A DNA stretch of 64,000 nt from a filamentous cyanobacterium CCT1 (GTDB lineage: Bacteria; Cyanobacteriota; Cyanobacteriia; Phormidesmidales; Phormidesmidaceae): contig PYER01000001.1 in assembly GCA_003017855.1 (NCBI GenBank), positions 1 to 64,000 on the forward strand. The letters are read 5' to 3'. Under the pieces are notes generated by a model. The model did not search any database, had not been told where the DNA came from, and saw only the letters and a list, made by a program, of their open reading frames with translations. Positions 1 through 64,000 of this stretch are shown piece after piece. How positions within the stretch are numbered: position 1 is the first letter of the stretch; each line of letters starts with the position of its first letter. The translations under genes were made by a program, and so were the position numbers.

Positions 1-251
1 GGATGGGGGAGGTGAGGTGGGTGAGGAAGGTGAAGAGGTGAAGAGTTCAAAATGCAAAATTCAAAATTTTGAGCTTTGCATTTTGCATTCACCCACACCC
101 ATCCACCCATCCACTCATCCACCCGCTCACCCATCCACCCATCCACCCACCTCCTCCCCTCCCAACCTAAACTCTGAGTAAAGTTTTTCCACCGTCCTGA
201 TGGGTTGCAACCAGGCAGGTAAGATCTGAAACGAAGCAGCATGGGCGCACT

Positions 252-1904
252 ATGACAGGTACTACCTCGATTCGCGAGTCGAGCATAGCAACAGATTTTG
301 CCAGCTTTGCCCCGACAGAAATTACTGGCGATCGCGTACTGGCCGCGATCGATGTGGGCACAAACTCAATTCATATGGTGGTGGTGAAAATTCAGCCGGA
401 TCTGCCCGCTTTCACCATTGTCGATCGCGAAAAAGAGACCGTGCGCCTGGGCGACTTCAATGAGGAGACGGGCGGGCTGTCGGAGGCGGCGATGGAGCGG
501 GCGATTGAGGCGCTAAAACGGTGCTGCGCGATCGCGACCAGCCTCAAGGCCGAAGACATTGTGGCGGTGGCCACCAGCGCCGTGCGTGAAGCCAGCAACG
601 GCCAGGCATTTATTGAGCGGGTCTATAACGAAGTCGGCCTGGCCATCAACCTGATCTCGGGCACTGAAGAAGCCCGCCGTATTTACCTGGGCGTGCTCTC
701 GGGGGTGGAGTTCAATGGCGAGCCCCACGCCATTATTGACATTGGCGGTGGCTCTACCGAGCTGATTTTGGGTACGGGCGAACCCCACCGCTTTCTCAGC
801 AGCACTAAGGTTGGCGCGGTGCGGTTGACCGCTCAGTTTGTTTCTACCGACCCCATTTCAGAACCAGAATTTAGCACCCTGCAAGCTTACGTGCGGGGCA
901 TGATCGAGCCCAATACCACCGGGCTTAAATCTCACCTTCAGCCCGAGGAACCCATTCAGCTGATGGGGACATCGGGCACGATCGAGTGTTTAGCGGCTCT
1001 GGTGGCTAGCGATCGCCTGGGTCTGGTGCCCGACCCCCTCAACGGGTTTCAGATGACCTACGAGGAAGTCTCGCGATTGGTTGAGACCCTGCGCCAGGCC
1101 ACCTACGCCGAGCGGCTGGAGATGCCGGAAATGTCGGCGCGGCGGGCCGAGATCATCGTGGCGGGGGCGGTGATTTTGCAGGAGACGATGGCGCTGCTGA
1201 AGGCCGATCGCATCACCATTTGCGAGCGCGCCCTGCGGGAAGGAGTAGTCGTCAACTGGATGCTCACCCACGGTCTGATCGAAGACCGCATGCAGTTTCA
1301 GAAGTCGGTGCGGCAGCGCAATATTCTCAAAACTGCCAAAAAGTACAAGGTGCACCTCGACCGCTCCCAGCGAGTGGCCCAGTTTGCCATGGATTTATTC
1401 GAGCAGACCCGGGGCGGTCTGCATACCTGGGGCAATCTAGAAAAAGAGCTGCTCTGGGCCGCCGCCATTCTGCACAACTGCGGCCACTTCGTCAGCCACT
1501 CGTCGCACCACAAGCATTCCTACTACCTGATTCGCAACGGCGAACTGCTGGGCTACACCGAAACTGAGTTGGAAGTAATCGCCAACATCGCCCGCTACCA
1601 CCGCAAGAGCGCCCCCAAGAAAAAGCACGACAACTACCGCAGCCTGCCCACCCGCTACCACCGCCAAACGGTGACCCACCTCAGTGCGCTGCTGCGGCTG
1701 GCGGTCGCCCTCGATCGCCGGGGAATTGGCGCAGTGGAGGGCATTGCCTGCCACGTTGATACCGACGCCAACGTGCTGAATATGGACGTCATCCCCGCCC
1801 GCCCCAACGATGACTGTGCCTCAGAACTGTGGAACCTGAACTATAAGAAGGACTACTTTGAGCAAGTCTTCGAGGTGAAGCTACTGGCCCGTCTGGTGAA
1901 CTGA
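252..1904 (+). CDS. ppx: Ppx/GppA family exopolyphosphatase/pppGpp phosphohydrolase with C-terminal HD-like region
   Basis: AAIDVGTNSIHMVV, IDIGGGSTELILG and GTSGTIE motifs of the Ppx/GppA fold; HD-like ILHNCGHFVSHSSHHKHS in the C-terminal half. Confidence 0.93.
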   Translation: MTGTTSIRESSIATDFASFAPTEITGDRVLAAIDVGTNSIHMVVVKIQPDLPAFTIVDREKETVRLGDFNEETGGLSEAAMERAIEALKRCCAIATSLKAEDIVAVATSAVREASNGQAFIERVYNEVGLAINLISGTEEARRIYLGVLSGVEFNGEPHAIIDIGGGSTELILGTGEPHRFLSSTKVGAVRLTAQFVSTDPISEPEFSTLQAYVRGMIEPNTTGLKSHLQPEEPIQLMGTSGTIECLAALVASDRLGLVPDPLNGFQMTYEEVSRLVETLRQATYAERLEMPEMSARRAEIIVAGAVILQETMALLKADRITICERALREGVVVNWMLTHGLIEDRMQFQKSVRQRNILKTAKKYKVHLDRSQRVAQFAMDLFEQTRGGLHTWGNLEKELLWAAAILHNCGHFVSHSSHHKHSYYLIRNGELLGYTETELEVIANIARYHRKSAPKKKHDNYRSLPTRYHRQTVTHLSALLRLAVALDRRGIGAVEGIACHVDTDANVLNMDVIPARPNDDCASELWNLNYKKDYFEQVFEVKLLARLVN

Positions 1905-1952
1905 GGCAGCTGGCCTAACCCGGATTATTCACGAAACCGGCCATCAGCGACT

Positions 1953-2026
1953 GTCATTCCCGTGGCAACGGGAATCCATGGGAGGTAACTTACTCCGGAG
2001 TGGATTCCCGCCTCTGCGGGAATGAC
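1953..2026. repeat. MITE-like imperfect palindrome
   Basis: Ends GTCATTCCCG / CGGGAATGAC, with internal CGGGAATCCA / TGGATTCCCG. Confidence 0.6.
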
Positions 2027-2058
2027 GAACCTTTCAGTCAGCTCATGAATAATGCAGG

Positions 2059-2700
2059 CTAAGGCGATCGCCTAGGGGGAACCTCGCTGACCTCAGCCCT
2101 GGGTAAGGCTTCTGGATGGGCTTCGGGAGAAGCTTTGAACGGAGTTTCGTCCAGCAGCGGTGCGGGGCTGCTGGCGGGGAGGGTGCGATCGCCGGTTTGC
2201 CCAACATTATCTGTGGGGTCGGGGTCAAGGTGAGTTGGCGGCTCCTCTGCACGGGAGCGGCGGGGCTCAGGCGGTTGGACTCGTGGCGGTGGCGTGCTTT
2301 GGCGGCGGTTCAGCTCGGTTTGCGATCGCGGCGGCGCACCGTTAGTCCAGGCTTGCCAGGCGGCTCTAGCGCCGGTAAACAGGCTCTTGGTGCCCTTGTT
2401 CAGGCGTTGGGCGCCGGACTGGGCGGTCACAATGCTCTGGTTGACCTGCTGCGCGACCTGTCCAGCGCTCTGCACCCCTTCGGTGACGTCGTCGGTCAGC
2501 TCCACAATTTCTAAACCCGTCAGGCGAATGGCCTCCAGGGTGGGGGGCAGCTCGCGGCTGAGGGTATCAAACATTTTTTCAGCGCTGCGGGCGGCCCGGC
2601 CCAGCTCGCGCATGGCGGGAATGGCCACCATGAGCACTGCCGTCAGGCTAATGACGACCAGCAAAAACGATAGGGCTAGCCAAAACAGCGGGTCGGCCAA
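2059..2700 (-). CDS. DUF948-like membrane-anchored protein
   Basis: N-terminal TM helix followed by long amphipathic helical segment, Pro/Arg-rich tail; adjacent to YtxH-like gene. Confidence 0.6.
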   Translation of the reverse strand: MADPLFWLALSFLLVVISLTAVLMVAIPAMRELGRAARSAEKMFDTLSRELPPTLEAIRLTGLEIVELTDDVTEGVQSAGQVAQQVNQSIVTAQSGAQRLNKGTKSLFTGARAAWQAWTNGAPPRSQTELNRRQSTPPPRVQPPEPRRSRAEEPPTHLDPDPTDNVGQTGDRTLPASSPAPLLDETPFKASPEAHPEALPRAEVSEVPPRRSP

Positions 2701-2711
2701 AACAAGTGCTC

Positions 2712-3092
2712 CTACTCCTGCCCAGAGCTATTGGTGGCTATGGGGGTAGCGCTCAGCTGCTCGTACTCCTGGCGGCTGGCCTCTTGCCCAGCGGCGATCG
2801 CCGCCCGCAGCCGGGTCAGGGTCTGCTCCCAGTTGACCAGGGCCGTCTCCGAAAGGCGATCGGCCTGCAGGTGTACCGAGGTCGAGAGGTCTTCTACCAG
2901 CTCAGGCAGGGCATCGGCAGACTTTTTCAGAATGCGACGGGTCTCGCGCCCGGTGCGGGGGGCCACCAGCAGACCTGCCACCGCCCCCATGGCAGCGCCC
3001 AGCATCAATCCGCCAATAAACCCTCCAGATTGCTTGTCGCTCATGGTGTTTTTATCCTGTGGGTAGCCAAACCGTCGCCCGTCCATTACCAA
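2712..3092 (-). CDS. YtxH domain-containing protein
   Basis: GGFIGGLMLGAAMGAVAGLLVAPRTGRETR is the typical YtxH glycine-rich TM segment. Confidence 0.8.
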   Translation of the reverse strand: MVMDGRRFGYPQDKNTMSDKQSGGFIGGLMLGAAMGAVAGLLVAPRTGRETRRILKKSADALPELVEDLSTSVHLQADRLSETALVNWEQTLTRLRAAIAAGQEASRQEYEQLSATPIATNSSGQE

Positions 3093-3155
3093 GCTACTTA
3101 GTATATCAAGCTAACAGTGGCCTCAATCATTGTACCGATGAGGGCTGGGGCAATC

Positions 3156-3509
3156 CTATCGTCTTTTAGACAGAGCCGTTTTAACCCTGGGGTTGGGTCG
3201 GCGTCCCCGCACTCTGAGCCAGCGATTGGCCATGGGCAAGAGGCCCACTAGGCCCATGACCTGTTCCAGGCGCAGCAGCTGAAACTGAAGCAGGCTGTAG
3301 CTCTGCCGCAGGTAGGCCGTCCCCGACTGGCCGCGCAAGATGGCAGGAGGAACAACCACTGGATTAAGGACGTTGTGGGTGTTGCGCTCCCAGTTGACCA
3401 GGGCATCGGCTACGGCCCCCAGGGTTTTGCTCAACCGCCACAGCCGCCAGGCCACGTAGAAACAAAACAGCGCAATGACTAGATTTAGGCTAACGGCAAC
3501 CGCAATCAC
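3156..3509 (-). CDS. small membrane protein, hypothetical
   Basis: 117-aa ORF with N-terminal TM helix, same strand as the two preceding genes. Confidence 0.55.
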   Translation of the reverse strand: MIAVAVSLNLVIALFCFYVAWRLWRLSKTLGAVADALVNWERNTHNVLNPVVVPPAILRGQSGTAYLRQSYSLLQFQLLRLEQVMGLVGLLPMANRWLRVRGRRPNPRVKTALSKRR

Positions 3510-3699
3510 AACTTTCGCCCTATCCTTTTAACTTGGCTAGACCACATTCAGCTTGGAAGCTAGAGTTTTCCCACTGGCAAAACTTCGCTGAACTTGAATT
3601 TGGTTTAGATCATAACGATATTCTGGCATAACGGTATTTTGGCACAGCGACATTCTGAACCAACCGCCGTCTTTGTGCTGTCGTTAGGACGTTTTTTCG

Positions 3700-5277
3700 T
3701 TGGACACCATCGCTAAAACCCTCGATGTCGATCCTAGCCGAGGGGTAGACGAGCCCTCTGGTCGCCCTCATCTGCCTCACAAGACTTTGACGGTGGCGCT
3801 GGGCGCGGCCCAGGGCAATACTCTGATCAAGCTTGCCCCCGGCACCTATAGCGCCGCCACCGGGGAACGCTTTCCCATTACCGTGCCCGACGGGGTGATG
3901 ATTGCCGGGCAGGAATCGACCCAGGGCCAGGGCATTGTGATTGCTGGGGGCGGCGCTGGACCAGGGGGTACTTCGGTAGGGCTGGTGATTCAGGGCCAGA
4001 GCCAGCTGCGCGGAGTCACAGTGCAAAACCCCCAGGGCATCGGAATTTTAATTAACTCTGGCGCGCCTCTGGTGAGGGCCTGCCGCCTGAGCCAGTGTAG
4101 AGTGGGGCTACAGGTGGCCGGAGCCGCCCGCCCTCTGGCGATCGCCGCGCGCGTGGAGGACTGCGGCGATCGCGGCCTGAGCTTTGTCGACCAGGCTCGC
4201 GGCGAAGTGCGGGACTGCACCGTAGAGCGCTGCGGCACCGGCATCTACATCGGCCAAACTGCCGCCCCGCTGATTCGCGGTTGCCAGTGCTCTAGCAACC
4301 AGATTGGCGTGCAGGTGGCGGGGTCGGCCAGCCCGGTGCTGCGGCAAACTCGGCTGGGGCAAAACCAGACCGGCCTGGTCGTGCAGGATGCAGGCCGTCC
4401 CGATCTGGGTCAGCCCGACGACCCGGCGGGCAACATTCTGCGCTACAACCGCCAGGGCGACCTGCGTAACGACACCCGCCAGAGCATATTGCTGGTGGGT
4501 AACGACGTGATCCCCCAGGGGCTAGTGGGGACCGTCAGCCTGGGGGCGAGCCAGCAGCCCGACCCCGCCGCCGTACCGCCGGTCCTGCTCGATCAGCCCG
4601 CTTCTGGCGAAGCGCCCGGTACCCCCAGCACCCCAGGGGAAGCCCCGGCTCCCCCAGTCGATGCAATCCCGGCTCCGCCTCCGGCCCCTGTCACCCCCAG
4701 CCGGTTTAGGGATTTGGGCAACCACTGGGCTACCGCCTACATCGAGGCCCTGGCCGATCGCGGCCTAATCAAGGGCTACCCCGACAATACCTACCGCCCG
4801 GAAGCTCCAATCAACCGGGCTCAGTTTGCCGCCCTGGTGGCCGCCAGCTACAGCACTCCCCCGGTGCGAGGCTCAGTTAACTTTGTGGATGTACCACCTA
4901 CTCACTGGGCCGCTAGAGCCATCGACCAAGCCCAGCGCCAGGGCTTTTTGGGCGGCTACCCCGACCAGACCTTTCGCCCGGAGCAGGGCATGGTGCGGGT
5001 GCAGGCGATGGTGGCGGTGGCGACGGGGCTGAAGCTGTCGCCTGCCCCCGCGAGCACCCTGGGGGTCTACCGCGATCGCGCCCAAATTCCTGACTATGCG
5101 ATGAATGCGATCGCCAAAGCCACCCAGCTCAACCTGGTGGTCAACGTGCCCGACATTGCTCAGCTGCACCCCAACCGGGTGGCCAGCCGCGCCGATGTGT
5201 GTGCGGCGGTGTATCAGGCGCTGGTGCTGCAGCTGCGGGCACCGAGGATTGACAATCCGTTTATTGTGAGGCCGTAG
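3700..5277 (+). CDS. DUF1565 (right-handed beta-helix) and S-layer homology domain protein
   Basis: N-terminal PSGRPHLPHKTLTVALGAAQGNTLIKLAPGTYS (DUF1565-like); C-terminal SLH repeats FRDLGNHWATAYIEALADRGLIKGYPDNTYRPEAPINRAQFAAL and FVDVPPTHWAARAI. Confidence 0.85.
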   Translation: MDTIAKTLDVDPSRGVDEPSGRPHLPHKTLTVALGAAQGNTLIKLAPGTYSAATGERFPITVPDGVMIAGQESTQGQGIVIAGGGAGPGGTSVGLVIQGQSQLRGVTVQNPQGIGILINSGAPLVRACRLSQCRVGLQVAGAARPLAIAARVEDCGDRGLSFVDQARGEVRDCTVERCGTGIYIGQTAAPLIRGCQCSSNQIGVQVAGSASPVLRQTRLGQNQTGLVVQDAGRPDLGQPDDPAGNILRYNRQGDLRNDTRQSILLVGNDVIPQGLVGTVSLGASQQPDPAAVPPVLLDQPASGEAPGTPSTPGEAPAPPVDAIPAPPPAPVTPSRFRDLGNHWATAYIEALADRGLIKGYPDNTYRPEAPINRAQFAALVAASYSTPPVRGSVNFVDVPPTHWAARAIDQAQRQGFLGGYPDQTFRPEQGMVRVQAMVAVATGLKLSPAPASTLGVYRDRAQIPDYAMNAIAKATQLNLVVNVPDIAQLHPNRVASRADVCAAVYQALVLQLRAPRIDNPFIVRP

Positions 5278-5362
5278 GTGAGTGGGAGGGTGGATGAGTG
5301 GGAGGGTGGATGAGTGGGTGAGTGAGTCATCCCAAGTCCGAGTTCAAAAACCCTGGATCAAA

Positions 5363-5444
5363 ACAGGTATCCCGTAGGGGCAAACGGTTGTTTGCCCCGA
5401 ACCACAGGTATCCCGTAGGGGCAAACGGTTGTTTGCCCCGAACC
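5363..5444. repeat. two head-to-tail 41-nt repeats, each containing a GGGGCAAAC/GTTTGCCCC hairpin
   Basis: acaggtatcccgtaggggcaaacggttgtttgccccgaacc at 5363-5403 and again at 5404-5444. Confidence 0.9.
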
Positions 5445-5488
5445 AATCTAGGGTAAGCAACAGGGCTTAGTGTCAGGATGTGAGGAGG

Positions 5489-6286
5489 TTAAGTAGCTTT
5501 CTCCAAAACCACGAGGAGGCGGGTGGCGAAGATTTGGGGAAGACGGTCGCAGAGGCGATCGATGGCGGTCATCAGCGACAGCCAGGCGGTGGGGTAAAGC
5601 TGGGGTTTAGAGTAGCCGCCGGAGGCGACGTAGGAGATGGCGGCGTAGCGCTGGGTGGTGACGACTCGAAATCCGGCTAGGTCGTGAGAAATCCTGGACT
5701 TGAGAAACAGGCGGCTGGCGTTGCCCTGGGCGGCGTAGTAATCAATTTGGGTTGGATTCCAGGCTGGGGGGGCGTGCCACTGAATGGGCTGGTTCAGGGC
5801 CAGGGGTTCGGGGTGGAGAGCGCCGTAGACCAGCAGGCCCAGCAGGCTGACGCAGGGCTCGAACAAGATCACTCGACCACCGGTAGCGAGCACGCGATCG
5901 AACTCCTGAAGCGCAGTGCCGGGGTAGCGCAGGTGGTGAAACACATCAAACAGCACCAGATTAGACAGGCTGCCGGGGGCAAAGGAGAGAGCGTAGGCGT
6001 TCTCAACTTGATTGATCCAGGGGTTAGGGAAAATATCGGTGCGAATGCAGCCGGGGATCACGCGCTGAATATCGGCCACTCCGGAGCCCAACTCGACCGT
6101 GGGCAGCGGCAGCGGGGCCAGGTGGCGGGCAATGGCCTGGTGAAAAGTTTTGTAGATTGCCCGTAGGGCCGGTTTCTTTTGCCAGGCGTCGGCATTTTTG
6201 AGAATTTCTTGATGGTGTCGATCGATGCTTTCCAGCGCCATTCCTGTCTCTGCGTCTCCCTTGAGCTTGGCCCTAGGCCCCATCAT
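5489..6286 (-). CDS. class I SAM-dependent methyltransferase
   Basis: TVELGSGVADIQRVIPGCIRTDIFPNPW and LVLFDVFHHLRYPGTALQEFDRVLATGGRVILFEP. Confidence 0.8.
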   Translation of the reverse strand: MMGPRAKLKGDAETGMALESIDRHHQEILKNADAWQKKPALRAIYKTFHQAIARHLAPLPLPTVELGSGVADIQRVIPGCIRTDIFPNPWINQVENAYALSFAPGSLSNLVLFDVFHHLRYPGTALQEFDRVLATGGRVILFEPCVSLLGLLVYGALHPEPLALNQPIQWHAPPAWNPTQIDYYAAQGNASRLFLKSRISHDLAGFRVVTTQRYAAISYVASGGYSKPQLYPTAWLSLMTAIDRLCDRLPQIFATRLLVVLEKAT

Positions 6287-6421
6287 AGGCTGTCATTTCC
6301 GTCAGCCAAAGCGGCTGGCTCTCCCCATGGCTCCATCTATAGTAGGGTGGGCATTGCCCACCAGCTAACTCTGGCCATTCACCCCCAGGCTTTCTCCCTT
6401 TAGTCAGCCATTACATTCGCC

Positions 6422-8047
6422 ATGCCATTCTCCTCCAGTCTCACCACCCAGCGATTTAGCCCCGGCAAAGCTGCCCTAGCGCCCTACCTGGTGCTAAGTC
6501 TGTGGGTGGGCCTGCTGCTGCTGTTGCGCGGCCCGCTGCAAAGCCTGATGCCCCACGACGAGGGCTGGTACGCTCAGCAGGCGCGGTGGATTGTAGAAAC
6601 TGGCGACTGGGTTAGTCAGCAATGGTGGGGTGCCCCAGTGCACGATCGCATGATGGGCATCCAGTGGCTGATTGCCGCCTCTTACAAGCTGTTTGGGGTG
6701 AGCGAATGGTCGGCCCGGCTGCCGGGGGCGATCGCCTCGTGGGGCACGGTCATGCTCACCTATGCGATCGGCCTGCGGTGCCTGACCCCGGCGATCGCCC
6801 TGTGGGGGGCGGCCATTCTGGCGGCGACCCCGATCTGGATGCAGGCCTCGCGGCTGGCCATTCAGGATGTGCCCCTGACGGCGCTGGAGCTGTTGGGCAT
6901 CTGGGCGCTGCTGCAGGCCGAAACCCGGCCTGGGCGGCTGGGCTGGGGCTTTTTGGCGGGCAGCACGGTGGGGCTGGGCTTTATGCTCAAGAGCATTATG
7001 GTGATTCCGGTGGTGATGGCCCTGGGGCCGTACCTGGTGCTGGAACACCGTCGCCACCGCCACCTGCTGAATCCGGGCCTCTACCTGGGCCTGGTGGTGG
7101 GACTGGTGCCCGCGATCGCCTGGTTGGCCCTCAGCGTGCAGCGCTACGGCACCCTGCCCCTGGAGCGCACCTTTGGTCTGCTGGCCAACCTGGCCCAAGA
7201 AGACTTTCACAACGTCGGTCCCCTCTACTATTTCTGGAATATTCCGCTCAACGCCTTTCCCTGGCCGCTGCTGGCGGTGCCGGGGGTGTGGCTGGGGTGG
7301 CAGTCGTCCTACCCGCGCAAGGCGCTGTGGCTGGGGTACCCGCTGGCGCTGTTTACCCTGCTCACCCTGTTTAAGACCCGCACCTGGTACTACCCGCTGC
7401 AGCTGCTGCCGTTTGTGGCGCTGCTGGCGGCGATCACCCTGACGACCCTGGGAACGCTCTACCGCACGGGGCGGCGGCGACGACTGGTGGCGGGCCTGAC
7501 CTACCTTCTAGCTGCCATTGGCGCGGTGCTGGTGGGGGCGGGGATTGTAGCCCTGGTTCAACCGGGGTGGATTGATGTGGAAGGACTGTGGCGCTACGCT
7601 CTGCTGGCGATCGCGGCGGGGCTGGGCTGGCTGGTGCCGCTGGGGGTCTACTGGCGCTCCAGAACCCATTCGCGGCGGGCTGAGTCGACTTCGCTGTGGC
7701 TGGTCGGCTGGCTGCTGGGGCCGTGGCTGGCGATCGCGCTGCTCTACACGACAGGCCTGTGGGGCAACTACAACCCCGATGTCAAGCTGGCGCTGACCAC
7801 GCCCCCCCTGCAGGAGATTGTGGCGGATAACCCGGTTCACATTCTGGCCAAAAGCATCAGCCTAGGTGACGAAGATGCGGTACTGATTACCTTCTACACA
7901 CCGCAGCCCGGTAGCGCGACCGACAACTGGCAGACCCTAGCGCCGGGCAGCTACGCTTGGGTCGCCGTCCCAGACCTAGAAGCGCTACCCGCCGAGGCGG
8001 TGCGCCTGGGCCAGGTACGCGACTGGGTGCTGGTGCAGCTTCCTTAA
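6422..8047 (+). CDS. ArnT/GT83-like membrane glycosyltransferase
   Basis: Multi-TM protein with PHDEGWYAQQARWIVETGDW near the N-terminus (DE..YA motif of the PMT/ArnT family). Confidence 0.8.
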   Translation: MPFSSSLTTQRFSPGKAALAPYLVLSLWVGLLLLLRGPLQSLMPHDEGWYAQQARWIVETGDWVSQQWWGAPVHDRMMGIQWLIAASYKLFGVSEWSARLPGAIASWGTVMLTYAIGLRCLTPAIALWGAAILAATPIWMQASRLAIQDVPLTALELLGIWALLQAETRPGRLGWGFLAGSTVGLGFMLKSIMVIPVVMALGPYLVLEHRRHRHLLNPGLYLGLVVGLVPAIAWLALSVQRYGTLPLERTFGLLANLAQEDFHNVGPLYYFWNIPLNAFPWPLLAVPGVWLGWQSSYPRKALWLGYPLALFTLLTLFKTRTWYYPLQLLPFVALLAAITLTTLGTLYRTGRRRRLVAGLTYLLAAIGAVLVGAGIVALVQPGWIDVEGLWRYALLAIAAGLGWLVPLGVYWRSRTHSRRAESTSLWLVGWLLGPWLAIALLYTTGLWGNYNPDVKLALTTPPLQEIVADNPVHILAKSISLGDEDAVLITFYTPQPGSATDNWQTLAPGSYAWVAVPDLEALPAEAVRLGQVRDWVLVQLP

Positions 8048-8202
8048 TCGCAGCTTCCTTAATCATTGAGTAAAGCCTCCGTAGAGCTGGCGAGAATCAA
8101 TGTTGCATAGGCTACAGCCAGGGGCAATCTATGGAGAAGGTCAATTGCTGGTCACAGACCGGCCGTTGGCCAAATTCTCTACTGACCTCGGAGCACGAAA
8201 TC

Positions 8203-8568
8203 ATGGCTAAGTTTGGAGTGACGATGACGGCAACGGTGGCCCTGGGCGCGATCGCCGTGGCTACCACCGCAACGATGGCCCAGGCGCAATCTCGCGTTGA
8301 CTGGCTTGCCCACGGCCAATCGATTACCTACGACGGCTACCTGCTAGCCGATGAGGCCGTTTTTGCCGCCTGCGACGACGACTGTACCGACCTGGATATG
8401 TTCCTTTACGATGCCGTTACGGGTGAGCTAGTAGCCTCAGATACCCTCGTTGATGCGGTTCCTGTGGTGGTCGCTCCCTACGAGGGCGATTTCTTGATTG
8501 AGGTGGTGATGGCTAGCTGTAGCCTTGAGCCCTGCGAAACCTGGACCGATTCAGATGCTGGTTTTTAG
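8203..8568 (+). CDS. secreted hypothetical protein
   Basis: Signal peptide MAKFGVTMTATVALGAIAVATTATMAQAQS; start chosen at the ATG at 8203 inside ORF 8131..8568. Confidence 0.6.
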   Translation: MAKFGVTMTATVALGAIAVATTATMAQAQSRVDWLAHGQSITYDGYLLADEAVFAACDDDCTDLDMFLYDAVTGELVASDTLVDAVPVVVAPYEGDFLIEVVMASCSLEPCETWTDSDAGF

Positions 8569-8617
8569 GCCAGGCGCGATCGCCCGATCGTTCTAGATTC
8601 AACCTTTCACTAACCCC

Positions 8618-8650
8618 ATGGCCCAGACGAGATCGTCTGGGCCATTTTCG
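8618..8650 (+). terminator. intrinsic terminator
   Basis: 13-bp stem ATGGCCCAGACGA/TCGTCTGGGCCAT followed by TTTTCGTTT. Confidence 0.75.
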
Positions 8651-8795
8651 TTTAAGTCTGCTTAAATCTGGCGGTCAAATAAACGCTTTTGAACCAAAGA
8701 ATGCAGAGAGATAAACCGCATAGCGGTGTGGGGCTGTCTCAGATATTGGCTGAACAGCACCCACCCAGCGCGATGGATCGCTAACCCACAAGTAT

Positions 8796-9953
8796 CTAAC
8801 CCACAAGGGCACCGCGATCTGGGTTGGGAATTTTGGTTAGATTTCCACTGCCAGCGGCGTCGTGACTCCGCAGGGTTTCCATATCAATCACATGGCGAAA
8901 GTTACTGCTGCTGCTGTTGGCCAGGGTGTCAAACACATCGTTGATTTCATCAATGCCGACCACCTTAATCTTGGGTGAGATATTGTGTTCGGCACAGAGA
9001 TCGAGAACTTCTTGGGTTTCGGCAATGCCACCAATTAATGAGCCAGCTAGCGTAATTCGATTGAAAACAAGTGGGCCTGGGGAAAACTCTGGAAAACTAT
9101 TCATGTTGCCGACAATAATTAAAGCCGAGTTGGGCTTCATGAGGGCAATGTAAGGCGCAATGTCGTGGGCTACAGGAATGGTGTTGATCATCATGTCGAG
9201 GCTTTGGGCGGCCTCCTGCATCTGGGCTTCATCGGTAGAGATAACTACTTTGTCGGCACCCAGCTTGATAATGTCGTCTTTGGCATCGGCACTACGGGTA
9301 AAGGCCACTACCTCTGCCCCAAGGGCTTTACCAATTTGCACAGCCATGTGGCCCAGCCCACCGATACCGACAACCCCCAGCCGCTGACCCTTTTGCAGGT
9401 TCCAGTGCTTCATGGGAGCGTAAACTGTGATCCCAGCACAGAGAATCGGCCCTGCGATCGCCGGATCCAGTGCGTCGGGAATCCGTAATACAAACTCCTC
9501 GCGGACAATGATATCGGTTGAATAGCCACCGTAGGTGTTGTTGCCGTCCGGGATTTTGGAGCCGTTGTAGGTTAGGGTGCAGCTTTTAGGACCCGAGCAA
9601 TAATTCTCTTCACCGGCTTGGCAAGACTCGCAGACCTGGCAGCTGTTGACCATGCAGCCTACACCAACGCGATCGCCTTCCTTAAACTTAGCTGCTCCGT
9701 CACCTACGGCAGAGACCACGCCGATAATTTCATGGCCAGGAACGCAAGGGTACATGGTGTTACCCCAATCGTTGCGGGCCTGGTGCAAGTCAGAGTGACA
9801 GACGCCGCAGTGGGTAATCTTGATCGCCACTTCCCCCGCGCTGAGCCCCCTGCGCTCAAAGGTAACTGGGCCTAGCAAGCCGTCAGCGCTTTGCAAGCCA
9901 AAACCAAATACTTTCATGCTTGATGTCCTATAGGTCGTCGAGGTCGTTACCAA
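8796..9953 (-). CDS. zinc-dependent NAD(P) alcohol dehydrogenase (CAD-like)
   Basis: THCGVCHSDLHQARNDWG, PCVPGHEIIGVVSAVG, four-Cys structural zinc loop CQVCESCQAGEENYC, LGVVGIGGLGHMAVQIGKALGAEV. Confidence 0.93.
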   Translation of the reverse strand: MVTTSTTYRTSSMKVFGFGLQSADGLLGPVTFERRGLSAGEVAIKITHCGVCHSDLHQARNDWGNTMYPCVPGHEIIGVVSAVGDGAAKFKEGDRVGVGCMVNSCQVCESCQAGEENYCSGPKSCTLTYNGSKIPDGNNTYGGYSTDIIVREEFVLRIPDALDPAIAGPILCAGITVYAPMKHWNLQKGQRLGVVGIGGLGHMAVQIGKALGAEVVAFTRSADAKDDIIKLGADKVVISTDEAQMQEAAQSLDMMINTIPVAHDIAPYIALMKPNSALIIVGNMNSFPEFSPGPLVFNRITLAGSLIGGIAETQEVLDLCAEHNISPKIKVVGIDEINDVFDTLANSSSSNFRHVIDMETLRSHDAAGSGNLTKIPNPDRGALVG

Positions 9954-10110
9954 AATTCCGAATGGCTGTGTCGGCCAACGCTTTCAGTCTTTGGCATCCT
10001 CAACTTAACGCGAAGACCAAAGCCGCGACAGCGCCTAACGGGAGAAGTGGCCAAAGGCTCAGGAAAAACGTCCCTGATTGCCCCGACGCTAGCGCATCGA
10101 GATACTTCCC

Positions 10111-10188
10111 CAGACGCTCCCGCGTCATCTGAACTCAGGGCGCAGGAGCGCCAGGGGCGGCGTCTCCACGCGGAGCGTAGGGACGATG
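10111..10188. repeat. dispersed ~78-nt hairpin-forming repeat, copy A
   Basis: Shares gcgcaggagcgccaggggcggcgtctccacgcggagcgtagggacgatg with copies at 10766-10840 and 18081-18165. Confidence 0.7.
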
Positions 10189-10196
10189 GGAGAGGG

Positions 10197-10682
10197 CTAG
10201 AGAAGGGTACTGCTGCCAAGCTCCTCAGGAAACCCCTCATCAAAGATTTGCTCCCAACTGTAGGGACACTCCTCCGGAAACTGACCCAAAGGCAAATCTG
10301 TTTCAAGAGCCGCATCTTTTCGAGCAATCTGATAGATTTTCTCCAGCCAGTCCTGCGTCTGAATGCGCTTCAAACTCGGTGTATCGCCCAAATAACTCTG
10401 CACATTGATGCGCTCTCGCTGAATTGTCTTTACACAGCTGCGCGAGCGTCGCTCGGGTTGAAACTGCCATTTCAGCAGGTGATGCAAAATCAGTCGTACA
10501 GCGCTCACCAGCCAATCGCGCTCTCGTCGCCCCAAATCGCTTACCTCGTCGATCAAATGTTCCAGGTCGAGCTGGTCAAACTTGCCCTGCCGCAGCAAAT
10601 CAGCCATCTGCTCAGACCAGAGCGCAATATCGTGGTCATAGAGGGCCGCTAGATCCGATGATCGCGGCGGGTTAGTGGTCAT
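10197..10682 (-). CDS. DUF29 domain-containing protein
   Basis: LAALYDHDIALWSEQMADLLRQGKFDQLDLEHLIDEVSDLGRRERDWLVSAVRLILHHLLKWQFQPE is the DUF29 signature; start taken at internal Met of ORF 10197..10781. Confidence 0.85.
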   Translation of the reverse strand: MTTNPPRSSDLAALYDHDIALWSEQMADLLRQGKFDQLDLEHLIDEVSDLGRRERDWLVSAVRLILHHLLKWQFQPERRSRSCVKTIQRERINVQSYLGDTPSLKRIQTQDWLEKIYQIARKDAALETDLPLGQFPEECPYSWEQIFDEGFPEELGSSTLL

Positions 10683-10765
10683 GGCTTTCCAGCAGGGTTC
10701 AGAGTGCGTCTTATAGTCAAGTCTACTTCGTCGTCCTGGGGCTAGCGCGCCAAGGCGTGTCCTCA

Positions 10766-10840
10766 AACGCTCCAGCGTCATCTTTCCCAGGGCGCAGGAG
10801 TGCCAGGGGCGGCGTTCCCAGGCTCAGCGTGGGGACGATG
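10766..10840. repeat. dispersed hairpin-forming repeat, copy B
   Basis: cgctccagcgtcatctttcccagggcgcaggagtgccaggggcggcg...agcgtggggacgatg. Confidence 0.7.
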
Positions 10841-10846
10841 AAGCCT

Positions 10847-11161
10847 CTAGCTGTTCCTTCGCAACGGCCTCTTGTTACTCTGCACCAGCCTGCTGTTACT
10901 TTATGACAGCTCCCTGTTTCTTTGTACCGGCCCGCCGTTACTTTATGACAGCCTGCCGTTACTCTGTAACGACCTCTCGTTACTTTGCAACAGCCTTTCA
11001 TTACTGTGTAACGGCCTCGTGTTTCTTTGTACCGGCCTGCCGTTACTCTATGACGACCTGCCGTTACTCTATAACGGCTTCTCGTTACTCTGCACCAGCC
11101 TGCCGTTACTCTATAACGGCCTCTCGTTACTCTGTGTCAGCCTGCCGTTCCTTTGCGACAT
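10847..11161. repeat. tandem array of about 15 x 21-bp units, each centred on an imperfect palindrome (consensus cctgCCGTTACTCTGTAACGG)
   Basis: Exact 21-bp register counted unit by unit, e.g. cctgccgttactctgtaacga, cctctcgttactttgcaacag, cctgccgttactctataacgg. Confidence 0.9.
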
Positions 11162-11356
11162 CGCGACGTTCGTTTAGAGAAGGGTTAGGTTGCTGGTGCT
11201 ATTCTGCGTCTGCTTAAATCTACGTTATAAAAGGGGCTATGCCTTCGGTATGCGTTAACTTTCAGCGATTTCTGTCGCTCATATTGAGAAAGTACGCCAT
11301 AGTTTGTTCAATCAAGTTATTCAAACAGCATGTAGCGATGGGGCAGCGGCAAACCT

Positions 11357-12730
11357 ATGGCATTTGACGCAGGGCGGTTTTTTCGGGCCTGTAACCCCAG
11401 CAAAACCCTGAATCTCACCTCCCCTAACGACAAGCAGTACTATATCGACTTCTCCAGCGTGCGGGGCAGCGACCTGGTGCAGGAGCTCAGGCGCACTATT
11501 ATGCTGTCGGGACAGGAGCCGACCTGCCAGTTGTTTACAGGCCACATTGGCTGCGGCAAATCTACGGAGCTTTCTCGCCTTCAGCGCGATCTAGAGGCAT
11601 CGGGCTATCAGGTGGTTTACTTCGAGTCCACCGACGATTTGGATATGGGGGATGTCGATATCAGCGACATTTTGCTGGCGATCGCCAAGCAGGTCAGCAA
11701 AAGCTTGGAAGAGGCCAAGCTGCGACTGAGCCCCAGTCGCTTTCAGCAGCTAATCAAAAGCACCGCCGACCTGCTCAACTCTGAGGTGACGGGGCTGAAG
11801 ATTAAGTCTCCAGAGATGGGCGGCCTCAAGCTCGGGGGCGACCTGGGCCTCAGCGCTGAGGATGGCACCTATTCGCTCTCGCTCGGCATTGGCGAAATCA
11901 CCACCAGGGCTAAAGACAGCAAAGACGTGCGCGCCCTGCTGCGTCAGCACCTGGAGCCGCGCATTAAAACCATTCTCGACATCATTAACGGCGAGCTGAT
12001 CGACACCGCCAATCGGCAGCTGCTCGACCAGGACAAAGCTGGCCTGGTGGTGATTGTGGACAACCTCGATCGCATTGACAACAAGCCCCGCGTGCAGGAC
12101 CGCCGCCAGCCCGAGTACCTGTTTGTCGATCGGGGCGACCAGCTCAAGCAGCTGCGCTGCCACGTGATCTACACCATTCCCCTGGTGCTGTCGTTCTCGA
12201 ATGAAAAAGAAAACCTCACCAACCGCTTTGGCGCTAGCCCCCAGGTGTTGCCTATGGTGCGCACCCAAAACCGCGACAGCAGCCTCTGTGAACCGGGGCT
12301 AGAGGCTCTGCGGCAGATGATTTTGGCCCGCGCCTTTCCGGACCTGCCAGCCGACCAGCGCCTGGAGCAGCTGGGGCAAATTTTTGACTCTGCTGAAACC
12401 CTCGATCGCCTCTGTCTGGCCAGCGGTGGGCACGTAAGAAACCTGCTGGTGCTGGTCAACGACTGCCTGAAGAAGGCCGACCCGCCCATCACCCAAGCCC
12501 TGCTCGGCCAGGTGATTAGCCTGCGGCTGAGCGATCTGACCAAGGCGATCGAGGTCGAAGAGTGGGGCCTGCTGCGGGAGGTGCATCGCACCAAGGCCGT
12601 GCGGGGCGAGGGTGAATATCAGACCCTGCTGCGCAGTTTGTTTGTGTTTGAATATCGGGATGCGGGGCAAACCTGGTTTGACCTCAACCCTGTGCTATTG
12701 GCTGCTAAGGAACTCACGCCCGATGCCTGA
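11357..12730 (+). CDS. P-loop (AAA/KAP-like) ATPase
   Basis: Walker A GHIGCGKSTELSRL, Walker B GLVVIVDNLDRID. Confidence 0.8.
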   Translation: MAFDAGRFFRACNPSKTLNLTSPNDKQYYIDFSSVRGSDLVQELRRTIMLSGQEPTCQLFTGHIGCGKSTELSRLQRDLEASGYQVVYFESTDDLDMGDVDISDILLAIAKQVSKSLEEAKLRLSPSRFQQLIKSTADLLNSEVTGLKIKSPEMGGLKLGGDLGLSAEDGTYSLSLGIGEITTRAKDSKDVRALLRQHLEPRIKTILDIINGELIDTANRQLLDQDKAGLVVIVDNLDRIDNKPRVQDRRQPEYLFVDRGDQLKQLRCHVIYTIPLVLSFSNEKENLTNRFGASPQVLPMVRTQNRDSSLCEPGLEALRQMILARAFPDLPADQRLEQLGQIFDSAETLDRLCLASGGHVRNLLVLVNDCLKKADPPITQALLGQVISLRLSDLTKAIEVEEWGLLREVHRTKAVRGEGEYQTLLRSLFVFEYRDAGQTWFDLNPVLLAAKELTPDA

Positions 12731-15700
12731 CGTTTCGCCCTCTGAGATCGATCGCCACAATCAGCAAGCGCTGGACGAACTCTGCCGCCTGCTGCGCTTT
12801 TCGCAAGGGGAGTTTGAGCTAATTTTGGCGGTGTGCAACTCGACCCAGCAGCGGCACCAGCTGGTCGAGCAGCTGCGGCAGCAGTGCAGCATCGCCTTTG
12901 CCGAAATTACCCTCGGCCGGAGCACCACCACCCTCTTCACCACCATTCGCAGCCACATTGGCAGCTCGCCCCCAGTGGCCCTGATGGTCTACGGGCTGGA
13001 TGGCGTGCAGGACCAGCAGCAGCTCTTGGCGGCGACCAACCAGATTCGCGAAGAGTTTCGCCAGTTTCCGTTTCCGCTGGTGCTATGGCTCACCGACGAT
13101 GGCCTCAAGCACCTGATTCGTACCGCCCCCGACTTCTACACCTGGGCCAACTCGGTTACCTTTGCCACGCCGCCCGAGTTTTTTCTCGCTTTTTTAGATC
13201 AGCTGATTGCCGACGTGGGGCGGCAGGTGGTGGAATCACGGGAAAACCGCTTTCTCAGCAATCAGGAGCTGGGCCTCACCCCCGGCTCGGCCCGCTGCCA
13301 GGAGCTAGAGACCAGCCTGGCGGCCCTGGCTGAACACCGCATTGCGCTGACGCCAGCCCAGACCGCCGCGCTGGCGTTTGTGCAGGGCCGCATTGCCGAC
13401 CACAACACCCCAGCGGCCCGTGAGCACTATGAGCGCAGCCTGGCCCAGTGGCAGGCATTGGTTGAGCAAAACCCCGGCGCAGAGGCGATCGCCCAGTGGC
13501 GAGAAAACGTAGGCCACGCACAGTTTTACCTGGGCCTGTGGTGGCGCAACTACTCGGTGCGCCACCGCCGCGAGTTTGAACCGGCCTGCCAGCAGGCGTG
13601 CCGCTATTTTGAGCAGGCCGTACAAACCTTTGATGAGGCCCAGCGCCCAGAGCTGGCGGCTCGCTACATCAACTACTGGGCCGAAGCCCTGCACCGCCTG
13701 GAAGCGTGGGACGCTCTAGAGACGGTTGCCACCAGGGCAATGGCCCTGCACCAGGCTCAGGCCAACCCAATTCGGCAGGCCCGAGCTGAGGGCTTTTTGG
13801 CAGAAGTTGACCTGGCCCGTGAGAACCACAGTGCCGCCCAGCGCCACGCCGAAGCCGCCCTGGCATTAATTCAGCCGTTTGCCGACGGCAGTGCCGCAGC
13901 CTCGACGGCAGATCGCGATTTTTACGCCTGGGTGAATAGCTTTCATCGCAGTTGGTACCTGTTTTCGTTGGGCAAGGCCCAGATGGGGCAGGGGCAGGTG
14001 GATGCGGCGGTGCAAACCCTAGAGCAGGTGCAGCGCATTACCCAGCCGGAGTACGACCCGCAGCTCTACAGCCAAATGCTGGAGTACCTGCGCCAGGGCT
14101 ATTTTGAGCAGGGCCACTACCTGCAAGCGTTTGAGACGCGGCGACAGAAAGAGGCGATCGAGAGCCGGTTTAACTTTCGTGCCTTTGTGGGGGCGGGGCG
14201 GCTACAGCCTAAGCAGCAAATTACTAACCCGGCGCTGCCCACGGGTGGCCACGGCCCTGACCTGATTATGGCTTCGGGCCGCAGGCAGGATGTGCAGCGG
14301 CTGATGACCCGGCTGGAGCAGGATGAGTTTGTGCTTACGGTTGTCTACGGGCCGTCGGGGGTGGGCAAAAGCTCGCTGATTGAGGCGGGTCTGGTGCCCA
14401 CCCTGGAGCAGCGGCGGTTTGGCGGGCGGCAGGTGGTGCCCGTGCGGCTGTGGGGCTACGGCAACTGGGCGGCAGATTTGCTAGCAACTCTCCCCGCCTG
14501 GGAGGGGCCAGGGGTGGGTCAAACCCTTGACGCTGAGAATGCTATCGATACCGAAGATTTACCCACCCCGCCCTTTGGGCACCCCTCCAAGGAGGGGAGG
14601 GTTTTGGCGGTGCTGCGGCAGCAGACCCATCGGAACCGGACGGTGGTGCTGATCTTTGACCAGTTTGAGGAGTTCTTTTTTGCCTGCGACCAACCGGCAG
14701 ATCGCCTGCGCTTTTACAGGTTTTTGGGCGACTGTTTGGCCATGCCGTATATCAAGGTGGTGCTATCGCTGCGCGAAGACTATACCCACTACCTGCTGGA
14801 GTGCAACCGCCTGACGGACCTGGCGATTATTGACAACAACATTCTCGATAAAAAGTGGATTTACTACCTGGGCAACTTTAGCCCCGAGGATGCTAAGGGG
14901 GTGATTGATGACCTGACCCAGCCGACCCCCTATGCCCCTACGCCAGAGCTAGTGGAGCGGATAGTGGCTGACCTGGCGGCAGAAACGGGGGAAGTGCGCC
15001 CGATTGAGCTGCAAATTGTGGGGTCGCAGCTGCAGGCGGAGGGAATTGATACCTTGGCTGCTTACCAGGGCTGGCCACACACCGAGACCAACATTAAAGC
15101 GGCCCTGGTGCAGCAGTACCTGAACGATGTAGTGCAAGACTGCGGCCCGGCGGCCCACCAGCAGTTGGCGAACCTGGTGCTGTATTTGCTGACAGATGAT
15201 AAAGGTACGCGCCCGCGCAAAAGCAAGTCTGAGCTGGCTAACGAGTTGCAGGCGTTGACGGCCCAGGCGGCGATGGAGGCAACGCCCTTTGGGCTGGTGC
15301 TGCAAGTGCTGACGGAGTCGGGGCTGGTGGTGCAGCTGCCGGAAGCGCCAGAGGAGCGCTACCAGCTGGTGCATGACTATTTGGCGGCGTTTATACACCA
15401 GCAGCAGGCCCCGCAGCTAGAGGCGCTGATGGCCGAGCTAGAAGACGAGAAACGTCAGCGACGGTTGGCAGAGGCCGAGAAGGCCGAGCTGGCGGTGGCG
15501 AATCAAAAAGCCAGGCGGCGGCTGGCGCTGAGTGGCGGTTTGCTGGCAGCGTCGCTGATTGGGGTGGCGGTGGCGGTGCCGAGTGCAATTTCGGCCTTTC
15601 GGGTGGCTGAGGCCAAAATTTCTGAGGCTGAGCAGGCGCAGCGGGGAGCTGAGGTGGCTCGCCAGGCAGAGAAGGATGCCAACCAAGCCAGGGTAGAGGC

Positions 15701-17468
15701 CGATAAGGCTGCAAAGGCTGCTGCCGAGCGACAGCGCCAAGCGGATCGAGCGGCGAAAGCGGCTTTGGAACAGGCGAAAGCGGCCCAGGTAGCGGTAGAG
15801 GCGGCAAAGAATGCCGAAGGTGTAGCGGTAGAGCAGCAGCAGGCGGCACAACGCCAGGCCGCCGAAGCTCAGCAAGCGGCGACAGCCGCCGAGCAACTCA
15901 GGGCCTCGGCAGAGCAGCAGGCCAGAGATGCTAAACAACTTACTCGCGCGGCAGAGCGGCAGCAGCAGATTGCCCGCGAGGGTACCCAGCTTGAGCAACG
16001 TGGCAATGCCCTACTGCGGCTGGGGGATATTCGCTTTAGGCAAGCAGCAGGATTAATTGAAGCTCTGGAGATAGGGTATGCGTTAAAAACTAAACTGCCT
16101 GAAGCCAATCTCCAGAGCGACCGATTAACCTTAGCTAGCTACCCCGCCTACAGCCCTTTGTTAGCCCTACGAGTAACCACTAATACCTTTACCGAGCAGG
16201 CCAGCTATGAGGGCTATTTCCGAGGCTTTAGCCCCGATGAGCAAGGGCTTGTGACCTATTCCTCTAGCGATGGCAAGAGCCGCCTGTGGAGCCTCAGCGG
16301 CACCGAGCAGGCCAGCTATGAGGGTTATTTCCAGAGCTTTACCTCTGATGGGCAGGGGCTGGTCACCTCTTCTTCCCTGTTTACCTCTTCTTTTCGTGAT
16401 GGTAAGAGCCGATTATGGAGTCTTGATGGTATTAAGCAGGCAAGCTATGAGGGCTATTTCCAGAGCTTTACCCCTGATGAGCAAGGGCTGGTCACTTATT
16501 CTTCTAGCGATGGCAAGAGCCGCCTATGGAATCTCGATGGTACCGAGCAAGCCAGCTATGAGGGCTATTTCCGGGGCTTTGCCCCTGATGGGCAAGGGCT
16601 AGTCACCTCTTCCGACAACAAGAGCTATCTATGGAGTCTCGATGGTACTGAGCAAGCTAGCTATGAGGGTAGTTTCGAGGGCTTTACCCCTGATGGGCAA
16701 GGGCTATTCACCTCTTCCGACAACAAGAGCTATCTATGGAGTCTCGATGGTACTGAGCAAGCTAGCTATGAGGGTAGTTTCAATAGCTTTACCCCTGATG
16801 GGCAAGGGCTGGTCACCTCTAGTGATGGCAAGAGCCGCCTATGGAGTCTCGATGGTACCGAGCAAGCCAGCTATGAGGGCATCTTCAACGGCCTTACCCC
16901 TGATGGAAATGGGCTATTGACCTATTCCACAGGCAGCAATGGGTCTGCATCGTATACACAAAAGGGGGTAATCTCCGCATCTGGCGATGGCAAAAGTCAC
17001 CTGTGGAGTATATCGGGTATTCAGCAGGCCAGCTATGAAGGACTGCTCTTAGACTTCACTCCTGACAAGCAAGGGCTTGTGACCTATTCCTCTAGCGATG
17101 GCAAGAGTCGCTTATGGAATCTCATAGGCATGGAACAGGCTATCTATGAGGGTAAGTTCCAGGGCTTTACCCCCGATGGTCAGGCCCTGTACATTGATTC
17201 AGACTACGGCACCACTACTCTCAGGAGCCTGCAAGGTGAACTGCTCGCAGAGTTTACGGGCCGCATGACCATTAATTTTTCCGAAGACTTCGATCGCATC
17301 AGCGACGACGGCCAGTACCTCATCACCTCCTTAGACAACACCACCCACCGCATCTGGCGCTTAGATAACGGCCTAGACGACCTGCTAGCCCGTGGGTGCA
17401 ACCTGTTAGAGAGCTACTTCACCGCCAATCCCGACCAGCGCGAAGCTCTGGGTATTTGCTTAGAGTAG
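12723..17468 (+). CDS. nSTAND1-like NTPase with TPR-like region, transmembrane segment, Ala/Gln coiled coil and C-terminal WD-like 35-aa repeats
   Basis: Walker A VVYGPSGVGKSSLIEAGLVPTLEQ, TVVLIFDQFEEFFF; TM RRRLALSGGLLAASLIGVAVAVPSAI; repeats LWSLDGTEQASYEGSFEGFTPDGQGLFTSSDNKSY. ATG at 12723 overlaps the upstream stop (ATGCCTGA). Confidence 0.8.
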   Translation: MPDVSPSEIDRHNQQALDELCRLLRFSQGEFELILAVCNSTQQRHQLVEQLRQQCSIAFAEITLGRSTTTLFTTIRSHIGSSPPVALMVYGLDGVQDQQQLLAATNQIREEFRQFPFPLVLWLTDDGLKHLIRTAPDFYTWANSVTFATPPEFFLAFLDQLIADVGRQVVESRENRFLSNQELGLTPGSARCQELETSLAALAEHRIALTPAQTAALAFVQGRIADHNTPAAREHYERSLAQWQALVEQNPGAEAIAQWRENVGHAQFYLGLWWRNYSVRHRREFEPACQQACRYFEQAVQTFDEAQRPELAARYINYWAEALHRLEAWDALETVATRAMALHQAQANPIRQARAEGFLAEVDLARENHSAAQRHAEAALALIQPFADGSAAASTADRDFYAWVNSFHRSWYLFSLGKAQMGQGQVDAAVQTLEQVQRITQPEYDPQLYSQMLEYLRQGYFEQGHYLQAFETRRQKEAIESRFNFRAFVGAGRLQPKQQITNPALPTGGHGPDLIMASGRRQDVQRLMTRLEQDEFVLTVVYGPSGVGKSSLIEAGLVPTLEQRRFGGRQVVPVRLWGYGNWAADLLATLPAWEGPGVGQTLDAENAIDTEDLPTPPFGHPSKEGRVLAVLRQQTHRNRTVVLIFDQFEEFFFACDQPADRLRFYRFLGDCLAMPYIKVVLSLREDYTHYLLECNRLTDLAIIDNNILDKKWIYYLGNFSPEDAKGVIDDLTQPTPYAPTPELVERIVADLAAETGEVRPIELQIVGSQLQAEGIDTLAAYQGWPHTETNIKAALVQQYLNDVVQDCGPAAHQQLANLVLYLLTDDKGTRPRKSKSELANELQALTAQAAMEATPFGLVLQVLTESGLVVQLPEAPEERYQLVHDYLAAFIHQQQAPQLEALMAELEDEKRQRRLAEAEKAELAVANQKARRRLALSGGLLAASLIGVAVAVPSAISAFRVAEAKISEAEQAQRGAEVARQAEKDANQARVEADKAAKAAAERQRQADRAAKAALEQAKAAQVAVEAAKNAEGVAVEQQQAAQRQAAEAQQAATAAEQLRASAEQQARDAKQLTRAAERQQQIAREGTQLEQRGNALLRLGDIRFRQAAGLIEALEIGYALKTKLPEANLQSDRLTLASYPAYSPLLALRVTTNTFTEQASYEGYFRGFSPDEQGLVTYSSSDGKSRLWSLSGTEQASYEGYFQSFTSDGQGLVTSSSLFTSSFRDGKSRLWSLDGIKQASYEGYFQSFTPDEQGLVTYSSSDGKSRLWNLDGTEQASYEGYFRGFAPDGQGLVTSSDNKSYLWSLDGTEQASYEGSFEGFTPDGQGLFTSSDNKSYLWSLDGTEQASYEGSFNSFTPDGQGLVTSSDGKSRLWSLDGTEQASYEGIFNGLTPDGNGLLTYSTGSNGSASYTQKGVISASGDGKSHLWSISGIQQASYEGLLLDFTPDKQGLVTYSSSDGKSRLWNLIGMEQAIYEGKFQGFTPDGQALYIDSDYGTTTLRSLQGELLAEFTGRMTINFSEDFDRISDDGQYLITSLDNTTHRIWRLDNGLDDLLARGCNLLESYFTANPDQREALGICLE
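16190..17165 (+). repeat. in-frame tandem coding repeats (~105-nt core period)
   Basis: cacctcttccgacaacaagagctatctatggagtctcgatggtactgagcaagctagctatgagggtagtttc recurs 105 nt apart (16604 and 16709), with related units on both sides. Confidence 0.85.
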
Positions 17469-17474
17469 TCGGCT

Positions 17475-17504
17475 CATCGTCCCACGCTCCGCGTGGAGAC
17501 GATG
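17475..17504. terminator. strong inverted repeat downstream of the STAND gene (related to the ends of the dispersed repeat)
   Basis: CATCGTCCCACGC-TCC-GCGTGGAGACGATG just after the stop codon at 17468; no clear U-tract. Confidence 0.45.
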
Positions 17505-17766
17505 GCAAACCTAAAATCGCCATACGGTTGTGTACGGCAGGCGAATGGCGTATTGTTTTTGACTAGAGTTGTTTCCGTGCAACTTCATCCCCGAACATTT
17601 GGTCGGCACTGGCAGGTGGTGACAACACCAACCAGCGCCTAACCCGTAGACAGGTCTAAGCTGTCCACAGGCTGTGCTTATTTTGCCACCCTGCGTTAGC
17701 TCTGCGTCTTGCGGTGGCCGAATATTCGGGGATTCCTACCAACCCCTCGTGGAGGAATCCCCTCAG

Positions 17767-18048
17767 ATGCTACAGATTCAATACTTTGTGCCGTCCCCGT
17801 TACCGGAGGCGGCCCTGCCCGTGCTGCCCGACGACATCCCCCAGCGCAGGCGCAGAAGGCTGCGGCTGTACCTGGTCGGCAGCGAGACCGACACCCAGCA
17901 CACCATCGACCACCTGCACCTGCACCACGCAATCGATCGCATCGCCTGGAACCCAAGGGCGATCGCCGTGCCCGCCAGCGGCGTCCTTATTCAACCCGAC
18001 CCTGGCGACGTGCTGCGCTACCTGCAACGCGACGGCCTGTTTGGGTAA
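17767..18048 (+). CDS. hypothetical protein
   Basis: 93-aa reading from internal ATG (MLQIQYFVPSPLPEAALPVLPDDIPQRRRRRLRLYLVGSE...). Confidence 0.4.
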   Translation: MLQIQYFVPSPLPEAALPVLPDDIPQRRRRRLRLYLVGSETDTQHTIDHLHLHHAIDRIAWNPRAIAVPASGVLIQPDPGDVLRYLQRDGLFG

Positions 18049-18080
18049 ATGCCTACCTGGATGCCCGTTTCCACGGGCAT

Positions 18081-18165
18081 TCATCGTCCCGACGCTCCAG
18101 CGGCATCCATATCAGAGCGCTGGAGCGCCAGGGGCGGCGTCTCCACGCAGAGCGTGGGGACGATG
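18081..18165. repeat. dispersed hairpin-forming repeat, copy C
   Basis: catcgtcccgacgctccagcggcat...gcgctggagcgccaggggcggcgtctccacgcagagcgtggggacgatg. Confidence 0.75.
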
Positions 18166-18172
18166 GCCAACT

Positions 18173-18424
18173 CTGACGATTGCTTTGCACCAACCTTCCG
18201 TTCCTTTGCACCAGCCTGCCGTTACTCTGTAACGGCCCCCTGTTTCTTTGTACCAGCCTACCGTTACTCTATGACAGCCTGCCGTTACCCTATAACGGCC
18301 TCGTGTTTCTTCGTGTCGGCCTCCTGTTACTCTGCAACGGCCCCTTGTTTCTTTGTGACAGCCTGCCGTTACTCTACAACGGCCCCGTGTTTCTCTGTGT
18401 CGGCCCGCCGTTACTCTATGTCGC
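18173..18424. repeat. second tandem array of about 12 x 21-bp palindromic units, same family as 10847-11161
   Basis: e.g. cctgccgttactctgtaacgg, ccccctgtttctttgtaccag, cctaccgttactctatgacag in continuous 21-bp register. Confidence 0.9.
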
Positions 18425-18791
18425 TACACCCAAAGCTTCCTCTCAAGCGGCAGCGCACCCTCTTATACTAAATCCTGCTTGAATACCCCCGATACCTCTG
18501 GGCGAATGCCATTCGCCCCTACGGTTTGGCCTTTTGGGAATCGGGGGTTTGTGATTCGGATTTGCTATTAGGGGTGACACCCTCCGTACTGCTACAGACT
18601 CATCAAAACGCCCTTGCCGCCAGCCTTTGCGCCTGACCCATCGCCCAAAAGTCACCCCCTTCACACAACCCAACTGCAACCGGGCCAAAACAACACAGAC
18701 CAGCCGATCAAGATCCGCAAAAACCTCGGTCTCGCTGGCGTGCGGCGATCGCTACAGTCAAAGAGTAGTTTCAACAGGGACATCTAACTCC

Positions 18792-19148
18792 ATGCCTCGC
18801 CAAAAACGCACCTCCAAATACCTCCCCCTCGCCGAAAAACGGAACGCGGGTACCCAGTCCATCGCTAAAGACCTCGACCTGGGCAACGGCATCACCACCG
18901 CCGCCTACACCGAGGCGATCGAAAACCTGCGCCAAAAGCTCCACGACTACAACGAATACATTTCTCTAATTGACCAGGCCGCCAACGCGGTTCAAGACGC
19001 CGAGCAGGTCGTCCGCGACTTTTCGGAGCGCATCTTGACCGGGGTCGCCACCCGCTACGGCAAAGACAGCGACGAGTATGAAATGGCCGGGGGTGTGCGT
19101 AAGAGCGATCGCAAGCGCCCCGCTCGCAAGCCCAAGATGGTGGCGTAG
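18792..19148 (+). CDS. hypothetical protein
   Basis: MPRQKRTSKYLPLAEKRNAGTQSIAKDLDLGNGITTAAYTEAIENLRQKLHDYNEYISLIDQAANAVQDAEQ...; start at internal ATG of ORF 18627..19148. Confidence 0.6.
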   Translation: MPRQKRTSKYLPLAEKRNAGTQSIAKDLDLGNGITTAAYTEAIENLRQKLHDYNEYISLIDQAANAVQDAEQVVRDFSERILTGVATRYGKDSDEYEMAGGVRKSDRKRPARKPKMVA

Positions 19149-19211
19149 GCAGCGGTACAGTATCTAGATAAAGACCCCACTCTGGTGCCCTAGCTCAGCT
19201 TGGGCACCCTG

Positions 19212-19290
19212 GTTTTGCGGCTCCGCCGCTCCTTTTGGGAGGCAGAGCCTCCGATGAGCATTCCACTGCAGAGCATTGGAACGAGGGAAG
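19212..19290. repeat. degenerate intergenic repeat of the type common in cyanobacterial genomes
   Basis: ttgggaggcagagcctccgatgagcattccactgcagagcattggaacgag (paired short inverted repeats). Confidence 0.4.
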
Positions 19291-19439
19291 CGAATACTGA
19301 ACCAGCGTTCTAGGCAGCGGCTAAAAGAAACTTTGAAACGGCGGCTTTCTCCCTTTAGGAGAGGCAAAACGTTCGCGATAGCGTTGCGGAGCAAGACGAC
19401 TCCACTTAGCCACCAAACTTTAAAACTCAATTTAGCAGC

Positions 19440-19480
19440 AAGGGTGAGGGAATCTAAACTTCCCTCACCCTTGTTTGTTA
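19440..19480. terminator. intrinsic, probably bidirectional terminator
   Basis: AAGGGTGAGGGAA tctaaac TTCCCTCACCCTT followed by gtttgtt, between convergent genes. Confidence 0.65.
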
Positions 19481-19518
19481 TTCCTGGTTTGAGGCGTATG
19501 CGATTTGGCTGACTTGTT

Positions 19519-20310
19519 CTAGCCCGCCCAGTGGTAGGCGGCGGTGAGCGTAATGGTGTCCTGGGAGGCGATGGATATATTGAGGTCAGGGAACTCCTGG
19601 GCGGCCCAGGCTTCGAGGTCGGCCAGCGCCTGGGGGTAGATGTCGTCTGGCACCCGCCACATGTGGCTATAGATGCGATCGCGGTAAGCTTGCATCAGAC
19701 TGCCCATGGTGCTTTCGCGAGACAGCTCCGCTACCACCACGGTCTCTAGGGTGGCCCCCTGCTCCTGCAATCGCCCCAGCACGTCTTCGGTGACGCCGCC
19801 GGTAAAGCCAGAGTCGTGGCCGTAGCCCGCTAAAATTTGCCGCCACTGCTGGCCAACGGCATCGCGGGTAGCGGTCTTGTTGGTGGTGTGGTGAAAGTAG
19901 ATCAACACTCCACTGGGCTTCAGCACCCGGCGCAGTTCATCCATCGCCCGCGGCCAGTCTGCGATCAGGTGCAGGATGTGAGGGGCGATCGCCACATCAA
20001 AGCTATTGTCCTCCAGGGGTAAATCAGTGGCGTCGGCCTGGATCAACGTCAGCCGGTGGGCTTTACCCTCAATCTTCTGGCGCAGCTTGTCCATCATCGC
20101 CTCCGACACATCGACCCCGGTGTAGGCGTAGCCCCGCTCAACAATGGGCAGCGCCACCCGCCCGGTGCCGATACCTGGCTCAAAGAAGGTGGTCTCTGGA
20201 GTGGCCCGGCCCAGCCTCAGAATTTCTGCCGTAAGCCGTTCTGACACCTCTGGGGCCAGGGTGCGGGTGCTGTCGTAGTAGTCGGCGGCCCGGTCGAAGG
20301 AAATGGTCAT
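19519..20310 (-). CDS. class I SAM-dependent methyltransferase
   Basis: FFEPGIGTGRVALPIVERGYAYTGVDVSEAMMDKLRQK, DATDLPLEDNSFDVAIAPHILHLIADW; start at internal Met. Confidence 0.85.
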   Translation of the reverse strand: MTISFDRAADYYDSTRTLAPEVSERLTAEILRLGRATPETTFFEPGIGTGRVALPIVERGYAYTGVDVSEAMMDKLRQKIEGKAHRLTLIQADATDLPLEDNSFDVAIAPHILHLIADWPRAMDELRRVLKPSGVLIYFHHTTNKTATRDAVGQQWRQILAGYGHDSGFTGGVTEDVLGRLQEQGATLETVVVAELSRESTMGSLMQAYRDRIYSHMWRVPDDIYPQALADLEAWAAQEFPDLNISIASQDTITLTAAYHWAG

Positions 20311-20374
20311 GGCAGTGGCATTACCGAAAGGATTACCGCTCAACGCTACCAGGATACGGCCAGCGCCCTCACGG

Positions 20375-20569
20375 CTAAAGCACCGCCATGAGCAGGGCAA
20401 ACACCATGAGCAGCGCACAGAAGCCGTAGCTTATCTTTTCTGCATCGGCCTGGCTTAGATCCTGGCGGGCACGCCTCATTTGAGGCGCATGCCAAAACCA
20501 GCTGGGCTTGGTGTAAGTCAAGACCATCACCACCAGTGATGCAAAGAATAGGCCTGCTGCACTAGCCAT
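20375..20569 (-). CDS. small membrane protein, hypothetical
   Basis: 64-aa ORF with two hydrophobic stretches, 8-nt overlap with the upstream ORF. Confidence 0.5.
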   Translation of the reverse strand: MASAAGLFFASLVVMVLTYTKPSWFWHAPQMRRARQDLSQADAEKISYGFCALLMVFALLMAVL

Positions 20570-20843
20570 GGCGATCGTCCCAGTCCTCTGGCTCCCAGAA
20601 CGCTAACCACTCGTCATCCGTCGGCCCCCAGAACCGCATCCAGTCTGGCTCCGCAGCCAGGGGCCTGGGTGAAGCGCTGCTGCCAGAGGGCTGGGCCGTG
20701 GGCGTTAACGACTCAAAATCTGGACAACGCCGCTGCTCTGGCCCGACTGGATGCACAGCACAGACCAGGTAGGGACTGCGGGCGTTGTAGCGACAGCTCC
20801 GACATTGCCGACCGGGAGAAAAGTTGATTGAAGCGTTAACCAT
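20562..20843 (-). CDS. hypothetical Cys-containing cyanobacterial protein
   Basis: CRSCRYNARSPYLVCAVHPVGPEQRRCPDFE. Confidence 0.55.
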   Translation of the reverse strand: MVNASINFSPGRQCRSCRYNARSPYLVCAVHPVGPEQRRCPDFESLTPTAQPSGSSASPRPLAAEPDWMRFWGPTDDEWLAFWEPEDWDDRHG

Positions 20844-21057
20844 AGCCAGGATGCCGTTGCGTCAAGTCTAGCAATGCGACAATTTTAGCTCTGGCCCCTG
20901 CACAGAACTCAGTCTGGCCCGACAGTTGAGCGTAGACACCTTCCCCTCTCGTTAAACTAGCCCGACCAAACGAAATGGAACCAACAGAGGCGGAGCATTT
21001 GGGCAGGCTTGGAATCTGCTGCCGTGGTAGTCAACCTATGGGCTATCCATAGAGTGC

Positions 21058-21555
21058 TTATAGATGGCTGATAATTTCATCCAGTAAGCTTTGCTTGATA
21101 TGGAGAGATGAACGCTTTGGTAGCTGGCGCAGGATAGCCAAAATTTCTTCGCGGCTATACTGCTTCCTCCGAATAGCTCTCACCAAAATACCAATAGTGC
21201 CGTGAACACGTAGGTCTAAATTATTTGCAGCTAGCCGAGCTGCTGCATCATCTGTCAAAAAGATAGCCTTGGGGTAATGCTCCATCAGGCTTAAGGCAGC
21301 TTGCTCACCAAGATCAAGGGCAAAAGCAAGCACCAGCGATCGCAAAGATGGGTTTGTAGAGAGATTAACCTCTACTATCTCTATCACAAACCCAATAGAT
21401 TCTAATAACCCAGGTCGATAAGTCGTGACCTCATCCCAGACCTGTCTTGGTACCAAGATTTTGTCAAAGTCTTGAAGGAGGGCGATGCAGCCCAACTCAT
21501 CAAGATGTATCAGCGGGCCAGCATCACAGATGACAACCATCGCTGCATCAGTCAT
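21058..21555 (-). CDS. DUF3368 / PIN-like toxin
   Basis: VVICDAGPLIHLDELG and AIFLTDDAAARLAANNL, coupled to a small upstream ORF. Confidence 0.75.
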   Translation of the reverse strand: MTDAAMVVICDAGPLIHLDELGCIALLQDFDKILVPRQVWDEVTTYRPGLLESIGFVIEIVEVNLSTNPSLRSLVLAFALDLGEQAALSLMEHYPKAIFLTDDAAARLAANNLDLRVHGTIGILVRAIRRKQYSREEILAILRQLPKRSSLHIKQSLLDEIISHL

Positions 21556-21757
21556 TCCCGCGCAGTCCCCATTCTACGTCCTGGCGGATATAGTCTTCCA
21601 TCAGCTCGTCTCGGTGGGAGTCTAGAAAACGACGCAGTGCGCTGAGCATGATGTCATCCATGCTGTTAAACCAACCTGCGTCGATCAACCTCTGGGCCTG
21701 AACTATTAAGCTGGTGGGTACCTCAGTCTGCACAGCGGTCGTCGGCAGAGAATTCAT
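21548..21757 (-). CDS. putative antitoxin of the PIN-like pair
   Basis: 69-aa RHH-like ORF overlapping the start of the toxin by 8 nt. Confidence 0.65.
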   Translation of the reverse strand: MNSLPTTAVQTEVPTSLIVQAQRLIDAGWFNSMDDIMLSALRRFLDSHRDELMEDYIRQDVEWGLRGND

Positions 21758-21801
21758 AGGCTAATCCCTAAGATTTAGCCACATCATAGCCTCTGGATAG
21801 C

Positions 21802-24800
21802 TCACCCAGCAGAGGCGGTTTGGCTCGCAGGCGGATGCTGCTCTAGCACCTTGGCTAGGTACTTGCCGGTGTAGGAACCAGCCACTTTAGCAACCTCCTC
21901 GGGGGTGCCTTGGGCGATCAGCTCGCCGCCACGATCGCCCCCTTCCGGTCCCAGGTCAATGATCCAGTCGGCGCAGCGGATTACGTCCAGGTTGTGCTCG
22001 ATCATCAGCACCGAGTTACCCTTGTCGACCAGGCGCTGCACCACGTCCAGCAGCTTGTGGACGTCGTAGAACGACAGGCCCGTGGTGGGCTCATCAATTA
22101 AGTACAGGGTTTTGCCCGTCGAGCGGCGGGCCAGCTCCGAGGCCAGCTTCATGCGCTGGGCCTCGCCGCCGGAGAGGGTGGGGGCCGTCTGGCCCAGGCG
22201 AATGTAGCCCAGCCCCACATCGACCATGGTTTGTAGCCGGGCCTGGGCCTGGGGAATATTCTCGAAAAAGGCCAGGGCCTCTTCGGCGGTCATATTCAGC
22301 ACATCGGAGATGTTTTTGCCTTTGTAGGTGACCTGCAGGGTGTCGCGGTTGTAGCGCGCCCCCTTGCACACCTCGCACTGAACGTAGACGTCGGGCAAAA
22401 AGTTCATCTCGATCACGTTGACGCCCTGGCCGCCGCAGGCCTCGCAGCGCCCCCCCTTGACGTTGAAGGAGAACTGGCCCGCCTTGTAGCCCCGCGCCTT
22501 GGCCTCGATGGTTTCGGTGAACAGGTTGCGGATGACGTCGAAGACGCCGGTATAGGTGGCGGGGTTGGAGCGGGGGGTGCGGCCAATCGGCGACTGGTCG
22601 ATCACGATCACCTTGTCCAACGCTTTCAGCCCCTCCAGCTTGTCGAGGTGCTTGGGAAAGGGTACTTTGCTGCCGAAGTGGTGCTGCAGGGCGGGGTAGA
22701 GCAGTTCGTTGATCAGGGTCGATTTGCCCGAGCCGGAGACGCCGGTAATGCAAACCAGCTCGCCCAGGGGAATCTCGACGTCGAGGTGCTTGAGGTTGTT
22801 GCGGTGAGCGTTTTTGAGCACCAGCGATCGCCCGTTGCCCAACCGTCGCTCGGCTGGGGTGGGGATAGAAACTCGTCCTGATAGGTAAGCCCCAGTGAGT
22901 GAGTCGGCGGCGGTCATCAGCGCCTTGAGGTCACCCTCGGCCACGATCGAGCCGCCGTGGATGCCCGCCCCTGGCCCAATATCCACCAGGTAGTCGGCAG
23001 CGCGGATGGTGTCTTCGTCGTGCTCGACCACAATCAGCGTGTTGCCCAGGTCGCGTAGGCGGTGCAGGGTATTGAGCAGGCGATCGTTGTCGCGCTGGTG
23101 CAGGCCAATGCTGGGCTCATCCAGCACGTAGAGTACGCCCGTGAGGCCGGAGCCAATCTGGGTGGCCAGGCGAATGCGCTGGGCCTCGCCGCCGGAGAGG
23201 GTCATGGCGGTGCGGTGCAGGGTGAGGTAGTCCAGCCCCACATCCATCATGAATTGCAGGCGAGCGCGAATTTCGCGCAGCACCAGAGCGCCGATCTGAA
23301 GCTGCCGGGCCGAGAGCTTGGGGGCGTCGCCCTCTTCGCCCACCAGGGTGCGAATGCGCTTCAGGCACTCGCGAATGGAGACGTTAGTGAGGTCGCTGAT
23401 CGAGTGAGGGCCAATCCGCACGGCATTGGACTCGGGCTTGAGTCGGGTGCCGTGGCAGACCTCGCAGGTCTGGTCGATCAGGTACTTTTCGAGCTTTTGC
23501 TTGTGCAGCTCGGAGGTGCTGTCTTTGTACTGGCGATCGAGGATGGGCAGCACACCCTCGTACTGGCGGTGGTAGCCCTTGCGATCGCGGTAGCGCGAGT
23601 CCGACTCGATGTAGATTTTCTCCTCGCTGCCGTGGAGCACGATATGCTGCTGCTCGGGGGTGAGCTGATCCCAGCGGCTCTGAATCTCAAAGCCGAAGGC
23701 TTGGCCGACGCTGTAGAGCAGCGAGAAGTAGTAGGTGTTGTCTTTCTCCGACCAGGGGGCGATCGCGGCGTACACTGGCAGCGTCGGGTCGGGCACCACC
23801 AGGTCGGCAGAAAAGGTGCGCAGGCTGCCCAGCCCGTGGCAATTGGGGCAGGCCCCGTAGGGCGAGTTAAACGAGAACAGCCGGGGCGACAGCTCCTCCA
23901 TCACCGCGCCGTGCTCGGGGCAGGCGAAGTTCTCGGAGAAGACCAGCTCCTTGGGCAGGCCGTAGCTGCCCTCTTCTTCGGCGGCCTGGGGCAGGCGGTC
24001 CGAGATCGACACCACGTTGCTGCCAGGAGCCGGGGCTTCGGCGGTCTGGGGCCGATCGGCCAGAATCTCAATCACCGCGATCCCTTCCGATCGCTTCAAA
24101 CAGGTCCGCAGGGAATCCGCCAGACGGTCCTCCAGCCCCTCTTTTTTGACCAGGCGATCGACCACCACTTCGACGTTGTGGCTGTAGTTTTTATCCAGCT
24201 CAATGTTGTCGGTCAGCTCCCGCAGTTCCCCATTCACCCGCACCCGCACAAATCCCTCGGAGGCCAGGCTGGAGAGCAGCTTTTTGTGGGTGCCCTTCTT
24301 GCCCCGCACCACCGGAGCGAGAATCTGAAAGCGGGTGCGATCGGGCAGGGCCATCACCTGGTCGATCATCTGGTCGATGGACTGCGGGGAGATGCTGCGA
24401 TCGCAGTGGGGACAGTGGGGGTCGCCCGCCCGCCCGTAGAGCAGGCGCAGGTAGTCGTAGATTTCGGTGACCGTGCCCACCGTAGAGCGGGGGTTGTGGG
24501 AGGTCGATTTTTGGTCAATGGAAATGGCGGGGCTGAGCCCCTCGATCGCATCGACATCGGGCTTATCGACCTGGCCGAGGAACTGGCGGGCGTAGGCGCT
24601 GAGCGACTCGACGTAGCGGCGCTGCCCCTCGGCAAAAATGGTGTCAAAAGCCAGCGACGACTTGCCCGAGCCCGACACCCCGGTAAACACAATCAGCTGA
24701 TTGCGGGGAATCTCCAGGTCCAGGTTCTTGAGGTTGTGCTGACGCGCCCCGCGAATACGAATCACGTTGTCGTCAATGGCGGCGTGGTGGTGGGCCAGAC

Positions 24801-24921
24801 CGGGGGTGGAGTTGTCGGTTCGGGCGCTGTTGCCATTTTGAGAATGAGCACCACCCTTGCTGGACGCTTGGCCTTTCTTAGCGGCGGCGGTTTTCTTAGC
24901 AGAAGCGTCCGATTTGGGCAT
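21802..24921 (-). CDS. uvrA: excinuclease ABC subunit A
   Basis: IRIRGARQHNLKNLDLEIPRNQLIVFTGVSGSGKSSLAFDTIFAEGQRRYVESLSAYARQFL; two ABC signature motifs LSGGEAQRIRLA / LSGGEAQRMKLA; zinc CXXC motifs. Confidence 0.99.
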   Translation of the reverse strand: MPKSDASAKKTAAAKKGQASSKGGAHSQNGNSARTDNSTPGLAHHHAAIDDNVIRIRGARQHNLKNLDLEIPRNQLIVFTGVSGSGKSSLAFDTIFAEGQRRYVESLSAYARQFLGQVDKPDVDAIEGLSPAISIDQKSTSHNPRSTVGTVTEIYDYLRLLYGRAGDPHCPHCDRSISPQSIDQMIDQVMALPDRTRFQILAPVVRGKKGTHKKLLSSLASEGFVRVRVNGELRELTDNIELDKNYSHNVEVVVDRLVKKEGLEDRLADSLRTCLKRSEGIAVIEILADRPQTAEAPAPGSNVVSISDRLPQAAEEEGSYGLPKELVFSENFACPEHGAVMEELSPRLFSFNSPYGACPNCHGLGSLRTFSADLVVPDPTLPVYAAIAPWSEKDNTYYFSLLYSVGQAFGFEIQSRWDQLTPEQQHIVLHGSEEKIYIESDSRYRDRKGYHRQYEGVLPILDRQYKDSTSELHKQKLEKYLIDQTCEVCHGTRLKPESNAVRIGPHSISDLTNVSIRECLKRIRTLVGEEGDAPKLSARQLQIGALVLREIRARLQFMMDVGLDYLTLHRTAMTLSGGEAQRIRLATQIGSGLTGVLYVLDEPSIGLHQRDNDRLLNTLHRLRDLGNTLIVVEHDEDTIRAADYLVDIGPGAGIHGGSIVAEGDLKALMTAADSLTGAYLSGRVSIPTPAERRLGNGRSLVLKNAHRNNLKHLDVEIPLGELVCITGVSGSGKSTLINELLYPALQHHFGSKVPFPKHLDKLEGLKALDKVIVIDQSPIGRTPRSNPATYTGVFDVIRNLFTETIEAKARGYKAGQFSFNVKGGRCEACGGQGVNVIEMNFLPDVYVQCEVCKGARYNRDTLQVTYKGKNISDVLNMTAEEALAFFENIPQAQARLQTMVDVGLGYIRLGQTAPTLSGGEAQRMKLASELARRSTGKTLYLIDEPTTGLSFYDVHKLLDVVQRLVDKGNSVLMIEHNLDVIRCADWIIDLGPEGGDRGGELIAQGTPEEVAKVAGSYTGKYLAKVLEQHPPASQTASAG

Positions 24922-25036
24922 GTCTGGGGGCTTAGTGACAACGCATGTACCAATTTAACATTTTTAAATACTTGTCAAGGTTCGAACAGCCTAGCAGTTT
25001 CAAGCGCTGGCCCCAGCTCTGCCCGTACCTAGTCAA

Positions 25037-25065
25037 AAGCCTGCCGAAGATTCGGCAGGCTTCTG
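25037..25065 (-). terminator. intrinsic terminator of the patatin gene
   Basis: AGCCTGCCGAA/TTCGGCAGGCT hairpin followed on the minus strand by TTTTG. Confidence 0.65.
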
Positions 25066-25101
25066 TAGGTTGGCTCAGGCGATCGCCCTGGCCCGCTGTA
25101 A

Positions 25102-26235
25102 TTACCTCACGACAGCGGGGACCGCCGCTGGCTCAAACCCGCGATCGCGCAGATGTCCCTCCCAGCTCCACTTCAGCAAAAATGCCTTGGCAGCCGCATA
25201 ACCTGACCTGTACAGACTGTCTTTGTCGGCATTGGTCAAATCGAACTGGGTAGCCGAAATATTGCCCGTAGCAATATTGATGATGCGGCCCAGTTCATTC
25301 TTGCGAATGTGGTGATTGTCTCGGGCCACCTGCATGGTCTCTACCATGGCGCGCAGAATGCCCAGAGCCCCTCTGATCGGTTTGGCAGACCCAGGGGTGC
25401 CGGGTTCACAGTCCTCCAGGGTTTCCACCAGCCGGAAGCCAAAGGTCGGACAGCGGGGCTTTTGGCCGGGCTCGGCATCGTAGATCCACAGCGGAAAGTT
25501 GCTCAGCACGCCGCCATCAATAATGGTTGAATCTTGCAGCTGCCCCGGCTCAAAAAACAGCGGAATGCTCATCGACAGTCGCACCGCCTCAGCCACCGAA
25601 AACTCGGTGGGTTCCTGGCCGTAGAAGTGCAGGTCTTCGGGCAGCACCCGCATTTCCTGACAGCTAATGTCTGAGATCACTACCTTTAAATCTCGCTTTT
25701 GGTACCACTCCAGGTCAGCGGATTGGGTTTGCAAAAATGGGGCGAAGGTGGATAGTTTCTGCTCCAAATGCCCAGACAGCCACTTTTTGAAGGGCTCCGC
25801 TGAATACTGGCCCCGGCGGCGAGCGATCATCAAACGCAGCAGCATCCAAGGAAATTGCTTCAGATCATCCGATGGTGAACCATTCCAGATCAGCCAGCTG
25901 GTCTTTTGGCTGAGAATCTGGCCTTCGTAATCCAGGGGGCCAAGCACGTTCTGCTCTAGCTGATCGACGGTGAAACCCGCCGCTACCATCGCCGCCGTGA
26001 TCGCCCCGGCGGAGGTGCCCGCCACCTTGCGGAATTTTATGCCAGCGTCGGCAAAGCAGCGTAGCGCCCCGAGGAAGGCCGTGCCCTTAACGCCGCCGCC
26101 CTCAAAAACGGCATCGACGTAGTACTGGTCGTCATCAGCAATGGGCAAATTTTGTTGAATGTGAGCAATTTCAGCGGAGGTGAGACGCAGGGTGGTGTCT
26201 TGGGCAAAAACGGCAGACGGGTTCCAAGTGGTCAT
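25102..26235 (-). CDS. patatin-like phospholipase
   Basis: FEGGGVKGTAFLGAL, GTSAGAITA (GXSXG), DGGVLSNFPLW (DGG). Confidence 0.93.
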   Translation of the reverse strand: MTTWNPSAVFAQDTTLRLTSAEIAHIQQNLPIADDDQYYVDAVFEGGGVKGTAFLGALRCFADAGIKFRKVAGTSAGAITAAMVAAGFTVDQLEQNVLGPLDYEGQILSQKTSWLIWNGSPSDDLKQFPWMLLRLMIARRRGQYSAEPFKKWLSGHLEQKLSTFAPFLQTQSADLEWYQKRDLKVVISDISCQEMRVLPEDLHFYGQEPTEFSVAEAVRLSMSIPLFFEPGQLQDSTIIDGGVLSNFPLWIYDAEPGQKPRCPTFGFRLVETLEDCEPGTPGSAKPIRGALGILRAMVETMQVARDNHHIRKNELGRIINIATGNISATQFDLTNADKDSLYRSGYAAAKAFLLKWSWEGHLRDRGFEPAAVPAVVR

Positions 26236-26367
26236 AGTGGGGGCTCCTTGAAAACAGATTCACCGGACGATGGCTACACCAGGGAATGAACGATGGGCAT
26301 CGCCGCATCCTGATGCTGAAGAGTGATTCAGACAAAAACCAACTGATTCCAGAAAAAGAGTTTCCCG

Positions 26368-27012
26368 CTAGCGCTTTGCTGTCGAATTCTCTGGGGCGCA
26401 GCGCAGCTCCACGGCCACCACCGGGTAGCTATTGGAGGCTGCGATCGCCCCCTCTAGTCCTGGCTCGCGAAAGGCTGCGGTGCTGGTAATTTCTCCCGCC
26501 TGACCGAGCGCCGCCGTATAGACCAGCGCCTCAGTGAAGCGTGCCAGAGAGCCGTCCCCGTTGACGACCTGTGAGCCTGTTCCCTGCATGACGGGCCGCT
26601 GCCCCTCGGGGAGCGCTAAGGTGTCGTACCGCTCCTGAGAGACGGAAAACTCCGGAAACTCGGTGGTCAGTACAAAGGTCGGCTCAGTGCCTTCGGGAGT
26701 TGGCCGCGTAGCGTTGACGACCAGCGCTAGCTGCCCCTCACCGGAAACCTGCGGCTGAGCGTCTTCGTTTAGCTGATGTTCCACCTCATAGGTGACCTCG
26801 ACCTCGCCATCTTCTAGCAGCAGCAGTCGACCCGTCACCTGGCTCAGCCCCCAGAACTCAATGTCCCAAAGGTAGAGCTGAGTACCATCGGGGAAGTTCA
26901 GGATCTGCTGGTTTGCGATCGCACATCCGACCTCCCTATTGCCAAATCCAGTGCAGGCAGATGCTGCCACAGTCAGCAGGTTCAGGACAGCGCAAAATCG
27001 ATGAAAGAACAT
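26368..27012 (-). CDS. secreted/lipoprotein-like hypothetical protein
   Basis: Signal-like N-terminus MFFHRFCAVLNLLTVAASACTG; no recognised domain. Confidence 0.5.
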   Translation of the reverse strand: MFFHRFCAVLNLLTVAASACTGFGNREVGCAIANQQILNFPDGTQLYLWDIEFWGLSQVTGRLLLLEDGEVEVTYEVEHQLNEDAQPQVSGEGQLALVVNATRPTPEGTEPTFVLTTEFPEFSVSQERYDTLALPEGQRPVMQGTGSQVVNGDGSLARFTEALVYTAALGQAGEITSTAAFREPGLEGAIAASNSYPVVAVELRCAPENSTAKR

Positions 27013-27079
27013 AGCAAAAACGCCCTGGGCCGCAGCACAACCCGACCCCCAGCGGGTTCCTAAAGTTCCAAAGGCAGGC

Positions 27080-28612
27080 TTACCGGGCCGCTACAAACCG
27101 CTCCCGAGCCACATCCCGCAGCCGCTGAATATCTTCTCGACGGCAAATTGAGAGGGGCACGGTGCGCTTAATCTCGTCAAGCAGCAGGGCAGTGTCGGCG
27201 GGGCGATTTTCGTGCAGAGCGTGGTAATGGGCCGTGATCACGGCCTGCTCGATCTCGGCACCGCTAAAGCCGTCGGTCGCGACGACCAGTTCCTCCAAGT
27301 CAAAGTTCTCCAAGCCCTGCCGGCGGCGCTCCAGGTGAATGTGCAAAATATCGCGGCGCTCGTCGGCCTCGGGCAAATCGACAAAGAAAATTTCGTCAAA
27401 GCGGCCCTTGCGCAGCAGCTCGGGCGGAATCGCCGACAGGTCGTTGGCGGTGGCGACCACAAAGATTTCCTGGGATTTTTCCTGCAGCCAGGTGAGAAAG
27501 TATCCAAACAGGCGCCGGCTCAAGCCCCCGTCGGCCTCACCGTTGCTCTGGCCCAGGCTCTTTTCGATCTCGTCGATCCACAGAATGCAGGGGGCCATAG
27601 TCTCGGCCATGGTGACGGCGCGGCGAAAGTTCTTGTCTGACTCGCCCACGTACTTGTCGTAGAGGCGACCGGCATCGAGCTTGAGCAGGGGCAAGTTCCA
27701 CTGGCGGGCGATGGTTTTGGCTGCCAGCGACTTGCCGCAGCCCTGAATGCCGACGATCAAAATACCCTTGGGCGCGGGCAGGTTGTACTGGCGAGCCTGG
27801 GGCGTAAAGCCAACTTTGGCGTAGCTGAGCCAGCGCTTTAGCCCCTCAAAACCGCCTAGCTGGGCCAGGTTGGTCTCGGGTGGAAAGTAGTCGAGCAGCC
27901 CCTCTTCGTGGATGACGCGGGCCTTGCGCTCGAGCACGCGCTTCACGTCGTCCGCGTTGAGCCTGCCGTCATGGAGGGCGGCGTAGGAGACCACCTTGCG
28001 GGTCTGGCTCAGGGTCATACCCTGGAGCGCTTTGACCAGGGCATGAATGTCTTCGGGGGTCAGTTCGACCTTGACGCGACCCCTCAGCGCCCGCACCACG
28101 TCAGAGACGGCCCCGTACAGCTCTTCGGGCTCGGGTAGCTTGATGTCGAAATAGACGGCATCGTGGGCGATTTCGGGGGGTAGCGCTTGACTGCTGCCGC
28201 TGATTACCAGCGTAGAGCGGTGGTGGGAAAACTGGTCGGCGACTTCCCGCAGCTGCCGCGCCACCACCGGATCTTTGAGGTGGGCCGCAAAGTCCTTGAG
28301 CCAGAAGATGGCCTTGAAGTTTAGATCCTGAATGTGGCGCAGCATGTCGAGGGGTTCGGCGGTTTTGGGCAGCGCCTGACCGCGCTTGCTGCCGGGGGGC
28401 GCGTACTCGTTTTGCCAGCGGTTGTCGGGGCTCTCGGGCGATCGCATCAGCCCCTGGGCAACGCTCCATTCAAACACCGCCATCTGCATATCGCTGCAGG
28501 CTGCCTTGATTAACCCCTGCACCCGCTCCTCCTCAACGGTGTCAATCACCACGATCGGGTGAAAGGAGGTCACCAGGGTTTGAAAGTGCTGCACGCTGGA
28601 TTTGAAGGACAT
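27080..28612 (-). CDS. Ycf46-like AAA ATPase
   Basis: Walker A GIQGCGKSLAAKTIARQWNLPLLKLDAGRLYDKYVGESDKNFRRA, Walker B CILWIDEIEKSLG, N-terminal region typical of Ycf46. Confidence 0.88.
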   Translation of the reverse strand: MSFKSSVQHFQTLVTSFHPIVVIDTVEEERVQGLIKAACSDMQMAVFEWSVAQGLMRSPESPDNRWQNEYAPPGSKRGQALPKTAEPLDMLRHIQDLNFKAIFWLKDFAAHLKDPVVARQLREVADQFSHHRSTLVISGSSQALPPEIAHDAVYFDIKLPEPEELYGAVSDVVRALRGRVKVELTPEDIHALVKALQGMTLSQTRKVVSYAALHDGRLNADDVKRVLERKARVIHEEGLLDYFPPETNLAQLGGFEGLKRWLSYAKVGFTPQARQYNLPAPKGILIVGIQGCGKSLAAKTIARQWNLPLLKLDAGRLYDKYVGESDKNFRRAVTMAETMAPCILWIDEIEKSLGQSNGEADGGLSRRLFGYFLTWLQEKSQEIFVVATANDLSAIPPELLRKGRFDEIFFVDLPEADERRDILHIHLERRRQGLENFDLEELVVATDGFSGAEIEQAVITAHYHALHENRPADTALLLDEIKRTVPLSICRREDIQRLRDVARERFVAAR

Positions 28613-28698
28613 GGCTGCCTAAGATAACGCTAGGGCTAAGGTGCCCGCTTCTGCTTACACTTGCTGCACGGCGGATTCCGGAAGCCCAGTCGAGCGCC

Positions 28699-29559
28699 CT
28701 AGTCGAGCACGTCTATGCCCTGGCGAGCGTAGCGAATGCGCAGCTTGAGCCCCAGGGTGATTTGCTTCATCACCCAGTAAAGGCTGGCCAAAATCAAAAA
28801 CGTGACGAAGATAACGGCCGCCGGTTGCTTTGAGGTCAGGGCATCAAGGGTATAGGCAATGACGCCAGTGGGGTCAATCACCAGATCCCAGCTGTTAAAG
28901 CGCAAAAACCGGCCCAGGTAAATGCCCACTGCACTGAGGGCGTGAATCGTCAGCTCGAGGGGCAAAATCAACGCTTTGGCACCGTGCTGCTTGAGGTAGG
29001 CGGCCAGGTTGAGGATCGAGACGACGTAGGCTTCAAACCCCAGTAAAATGGCGATCGCGTGAAGGGGAATGAACACCAGAGCCACGACCAAAATGCGAAT
29101 CTGTCCCGAGCTGGTGCCTCGAATCAAATGAATAATGTCGGTGAGCACGTAGGGCGCGTTGGGCAAAAAGACCAAAAACACCACCAGCCCAACCCACCAC
29201 AGCCAACCCTGGGGATCTTGCTTGGTCTTGAAAATCTTCAGGCTGAGGAGACCGGCAAAGGCCGTCACCGCCAATAGCCACAGCAGCTCAAACCAGGAGA
29301 GCAAACCGCCGTTGCTGTTGTCTCTGAGCAGGTTGAAGAGACCCTGCGCGGCACGTGGGATGCGAGGCCCCAGCCCCAGCACGCCAATTATCCCCACCAG
29401 CACGCAGGCGGCCAAAAACCATCGGTTGGCTAGGGTCTGACGACGAAACAAACTAAAGCTCAGCAGCAGCGGAATCGCCGCCAAAAACAAGTTCCATAGA
29501 ATCCAGCCGCTGTAGACGTTATCAAAGGCGCTGATAATGTTGGGCAGGAGCCATCTCAT
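28699..29559 (-). CDS. DUF1361 membrane protein
   Basis: Multi-TM, LFLPNAPYVLTDIIHL and FRFNSWDL. Confidence 0.8.
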   Translation of the reverse strand: MRWLLPNIISAFDNVYSGWILWNLFLAAIPLLLSFSLFRRQTLANRWFLAACVLVGIIGVLGLGPRIPRAAQGLFNLLRDNSNGGLLSWFELLWLLAVTAFAGLLSLKIFKTKQDPQGWLWWVGLVVFLVFLPNAPYVLTDIIHLIRGTSSGQIRILVVALVFIPLHAIAILLGFEAYVVSILNLAAYLKQHGAKALILPLELTIHALSAVGIYLGRFLRFNSWDLVIDPTGVIAYTLDALTSKQPAAVIFVTFLILASLYWVMKQITLGLKLRIRYARQGIDVLD

Positions 29560-29733
29560 CGGGTCTCAACTCCTAAAGCAGAACTTAATTTAACCCAATC
29601 TAAATCTTCAAAGGGCACAGTGTCCTTTCCTGAATAAGTTGAGGTCATTTGCGACGCGTTCGCTTTAGGAATTGTGCCCATTGCCCAGCAGCACCCGCGC
29701 TATAACAGGGAGAGTCTTCTTAACCGCATCGCT

Positions 29734-31233
29734 ATGCCAGAAACTCCCCAGCGTCAGGGCAATACCACCGAGCACCTACTGACTACCCCCCACGGTAGCC
29801 AGCCCTACACCGCTTCGGCCCAGTGGCAGACGCTCTACGAAAATGACAAACCCGTGGCGGAGCTGTTCCACGTGGCGTACACCATTGCCGACCAAGACCC
29901 GGCCCAGCGACCAATTACCTTTGTATTTAACGGCGGTCCTGGGGCGGCCTCGGCCTACCTGCACATGGGCGCTCTGGGGCCACGTCGGGTCGTGTTTAAC
30001 CCCAACGGCAGCTTGCCGCGTCCGCCCGTACAGGTGGTCGACAACGGCGAAAGCTGGCTGAGCTTTACCGACCTGGTGTTTATCGATCCGCTGGGCACCG
30101 GCTTTAGCCGCACCCTGCCCAAGGAGGGCGAAAAATCTGAGCAATCAGAGGACAAATCGGCGGAAAAGTCTGGGCAGAAACCCGCCGACAGCGCCGACGA
30201 TAGCGCCAAGAAATTTTGGACGGTCGATCGCGACCTCAATGCCCTGGGCGAGTTTATTCAGGCCTACCTATCGACCCACCACCGCTGGCTGTCGCCCGTG
30301 TTTATTGCCGGGGAAAGCTACGGCGGCTTTCGGGTGGCGAAGCTCTGTCGCAAACTACAGCAGGACTACGGCGTGGGCCTGTGCGGGGCGGTTTTAATCT
30401 CTCCGGTGATGGAGTTTATGCTGCTGGAGGGCAACGACTACAACCTCAGCGGCTGGGCGACGGTGATTCCGTCGATGGCGGCGACGGCGGTCTACCACGG
30501 TCGAGTCAATACTACCGACAGCCCCGCTGCCCACGGGGCCAAAGCCGCCGAGTTTGCCCGCAAAACGCTGATTCCGCTGCTGGCCCTGGGCCGTACTGCC
30601 GCCGCCGAAGACCAGCAGCGCGTTTTTGGCCAGCTAGCCGAGCTAATTGGCCTGCCCCCGGAGGTGGTTCAGCGCCACCGGGGCCGCATTGACATCACGG
30701 TGTTTGCCCGTGAGCTGCTGCGCCACCAGCAGCGCATTTTGGGCCTTTATGATGGCTCGGTAACCGCGATCGACCCCTTCCCCGATCGCGTGCTGCACGA
30801 GGGCACCGACCCCACCCTGGAGGGCATCGATCGCCTGTTTACCGGCGCTATCAACAGCCACCTGCGCGCTACGCTGGGGGTCAACACCACCCTCACCTAC
30901 AACCTGCTCAGCTTTGAGGTATTTAAGGCCTGGGAGTTTTTGCCCGAGAGCGACTACCGCCAGGGGTTTGTGGGCTCCGTGGACGACCTGCGGGTGGGCA
31001 TGGCCCTCAACCCCTACCTGCAGGTCTACATCACCCACGGCATCTACGACCTGGTGACGCCCTACTTTTCGTCGAACCACCTGGTTGACCAGATGGCGCT
31101 CAACGACGAGCTGCGCCCCAACCTCACCCTGCGCCATTTCCAAGGCGGCCACATGTTCTACACCTGGGATGAGTCGCGGCGAAAGTGGTTTGACGACATG
31201 CAGGCCTTTTATCGGCGGGCCACCCGTGGCTAA
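29734..31233 (+). CDS. peptidase S10 (serine carboxypeptidase) family protein
   Basis: FVFNGGPGAASAYLHMGALGPRR, FIAGESYGGFRVAKL (GESYGG), HGIYDLVTPYFSS, GGHMFYTW. Confidence 0.9.
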   Translation: MPETPQRQGNTTEHLLTTPHGSQPYTASAQWQTLYENDKPVAELFHVAYTIADQDPAQRPITFVFNGGPGAASAYLHMGALGPRRVVFNPNGSLPRPPVQVVDNGESWLSFTDLVFIDPLGTGFSRTLPKEGEKSEQSEDKSAEKSGQKPADSADDSAKKFWTVDRDLNALGEFIQAYLSTHHRWLSPVFIAGESYGGFRVAKLCRKLQQDYGVGLCGAVLISPVMEFMLLEGNDYNLSGWATVIPSMAATAVYHGRVNTTDSPAAHGAKAAEFARKTLIPLLALGRTAAAEDQQRVFGQLAELIGLPPEVVQRHRGRIDITVFARELLRHQQRILGLYDGSVTAIDPFPDRVLHEGTDPTLEGIDRLFTGAINSHLRATLGVNTTLTYNLLSFEVFKAWEFLPESDYRQGFVGSVDDLRVGMALNPYLQVYITHGIYDLVTPYFSSNHLVDQMALNDELRPNLTLRHFQGGHMFYTWDESRRKWFDDMQAFYRRATRG

Positions 31234-32048
31234 GGGGACGGTTCGGCGCCTGCTCCCTCCAGGGGTTGACTCCACTGCGAAACACGGCTGACATCGAAAT
31301 CGAGGGCAATCTGACCCAGTTCGGTCAATCGCTGGTCGGTGGCCAAAATGAAGTCTGCCGGGGTAGGGCTGTTGGGGGTGCTGGGTTGAATGGCCCAGTA
31401 GCTCAGCACGGCATTGTAGAGCTGGGTGTATTCGGTGTAGAGCTGGCCGTTGAGCTGAATATTGTCCTGGAACTTGAAGATCAGGATCAGGTTGCTGTGG
31501 AAAATGACCAGCCCCGAGGACAGGATGAACAGGTTGATCAAGGCGTTGTTGACCTGCTCCCAGCCTACTTTGCTGATAAAGAACAGGCTGATTGAGGCCA
31601 GTCCAGTCGCCAAACCCACGGTGCCCAGAGCAATAAAATTGAGTTTGTAAAACAGCCCCATGACCTGGACATGGGTTTCAACCCGCGCCTGAATTAGCAT
31701 GAACTGATCGACCATACGCGATCGCTCAGCCGCCGTAGCCTGAATGTTGGTGACCAGCGCCTGGCTGTCAGCCCGGGTTTTGGCAACGGTATTGAGGTTG
31801 AGCCAGTCACGCTCCTGGCTGCTGGCAAAGGCAAACATCCAGACGTTGAGGCTAAGGCTACCCAGCAGCAGTGTTCCCGCCAGGGCCAGGTGCCCGACCA
31901 GAGTAAGCTGATTGGACTGGGGCGAAATCAGGCGAGTCAGCCAGGGGGACCGAACAGACTGAACGGCTGGGCGGTCTGGCGGGCGATCGTCGGTGAGGGG
32001 GGAAGAGGCTTCGGCCATGGCCAAAGAGGGCTCCGAAAAGATGGGCAA
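31230..32048 (-). CDS. membrane protein, hypothetical
   Basis: Several hydrophobic segments (LVGHLALAGTLLLGSLSLNVWMFAFA; FIALGTVGLATGLASISLFFI). Confidence 0.55.
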   Translation of the reverse strand: MPIFSEPSLAMAEASSPLTDDRPPDRPAVQSVRSPWLTRLISPQSNQLTLVGHLALAGTLLLGSLSLNVWMFAFASSQERDWLNLNTVAKTRADSQALVTNIQATAAERSRMVDQFMLIQARVETHVQVMGLFYKLNFIALGTVGLATGLASISLFFISKVGWEQVNNALINLFILSSGLVIFHSNLILIFKFQDNIQLNGQLYTEYTQLYNAVLSYWAIQPSTPNSPTPADFILATDQRLTELGQIALDFDVSRVSQWSQPLEGAGAEPSP

Positions 32049-32095
32049 GCCAAAGGGCTAGGCTAAGGCTTCCCCAGGCGATCGCCGTTATCTCC

Positions 32096-32180
32096 AAAAA
32101 AAAAACCGACAATTCCAATGGCTGGAGCTGTCGGTTGGTTGTGTGTTCCCTGTAGATGACTCGGCTAAAGTTGAGTCAAC
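32096..32180 (-). ncRNA. candidate small RNA gene (promoter, 5' hairpin, unpaired ACACACAACCAA linker, intrinsic terminator)
   Basis: Minus strand: TAATACT (-10-like), GTTGACTCAACTTTAGCCGAGTCATCTACAGGGAACACACAACCAACCGACAGCTCCAGCCATTGGAATTGTCGG then T10. Confidence 0.5.
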
Positions 32181-32349
32181 CTTAGTATTACGGGAAGGTT
32201 CCTGAAAACCTAGCTAATTTGTCACACCGGACTGTGAGATCGATCACACAATTAAGCAATTTGACGGAGGCCAGGGCCACATGGGGTTTGCTAACCGTGA
32301 AGACTCCTGACAATGAATTGCACCGGAGCGGCTTTGGGGCAAGAATAAG

Positions 32350-32814
32350 TTGCACCGGGGCGAGGCCAACGTTAAGGAGACTACCGTCGTGACCAATCTA
32401 TCCACAGGCTCGGCGGCCATGGGTCCGTCAGAGGCCCTGGCCAGCATTGCGCTGGTGGCGATCGCCGCCGATGGCTACCTGGCCGAGCGCGAGGGGCAGG
32501 ATATGACGATGCTGCTCTCGCGTATGGCGCTGTTTAGCAGCTATTCTAGCGAAGCCCTACACCGCCTGTTTGATACGCTGCTGGTGCGCCTGAAACAGGA
32601 GGGTCCAGGCATACTGATCAACCAGGCCAAGGGGGTGCTGCCCCCAGACCTGCGGGAGACCGCCTTTGCGATCGCCACCGATCTGGTGCTTTCCGACCGC
32701 ACGGTTACGCCCCAGGAGCAGTCTTTTTTAGAGGATCTTTGCGTCATCCTAGAGATTCCCAACTCGACGGCTCAGCAGATTGTGCAGGTGATGACGATTA
32801 AAAATCGGGGCTAG
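32350..32814 (+). CDS. TerB-like tellurite resistance family protein
   Basis: ALASIALVAIAADGYLAEREGQDM...LVLSDRTVTPQEQSFLEDLCVILEI; exact start uncertain. Confidence 0.7.
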   Translation: MHRGEANVKETTVVTNLSTGSAAMGPSEALASIALVAIAADGYLAEREGQDMTMLLSRMALFSSYSSEALHRLFDTLLVRLKQEGPGILINQAKGVLPPDLRETAFAIATDLVLSDRTVTPQEQSFLEDLCVILEIPNSTAQQIVQVMTIKNRG

Positions 32815-32864
32815 GCCCTGGTTAGAACAGCCTTCCAGAACGTCGGGTAGATTTAGAGATTTTT

Positions 32865-33016
32865 GCCGATGTAGCTGTATGTTCCCCCAGCAGAGGGATG
32901 TCAGAACCGTACTTTGTCCAGGCCCGTCGGAGTGCGGCTGCTTTTGATTCTGGAGGGTTGACAAGAGCACTCGATTCGTAATCGAGCGGTCGCGGGTTCA
33001 AATCCCGCCATCGGCT
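32865..33016 (+). tRNA. tRNA-Thr(CGU), apparently interrupted in the D-arm
   Basis: GCCGATG-TA-GCT at 32865-32876 pairs with CATCGGC at 33009-33015; GAGC 32965-32968, anticodon arm CTCGA-TTCGTAA-TCGAG 32970-32986, T-arm GCGGG-TTCAAAT-CCCGC 32992-33008. Confidence 0.75.
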
Positions 33017-33196
33017 TCCCTTTCAAATGACTGAAATGCCTTGATTCCAAAGGGTTTGGTGGCTTGACTGCTTAGTGTGGCGAGACGCATAGATTCTTGA
33101 AATTGGGTGTAGATGGACGTCTTTAGGCTATTTTTTGGGGTAAGTTTGGGGTAATTAACGGGGGTCTACCACAGTCCACTTACCCCATTCCCCGCC

Positions 33197-34381
33197 ATGC
33201 CTTCCCCCTCAACGACCCAGTCCAAGTCTCGCAAGGCCAAGAAAGGCACCGTCCAGGTCAAGAACTCCAACGATCGCTTGCAGCTGGTCTTTAGCTGGCA
33301 GCGCAAACGATACTACTTCAGTACCGGTCTGCCCGATTCCCCCATCAACCGCAAGCTAGCCGAGCAAAAGGCTCGTCAAATCGAATTGGATTTCGTTTCG
33401 GGCAACTTCGACCCCAGCCTCGATAAGTACCGGCCCGAGGTCGAACAGTCCCAGTCCCAACGGAAAACTCCCGCGACTCCCAAGCTGCTCGACCTCTGGT
33501 TGCAATACATGGAGTACCGAACTCCCAACATTTCGCCGACCACCCTGAACAGCACCTATGAGCCCGTCGCTGCCCACATCCGCAAATGTAAGATTGACGG
33601 GTTAAAGAACCCGCTCAAATTTCGCACAGAGCTCCTGAAGGCCACTACTGAATCGCAAGCCCGCCGATCGCTGATGCAAATCTCAGCCGCATGTGATTGG
33701 GGCCTCAAACATAATCTGATTCAGGAGAATCCCTTTTCGGGCATGTATCTGGACATGCTCCAATCAAAAGCGCCACCGCCTGTGGCATTTACCGTCGAGG
33801 AGCGCGATCGCATCATTGCAGCCTTCGTCAACGATAGCCGACCAGGCACTGACTATCGGCACTATGCACCTTTCGTCAAATTCCTGTTCTGGACGGGGTG
33901 CCGCCCCTGTGAGGCTATTGGGTTGCGTTGGGGCAGTGTGCTACCCGATTGCAGCCGTGTGCATTTCCATGAAAGCATCGTTGAAATTTCAGGACGTAAG
34001 GTCAGACGCAAAGAGGATAAAACAGCGGTCAAACGCTGGTTTACCTGCCCCGATAATTTAAAGGAACTCTTGCAATCCATTCGGCCTGAGCACCCAGATC
34101 CCGAAGCCTTGGTCTTTCCATCGCCCAAAGGCCACTCTATGACCGCCAGTAACTTTCGCGATCGGGGGTGGACGGCCATTTTGAGCGACCTGGGGCTGTC
34201 GATGAAAGAGGGCATCAAAATGACCCCCTACAACTGCCGCGACACGTTTATAACCCTTCAAGCGTTGCAAGGGCATTCCTCAACTACCATTGCCCGTTGG
34301 GTGGGTAATTCAAGCAAAATCATTGAAGAGCGGTACCTAGACCGGATGAGATTGGATCATCTCCGGCCTACCAATATCTGA
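33197..34381 (+). CDS. tyrosine recombinase/integrase
   Basis: WTGCRPCEAIGLRWGSV, TPYNCRDTFITLQALQGHSSTTIARWVGNSSKIIEERYLD (R...H-x-x-R-like...Y); lies directly 3' of the tRNA gene. Confidence 0.93.
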   Translation: MPSPSTTQSKSRKAKKGTVQVKNSNDRLQLVFSWQRKRYYFSTGLPDSPINRKLAEQKARQIELDFVSGNFDPSLDKYRPEVEQSQSQRKTPATPKLLDLWLQYMEYRTPNISPTTLNSTYEPVAAHIRKCKIDGLKNPLKFRTELLKATTESQARRSLMQISAACDWGLKHNLIQENPFSGMYLDMLQSKAPPPVAFTVEERDRIIAAFVNDSRPGTDYRHYAPFVKFLFWTGCRPCEAIGLRWGSVLPDCSRVHFHESIVEISGRKVRRKEDKTAVKRWFTCPDNLKELLQSIRPEHPDPEALVFPSPKGHSMTASNFRDRGWTAILSDLGLSMKEGIKMTPYNCRDTFITLQALQGHSSTTIARWVGNSSKIIEERYLDRMRLDHLRPTNI

Positions 34382-34927
34382 ATGTTATGGCGGGCTACTA
34401 TGAGATATTTACGCTCGAAACTCAGCAGTAGACCCGCCCTTTGTGTGAAGGAAGTATTTAATAAGCCTGAAAGACTTACAGGACAAGGCTTTCAATTTGT
34501 CGCTTTTTAAGTGATAGTCAAATGATAGTCAATTTAGTGTGATAGTTAATTCCTGAAATCCCTGCTGTAAAAGGGTTTGAGCGAATTTGGGCGAGATTGG
34601 TCTTTTTTGGATAGGTTGTGCGATCGCTATTCCCATTAGTGGATAGCCTCCTTTGCCTTAGGCCAACACCATCAATGATGGAAACAGCTAATCTTTTGTT
34701 GAGGAGAGATTGGATCCAATCGAGAGCAGGTGGATTTGGACAAGAGATTGCTTCAGCGGTGTATCAGCACCGATATCTAGTCAGGCCCAATACCAAAAAA
34801 CTTCCAGCATCAACTCAGCCTTAAGCTTGACCCTGAGCTAAAATTGGATCACAATCCAGGATGTCATCCAGTTCGGCGACTGTTTTAGAGCTTTTCCGTC
34901 CCTTCAACATGCCAAGGTGCCGCACAT

Positions 34928-35374
34928 ATGCCCAGGCGACCTCGTGAATCCACAGATGACCAACCTGTAAATTCTGGTAATAAGCCCAGAGTGCGCTTTA
35001 TCTTTGAGCCCGATCGCACTACCCCCAACGGCATCACCTACTCCTGGCTGATCCACGACACCTACAACGGCAAGGAGAAAGCAGCTACTGCTACCCGTGC
35101 TTTCTGGCTGCCCTTCGCTTACCGGCACTCTGGCAATTACTCCGAGGCGGAGCTACGCGACCTGGCTCAGCAATCGATCTGGCAGATGGAAGCTCAGATT
35201 CAACACTTGCGAGAGGAATTCGACTTGGGAGTAACTCGATCTAGTTCCACTGAAATGGTCGGGGCACCTGACGCGGAGAGTCTACAAGCAGAGTCTGCTA
35301 ATACCCCAATACAGCCGGTAACTGTTTCAGCTCCTGCGGGTGACTTGCTCGACGAGTTCACCGATGCCCTATGA
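34928..35374 (+). CDS. hypothetical protein, mobile-element cargo
   Basis: MPRRPRESTDDQPVNSGNKPRVRFIFEPDRTTPNGITYSWLIHDTYNGKEKAATATRAFWLPFAY; 4-nt overlap with the next gene. Confidence 0.65.
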   Translation: MPRRPRESTDDQPVNSGNKPRVRFIFEPDRTTPNGITYSWLIHDTYNGKEKAATATRAFWLPFAYRHSGNYSEAELRDLAQQSIWQMEAQIQHLREEFDLGVTRSSSTEMVGAPDAESLQAESANTPIQPVTVSAPAGDLLDEFTDAL

Positions 35375-36042
35375 GTGAACCTCAGTTGCCAAAGGAGCCC
35401 GAGACCGAGAAAGGGCGATTAATGCGCCAGCAGTACCTGGCGCTGGCCAAGGCTTCGCTCAAGGATGCCAGGGACTACGAGAGCCTCTACACCCGCTATA
35501 GCGACAACCCCACGTCTGCGCAGGGGTTGGATCAGGAGGTGGCTAGAGCTGCCCTACAAACTGGCAAGTCGCCGCGGCAGGTGATTCAACTGCTGGCCCA
35601 GGGGCCGTTTACTCAGCAACAGATTTTGGGATTGTCTGAGGAGGAGAAAAAAGAGGCGTTACCCAAATTGCTCCAGTACGCTCAGGCGACCGTGGATAGC
35701 CTTCAGCAGCAGCGGTATCTGGAATATGCCTGCTCGGTGACGGGGAAAATTCAGAGCTACCCTGATCTCTACCGGGACTATGTGAGCAGCGATCTGGCAG
35801 CGATTCAGCTTGACCAGAAGGTGACGGCGGCGGCGCTAGGGGCTGGGGAATCGGGGGAGTCTGTAGCAGCTTTGTTGCACCAAGGGCCGTATGCTCGGTT
35901 TCAGCAGGATTTGCAAGGGGTGGCCCCACCTACGATTGAGCAGTATGCCCGAGGAACGGTGGCTCAGGTGCAGGCAATTCAGGCACTTCAAGTAGGGCAG
36001 TCGCAGCGGAGTATACCGCGCTCTAGAGGGATAGACCGGTAG
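35371..36042 (+). CDS. hypothetical protein with two internally related ~110-aa halves
   Basis: Halves share YLALAKASLKDARDYESLYTRYSDNPTSAQGLDQEVARAALQTGKSPRQVIQLLAQGPF vs YLEYACSVTGKIQSYPDLYRDYVSSDLAAIQLDQKVTAAALGAGESGESVAALLHQGPY. Confidence 0.65.
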   Translation: MSEPQLPKEPETEKGRLMRQQYLALAKASLKDARDYESLYTRYSDNPTSAQGLDQEVARAALQTGKSPRQVIQLLAQGPFTQQQILGLSEEEKKEALPKLLQYAQATVDSLQQQRYLEYACSVTGKIQSYPDLYRDYVSSDLAAIQLDQKVTAAALGAGESGESVAALLHQGPYARFQQDLQGVAPPTIEQYARGTVAQVQAIQALQVGQSQRSIPRSRGIDR

Positions 36043-36063
36043 TGCCTTGCTCCTACCGGAGCA

Positions 36064-36297
36064 TTACTCGTCGAGTTCGCTATTGATGTACTGATTGACG
36101 AAAGCCTCGGCGGCTTCTGGGCTCATAGTTTTTAGGACGCGGACTATTTCCAGGATGGTGTCCCCAGTGGGGTCAATTTTGCCGCTGCACCAGCGGTAAA
36201 CGCTGTTGCGCCCAACGCCCATGGTGGCCGCAAACCGATACTGCGTGATGCTGTACTGCTCCAGCACTTGCTTGAGAACGTAGCCTGCTTTGCCCAT
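36064..36297 (-). CDS. XRE-family HTH regulator
   Basis: ITQYRFAATMGVGRNSVYRWCSGKIDPTGDTILEIVRVL. Confidence 0.8.
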   Translation of the reverse strand: MGKAGYVLKQVLEQYSITQYRFAATMGVGRNSVYRWCSGKIDPTGDTILEIVRVLKTMSPEAAEAFVNQYINSELDE

Positions 36298-36334
36298 ATT
36301 CTCATCATTTCAGAGGAGGAGTAGGCAAGCGAAT

Positions 36335-36362
36335 CCATATATGTTGACGCACCCATATATGG
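36335..36362. promoter_or_regulatory. paired CCATATATG operator-like sites upstream of the XRE gene
   Basis: CCATATATG ttgacgcac CCATATATGG; second site is a perfect 10-bp palindrome. Confidence 0.5.
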
Positions 36363-36703
36363 ACACTATGATGGCGGTAGGATATTTCGAGGCTCACATC
36401 ATGTTGGCTCCCCAAGGATTTGTTGGTTCAGAGGTTAGCGGTGCAGAACATGACCTTTTGATCAGCGTTGAAATTAAGCAAAAACTGAGCAACTACCCTC
36501 GTCCCGACCGGGAGCCCGTAAAGCTTTTGGCGATCGGGTCTAGGGAGGCAATTCAGGCTATGCTTCAACAGATGCACCTATGTGGCTTTGCTGAAGTCTT
36601 TGAATGGACTGATTTTATGCCAGCACCTACTCCAGAAAGGCCGCTGCGGTGTCGACCGGGCGAATTGATGAGGATGTTGGTGAAGTATTTTTCTAAAACT
36701 TAG
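36359..36703 (+). CDS. hypothetical protein
   Basis: MDTMMAVGYFEAHIMLAPQGFVGSEVSGAEHDLLISVEIKQKLSNYPRPDREPVKLLAIG; start revised downstream of the operator-like repeats. Confidence 0.55.
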   Translation: MDTMMAVGYFEAHIMLAPQGFVGSEVSGAEHDLLISVEIKQKLSNYPRPDREPVKLLAIGSREAIQAMLQQMHLCGFAEVFEWTDFMPAPTPERPLRCRPGELMRMLVKYFSKT

Positions 36704-36719
36704 ATAACCAATGGATAGT

Positions 36720-37019
36720 CTATTGGGTGCCCTCAAGCGACGACAAATCAACACCATCACCTGACTGCCTTAGCTTTCGACTACCTGAGGATGGCCCCAT
36801 TTTAGATCGAGATAGGCGACGGCTTTCCAAGAGTTCGACTACTATCGCCTTTCTAGCAAGATCACTTTCTGCTTCCCACTCCTGCAAAAAGCGTTTTAGC
36901 GCTACGGTAGCAACGTCTTGGATAGAAGGCGCTGAGCTTTTATACTCTCCTGCGAGAGAAATACTGATCTCCCTTAACTTCTCGTAAAGCTCAGACGGAA
37001 CGCGGATATTTGACGGCAA
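36720..37019 (-). CDS. ribbon-helix-helix-like small protein, putative regulator
   Basis: MPSNIRVPSELYEKLREISISLAGEYKSSAPSIQDVATVALKRFLQEW; divergent from dpdB. Confidence 0.55.
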   Translation of the reverse strand: MPSNIRVPSELYEKLREISISLAGEYKSSAPSIQDVATVALKRFLQEWEAESDLARKAIVVELLESRRLSRSKMGPSSGSRKLRQSGDGVDLSSLEGTQ

Positions 37020-37083
37020 AGTAAAAGGTACCTGGCAACGCCAAGATTTTAGGAGTTGCCAAAGTTTCTTGCTACCATGAAAT

Positions 37084-37095
37084 CATGTATACATG
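37084..37095. promoter_or_regulatory. perfect palindrome CATGTATACATG between the RHH gene and dpdB
   Basis: 12-bp perfect inverted repeat in the divergent intergenic region. Confidence 0.5.
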
Positions 37096-37139
37096 TTTGC
37101 TGAATTGCGAATTGTCCTAATTCTTGCTAGAGAGGCATA

Positions 37140-38240
37140 GTGATGGAATTGTTGCTTCAAGCGGTGCCGGTTAAACGAGGGCTTAAGCGTAATCAGAAAA
37201 GCTATGTGGCTACGTTGTCTTTTGGCGACGTGGTGCGGTTGATGGAGGACGAAAGGTTGTATGTGCCCAATGACCCGGATTTGGCTGACTTTGCCCAGCG
37301 CAAATTAAACCCAGTGCGGGTCAACAACATAGCTAAGTACATCCTGGATACCTACAAGGATGGCAGTACTTTCTTCCCGGCTATCTGTCTCAATATTCAA
37401 CCGGATCCTATCTACCGGAATGGAACGATTGTATTGCCCTATGATTCGACATCATTACGATTAACAGATGGACAGCATCGCTGTTGCGGTATTCATAGAG
37501 CAATTAAGTTGCTACGGGAGGAGGGGGCGTCGGAGGCCGCGGAGGTGTCTAGGTTGGAACTGGGGGCGTTGGTATATGCGGCGTTGCCTCTGGAACTGGA
37601 GCGTCAGGCTTTTCGTGATCAGAATCTGTTAGCGCAACGTCCTGGGAAGTCGTTGGCTCATTTGTTTGATATGCGATCGCCAGAAGTTAGAATCGCAAAA
37701 GAACTTTGCAAGCGGGTACCCCAGTTTCGCTCAAATATCGAAATCGTTGAAAATGGTTTGGGTAAGCACAATCCTAAGCTAATGACGCTTTCGACGTTGG
37801 TCACAGCAACTCAGCACATGTATCCTCGTCTTAGCGCCGAAGATCCGCTGGAATCCAGAATAGACTGGGCGATGACGTTTTGGGCCGCTGCTGCGAGCGC
37901 GTTGCCAGATAATCCTTGGCGAGTACTCTCTAAAGCCGAAAGAAAACAGCAGCGGGAGGACACTATCGTGGGAGCCGCAATCGTATTCCAAGCTTTGGGA
38001 CTAATAGGGCGAGATTTATTTGCTGAAGGTATACCGGCAGAGAATTTGGTACAGTGGCTAGCCCATTTAGCTGAGGTTGATTGGAGCAAAGAAGAAGATT
38101 TTTGGCTCCAGCGGGGAGTCACTCAGGTTAATGCGAAGGGAGTACGCATTATTCAAAACACAAGAACTACAGTTGATTCTTGCTATCACGTGTTGCAGGA
38201 ATTACTTGGTGTGACACCTAAAGAAGGAGTTTTAGCATAA
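37140..38240 (+). CDS. dpdB: DGQHR-domain (DndB-like) protein DpdB
   Basis: LTDGQHRCCGIHRAIKLL, with VYAALPLELERQAFRDQNLLAQRPGKSLAHLFD; adjacent to the TGT-like gene. Confidence 0.85.
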   Translation: MMELLLQAVPVKRGLKRNQKSYVATLSFGDVVRLMEDERLYVPNDPDLADFAQRKLNPVRVNNIAKYILDTYKDGSTFFPAICLNIQPDPIYRNGTIVLPYDSTSLRLTDGQHRCCGIHRAIKLLREEGASEAAEVSRLELGALVYAALPLELERQAFRDQNLLAQRPGKSLAHLFDMRSPEVRIAKELCKRVPQFRSNIEIVENGLGKHNPKLMTLSTLVTATQHMYPRLSAEDPLESRIDWAMTFWAAAASALPDNPWRVLSKAERKQQREDTIVGAAIVFQALGLIGRDLFAEGIPAENLVQWLAHLAEVDWSKEEDFWLQRGVTQVNAKGVRIIQNTRTTVDSCYHVLQELLGVTPKEGVLA

Positions 38241-38244
38241 GAAA

Positions 38245-39069
38245 TCAACTTAGCACTTCTTGAAGAGCGTTACGATGACCAAACCGTTCAAAATCGTAGC
38301 GCTCATCCCACCAAAGCCAATTGCTTGAATCAGCCCAAACGCTATGCTTTTTGAGGATTTCCAGCCGGGAAAGGGCAAGACCACCAAGAACAAAGTCAGG
38401 GCGACTCCAAGTGAGTAAGTCATCAAACTCTTGGTTTGACAGGCCAAATTTGAGCCCCATCGGCATTGCTTTTTCGGCCTTGAGCAAGCCACCTAAGGCA
38501 ATGTATCGGTAGCCAATATGCCGATATTCGCTGATTAAAGACGATAAAAAGCTTTTGGGCGTGTTGAAATAAGGAAGTAGAGAGTCGATCTGAGGGACAT
38601 CTATAAAAGACCAGTTGTATAGTGCATGCCCTGCTTGAACCACACCAATTAATTGATAAATTCTAGATTTTTTAAGATACTCTTCCCAGGTTATTCGGGC
38701 TAAATGAAGTGATAACAGAGGCTCATTTATGATGTCTGGGGCGAAAACATAATCCGGAGAAAACTTGTCGCACCTGTCTAAAAAACTAGCTATCCAAGCT
38801 TGGAGATCTTGCAAATCAGAAAGAATCGTCTTTCTTACCCAGCGCTGATTTTCAAAAACGGAGATATTGCTCTTGTACCAAGTATTCTTGCCATCATCAA
38901 AGACGCCACTATCAATAAAGAAAGGCTTATTCGTTTGATGAAGAGCACTCAAAAAATTATCGGATTCAATAATGGTTCCCAAAATACCATAATCGCCTTC
39001 CAGAGCCTTGATCCGATTTAATAAATTCATCCTATTAACAGCAAAGATGGGCATGAATTTTTTATTCAT
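38245..39069 (-). CDS. dpdA: TGT-like 7-deazaguanine DNA transglycosylase DpdA
   Basis: PFFIDSGVF (cf. TGT DSG), SPDYVFAPDII, IGVVQAG, YIALGGLLKAE, ADSSNWLW near the C-terminus. Confidence 0.85.
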   Translation of the reverse strand: MNKKFMPIFAVNRMNLLNRIKALEGDYGILGTIIESDNFLSALHQTNKPFFIDSGVFDDGKNTWYKSNISVFENQRWVRKTILSDLQDLQAWIASFLDRCDKFSPDYVFAPDIINEPLLSLHLARITWEEYLKKSRIYQLIGVVQAGHALYNWSFIDVPQIDSLLPYFNTPKSFLSSLISEYRHIGYRYIALGGLLKAEKAMPMGLKFGLSNQEFDDLLTWSRPDFVLGGLALSRLEILKKHSVWADSSNWLWWDERYDFERFGHRNALQEVLS

Positions 39070-39125
39070 TTTATTTGCCTGTAGTCTTTATCAGCACAAG
39101 CTTGGCAAAAAGAATTCTGGTAATT

Positions 39126-39154
39126 ATCTTAGCCGAAAATAGCCTCATTGTCTA
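39126..39154 (-). promoter_or_regulatory. sigma70-like promoter of dpdA
   Basis: Minus strand TAGACA-17 nt-TAAGAT, upstream of the dpdA ATG at 39069. Confidence 0.5.
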
Positions 39155-39182
39155 TTTTTAAATGATTTGAGTAGACCTATTT

Positions 39183-41420
39183 TTAAGGCTGCAGTTGTGC
39201 ATTCATTTTTGCCCAGTTTACTATTTCTCTAACAACTCCACTTTTCCCCCGGCAGGACATTGGCAAAACTCTTCCACTCAATGAACTAGCTTTCTCAAGT
39301 TCAGAGATTATATTGCTCAAGTCATGACCCATATAGCCAGTGATAACGGCAACCAGATCACATTTTTTTATTCTATTTTGGACACTGCTACGGCTGATAT
39401 ATGCCTCGCTAGAAGGGGCTACTTCAACCACTTCTTGTACTTGATAAATCGAAGTCAATTCTCGTACCACTTCGCGTCGAGTTGCTTCATGACCACCGAC
39501 CAATGCTAAACGTAAAAACGAAAGGTCAGGTGAAGTCTCTTTGCTGTCCTCAGAGGAGTGAACTTGGATGCCAAGCTTTATTGCCTCATCCTTGCTCTGC
39601 TGCTGGTATTCAATGAGTTGAGGAACGGTTTCTGGGCTGAGGTAGTGAAGGGCACGTTTCAGATTCTGAAAAAAGGGTTCTTCGGAACGCCCCTGTCGTA
39701 TAGCGTTGTCAATTTCATCGATCGCAATTCCTTGGTACTCATTAGCCAGACTCAAACGTAGTTTTGGCAAAAGGGCAACATAGGGCTCAAGCCCTTCCAA
39801 AATTTCAAAGTGCTGCCTACGGTTGATCTGTTGGCTAGCGGAAATACCGCGTAAGTGGGCTAACTCAATCTCCAGGTCATCCACCCGTTGCTGGTTGGCC
39901 AACCAATCTAGCCAATCGGCATAGGCAATGATGAATTTATCCAATTGATATATTTGTTTCCAGAGCTTTGCTCGCTCTTTCAGGATGTCCTCAGCATTTG
40001 GTAGAGTAGCAACTCTTGAACCTGCTACCTCAACACACTGCTCGTAGTAACTAACCTCTTGCTCATCAGATATATTGCCAAACCCTCCTAAAGATGAGAG
40101 TGTTGCAATGTTAGCTCTGTCTTCAGGTAACAGATGCTCAGGAGCAATGTCCATGAGAATTAAATAAATTTCTGCTGCATTTTCAGGATTACCCTCTGTG
40201 GACCAAAGACGAGCTAAAGGTAGTAGTATTTCATATTGACGCTCTCCTGCTTGCCAAGCACTCTCTAAAAGGGGTCTAGCTTGAGATTTCTGCCCCATTG
40301 CATAGAGAGCCGCGCCTTTTAGTCCAGCTAAAGTGGGAGGGAGCGCAGCAATTGGTTCTGGTAGAAAGTCAATTACTTCTTTAAAGCGGCTACTAGATAG
40401 CAAGATTTCTATCTGCCGAACTTTGACAGTATCTTGATCCTTTTTAGTTTTAGCAGGAATTGATTGATACAGTTCTAAAGCCTTGTCTTCCTCTCCGACT
40501 GCAGTATAGGCAGCTGCCAAATCAAGTGAAACAGAAGTTGATTGAGGATGTTTAACCTTCAATGCCTCTAACTGAGGAATACGCTCTCCAGGTTCCACCT
40601 TCACTAATTGAGACAGTTGCTCACTAAGAGTAGCATCGGCTACTTGTTCCATAGGCTCTTGCGGCTTAAGTGCTTGATGGAGAATCTGCCGTACTCCATC
40701 AGCCTGACGAATCCGCTCTAACTCGGGTAAAAACTCCTGGGCAATCTGTTGAACTGTATGCAATATTTCTAGCTCATCTTCTTGCTGAGCTAGCTGAAGA
40801 TGAGCTACTACAATTTGCTCAACTAATCTACCTGACACAGGCAACGCCAAAACTTCATTCCATCTAGTTGAGCATAATTCAACAATTTTTTCTGACTTTT
40901 CCGTACGGGCATATAAATTGATCAAAGCTCTCAAGGCATTGCTATCGTTAGATGATTTTGAATTAAGTAGCCTTTCCTCTAGAGTTATTGCTTGCCCACC
41001 AATAACTAATCGTTCAACACTAGCTGAGTCAATACCTTTGTCTGTAAGTGTAGCAGCTGAACTTGTCGTATTTAGTTCTTGAAGAACTCTACGGAATTCT
41101 GATTTCCATGATCTAAAATTTTGAGTTGCATTCGCTTGTACTACAGCATAATCAGACGCTATTTGAGCACTCCCTTGGTTGTAGGAGGACTCAATAAATA
41201 ACCATTTTTCACGTAGCTGTTCCTCTGTAGTATTTATGTAGATAAAATGTGTATACCAAGTGGGAAACTGTGGGAAAAGCAGCTTAGAACCAACTTTAAA
41301 GTACTTTTCAACTGCTCTGTAAACCTCTTTGGCTTGCAGTTCACTAACGCATTTTAGTTGTAGCCCAACCTGTTCAGGTCTTCGAGGATTTGGAACAATC
41401 GCATATTGAGGAAATTTCAT
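39183..41420 (-). CDS. TPR-like protein with DUF2325-like C-terminal domain (module 2)
   Basis: C-terminus LRLALVGGHEATRREVVREL...KCDLVAVITGYMGHDLSNIISELEKASSLSGRVLPMSCRGKSGVVREIVNWA; TPR-like repeats in the middle. Confidence 0.7.
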   Translation of the reverse strand: MKFPQYAIVPNPRRPEQVGLQLKCVSELQAKEVYRAVEKYFKVGSKLLFPQFPTWYTHFIYINTTEEQLREKWLFIESSYNQGSAQIASDYAVVQANATQNFRSWKSEFRRVLQELNTTSSAATLTDKGIDSASVERLVIGGQAITLEERLLNSKSSNDSNALRALINLYARTEKSEKIVELCSTRWNEVLALPVSGRLVEQIVVAHLQLAQQEDELEILHTVQQIAQEFLPELERIRQADGVRQILHQALKPQEPMEQVADATLSEQLSQLVKVEPGERIPQLEALKVKHPQSTSVSLDLAAAYTAVGEEDKALELYQSIPAKTKKDQDTVKVRQIEILLSSSRFKEVIDFLPEPIAALPPTLAGLKGAALYAMGQKSQARPLLESAWQAGERQYEILLPLARLWSTEGNPENAAEIYLILMDIAPEHLLPEDRANIATLSSLGGFGNISDEQEVSYYEQCVEVAGSRVATLPNAEDILKERAKLWKQIYQLDKFIIAYADWLDWLANQQRVDDLEIELAHLRGISASQQINRRQHFEILEGLEPYVALLPKLRLSLANEYQGIAIDEIDNAIRQGRSEEPFFQNLKRALHYLSPETVPQLIEYQQQSKDEAIKLGIQVHSSEDSKETSPDLSFLRLALVGGHEATRREVVRELTSIYQVQEVVEVAPSSEAYISRSSVQNRIKKCDLVAVITGYMGHDLSNIISELEKASSLSGRVLPMSCRGKSGVVREIVNWAKMNAQLQP

Positions 41421-41971
41421 TAGAATAGCACCGCTTCTTCAAAATGCTGTATACAGATTTGGCGTAGTTGAGCTATGCTCCGTTCATCATGACAGTAGGT
41501 ATATAATTCAGCGTTTTGATTAACCCCGCCATCAGTCAGGTTCAAAGAGCCATCAAGCCCACCATAACGACCCACGTAAGCTTTGGCATGCAATGTAGAT
41601 AGAACTCGCACTTGAATGCGATCGCTGCGGCTAGCCAACAATTTCAACGAAGGGTGATAGTCTGTGTCGCTGCCAACGGTAATGTAAATTCTTCCACCAT
41701 TTGCCGAGATTTGATGGAGTACGTCAAATAAGTGCAGTGAATCCTGCTTGGTCTCTACAACCTCCTGAAACGAGACGTAGTAAGGATTGGCGAGCCGGAA
41801 GTTTGTAACCCAAGGCGCAACAATCCAAAATTCATAGTTACGTCCTAACTGAGAAGCAAGCACCTCATTTAGTAAGAAGTTGTAAAACATTGCCTGCCCA
41901 CTGGGCTGAAACTTTGTTGATCGCTTTGCCACGGGATAGACCTCACTCAATAGGACGTACAGTAACTTCAA
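41420..41971 (-). CDS. phospholipase D-like protein, DpdK-related (module 2)
   Basis: LHAKAYVGRYGGLDGSLNLTDGG; FWIVAPWVTNF aligns with VSPWVSDI of the other copy. Confidence 0.75.
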   Translation of the reverse strand: MKLLYVLLSEVYPVAKRSTKFQPSGQAMFYNFLLNEVLASQLGRNYEFWIVAPWVTNFRLANPYYVSFQEVVETKQDSLHLFDVLHQISANGGRIYITVGSDTDYHPSLKLLASRSDRIQVRVLSTLHAKAYVGRYGGLDGSLNLTDGGVNQNAELYTYCHDERSIAQLRQICIQHFEEAVLF

Positions 41972-44900
41972 TGATGGGCGGTTGATTGACCGTTAGGTCA
42001 GTGGGATAAATGGTCCGAATATCAGTAATCATGGGATAGACCATACCCAAATCTGTGTCGACTCCAGCATCGGTTAGGTAACTGATCGCTGCACAAAGAG
42101 AGGAAAGGCGATCGCTAGGGACACGAAGGTAAACTGCCTGATACCCTTTCTCCAGCAGGAGCCGAATCTGCTCAGAGATAGGAGTGAGTGATACTGTTGG
42201 GTCACCAGTGCCATCATCCAAGTTCAAGGTTTGGTTGGAACGGACTTGAGCTAGCCAGTCGCTGAGTAGAGAACGGTTTAGGAGATTACGACTCAGTCCA
42301 GGAGCTTCAATATCGCCGCCCCGATCATCCAGACAACTTGGGCAGCTACAGCGGCAATTTATCAGCATCCGCCGTTCTACGGCTGATTCAAATGCTCGAC
42401 GTACTTCTGATGTGTTCGAGTTGTATTCAAGTCTATACAAGCGAAGCAAACGAGTGAGTTCAGGATACGGCGATGGAGTATCTGGCTGATTTAAAGCGGA
42501 TGCGACTGCGCGATAGAGGGTAGCTCTTGCTTCTGCAAAGGATGGCTCACGACCAAATTGTTGAATACAGACAGGAAGAAAAACTTGATTGATTTCTCTG
42601 AAAATACGCCAGTTTATCAGGCGGCTTCCGTCAATTTGCTGAGCGTAGTCAGGGATGAAGACCCTGAGTAATACTTTCAGATGTTTCTGCTGAACAATAA
42701 CCTGCATTTGCTGCCGGACTTCAGACAATAATGCCTCGATCTCAACTTGGCGATCGCTAGAGCTACGAGCTTGAATCAGAGCGTCAACAAGTACCTCACA
42801 TTGGGCTAGCCAATCTTCGGGTTGAGACAGTAGATGACGGAGAAACGCTTCTTCCTGGGCAGTGGGGCAATAAGTCATTCGGTGCGCCAGGGTTGTCCAG
42901 AAACGGTCTGGATTCTTCCGAAGCAAGTCTTGAGTTGCCCGCATTACACCGATACCACCCATACCAATTTCATAAAGCCAAATGCGATTGTCAGTCCGGT
43001 TATCAAAGTCAAGCCGCAGCCTCGTCCAAGCCGACACATAATTTAGAGCCTCTACCCCTGCTACCTCCTGAGCAACTTGATTCAAAGCCTGAGTCAGACT
43101 GTATTGGAAACTGTCATAAAGATAGTCTTGGTAAAGATTTCCGTTGGTTTGTATCTCCTCATAGAGATCCAGAAAGACTGCCAAATAATTGTTAGGACTG
43201 GTAATCAGTTGCAGAACGGCTTCACATTTCTTTGGCGAAAACTGGTGGATTTCATTAATAGCTTGAATGGAGCGGTGATTAAACTCGTTATTGCCTGCAA
43301 CAAACCAGTCTCGCATCCCTTCTAGAGTGCCTCCTTGCTGGTGACACCAATCATCTGCAATGGTTAGAAGGACATTTGCTAAGTTTTCCGCAGCAAAGTA
43401 ATTTTCCCTGTACTCATCCTCAATAGTCAATTTCGTGATAAAAGCATGACGAATTGCATTACTACGAAAATTGGTGCGAGTAGAAGATGAGAGTGTGACA
43501 TCTGAGATAGCATTGGGTTTGATTTCAACACTGATACCTTCAGTAATGAGTTGATACCCCAAAGCACAGTTACTCATATCATTCTCAGTGGCTGTAAAGC
43601 CAACAACCCCTCTGATGTCGTCTGCTCTCGACTCATGGAATTTCAACGTATACTGGCTACCGAGAATAATGCGACGAACATCCAGTAGATTCAAATTATC
43701 CGGTTCATCACTATACAACACAATTTCCTGAACTAAATTTTCCCCAAGACTGTCACATGAGACAGATTGATCGCTTGTTTTGAGTGTGTATTTAGCCGTT
43801 GGGGTATCACCTATCGGACGGACATAGATGGCACTGATGGACTGTGCTGAGCAAGAGTGCGCTAGTTGAACCATATCCTGTGGTGCATCTTGTGGACTAC
43901 GGCATTCACACAATTCCCCGGTATTTGGATTGCAGTACCAGAACGAAGAGTTGTAATCCTGGCTGAACTGTTTGGGTTCAATTTGGGTGGGACGATAAAC
44001 TGTCAAAAAGTTTCGACTGCGTGGCGTAATCCCAACCAACTTGAGTGCTCGTTTAGGCAAATAAGCTGTGCTTGGGCTATTATCAAACTGGTCTTTTGAG
44101 GTGTAGTACTGGTTCAGAGGTAGCAAAGACTGCCCGTCTGTAAGGAGAGGTGGTATCCATGTCGAGCCTTCGCCACCCCGAAAGGTTACATTGCCTGGAA
44201 TAGTTTCACTGATAGCCAAACTAATACTCTCTGGGTTAGGTCGTTTGTTAAAACGGTGATCATCAGGGCGATAGTCTACCCGAACTTCTGGCAAATTGAT
44301 GTCTGAAAAAAGATTGTCAGGTAGATGCTGAGTTAACATCTCCCGTGCGTTAACTGTTGGCTTATTCTCCCGATCAAATTCTGGATGTACTGCTATCATC
44401 AAGCCTTCGCAAAAAATGCTCCAGAGGAGCCCATCCGAGTCAGGATCACCTAAAACTCTTAGCAAAGCATCGTTATCAACTATCGCGAACGATTCCTGTA
44501 AGTAATCCTTAAAAGCAAACATCATGTTTGCATTGGCTGTTTGGTCTAACAGGTATTGATAACCCTGACGCGACAGATTCTCTAGATTGAGTTCTACACC
44601 CACAAGACTTGCTCGGTAAGTCAACCAATCAAATAGTGCATAGAATCCATGAATTCGTTGAAGATAGCGGTTTTGGGCATTCAGAGGTAGCTTCTGAAAA
44701 GTGGGATCTGTCAGTAGATGCTCGTTGCGAAACAGAAATAAATCCGTTGGTTTATAAGGGCTAAGAACTGTAGCAACAATCGGTCGTGTGCCTACTTTTC
44801 GCCCACCCCGGCCCTTACGTTGAACAAAGCTGGCAACGTTAGCAGGTGCAGTGTATTGAATAACACACATGAGTGCTTCATCGTCGTAGCCAACTTCCAA

Positions 44901-47000
44901 GGCACTGGTTGTAATGACGAGATCATCTTCTTCTTCAATGACAATAGAGCGATCGCTCCCTGACTTGCGCTTGATATTGAGAGGCTGACTACGTGCTTTA
45001 TCTTTTTGACTTAATACCCACCAGCACTCCCCAGCCTGAAAGAGAGGACAAGTTGGGTCAGGAGTGCAACTATTTTCGCAATTGCAGTTGTACTGGGTAG
45101 TAGGACCAAAAAAATTAGGAAAGAGTAGGCGATTAAAGGGTGGGTAACGGTAGGCATACAAGGGAACATATCTGATTGGGTAGGCATCATCAGTGGGTGC
45201 GATTCGCTCGCTTTTTAATTGTTGCCGTCTCTCAATTTGGTAGTCCTTGACCTTTTCAGCATCTTGCATCTGATACAGCCAACGGCCAACGATATCTAAA
45301 GATTGCACAAAACCGAAAGTACGATAACGATTCAAGCTACTACCTGCTACCGGTTGTGGCATCGTATGCAGCACACACATTGCTGCTTGAATTAATGATG
45401 AAAGAACCGCTGTATCTTCGGTATCTTCAGCACGGGCAAAGATAAAACGCTCTGCCCCAATTATCTGCATCTCATTATCCTGAGGATTAACCTTCTCAAT
45501 CCGCATTGGGTCAATACCGGAAAGCTCGGAAAGGAATTGTTTAGGATGGGCGATCGTAGCACTCAGACCAACAAAGGCAAGGTTGGCTTGTTCTTGTCGA
45601 TCTCGCTTACCCATACGAATCCGTGATAGGAGTCGGCGCAGCAAAAGAGCAACTTGAGTTCCTGCTGTGGAAGTTTGCAAGTGGATCTCGTCCAGCATTA
45701 CCACAGAGGGCGCGCAGAAAGTTGTAGTCCCGAACAGGTACTGGTATTTTGAAGAGATTAATCGCCGATGAAGAGATTCTGTAGTAGCAATTAGCAGATC
45801 AGGTGGTTCCTTCTCCATCAAATCCCGAGCAAATTTGATGAAGGGATATGTCTTTTCACACTTAGGGCAGGCTAAGACTTCAGGTTGAGTCGGACGAGCA
45901 AGAAGTCGTTGAGGAGTTGTATTGCAGTCAAAACCTGAGGTTCCTACACAGTAAGCAAAAGGTGATAAATAGCCTTGATAATCTTCCCTAAAATTCCAAC
46001 CTTTTTGCTTAGCAAGTTTTTGTTTCTGAGAGTCATCTACCTTTTGAAAATCACTTACTTGATAAACAGCTGCACCGCTTTCCAAACCTATGGTAATGGC
46101 AGGAAGGTTGTTAACAGCTAGTACTTGGTTTAGGTGATAGAGGACCTCAATGAAATCTGTAAGTTGGTTTTCTGAAAGTGCTATCCGTGGATAAATACAA
46201 ATTGCTTTGACTCCGATCTTTCCACGAAGACAACGTTCAAGAACCATTTTGGCTAACACTGGGAGGAAAAAGGCATAGGTTTTTCCAGCCCCTGTACTAG
46301 CAGTAACAACAACACCCCGTTCTATATTCTGTTGTGAATCTAGTTCGATCGTTTGCAGAATAGCTCTGAATGCTTGGCGCTGAAAACCACTCACCTGTTG
46401 TAGTTTAGCCAGGGTCTGCTCGATCACTGTTAACAGAAGACTAGCAGTCTGTTGCTGCTCTGAATTGCCGTAGAGTAGTAGCCCCATACACCGTCTGACA
46501 GGGACATTACGTCGTGGAACCCGGCGAGATACAACACTAAACTTTACGTCTTCTATAAGTCGCTTACTTTTACTTATGCGATGTGCTATTTTAAGATTGT
46601 TTTGATTAACAATACGTTGGCGGAGTTTAGTCAGAAGACGGACTGTTTCTGTTAGCCGACTACGGAAAATCCATTTTTTGGGTAGTTCTTCTTGATTAAA
46701 CCGTATGATTTCGAGATTCTCTGAAAGCTTCTTTAAAGCACGATTTATTTGAGGTTCTCGTTCTTCTAAAGCCAAAGAAATATCTTCAGACGGTTGAAAG
46801 CTTTCAATAACTTCCTGCCCAGTTAATGTAACATCGTAAATTCCGTAAGCGACTTGCTCAGATTCTCTTTGTTCAATGAAAGTTAAAACTTCGTCTACCA
46901 ATTTTAATAGAATATCAGTCTCCACAGTCTTACCCCTGAATCGTATAGTTTGTATCAAATTGGTATAGATAAGATCGAACTTCCCGAAGGATACTTGCAC
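41943..47000 (-). CDS. giant DEIH-box SF2 helicase, DpdJ-related (module 2)
   Basis: VVTASTGAGKTYAFFLPVL, VVMLDEIHLQTSTAGTQVALLLRR, VGLSATIAHPKQF, ITTSALEVGYDD, VQRKGRGGRKVG; C-terminal Cys cluster CRCSCPSCLDDRGGD. Confidence 0.85.
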   Translation of the reverse strand: MQVSFGKFDLIYTNLIQTIRFRGKTVETDILLKLVDEVLTFIEQRESEQVAYGIYDVTLTGQEVIESFQPSEDISLALEEREPQINRALKKLSENLEIIRFNQEELPKKWIFRSRLTETVRLLTKLRQRIVNQNNLKIAHRISKSKRLIEDVKFSVVSRRVPRRNVPVRRCMGLLLYGNSEQQQTASLLLTVIEQTLAKLQQVSGFQRQAFRAILQTIELDSQQNIERGVVVTASTGAGKTYAFFLPVLAKMVLERCLRGKIGVKAICIYPRIALSENQLTDFIEVLYHLNQVLAVNNLPAITIGLESGAAVYQVSDFQKVDDSQKQKLAKQKGWNFREDYQGYLSPFAYCVGTSGFDCNTTPQRLLARPTQPEVLACPKCEKTYPFIKFARDLMEKEPPDLLIATTESLHRRLISSKYQYLFGTTTFCAPSVVMLDEIHLQTSTAGTQVALLLRRLLSRIRMGKRDRQEQANLAFVGLSATIAHPKQFLSELSGIDPMRIEKVNPQDNEMQIIGAERFIFARAEDTEDTAVLSSLIQAAMCVLHTMPQPVAGSSLNRYRTFGFVQSLDIVGRWLYQMQDAEKVKDYQIERRQQLKSERIAPTDDAYPIRYVPLYAYRYPPFNRLLFPNFFGPTTQYNCNCENSCTPDPTCPLFQAGECWWVLSQKDKARSQPLNIKRKSGSDRSIVIEEEDDLVITTSALEVGYDDEALMCVIQYTAPANVASFVQRKGRGGRKVGTRPIVATVLSPYKPTDLFLFRNEHLLTDPTFQKLPLNAQNRYLQRIHGFYALFDWLTYRASLVGVELNLENLSRQGYQYLLDQTANANMMFAFKDYLQESFAIVDNDALLRVLGDPDSDGLLWSIFCEGLMIAVHPEFDRENKPTVNAREMLTQHLPDNLFSDINLPEVRVDYRPDDHRFNKRPNPESISLAISETIPGNVTFRGGEGSTWIPPLLTDGQSLLPLNQYYTSKDQFDNSPSTAYLPKRALKLVGITPRSRNFLTVYRPTQIEPKQFSQDYNSSFWYCNPNTGELCECRSPQDAPQDMVQLAHSCSAQSISAIYVRPIGDTPTAKYTLKTSDQSVSCDSLGENLVQEIVLYSDEPDNLNLLDVRRIILGSQYTLKFHESRADDIRGVVGFTATENDMSNCALGYQLITEGISVEIKPNAISDVTLSSSTRTNFRSNAIRHAFITKLTIEDEYRENYFAAENLANVLLTIADDWCHQQGGTLEGMRDWFVAGNNEFNHRSIQAINEIHQFSPKKCEAVLQLITSPNNYLAVFLDLYEEIQTNGNLYQDYLYDSFQYSLTQALNQVAQEVAGVEALNYVSAWTRLRLDFDNRTDNRIWLYEIGMGGIGVMRATQDLLRKNPDRFWTTLAHRMTYCPTAQEEAFLRHLLSQPEDWLAQCEVLVDALIQARSSSDRQVEIEALLSEVRQQMQVIVQQKHLKVLLRVFIPDYAQQIDGSRLINWRIFREINQVFLPVCIQQFGREPSFAEARATLYRAVASALNQPDTPSPYPELTRLLRLYRLEYNSNTSEVRRAFESAVERRMLINCRCSCPSCLDDRGGDIEAPGLSRNLLNRSLLSDWLAQVRSNQTLNLDDGTGDPTVSLTPISEQIRLLLEKGYQAVYLRVPSDRLSSLCAAISYLTDAGVDTDLGMVYPMITDIRTIYPTDLTVNQPPIIEVTVRPIE

Positions 47001-49209
47001 TTCCCTTAGTGTTAACCCTTAGCAATGGTAATTCACCTCTATTTTTTTCTATAAAGTTAGTTGCTGCATGTTTAGCACTAGCGGTTACCATAATTACAAG
47101 ATCGTCATTCGTAACCCACATTTTTAATTGATCGCTACCACCTTTAGCATGGCTTAAGTGTACCTTGATTCCTTCACAAGCTTTTTCAAGGAAAGCTTTG
47201 ACTCGCTGTGCTACAGGTTCAGTCAGTGTATAAATCAAAATTGTCTTATTGGTGAGCTGCTGTAATATACTAGTCTCGGTTGGCTCACCAGATATCTCTT
47301 CCTGAGGAGGCAAGTCTGGGAAGGAAGTTTGTAGATTCAAGTCTTGAACTAATGCTGCAAATAAGCTCCATTGAACTTCATCAATACGGCCAGAAAACTG
47401 TCGAAGCGTTGTTGCCGCTGCAAAGAGTAATCGGGATCGAATTTCCTCTTCTGGACAGGGTTGTAAAACCAAAATGTTGATGAAATCTAGAACCCAATCC
47501 ACTTTTGCTGGAGAGCTATATTGATCCCATAAGTCAAGACCATAACCGACAATTTCTTGATAAGTACTCTGGTTAACACCTAAGTAAAGCAATGCGATTA
47601 CTAGGTCATTGAACAGGCCTAAGTCAGGATCGCCCCCTTCACAGTTGAATGCCAGTAAGTCCAATAGATAGGCATAGATGGGCGCAAATTCTCGACGAGG
47701 ATATTCATCGTCACTTTGAAATGCTCCTAAAAAATGGGGTAGGGCGTTTGCCAAAGTTTTTCCTGACACCGTATCTCCCCCTACCATCTTTAACAAATTC
47801 GCGAATTTTTGAGTGGCTCCACTTTCCTCGAGTAATTGGGTAATATCCCACTCTTTTTCGCCTCGTCGGGCTATGTCGAGGGCTAAATCCCAGCCTGGAT
47901 TCTTCTGAAGCTGCTGAAGCCAATTGAGCCAATTGTCGGGAATTTGTTCTGTTGTTTTTTCGTCCCCACGCAGGTGCTTTAAGCAATTCTGACCAAGTCG
48001 AGTATTGCCTAAAGCTTCTTGGTCTTCTGTGGAAAGCTGCCTATAGGCGTTCAGTGCTTCTCGTTGAGTATCTAATGTTTCTAACTCATAAAAGACTTGG
48101 AACAGAAGTTGAGCTTTTCGTAGTGAAGGGGGAGCTTGAGAGGCAAACTCAAATACCTCATCCCAAGCTAGCCTTTGTCCGGCCTCTTCCGCCTCTTTTA
48201 AAGGATCAGCGACTACGGTTGAGGGTGGTGCAGACTGAGTTGGTGAAATATTAGCCAACTGCTCAAGATAAGCTTGGTCTTCCGCTCTTAAACCTGGAAT
48301 GCTGAGCAGTTCATCGCGTAATGCCGAGTTTGGTGTTTCGCCACCTACGGCCAGCAGCATAAAAGATTTCGCTATTTCGGGTTGGCGGCTATTGGCCCGA
48401 GCGGTGTATAAGCTGCTGTATTTGGGAAAAATACTTTCGTGGAAATAGGTAACTGCACTCTGAACAGCCTTGGTTGACTCAAAGCGATAAAGCTCCTGTT
48501 GGTAAACAGTACGAATGAGCGACTGAGTCACCTCGTAAGGGCGGCGGGTGCCTAATAAATCGGGCAGTTCTGGTAAGGCGAGCAGTTCTTCCCATTCCTC
48601 TAGGTCGGAGAGCATCCGTACCTTGAGGAACAGCAAGTTTTGAGGATCTAAGCGATTGTGGGTTTTGAGATAGTGAAGTTGATGCTCAGCGGCGGGGCGA
48701 TCGCAGGCCTGCAGCGCCATATAAAAATCTCGCAGGACGCGACCTGTGGCTCTTGGCGTTTCATAGGTTTGGGCTACCCGGCGATCCAGCACCTGACGCA
48801 TTAGTTCTAGGGCTTGCCAAATCTCACGGGATTTTCCATCACCGTCAGAATCTCCCTGAAACTTGAACGCCAATCCCCCTGTGAAGGCGTAGATAGAGGC
48901 TTCCACTGGGTCGCCTAAGTTAAGTTGGGCTCGTTGACCTCGAAATGTAGACCAAGTAGGGCCAACAAAAGCGGTTAGATCTTCTCTAAGACCCCTTAGT
49001 TGGCGCTCAGATTGGGCTACACCATACCAATCAGTTCCTTGGTCATGCCCATAGGGCAGCACAGAGGGCAAACCTTGCTCAAGCCGCGCAATCCAGGGTT
49101 GGAGCATATGGGCAGAACCGTCAACAGACTCAATGGCATTCAGCTTGATTTGATTGTCATCACCAAAGAAACGTTCTAAGAACTGGTGGGTGTCTAACTT
49201 GATTTCCAT
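46930..49209 (-). CDS. ~760-aa accessory protein with DUF2325-like C-terminus (possibly DpdD- or DpdI-type; module 1)
   Basis: C-terminus TILIYTLTEPVAQRVKAFLEKACEGIKVHLSHAKGG...NDDLVIMVTASAKHAATNFIEKNRGELPLLRVNTKGSASILREVRSYL. Confidence 0.65.
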   Translation of the reverse strand: MEIKLDTHQFLERFFGDDNQIKLNAIESVDGSAHMLQPWIARLEQGLPSVLPYGHDQGTDWYGVAQSERQLRGLREDLTAFVGPTWSTFRGQRAQLNLGDPVEASIYAFTGGLAFKFQGDSDGDGKSREIWQALELMRQVLDRRVAQTYETPRATGRVLRDFYMALQACDRPAAEHQLHYLKTHNRLDPQNLLFLKVRMLSDLEEWEELLALPELPDLLGTRRPYEVTQSLIRTVYQQELYRFESTKAVQSAVTYFHESIFPKYSSLYTARANSRQPEIAKSFMLLAVGGETPNSALRDELLSIPGLRAEDQAYLEQLANISPTQSAPPSTVVADPLKEAEEAGQRLAWDEVFEFASQAPPSLRKAQLLFQVFYELETLDTQREALNAYRQLSTEDQEALGNTRLGQNCLKHLRGDEKTTEQIPDNWLNWLQQLQKNPGWDLALDIARRGEKEWDITQLLEESGATQKFANLLKMVGGDTVSGKTLANALPHFLGAFQSDDEYPRREFAPIYAYLLDLLAFNCEGGDPDLGLFNDLVIALLYLGVNQSTYQEIVGYGLDLWDQYSSPAKVDWVLDFINILVLQPCPEEEIRSRLLFAAATTLRQFSGRIDEVQWSLFAALVQDLNLQTSFPDLPPQEEISGEPTETSILQQLTNKTILIYTLTEPVAQRVKAFLEKACEGIKVHLSHAKGGSDQLKMWVTNDDLVIMVTASAKHAATNFIEKNRGELPLLRVNTKGSASILREVRSYLYQFDTNYTIQG

Positions 49210-49212
49210 ACC

Positions 49213-49722
49213 CTATCTTTCGCCTCCCCAACGGTCTCTGAAATTTAGCTTTTGTTCTGAAATGGCCTCTAGGGCTGTTTCATAAATAAGCGTCTCCTCG
49301 TTGACGGTGATGCCGTTGAAGGTGAAGTTCATGGAGCCAGCCAGAAAGAAGGCATCTGACAGCATTCCTTTCGTGTGGAGTTCCTCGGCCTGATGGATTC
49401 GTAGGTAGTTGTTGTTAGCTAGAGTGCCCAGGGTCTCTACAAAGCTGCGGTTGTGGAGGTCGGGGCGAGTGGCTACGCAGACCGTCGTGCCCAGTTGGGT
49501 TAAGGTAGCTAACACTTGCACAAGGCGAATTTTGGATCGGGGCCACGATGGCTCTAGGGCTAGAAAGGTATTGGCTGTGTTGTCGATAATGGGAATATCG
49601 GAAACCCAGGGGGATACTAGCCACAGGCAGGCACTGGGGGCAATGAGTTCTGCCACCAGGAGTGCCTGAAGCAAATCGGGCAGTTGCCGAGAGCTAAAAC
49701 GAGAGTGAATGGTTCGGCTCAC
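49213..49722 (-). CDS. dpdK: phospholipase D-like protein DpdK (module 1)
   Basis: LHTKGMLSDAFFLAGSMNFTFNG (HxKx4D); follows the DpdJ-like gene with a 4-nt overlap. Confidence 0.8.
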   Translation of the reverse strand: MSRTIHSRFSSRQLPDLLQALLVAELIAPSACLWLVSPWVSDIPIIDNTANTFLALEPSWPRSKIRLVQVLATLTQLGTTVCVATRPDLHNRSFVETLGTLANNNYLRIHQAEELHTKGMLSDAFFLAGSMNFTFNGITVNEETLIYETALEAISEQKLNFRDRWGGER

Positions 49723-52700
49723 TGCAACGTCTCCCGAATGCGAAGGCGGGCAATATACCCTTGGGAGGTTCTGCGCATCCCTTCTACAGCGGGATACAAA
49801 TTGAGAAAACCAACATCTACAGGCTCCATCATTATTTTCAGCAAGGCACCTTTTAGAGCTTGGCGGCTGGTGGAGCGAGCACTTAGGGAAGCGGTACCCA
49901 CCGTTCTGAGGGCTTCATTGACCTGCTCTTGCCAGTTGAGTTCTTCTAGTTTGACTAGGGTTTCGGCGGGTTGTAGAACATCCAGCAGAATTTCGCGATC
50001 GGCCTCGGGCACAATGCTAAACGGGTTATAGAAGGAGACAGCCCGGTTGCGGATGACACTGCCCCGCAACCACAGACGACCATACAAAACCTGGAAACAA
50101 ACGTAGGGATCTTGGCGAGCACCGGGGGGTAAGGCCTCGGTCAACTCCGGTTGGGTACTGGCCACATAGGCAAACACCCGCGCATCGACTTCAATGCCTA
50201 ACCGTTCTTCTTGCTCTTGCCATCGTCGCAGTAACTCCCTGAGTTGATGATCAGTAGCCGTTCCACTACCGGGCGACAGAATGCGGGCGTGAATTGCCGT
50301 CATAACTGCCGGAGTGATGAGAATACCTTCCCCTTGCAAGACTCGGCGAAGGTGTTCGCTGGCTTGGGTGAGAGTATGGTGGGAATCGGCGGATCTTACC
50401 TGGGTAAAGACAGACTGTACCGATTCACTGGTTTCAGATAGCTCTAAAAGGGTAGTAAGTTCTGAATCTACGACCTCAAAGTCTGAAGGCTCTAGAGCAC
50501 TCTCGACCAATCGCAGAAAGCCAATAGGATCTTCGGTATAGCGCTGGAGAATTTCTTCAATGACGCCGCTGCCTCCTGGGCTCGCTTCTGTGAGCCAAAT
50601 TTCCTCTAGGTCTTCTGCCAAAGGAGAAGATCCTGGGGGGCGCGGGCCTGAGTCTAGGTCGAGCAGCAAATCTTCGGAGTCGAACTGGGGGCAAAGCTGA
50701 CGGCAGGCTTCTAGGATTGCTCCGCCTAAGGTTGCTCGGAAGCGTTGTCTAGCCCAGTCGTGCCAGCCCTCATCGGGCTGTTGCCAGAGAATCTGGGCCA
50801 GGTCATTGAGAACCGTTTGGACTTCTGCGCTTGAGGCAAGCTCTCGAAGTCGTTCATGGGTGGGTTGTCTGCCAGGGGGCAAGTTAGGAGCTATCTGATC
50901 GCTTAAATCGGTGAGCCCATCGGTGGTGGTCTCGTCAGAGGTTGCCTCATCGCTGGGCTCTTCTACGCTGAGCGTTTGGAAGATTCGATCCAGTACAGTG
51001 GCCATTTCCTGGCCCAGATCTTTTTCTTGGAGAGTCTGGTAGGCATCGGGTAGAGAGACTTCATTCTGTAGAGCGTAGGCCACCAGCATAGAGAGGTAAA
51101 TTTGGTAGAGCCAGTCGCGCTGGAAAATATTGGCGATGCCATCGAGACGGACATCGTGTCGAACGCGATGGCGAAAGTATGACGTGCGAAACGCGTGAAC
51201 CTTGGGTCGGTTGGCGTCGTAGGGGCTAAGGGTGAAATCTGCGGGAATGCGATAGTGAAAGACGATGCCGTCTACGGTTTGGGCAAACCCAACTCCGGCA
51301 GGTTGACCATTGGCAGCTTCCACAAAGCGAATGGAGGTTTCCACTTCTTGGGTCTGGCGATTTTTCTGAATTCGCAGGTTGGCCTCAGACCCCATGGCAA
51401 AGCGACGCACCTCCAGAGGGTTCTGCTGGTTGTGGGTAAAGTTATATACCGCGTCTAGAATGCCGAGCCAAAATGAACCCTGGGGCAAGTCCATGGGAGT
51501 ACCCCGGTCTGGCGGCATAATTTGGGTATGCCATTCCAGTTGGGCGTTGGATTTATCGCTGACCTGGGGTGGAATTTGCTCCACCTGCAAAGTCCAGGGG
51601 CGAATGCAGCGAATGTCAGTAATTTGGTCGTTTTGCCAAACCTGGAAGGTGCCTGCTTCTTCGTATTCGGTGCAAATCTGCTCGATCGCCAGGTTTTGCA
51701 CCCCACTTACCAGGGCTGCTGGAGCAATCCAGTGGCTGATCTGTCCTCGCTGAATGCCGAAGCGTCGTGATACGCGCCCTGGGGCGAAGGTTTTGATCGC
51801 TTGCAAAATCGGTAGGTAGTATTCCTCTGGCTCAGTAGAGCTTTTGGTAGGAGGCGGTGTGACGATACGGACTTCGGGCAGCAGCAGGTCACTGAAGAGG
51901 TTGGCGGGCACAAAGTCTGGCAGGGGTTCTCGGGTGTGATAGTCCAGTTCAGGTTCACCCGGCAGTTGTAACCGCTTCCATCCAGTTTCGAGGCGTCGTA
52001 ACAACGTAGGTAATACCCCTGTCATTAACGCTCTGGGTGGATCCCATAGAATAGGTTGAAGGTCTTCGTTGGATAGACCTAGCGCTTCTTGAAGGTAGGC
52101 TTCTAGGGTCGTGTAGGCTTCTCCACCTTCAAGGATATGACGGATGATTGCCACGGCTTGGCTCTGGCGCTGCTGCCAGGAACCTTGGGCGGGGCTGGCA
52201 AAATCTTTCCACACGCTACCGCGAGGAGTGGCGGGCAGTTGCTGGGCAACCCAATCCATAAAGGCAAAGGCAGCCTGGATGCGGATGACATAGCGGTTAG
52301 ACAGAGGCAGCAGGCGTTCTTCAAGGATGGGGTTGAACAGTAGGTCGTAGCTCTGGTAGGCAATGCGATCGCGTCCATAGTCCGACAGCACAACCACGGT
52401 CCAAGGTCGCATGGTGCGGCGGCGACCGGCTCGGCCCTTGCGCTGAAGAAAGGAGGCCATGTTGCGGGGGGCTTTGTGCTGGATGACGGCTCCTACGTCA
52501 GGATCGTTGAAGCCGACTTCTAAGGACGCAGTGGCGACAATTATGTCTGAGTCGGCATCCACTCCAGTGTCTTGGGAACTGGTACGGGTGATTTGTAGAG
52601 GATTCTCTAAAGTGTGGCCAATCTCTTCGCACAGGTACCAGGATTGTCCAGATGGAAGGCGATCGCTGGCATCAGGATTACTGTGGGTGCGGAGAGCCGC

Positions 52701-54308
52701 CAGGGGTTGCCTGCGGGCTATTGGTCGTCCCCAACTGGATCTAGCTTCGGCATCTAGCAAGTTATGGAAGAGACGGTTGGTGACATCTAAATCGTCGGTG
52801 AAGGCAAAGACCCGTGACCCGTAGGCTCCTTGACCGGGGGAGGCATCCGCCGGATCGAGAATTCGGCGCAGCAGCATGGCGGTTTGAATGCTGGTGGACA
52901 GTAGGCTGGTGCCGGAGACGGGGTCGCCTCGGAGAGCTAACAGATATTCCATGCCTTCGGGCTGAACATCGCTGCCGGGAGCAATTTCTTCCACGCTGCC
53001 AGGGGCCAGGCCGACTAGCTGAGTAAAGAACTCGGCGGCGCTTTGGAGAGTGGCGGAGAGCCCGGTGAACTGAACTTTCTTACCGATCACCCGTTGCCAG
53101 CGGCGCAGCAGGTAGGCTACCTGGGCACCGTGGATGCCGGTGTAGGTGTGGACTTCATCGAGTAGGACAATCTGGGGAGGCTTGGTAGCCCCAACTCCAA
53201 AGATATGGCCATATACTGAATCGCCCATTGAGCGGTTGAGCATTTCGGTGGTGGCAAAGAGGATGTCGGGCGGAGTCTTGGCCATGCGATCGCGGGTTAA
53301 CATCACCTCGTCTTCTGTGACCTCGGCTCTGCAGTTGAGGTCAAGGCAAACCAAACGCTCTCGTTCTTGCCCAATGTCTTCTCGTCGCCAGCTAAGGACA
53401 CCTTCACACTGAGGACAGCGTAGGTAGGGACAGGTAAAGCCACCTCTTTCAGCCTTCCAATTGCCCTTCAAGCTGTAATCTTCTGGGTTGGCTTTTCTGG
53501 GAGTTAAGCCGAAAAAGGCTCCAATGGTGAGTTTTCGTTGCCCGGCCTGGTGCAGAACCGCATCGAGGCGGCGGGCTTCGAGATAGGTTTCGGAGAATTG
53601 GTCTTTGAGCAGTTCTTGGCGGGGATAGATAGCCAGGGCCTTTGTCCAATAGGCGTCTTTGGCAGAGTTTTTTTGAACAAGGCCTGCGAGATGGGTGAGA
53701 GCTGGCAGGTAAAAGGCAAGGGTCTTGCCGGTGCCGGTGCCTGCACAGACGATCATGCCGCGACTTTTGGTGCTTTTGAGGTCGCGCAGCATGCGGGTGG
53801 TGGCCCGGAGTTGGAAGTCAGCTAGTTGAAGGGTGCGATCGGGGGAAACCAGCATGGCCTCTAGGGCAGAGTGCTGAGTTGGGGAAAGGAGTTTGTCAAC
53901 TTCGAGGTGCTGGAGAACGGCTTGGGGCTCTAGGATGCGGGAAGGGTAGAGGCGCTGACGGAGGGAGAAGCGATAGTCAGCAACGAGGGTAGGGGCGGTT
54001 TGCCAGTCGCGCTTGGGGAAAAGCTGGCGCAGGCGAGCAAAAAGGCGCACGGCCTCGGCCATACGGGTGCGGTAGCGGCGGCGACCTCTCAGGTTAAAGT
54101 CAAAGAGGAGCTTGCGCTCCTGCATAACATCAATAAGATCCCACGGATCAGCATCCAGACCTGATTGATCAATACAAGATTCCGACAAGTCTGTGATTTC
54201 GTCCTCGCTGAAGCCGCCATCAACAACACCCCAAGTTAGGAGTTCGACTTCCTTAAGTTCTAGTTGGTTTAGGAAGACTTGAATTAGGGTACTGAGATCT
54301 TCGTCCAT
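49719..54308 (-). CDS. dpdJ: giant DEVH-box helicase DpdJ (module 1)
   Basis: IVCAGTGTGKTLAFYLPALTHLAG, IVLLDEVHTYTGIHGAQVAYLLRRW, FTGLSATLQSAAEF, VATASLEVGFNDPDVGAVIQHKAPRNMASFLQRKGRAGRR. Confidence 0.85.
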   Translation of the reverse strand: MDEDLSTLIQVFLNQLELKEVELLTWGVVDGGFSEDEITDLSESCIDQSGLDADPWDLIDVMQERKLLFDFNLRGRRRYRTRMAEAVRLFARLRQLFPKRDWQTAPTLVADYRFSLRQRLYPSRILEPQAVLQHLEVDKLLSPTQHSALEAMLVSPDRTLQLADFQLRATTRMLRDLKSTKSRGMIVCAGTGTGKTLAFYLPALTHLAGLVQKNSAKDAYWTKALAIYPRQELLKDQFSETYLEARRLDAVLHQAGQRKLTIGAFFGLTPRKANPEDYSLKGNWKAERGGFTCPYLRCPQCEGVLSWRREDIGQERERLVCLDLNCRAEVTEDEVMLTRDRMAKTPPDILFATTEMLNRSMGDSVYGHIFGVGATKPPQIVLLDEVHTYTGIHGAQVAYLLRRWQRVIGKKVQFTGLSATLQSAAEFFTQLVGLAPGSVEEIAPGSDVQPEGMEYLLALRGDPVSGTSLLSTSIQTAMLLRRILDPADASPGQGAYGSRVFAFTDDLDVTNRLFHNLLDAEARSSWGRPIARRQPLAALRTHSNPDASDRLPSGQSWYLCEEIGHTLENPLQITRTSSQDTGVDADSDIIVATASLEVGFNDPDVGAVIQHKAPRNMASFLQRKGRAGRRRTMRPWTVVVLSDYGRDRIAYQSYDLLFNPILEERLLPLSNRYVIRIQAAFAFMDWVAQQLPATPRGSVWKDFASPAQGSWQQRQSQAVAIIRHILEGGEAYTTLEAYLQEALGLSNEDLQPILWDPPRALMTGVLPTLLRRLETGWKRLQLPGEPELDYHTREPLPDFVPANLFSDLLLPEVRIVTPPPTKSSTEPEEYYLPILQAIKTFAPGRVSRRFGIQRGQISHWIAPAALVSGVQNLAIEQICTEYEEAGTFQVWQNDQITDIRCIRPWTLQVEQIPPQVSDKSNAQLEWHTQIMPPDRGTPMDLPQGSFWLGILDAVYNFTHNQQNPLEVRRFAMGSEANLRIQKNRQTQEVETSIRFVEAANGQPAGVGFAQTVDGIVFHYRIPADFTLSPYDANRPKVHAFRTSYFRHRVRHDVRLDGIANIFQRDWLYQIYLSMLVAYALQNEVSLPDAYQTLQEKDLGQEMATVLDRIFQTLSVEEPSDEATSDETTTDGLTDLSDQIAPNLPPGRQPTHERLRELASSAEVQTVLNDLAQILWQQPDEGWHDWARQRFRATLGGAILEACRQLCPQFDSEDLLLDLDSGPRPPGSSPLAEDLEEIWLTEASPGGSGVIEEILQRYTEDPIGFLRLVESALEPSDFEVVDSELTTLLELSETSESVQSVFTQVRSADSHHTLTQASEHLRRVLQGEGILITPAVMTAIHARILSPGSGTATDHQLRELLRRWQEQEERLGIEVDARVFAYVASTQPELTEALPPGARQDPYVCFQVLYGRLWLRGSVIRNRAVSFYNPFSIVPEADREILLDVLQPAETLVKLEELNWQEQVNEALRTVGTASLSARSTSRQALKGALLKIMMEPVDVGFLNLYPAVEGMRRTSQGYIARLRIRETLQ

Positions 54309-54335
54309 GGGTTATTAAAGCTAAATTTAGAGCAC

Positions 54336-55040
54336 CTAGTCAGCTAGTTTGATTTGAAATAGACGGGTAATTCCTTTGTCTCTCAGCCATGCCTCGACCT
54401 CTGGAGTTAGGCTATCTAGCGAGGCCCCAACAGTAGACGTAGCCTTAAGAAAGTTCAAGACGGACTCTGGCACTTCATTTGACTTAAGGCTATCCCAAGC
54501 ATCAGATAATTCAGAAATGAAATCATCTACTTGCTTAAATTGATTTTCATTTGCAGGAAATCTTATGTTTTCTAAGCGCATAAGGATGCTCTTAACCTTT
54601 TGCACGGTTGGTCTAAAGGTCGAGATTTTTTCTAGCAGATCGAGAAGTTCTCGATTCGTTGTCGGCAGTTCTTCTTTTTTATATGTATGCCATGCCTGAG
54701 ATAGTTCAACCTCAAGAGAATCTTTAAGAACTTTGAACTTAGAATTCAAAGCTGCAATTTTGAATTCTTCTCCGACGAGAAACCCTTTATCTTCAGAAAA
54801 CTTGCTTAGTGTGGCTAATATCTCTTTTGAAAACTGATCGGCTTTTTGGTCAACAGTAAACTTGTTTATGCCTTTAGCGTTGAATGCCTGAAGAGCTATT
54901 ACTAGAGGAGATAGTTCTTTAACAAGTGCCTGAATCTGATCTTCGCGATTGCGAAACTTTCCTAGATCCGTCGCATATTTCTTCAGGAAGCCGATATCCT
55001 GAGCGTGCTGACTCATTTTTTGGCAATCTTCTAGGAGCAT
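54336..55040 (-). CDS. coiled-coil-rich hypothetical protein of the dpd operon (possibly DpdI-type)
   Basis: 234-aa helical protein, 10-nt overlap with the dpdH-like gene. Confidence 0.55.
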   Translation of the reverse strand: MLLEDCQKMSQHAQDIGFLKKYATDLGKFRNREDQIQALVKELSPLVIALQAFNAKGINKFTVDQKADQFSKEILATLSKFSEDKGFLVGEEFKIAALNSKFKVLKDSLEVELSQAWHTYKKEELPTTNRELLDLLEKISTFRPTVQKVKSILMRLENIRFPANENQFKQVDDFISELSDAWDSLKSNEVPESVLNFLKATSTVGASLDSLTPEVEAWLRDKGITRLFQIKLAD

Positions 55041-58000
55041 GCTGCTTCTCCTTTGATTTCACTAGCCAGTTGCTGCAACTCTAAGAGCGATCGCTCAATA
55101 GCCACATAGCTCGCTTCCAATTCCCCACCCTCTGCCGTTCTCAAATCGGCCAGGTTACTTTGAACTGCTTCCTGCGATTTATCTACAAATTTCCGTGCAT
55201 AATCAAGAAACTTGGTAATGACTTCGACTGGTCGTTCTGGCAAGCTGCTGAGCAGAGGTAGCAGCGTAGCGATTTCATTCATGTCTTGGAGTTTCTGCAG
55301 CTTACTTAGGTAATCTTTCAACCTGGCTCCTTTGAATTCCTCCATCACCTTTTTTAGGTCGTCTCGGTTAGTCCCTCTGAATACCCCAACCTCTGTAACT
55401 CTCTCAACAGTCTGCAGAAGTCCCTTAACCACTTCTGCCTGGGAGAAATCCTCACCTAACTCCTCTAAGACTCGTTGGTAAATAGCAAGATGGCGATCGC
55501 GCTCATCCCAAACGGCTTGCTCCAATAGTTCATCCACCTCCTTTCGTGCCTTGCTGATGGCATCAAAAGGAGAATCTGAACTAATATCAGAGATATCTAC
55601 TTGAGGTTTCCAAGTTGCGGCAACTGATTTAAGGGGGCCAACTAACTGAACGGCATCAATTACCTGTAAGACCGACCGACCTCCCTTCGTACAGGGAATT
55701 CTGCTTTCAAGAACTTCTCGCAGCTTGGGTTGATGCTTTTTTAAGCTATTGAACAACTTTTGCCAAGTCCCCGCTCGGTTTGATACATCGACTTTTTCTA
55801 AGTCGGTGAAAGCAGCATTAACTAAGTCTTCTAGAGACGTAGTCGTGCCTCCGGCCATACGACCCGCGATCGCCAGCAATTCTACTACAGACGGCACTGG
55901 ATCCCCATCTACACCTGATTTTGTTGAGCACTTGGGTACAGACTGAAGCACATACTGACTCCAGTCTTCTAGCTTTCGAGCGTAAACACGGAAATATTTA
56001 GCTCCATCTTTAAAGTTCCAATGTTGATGGTGATTGTAGAGTAATAGAGCTTGAAGGGCGATTACAGTATCCCCTAGATCCTCTGAGCTAAGGGGTAAGC
56101 GTAATTCAATATCTTTAACTAAAACAGAAGTTGCTGCATTAGAAAAAGTGATATTGCGTTGTTTAAAGAGTCTATTAACAACATGTGATCGCAGGATTAA
56201 TTCTGCATCCCAGTCAATGTAAGAATCTATAGCAATGAAAAGTTTAGGACGTAGTTCAGTAGCTACACCTGGAGGTAATTGAGTACCATTGCGCCAATTA
56301 TCTAAATCACGAATGTAACTATCTATTTCTAGTGGTGGAGGTAGTGGAGGTAGTGGAGGTGGGTTAGGATCTGGTGGAGGTGAAGGTAAAACGCTCCGAC
56401 TAGGGACATTGGGCAAGTCAAATGCCGTGTGAACTTCTGAGGGTAGATTGCATAGCTCAGGACTATCTGACCAGAAATTTAGCAATGCTTCACGACGATC
56501 AGCATTCACCGGATCTTCGGTCTTGATGTCTTTAACTAAGATAGCGTTGAGTTTGCTGCCCCCAAAGTGATCCAACAATAAAGTTGAGGGAAATTGACCC
56601 TTCTCCAGATCAGAGCGATGGTACTCCAGGGTATAGCGCAGCACGTCCTTAATTAACGTGCGTGGATTAAAAACACCTTGGTTGGTGCGTTCCCGCATTA
56701 TTTTGAGCGCTGTTGCATTGAATGGATACAAGCCCATGCCATCAACAGCACCGAACCCCGCATGGCAACTGCTTTGATGTTCACAGTCAATACAGGCGTT
56801 AGGGATAGCTTTAATGGGCTCTCCAGTTTCTTCATCCACATTAGTCAGCCAATCTCGAATATCCGGATCCTGCAATCGAACTGCATTTAAGTAACGAGCT
56901 GCTAACTGCTGGACATCTGCAGGCGTTACTAAGGATTGTTCGCCTACAGTTTCAACGTCCAGATTCACTATAAAATCTGTACGTGTCCGTACTGTGTCTA
57001 CTAATCCCTGAAAGTAACCCGTTGTACAAGCCAGAGCCGTTCGCATTGCACATAGAGGTTCTCCTTGCCCTTGCTGAGAACGCGCTAGTACAGCTTCTAG
57101 AACTTCGCGATCAATACCTTGGAGTTTGGCAAAATCCTCAATCAACAGAATTAGTTCAACATCTTTTCGAGCCAAAGCTCGACGTACATCTAGCATCAGT
57201 CGCTGTAAGTCTTCACGCCCCAGATTCAAGACTTTAGCGATTGCTTCATCCAAGTGAATATTAAGCCATGCTACTGTGGCTTTCTGAATCTCATCATTGC
57301 CGATTAAAAAGCTGTAAAAGTCCTGAGCCTGGGCACTGGCCTTAGTAATGTTAAGGACATTTAGCGGCAAATCTTCCAGAGAAAACTGCCGTCGCTCCTC
57401 CACAATTTCAACTGATTCGCGGCGACCCAGGATATGTATTACCAATCGATGGATGATGCCTTCCTTCTTTAGCCAGTGCTCCCGGAAAAACGGATCGTGG
57501 AGTAGTGCTGGTAGGGACTTAATCAGGTAGTCCTGTTCATCAGATAGATTCGAGGCATCGTGTCGTCCACTGGAACCAACGGCAATTGCCAGGTTAGCCA
57601 ATAGTTGCTCCCGTGCCTCAGCCTCTGTCAGGGTATTAGCCGCTTGCCGCAGTCGGTTCCGATACTCATCAAACTCCGGCCCTTCAACATCCGCCAAGAT
57701 CAATTCAATGATGTCTCTCAGATTAGTCCCTACTTTGGGGATCAGCAAAACCCGGTAATGCGGTGCTTTCCGAATACTCCGAATTCGGGTATAGAGCCAA
57801 CGAATCAGATGCGATTTGCCAGTGCCAGACGTTCCCAGAACGGAAACAAAGATAAAGTCAGATGTTGACAGAAAAGTCTGGAGAAATTTTTCTTCACTAT
57901 AGGTTGCATTTCGCTGTGCCTCTTCGATGCTCTGGAAATGCATTTTGACAGGCGAGTGAGTTGCCAGAAAAATGTGTTCTTCAGGTTGAGTAGCCTCCAC

Positions 58001-58057
58001 ATCCATGACTTTACGAATCATCTCAGGCTTCCAGCAGGCATATTTGCTAAATGTCAT
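55031..58057 (-). CDS. dpdH: P-loop ATPase DpdH
   Basis: Walker A VLGTSGTGKSHLIRWLYTRI, VELILLIEDFAKLQG, Cys cluster CIDCEHQSSCHAGFG; position in operon. Confidence 0.75.
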   Translation of the reverse strand: MTFSKYACWKPEMIRKVMDVEATQPEEHIFLATHSPVKMHFQSIEEAQRNATYSEEKFLQTFLSTSDFIFVSVLGTSGTGKSHLIRWLYTRIRSIRKAPHYRVLLIPKVGTNLRDIIELILADVEGPEFDEYRNRLRQAANTLTEAEAREQLLANLAIAVGSSGRHDASNLSDEQDYLIKSLPALLHDPFFREHWLKKEGIIHRLVIHILGRRESVEIVEERRQFSLEDLPLNVLNITKASAQAQDFYSFLIGNDEIQKATVAWLNIHLDEAIAKVLNLGREDLQRLMLDVRRALARKDVELILLIEDFAKLQGIDREVLEAVLARSQQGQGEPLCAMRTALACTTGYFQGLVDTVRTRTDFIVNLDVETVGEQSLVTPADVQQLAARYLNAVRLQDPDIRDWLTNVDEETGEPIKAIPNACIDCEHQSSCHAGFGAVDGMGLYPFNATALKIMRERTNQGVFNPRTLIKDVLRYTLEYHRSDLEKGQFPSTLLLDHFGGSKLNAILVKDIKTEDPVNADRREALLNFWSDSPELCNLPSEVHTAFDLPNVPSRSVLPSPPPDPNPPPLPPLPPPLEIDSYIRDLDNWRNGTQLPPGVATELRPKLFIAIDSYIDWDAELILRSHVVNRLFKQRNITFSNAATSVLVKDIELRLPLSSEDLGDTVIALQALLLYNHHQHWNFKDGAKYFRVYARKLEDWSQYVLQSVPKCSTKSGVDGDPVPSVVELLAIAGRMAGGTTTSLEDLVNAAFTDLEKVDVSNRAGTWQKLFNSLKKHQPKLREVLESRIPCTKGGRSVLQVIDAVQLVGPLKSVAATWKPQVDISDISSDSPFDAISKARKEVDELLEQAVWDERDRHLAIYQRVLEELGEDFSQAEVVKGLLQTVERVTEVGVFRGTNRDDLKKVMEEFKGARLKDYLSKLQKLQDMNEIATLLPLLSSLPERPVEVITKFLDYARKFVDKSQEAVQSNLADLRTAEGGELEASYVAIERSLLELQQLASEIKGEAACS

Positions 58058-58932
58058 ACCTCTTCTCCCTGAACTGATTGATCAATCCAAGTGATATGGG
58101 AGATACGACTATCAACCCCATCCTGCAAGACCGAAACCGTGATATCTGAAAGTCTTTCTAACTTTATCTTCCCTTCTTCTTCTAATCGTCGCAGGGTCAC
58201 AGAAGTTACACTGGATAGATAATTTGACTCACAATCTCCTAGCTGATCGTCAATTTTCTCCCGAAAGGTGCCCGTTTCAAATACTGGGCAGTATTTCCCA
58301 AGACGATTGATAAATTCTCCGAAGGGAATGTTTTTATCTGCTACACCTTCAAACAAGGTACTTAAGCTTTGTCTAATATAAGCCGTCGGATCGGGTACTA
58401 AAACTGGATTGCCAGATAGAGTATTGCGCCAACCAAACCCCAGATAACAACTCCAGTCCTCAAACTGTCCAAACCGAGCATCATTAAGCTCTAATAGCTC
58501 TTCTCCAACTTGATCGCGGAGTTTTTTCTGAGCTTCTGCCCAGTTCCCTGGAGCTACGAAAAAGTCCTGAGCCATATACCAAGCTAAAACCCTGGCGAAG
58601 TCATGATTCTCAGTTAATTCTGGTGTATTGAGCAGCAGTTGGGCTAGGGCAGAAGGTAATACATTCTCTTTCAGATTAAGTTTTGGGTTAATGGCGACCT
58701 CTGAGCCATCTTCGCTCTCTTCCACAAGTCCCATTTTGATGCACTCCCGAATAGTAGCCTGCACCATCTTTCGAGAGAGTTGTCTATCATCACCCCTGCT
58801 AACCAGAGCTTTTGGTGAGAGCAGAGCCTCTAGAGTCTCCCGTTTCTCTCGTTGCCCTTTGGCCGCAAGCAAGTAACGCACCACCCCTTTGACCCGACTG
58901 GGAACAACATAGGGATCTTTTAAGATACTCAT
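58054..58932 (-). CDS. dpdG: DpdG-like protein
   Basis: ~290-aa protein, 4-nt overlaps on both sides, between dpdF- and dpdH-like genes; assigned mainly on synteny. Confidence 0.65.
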   Translation of the reverse strand: MSILKDPYVVPSRVKGVVRYLLAAKGQREKRETLEALLSPKALVSRGDDRQLSRKMVQATIRECIKMGLVEESEDGSEVAINPKLNLKENVLPSALAQLLLNTPELTENHDFARVLAWYMAQDFFVAPGNWAEAQKKLRDQVGEELLELNDARFGQFEDWSCYLGFGWRNTLSGNPVLVPDPTAYIRQSLSTLFEGVADKNIPFGEFINRLGKYCPVFETGTFREKIDDQLGDCESNYLSSVTSVTLRRLEEEGKIKLERLSDITVSVLQDGVDSRISHITWIDQSVQGEEV

Positions 58933-61484
58933 AGGCCAAGTTCTCCACAGAGCAGATCAAGTCGGAACCCTCTACCAGGCCAAACATCGCGAACTAGTCG
59001 ATGAGGCGTTGTAGGATCGGGAGTGTTATCTGGCAGAAAGACGATTAGGGGAACCTTAGAACGAGCAAACTGTTGATAGTCAGCTATTGGTATCATCGCA
59101 GAATCGTAATATAACAAAGTTGATATTTGGGGCATTACAAAGGGTTGGTAGCCTTCAAAGCTAAAAACTACTTCTCCATCGAATAGTAGATAGAGAGTCT
59201 GGGGAGCTACGACATTTACAATGCCTTCTTTTACTAAACGTGGAATGAGGCGCTTAATGAGGCGCTTGCGATCGCGCTCCGCTTGCCGATCCAGATGCAA
59301 CGAATAGAAAACCCCTAACAGATTTTCTCCATTCAGCAGTGCTTTGAGCGCCTCTCCCAGTCTGGAATGCGGCGGCTGCCAGATCCGAAACGGTGCAGGG
59401 GTAGCTCCTTGAAAGGGTAAGACCCCCTTATTCCGACAAAACGGGCATCCCCCGCAAGAGCGTTCTACTGCTACACTCCTTCGGGGGGGCTCAGACCGGG
59501 ATGGAATACTATAGGCCTCTGAGAAGATGTCAGACAGACATCGCTTTGATCGCAGAGCTTCTTTCATCAGGTTGAAGCTATGGTACGCCCACTGTTGGCG
59601 CTGATTGCGAGTTGGCTCAACCTTTTCTTCCCACACCTCAGTCTGGAGATGCTGCTCATCGCGGATTTGAATAGTGCGATAGCTGCTGTATTTCTCGATC
59701 GCCTGTTTGAAGTCTTCTTCAGAATCAAACTGAGATCGTTGAGGTGGTGGCTCGGCATCAATTGAAATCAGACCAGCTCGACTCATCAGAGTGAGCGTGC
59801 GAATGTTCCAGTCCTGATTTCTAATGCTGCTCGCATCCAGGTCAATGTTGTAAGGAGGTGGAACATTAATGGGAACCTGAAATCGTCCATCTGGCAATGA
59901 ACGCTTACGAGAAAACATCTCCTGCCATCGTTGCCTACCCCGATCGCTGGTGATATAAGTAATTTCCCCAATGGCGGCTGCGTCCTGAAAGTCTTGTGCG
60001 GTGTAAAGCACCAGAGATAGGGTAGCTTTACCATCACGCCCACCCCGGCCTACTTCTTGGTAAAAGCGGTCAATGGTCTCAGGAATGCAGACATGGATCA
60101 CAGCCCGCACATCTGGCAGGTCTACCCCCAAGCCAAAGGCTGAGGTCGCTACGACAATATCGATCAGCCCATCTTGCCACTTGTTTAACAAGTCTAAACG
60201 CTCACGCTGACTTGACTTGCCCGTCATCTTGGCGCAGCGCCTATATCCAGATTGTTGAAGGTATCGATGCCAATGGTCTACATCATTGACCTTGCTACCG
60301 TAAATGATCAGTGGCCGGGGTAGGTGAGCCACAGCTTCCACCAGACGTTCTCGGCGTTCCGTTTCATTGCCACAGTAGGCAAACCAGTAGGTAGGCTCAG
60401 GCCGAAGCTGTACCGAAGAGACAATTTCAAATGGCCCTGGTGCTCCAAACAGCGTTTCGAGTGTATCTAGGCAAGATTCTGTGACCGTGGCGGTGAGTAG
60501 CAAGGTGGGGAAACCTGGCAGTTTGTTGTCGCGGCAGACTCGAAGGAGCGATCGCCGGAAGCCAGCCAATTCCTGAAACTCTGGACGAAACTCATCTCCC
60601 CATTGCTCAACAATGTGGGCCTCATCGATGACCAGATATCGGAGAAAGCCTTGCCGGGCAGCCTCGTAAACACTGAAGGACAGAGACTCGATCAACCCCT
60701 CAGGACTGGTAAAGACAATGGGTTGGGTGCCCTGGCGGATGCGATCGCGAATTTCTTCCCGTCGTTCTTGCCCCTCAATAGAGGTATCGCTGTAGTAGGC
60801 GGTGGCAATATTTGTTTTTGTTTGGGCCTTAAACGTCCGCTCCTGATCGATGGCCAATGCCACAGTAGGTACTACTACAATCGTCACTCCTACTACTGGT
60901 TTTGAGGCCAACCACGCAGGCAAATGGGCACAAAGGCTCTTGCCCGAACTGGTGGGAAGATTAACCACCAGCGTAGACTCAGGAGGCGCAGTCAAAATTG
61001 TTCGGATTGCCTCTCGCTGACCCACGCTTTGGTAGGTCTCATAGCCCAGTGCTTTAAGAAAAGGATCGCCTGGGACAGGTTCATGGCTCCGGCGTCGCTC
61101 TTCCTTAAATAAAGGGGTTTCAGGAGACACCTGCTCAGCCTGGGGCAGCCATTCTGGGTACCAGGGCTCAGCGCTGACCACAAAAAAGTCAGGCCCCTTA
61201 TTGACCACCGCTATACCGCTGCGCCCCCAAACCTCTCGCTGGGTTGGAAACGGGGTCTTTCTTGGTACCTTCAGACTAGGAGAGGCTCCGCCCTGAATTT
61301 CCATCTCACGGCGCAGCAAATGACGCACTAAAGCAGCAATGTCCCCTTGGCCTAGTGCCTGAGGTAACTGTAGTGCCCTTACCAACCGGCGTTGACAGGC
61401 TTCTGCAAAAGCCATTTCATCCAGAGGGGAGTTAGCGCTACTCCTTAGCCAGTCTGCTAGATCTTGAAAGCCTAATTCCATCAC
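58929..61484 (-). CDS. dpdF: RecQ-like DEAH helicase DpdF
   Basis: NLPTSSGKSLCAHLPAWL, LVIDEAHIVEQWGDEFRPEFQEL, TSAFGLGVDLPDVRAVIHVCIPETIDRFYQEVGRGGRDG, CGGCPFCRNKGVLPF. Confidence 0.82.
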   Translation of the reverse strand: MMELGFQDLADWLRSSANSPLDEMAFAEACQRRLVRALQLPQALGQGDIAALVRHLLRREMEIQGGASPSLKVPRKTPFPTQREVWGRSGIAVVNKGPDFFVVSAEPWYPEWLPQAEQVSPETPLFKEERRRSHEPVPGDPFLKALGYETYQSVGQREAIRTILTAPPESTLVVNLPTSSGKSLCAHLPAWLASKPVVGVTIVVVPTVALAIDQERTFKAQTKTNIATAYYSDTSIEGQERREEIRDRIRQGTQPIVFTSPEGLIESLSFSVYEAARQGFLRYLVIDEAHIVEQWGDEFRPEFQELAGFRRSLLRVCRDNKLPGFPTLLLTATVTESCLDTLETLFGAPGPFEIVSSVQLRPEPTYWFAYCGNETERRERLVEAVAHLPRPLIIYGSKVNDVDHWHRYLQQSGYRRCAKMTGKSSQRERLDLLNKWQDGLIDIVVATSAFGLGVDLPDVRAVIHVCIPETIDRFYQEVGRGGRDGKATLSLVLYTAQDFQDAAAIGEITYITSDRGRQRWQEMFSRKRSLPDGRFQVPINVPPPYNIDLDASSIRNQDWNIRTLTLMSRAGLISIDAEPPPQRSQFDSEEDFKQAIEKYSSYRTIQIRDEQHLQTEVWEEKVEPTRNQRQQWAYHSFNLMKEALRSKRCLSDIFSEAYSIPSRSEPPRRSVAVERSCGGCPFCRNKGVLPFQGATPAPFRIWQPPHSRLGEALKALLNGENLLGVFYSLHLDRQAERDRKRLIKRLIPRLVKEGIVNVVAPQTLYLLFDGEVVFSFEGYQPFVMPQISTLLYYDSAMIPIADYQQFARSKVPLIVFLPDNTPDPTTPHRLVRDVWPGRGFRLDLLCGELGL

Positions 61485-64000
61485 TCAGCTTCCTCCCCAA
61501 GCCGAGGAGGGCGGTGACCTGCCACTATGTAAAACCCAATGGAGTCTAGGGAAACGCGGGGATTGATCATGCCGTCCAGAAGAGCGTTCTTAAGCGCTGC
61601 CTCTATACTGGCCTCTTCAGCCAGGGATTGCCCAGAGCCCATCTCATTTTGTCTTTCTAGGCGTAGGGTTAACTTTTCTACCCGTTCACTGAGTTTGCGA
61701 TCGGCATCTTTGGCGTAGCGCTGGCAGTCGCTAAGGAAGGCTTCGCTCCGCCGCAGGCTTGCTTCTGATTGGGTTCTAGCCCCTTGGCAAAGGGCTTCCC
61801 AGTCATCGCGACTAATGAACTCATCGATAATATCCAACCGTTTTTTGGCCAAGTTGTAGTCTTGCCGGGGTTGCCCCTTGCCAGAGTAATTGCGTTCTAG
61901 GATAGCTAAGAGGTGCTCATCGGTTACAACCTGCATACGGGTATCTAGGAATAACGTTCTGAAAAAGGGAGGAAACAGGGCATCTGCTCGCCGCTGTATG
62001 GCGCGGAGGGAGAGATTTTTCCACTGATGTTGCTCAAGCAACTGCTTAACTCCTGACAGGTCGGCTTCGATCACATAGTCAAAGCGAAACCCGATCCACT
62101 CCAGGCCTTCGTCAGCGGGCAATTCTGGTGCGTGCCGCCAGAGGGCGAAGGCTCGACCTCGGTCATCCCACTTCACGTAGTCATTCAGGGCATCGATGAT
62201 GCCTGCGCCAACTCGATAGAGCACCCTGCCTGGGCGGCGGTTGGCCAGGCGGCGGTTGTAGGTGCCAGGCTTATTTAACTCCTCTGGCGGTAGAAAGGTG
62301 AGAATGTCGTTGACCGGCAGCAATGTGTTGGTGGTTGGCTTGTACCAGAAGAAATCAATATTGTCGGAGTCCGTAAACCAACGCTTAAATTGCAGCGCGT
62401 CGCAAACCCATCCTTCAGTCGCCCGTTGTATCTCCTTGTGGCGACCGTCGTAATCATCGAGTAGGGCGAAATACTCGGCAGCATTCCTATCCAGAACATC
62501 AATTTCATCTAGGGCATGTTGTTCGCCAATACTGACCTTCTCTGACTCGACCTCATTGTCAACCACGTCGATGATCCGTTCTAAACCATCTGCCCCTTCC
62601 TGAAAGAGCAAGGTCTCGAATTCCGGCAGCTTACTGTCAACGTAGAACTGGAGGCTGGCAATGGATTCTTTAAACAGATTGAGCCCAGACCCCAGGAGAA
62701 CAACCCAGGCGCAAAGCGGGTCATCCGTAGCTTGGGATCCACTAAAGACGACATACTTCATCGAATGCTGTAAGCCGATCCGGTTCATCCGGCCATGGCG
62801 CTGTTCTAGGCGGTTAGGTGACCAGGGCAAGTCAAAGTGAATCATGTAATCGGCGAACTGGAGGTTGTGGCCCTCTTCGCCTGAGGCATCGCAGACCAGT
62901 ACAAAGCAGCGGGGGTTGGTTTTGAATTGGTTCTCCTGCTGCTCGACGATTTCAGCGGATTGGCCTATCTCTAGGGTGGCGATCGCAGCGTCACCAAACT
63001 TTCTCCTCAGGTGCTGGGCAATGGTCTGGCCTACCTGGGTATAGCCCGTAAACACAACCAGTTTGGGGATATTAACCCCTCCTTTCTCTCGCAGGTTGGC
63101 AATTAGATTTTGGAGATGGTGGATGCGATCGCCCTCCTCCAGTATCTCCCTCAGGATTTCTAGCAGCTGCTCCAGCAGGCCATCTTCGCCAGCGAAGTGG
63201 GGGGTGTCGAGCAGCAGCCTTACGGTATCGGCTCCAAAGGCTTTGGTGACTTCAGCTAGGTGTTGACCTTCGAGGCGGGCGGCGATCGCCCATTCCAAAA
63301 CGCGATGCCAACTACCTCTGGCCAAAAAGAAGACTCTGTAGAGGCGGCTCAGTTGTTGCCTGTATTCACTATGATCTTCAGCTACCCCCAGGGCTTGAAT
63401 CCGCCATTCGTCCAGGTACTCATGCAGGCGCTCGGCCTGGTCATTGTTGTCAAACTCCATCTGAAACAGAGCATCAGATTGGTCGATCAGCACATCTTCC
63501 ACTGAGTCGCGCCGGTTGCGGAGCATCCGGCGGTGCAGGCGGTAGGTGTCGCTAATGTGAGTCCGAATGGCGCGGACGGTGGTGGCCCGTTCACTGGGCT
63601 CAGTGGCATCTGACTCTAGCTGGGCTTGTAGTTGATCAACTAAGGAACTGAGACGCGGATCCTCTGGAAATAAGCCTCTCAGTTTGCCTAGGCTGGTTTT
63701 TAAGACAAAGGAGGGTGCAGTCTCCTTGAAGGAGAGCAAGACTCGCCCAATATCTTGACGTTTGCGAATCCGCTCTTTGAAGCCGTCTAGATCGTTAAGG
63801 CTATAGGTGGCACGGTCGAGCAGGTGGAGCATGGCCAGAAAGGCTTGCTCATGGTTGAGCGCGGGTGTAGCGGATAGCAGCAGCACCCCTTGGGCACCGT
63901 GGGCCAGTCGCTGGCACAGGGCAAACTGTCTCTGCTCGGAGCTTTGGGGTGAAGCCGCCATCGCGGCGATGTGATGGGCCTCGTCGATAATTAGGAAGTG
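61481..64000 (-). CDS. dpdE: SNF2-like helicase DpdE, truncated by the window edge
   Basis: Frame remains open to the edge: HFLIIDEAHHIAAMAASPQSSEQRQ (DEAH box) precedes the listed Met; QGVLLLSATPALN, LPWSPNRLEQRHGRMNRIG. Confidence 0.82.
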   Translation of the reverse strand, partial: HFLIIDEAHHIAAMAASPQSSEQRQFALCQRLAHGAQGVLLLSATPALNHEQAFLAMLHLLDRATYSLNDLDGFKERIRKRQDIGRVLLSFKETAPSFVLKTSLGKLRGLFPEDPRLSSLVDQLQAQLESDATEPSERATTVRAIRTHISDTYRLHRRMLRNRRDSVEDVLIDQSDALFQMEFDNNDQAERLHEYLDEWRIQALGVAEDHSEYRQQLSRLYRVFFLARGSWHRVLEWAIAARLEGQHLAEVTKAFGADTVRLLLDTPHFAGEDGLLEQLLEILREILEEGDRIHHLQNLIANLREKGGVNIPKLVVFTGYTQVGQTIAQHLRRKFGDAAIATLEIGQSAEIVEQQENQFKTNPRCFVLVCDASGEEGHNLQFADYMIHFDLPWSPNRLEQRHGRMNRIGLQHSMKYVVFSGSQATDDPLCAWVVLLGSGLNLFKESIASLQFYVDSKLPEFETLLFQEGADGLERIIDVVDNEVESEKVSIGEQHALDEIDVLDRNAAEYFALLDDYDGRHKEIQRATEGWVCDALQFKRWFTDSDNIDFFWYKPTTNTLLPVNDILTFLPPEELNKPGTYNRRLANRRPGRVLYRVGAGIIDALNDYVKWDDRGRAFALWRHAPELPADEGLEWIGFRFDYVIEADLSGVKQLLEQHQWKNLSLRAIQRRADALFPPFFRTLFLDTRMQVVTDEHLLAILERNYSGKGQPRQDYNLAKKRLDIIDEFISRDDWEALCQGARTQSEASLRRSEAFLSDCQRYAKDADRKLSERVEKLTLRLERQNEMGSGQSLAEEASIEAALKNALLDGMINPRVSLDSIGFYIVAGHRPPRLGEEAE

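Follow-up and report, generated by a model that had tools for sequence, protein, structure and literature searches.

The canonical Dpd system, as introduced in PMC12839542, comprises dpdA-K and performs 7-deazaguanine restriction-modification (Thiaville 2016, Yuan 2018, cited therein). Among 2,335 unique dpd windows, GATOR-GC recovered just one extra copy of dpdK (PMC11888242), and a double helicase–PLD–scaffold triplet does not appear to be standard in published dpd loci. According to the main text of PMC12458937, YprA-type helicases (MrfA, DrmAB) translocate on DNA with the help of a zinc canopy, uncharacterized Dpd-like classes exist, and some deeper-branching Dpd-like helicases keep a four-cysteine cluster. 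The same text describes BRIGADE, a system confined to halophilic archaea whose helicases are ARMADA-like and bear a BrxA-like insertion.

The dpd locus of the filamentous cyanobacterium CCT1 resembles canonical Dpd in having synthesis genes, a dpdB-like gene, and a full E-F-G-H-I-J-K-D arm. It differs in adding a helicase–PLD–scaffold cassette of another lineage (J', K', and D'), and in that a short TGT-like protein joins DpdA, which is itself fused to a DUF6884 domain. J' keeps the four-Cys DUF1998/MZB-type cluster that canonical DpdJ lost, a likeness to the "deeper-branching Dpd-like" YprA helicases (Bell et al. 2025, PMC12458937) that fits the remark made there; J' may belong to the uncharacterized Dpd-like classes of that work, the main text of which mentions neither a J'K'D' cassette, nor its cyanobacterial and Chloroflexota range, nor its stacking with a canonical arm. 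As in BRIGADE (as presented in that main text), two YprA-family helicases, 7-deazaguanine genes, and PLD or PD-(D/E)XK nucleases share one locus; unlike BRIGADE, the host is a cyanobacterium, and in our tree J' does not group with the haloarchaeal helicases of such loci. DISARM (DrmA/DrmB/DrmC) likewise pairs a YprA-type helicase with a PLD nuclease as effector, whereas J' is one polypeptide, there is no DISARM methylase, and the DNA is proposed to be marked with a 7-deazaguanine base. J'K'D' is likely to be a mobile effector cassette of three genes that serves as an alternative Dpd restriction arm and that in CCT1 was added behind the canonical arm.

Organization of the dpd Locus in CCT1

The stretch analyzed (the window) comprises the first 64,000 nucleotides of contig PYER01000001.1, which runs on to 88,674 bases. 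On the − strand, the operon reads dpdE-F-G-H-I-J-K-D, then J', K', and D', then the short TGT-like gene. dpdE (61481..64000; 1,099 aa) continues beyond the window to contig position 64780, and is followed by dpdF (58929..61484; 910 bits), dpdG (58054..58932; 128 bits), dpdH (55031..58057; 868 bits), and dpdI (54336..55040), which matches its model weakly (42.8 bits; cut-off 150). The first triplet is canonical, and exceeds the NCBIfam cut-offs throughout: dpdJ (49719..54308; NF041067, 1930 bits), encoding a helicase without the C-terminal four-Cys cluster; dpdK (49213..49722; NF041068, 206 bits), encoding a PLD nuclease; and dpdD (46930..49209; NF041061, 538.9 bits). The second cassette consists of J' (41943..46925), a YprA-family helicase; K' (41420..41932), a PLD-family nuclease; and D' (39183..41420; 745 aa). 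Beyond it lie the short TGT-like gene (38245..39069, − strand; 274 aa) and, opposing the operon from the + strand, a gene for a DGQHR/DndB-family protein, the candidate dpdB (37140..38240). The AT-rich island has a tyrosine integrase gene (33197..34381, + strand) at its left edge; tRNA genes or repeats marking the island borders were looked for and none was found, and a promoter and terminator scan gave no excess over shuffled sequence.

The six − strand ORFs of the two triplets, as listed in the first-pass annotation, are all present, with revised starts for J' and K'. Judging by the starts of homologues, J' most likely begins at a GTG at 46925, 4 nt past the dpdD stop, giving ~1,660 aa rather than 1,685 (listed ORF to 47000), and K' most likely at a GTG at 41932, giving 170 aa rather than 183 (listed ORF to 41971). 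The annotation had also described the second copy as more AT-rich. This holds relative to J and K (53–55% GC, versus 43–45% GC and 34–47% GC3 for the second cassette), and fails relative to D, G, H, and I, which are about as AT-rich; composition alone thus cannot single out the second copy, and AT-richness was discarded as proof of foreign origin.

The marking genes lie outside the window, with dpdA, queC, queE, and queD at 80.5–84.7 kb of the contig. The dpdA gene (C1:80480-81664) scores 476 bits to DpdA and adjoins the preQ0 synthesis genes queC, queE, and queD, as expected of a Dpd locus. Its product (L004:468-2525) is a fusion of a TGT domain with a DUF6884 domain, the latter being dpdC-type in PMC11888242. 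Between dpdE and dpdA, on the opposite strand (contig 64875-78169; L003:4875-18169), are TIR-kinase-CHAT, CHAT, NB-ARC-CHAT, and propeller genes, which look like another defense cluster.

The short TGT-like gene is a constant partner of dpdA: almost every cyanobacterial dpd locus surveyed has the two side by side. Profile comparison relates its product weakly to DpdA (E = 4.7e-5), and it has no match to Pfam or, by sequence search, to solved structures; it is possibly a second subunit of the base-exchange enzyme. The gene does not mark the second cassette specifically, because it is present in the canonical locus of G027, which has no J'K'D'.

Relationship of the Second Cassette to dpdJ-K-D

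J' matches the DpdJ model NF041067 at 516.5 bits (cut-off 800) and K' the DpdK model NF041068 at 77.1 bits (cut-off 100), and all 15 K' sequences match the DpdK family at E < 0.001. Profile–profile comparison bears out the proposed correspondence of the two helicases (J/J', E = 1.4e-72 over 1,241 columns, 26% identity) and of the two PLD proteins (K/K', E = 8.8e-14). The third pair is less straightforward. D' has no match to the DpdD model NF041061, nor does D' of Viridilinea, and profile–profile comparison found no full-length homology between D and D' (probability 0.5%). The C-termini, also said to correspond, align weakly by this method (~59 columns, E = 0.011); each protein matches DUF2325 weakly, and the C-terminal elements are predicted to follow the same order in both, strand-helix four times. 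D' is the same sort of protein as D, with an alpha/beta start, a helical repeat, and a Rossmann-like end, and is perhaps a very distant homologue without being a demonstrable copy.

In a helicase-core tree of 47 rows, the J' sequences of cyanobacteria and Chloroflexota group together (100/100), as do, separately, canonical DpdJ of cyanobacteria, Enterobacter, rhizobia, Paenibacillus, and Viridilinea (four phyla; 100/100), with J' outside that group; the remaining YprA-like helicases near dpd or que genes fall into further lineages. To the first-pass annotation's question whether the second helicase has a clade of its own, the phylogeny thus answers yes. Forcing J and J' of the window together was 778 log-likelihood units worse (p-AU 3.2e-5); a joint clade of J and J' was neither recovered nor rejected by the AU test (p-AU 0.226). 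These results bear on whether dpdJ-K-D was duplicated in tandem in situ in the CCT1 lineage and then diverged rapidly, as the designation "tandem duplication" had implied. The helicase–PLD–scaffold order does repeat head to tail, and J/J' and K/K' are homologous; against this, J' joins the J' of other cyanobacteria and Chloroflexota, the window pairing is rejected at the cost just given, and D' is not recognizable as a copy of D. We give duplication in situ next to no probability, and the tree and AU test rule out that the two triplets are sister copies made within the CCT1 genome. J'K'D' instead belongs to a separate, ancient lineage. The companion suggestion of an independently acquired paralogous module fared better, given the separate old clade of J', the cassette's own distribution, and its recent transfer as a unit (see below). 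The module may, as the annotation further suggested, have a different specificity or serve as an anti-anti-restriction backup.

Predicted Features of J', K', and D'

J' has a RecA1/RecA2 core and helicase motifs. Its C-terminal four-Cys cluster (C1549, C1551, C1553, and C1556) and an additional Cys set (C639, C641, C651, and C659; both in the numbering of the 1,685-aa ORF) were located, and the four C-terminal cysteines are invariant in 16 J' sequences, whereas no Cys is invariant in that region of canonical J. Loss of this cluster is a DpdJ trait (PMC12458937) that J' does not show. K' carries the HxK ... GSxN residues of the PLD superfamily, which are conserved in 15 homologues and in canonical K as well; K' lacks the Asp of the HKD motif. 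D' has a small alpha/beta N-terminus, a superhelix of TPRs, and a Rossmann-like C-terminus with the weak DUF2325 similarity. Its structural model is of moderate confidence (pLDDT 80, pTM 0.56), and a fold search with this model against the PDB returned generic TPR superhelices only; the D model (pLDDT 67.5, pTM 0.34) had no PDB match at E ≤ 0.001. Between CCT1 and Myxacorys, D' is 33–64% identical over residues 1–225 and 84–95% identical over residues 226–675, and residues 1–225 are a candidate specificity region.

Models in NCBIfam and PADLOC miss D' entirely, and J' and K' score under the NCBIfam cut-offs, so that J'K'D' loci can be annotated as dpdA without restriction genes.

Distribution, Transfer, and Maintenance of J'K'D'

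When 84,980 species-level genomes were scanned with the J' alignment, using two peptide patterns and therefore not exhaustively, 17 J' loci were detected, of which 14 are cyanobacterial and three are from Chloroflexota. In a sample of 386 genomes from the phylum of CCT1, Cyanobacteriota, four encode J' (CCT1 included), four encode canonical J, and two encode both; among 301 sampled Chloroflexota, J' is present in five, two of which also have canonical J. With few exceptions, the intact loci, which come from 14 named cyanobacteria and from several Chloroflexota, have K' and D' adjacent to J' and following it. The second triplet had been considered unfamiliar; this stands with respect to the published dpd windows and their one extra dpdK, and is qualified by its recurrence in other cyanobacteria and in Chloroflexota.

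The cassette has also moved. Between CCT1 and Myxacorys, DNA identity is 84–90% over 39223-40942 and 41332-46895, whereas the adjacent short TGT-like and dpdB genes retain only patches of 65–73% DNA identity (58–60% protein identity), and DpdA is 59% identical. Because the cassette is so much closer than its neighbors, it moved recently as a unit between dpd loci. In Scytonema NIES-4073, J'K'D' and the synthesis genes are on a conjugative plasmid, annotated as hypothetical proteins.

The dN/dS values for the same pair of genomes (J' 0.13, K' 0.07, D' 0.19) indicate that the cassette is maintained under purifying selection. They also argue, together with the intactness of all three ORFs and similar stacking in independent assemblies (L048, L057, L060, and Viridilinea), against a decaying second copy or an assembly artifact, which is very improbable even for a draft genome of 546 contigs with 4% contamination and with a broken J' known in Aliterella. 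In that genome (L055), E-F-G-H-I are followed by dpdB, a broken J', and a partial D', with no K' seen; no canonical J above cut-off was found genome-wide, which suggests an effector end that is decaying or has been replaced.

Association With the Marking Genes and With the Canonical Arm

Nine cyanobacterial genomes (Myxacorys, C42_A2020_086, Scytonema NIES-4073, Desmonostoc, Nostoc LEGE 06077, an uncultured Scytonema, Chamaesiphon, Symploca, and Fortiea) have J'K'D' in one locus with dpdA, the short TGT-like gene, and dpdB (DGQHR); D' is shortened in Chamaesiphon. Genome-wide searches of these nine for DpdF above cut-off, DpdH, and canonical DpdJ, the three families covered, found none, several of the surveyed genomes being MAGs or fragmented, so that absence calls are imperfect. 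J'K'D' thus accompany the marking genes where the remainder of the canonical arm is missing, and the simplest reading is therefore a compact arm that attacks unmarked DNA; J'K'D' is probably such a compact alternative restriction arm. With somewhat less assurance, we favor the view that J'K'D', dpdA, the short TGT, and dpdB form a distinct compact Dpd system in which three proteins replace eight, and that in loci such as that of CCT1 two arms are stacked on one mark.

Both arms occur in seven genomes: CCT1, Richelia, G649, Coleofasciculus S288, B12_bin-0982, Amazonocrinis, and Viridilinea, with canonical J and J' on separate contigs in Richelia and G649. In the stacked cyanobacterial loci, J'K'D' lie directly after D (window) or after dpdB (L048, L057, and L060). 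Viridilinea and G649, both Chloroflexota, combine J'K'D' with the full canonical set, and in Viridilinea the order on one strand is J'K'D'-E-F-G-H-I-J-K-D. Because the stacking orders differ, they suggest separate joinings. The stacking could alternatively mean that both triplets belong obligately to a single larger machine, with J'K'D' as an accessory by which the canonical E-to-K complex is sharpened or extended; the single operon in the window and in Viridilinea, the 4 nt from the D stop to the J' start, and the co-occurrence in seven genomes would fit this. We regard it as unlikely, given the nine cyanobacterial genomes with J'K'D' in which DpdF, DpdH, and canonical DpdJ were not found, and the canonical loci without J'K'D' (G027 and G199).

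The first-pass annotation had also proposed a survey of such triplets with and without dpdA. DpdA is above cut-off in 12 of the 14 named cyanobacterial J' genomes, usually at the same locus, and in two Chloroflexota with J'; in the other two cyanobacteria, the loci are cut by contig ends. That J'K'D' is linked to dpd loci yet acts independently of the 7-deazaguanine mark, as a separate defense system in the same island, is accordingly rather improbable, and the homology of J' and K' to Dpd effector proteins also counts against it. Pointing the other way are the clustering of defense genes in islands, the presence of a UvrD + PD-(D/E)XK pair and the TIR/CHAT cluster among dpd genes, and some Chloroflexota in which the dpdA match is weak or on a different contig from J'. 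In Roseiflexus and OHK40 (Chloroflexota), J'K'D' lie alongside other large genes, and in these Chloroflexota, as in Viridilinea and G649 with their full canonical sets, the cassette may need helpers.

Proposed Function

Under the reading of J'K'D' as an alternative restriction arm, QueD/E/C, the DUF6884-TGT fusion DpdA, the short TGT, and DpdB would mark the cell's own DNA with a 7-deazaguanine base. J', with its zinc canopy, would load on unmarked DNA and translocate; D', as a TPR scaffold with a Rossmann-like end, would link sensor, helicase, and nuclease; and K' would cut the DNA. J'K'D' would read the same self-mark as the E-F-G-H-I-J-K-D arm, using its own helicase, nuclease, and scaffold, so that blocking a single arm would leave a phage exposed to the second. 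We infer the individual roles from protein families, and likewise the cutting of DNA that lacks the 7-deazaguanine mark, the dependence on that mark, the division of labor between the arms, and redundancy as the selective benefit. Dpd restriction otherwise employs seven or eight effector proteins; a naturally occurring three-gene arm with the same modification genes would offer a minimal system for the helicase, PLD nuclease, and scaffold roles, and the stacked loci allow one to ask whether two arms on one mark give wider protection.

Other Effector-Like Genes in dpd Loci

A pair encoding a UvrD-type helicase and a PD-(D/E)XK nuclease recurs inside cyanobacterial dpd loci (L014:2870-6176, L019:2385-6020, L028:11611-14852, L012:11252-14803, and L047:6231-9475), and no other effector-like pair was seen next to dpdA, the short TGT, and dpdB in G157. 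It is possibly a third effector module; in the nine cyanobacterial J'K'D' genomes, neighboring genes, among them this pair in several cases, could contribute to the effector. On the Allocoleopsis plasmid pMIC7113.07 (L074), queD-dpdA-TGT-dpdB are accompanied by another YprA-like helicase (1,672 aa) and a 267-aa PLD protein, with no dpdE-I in the 18 kb examined; this locus is perhaps another minimal type. Yet another lineage of DpdJ-like helicases, weakly similar to the Zn-binding domain of MrfA, is present in G105 (L028:7361-11557), where it adjoins E-F-G-H-I and the UvrD/PD-(D/E)XK pair, and in L062, where it adjoins que genes. Several Chloroflexota (L069/L070, L071, L102, and L105) encode a 940–970 aa protein with weak similarity to DpdH near J' or dpdA.
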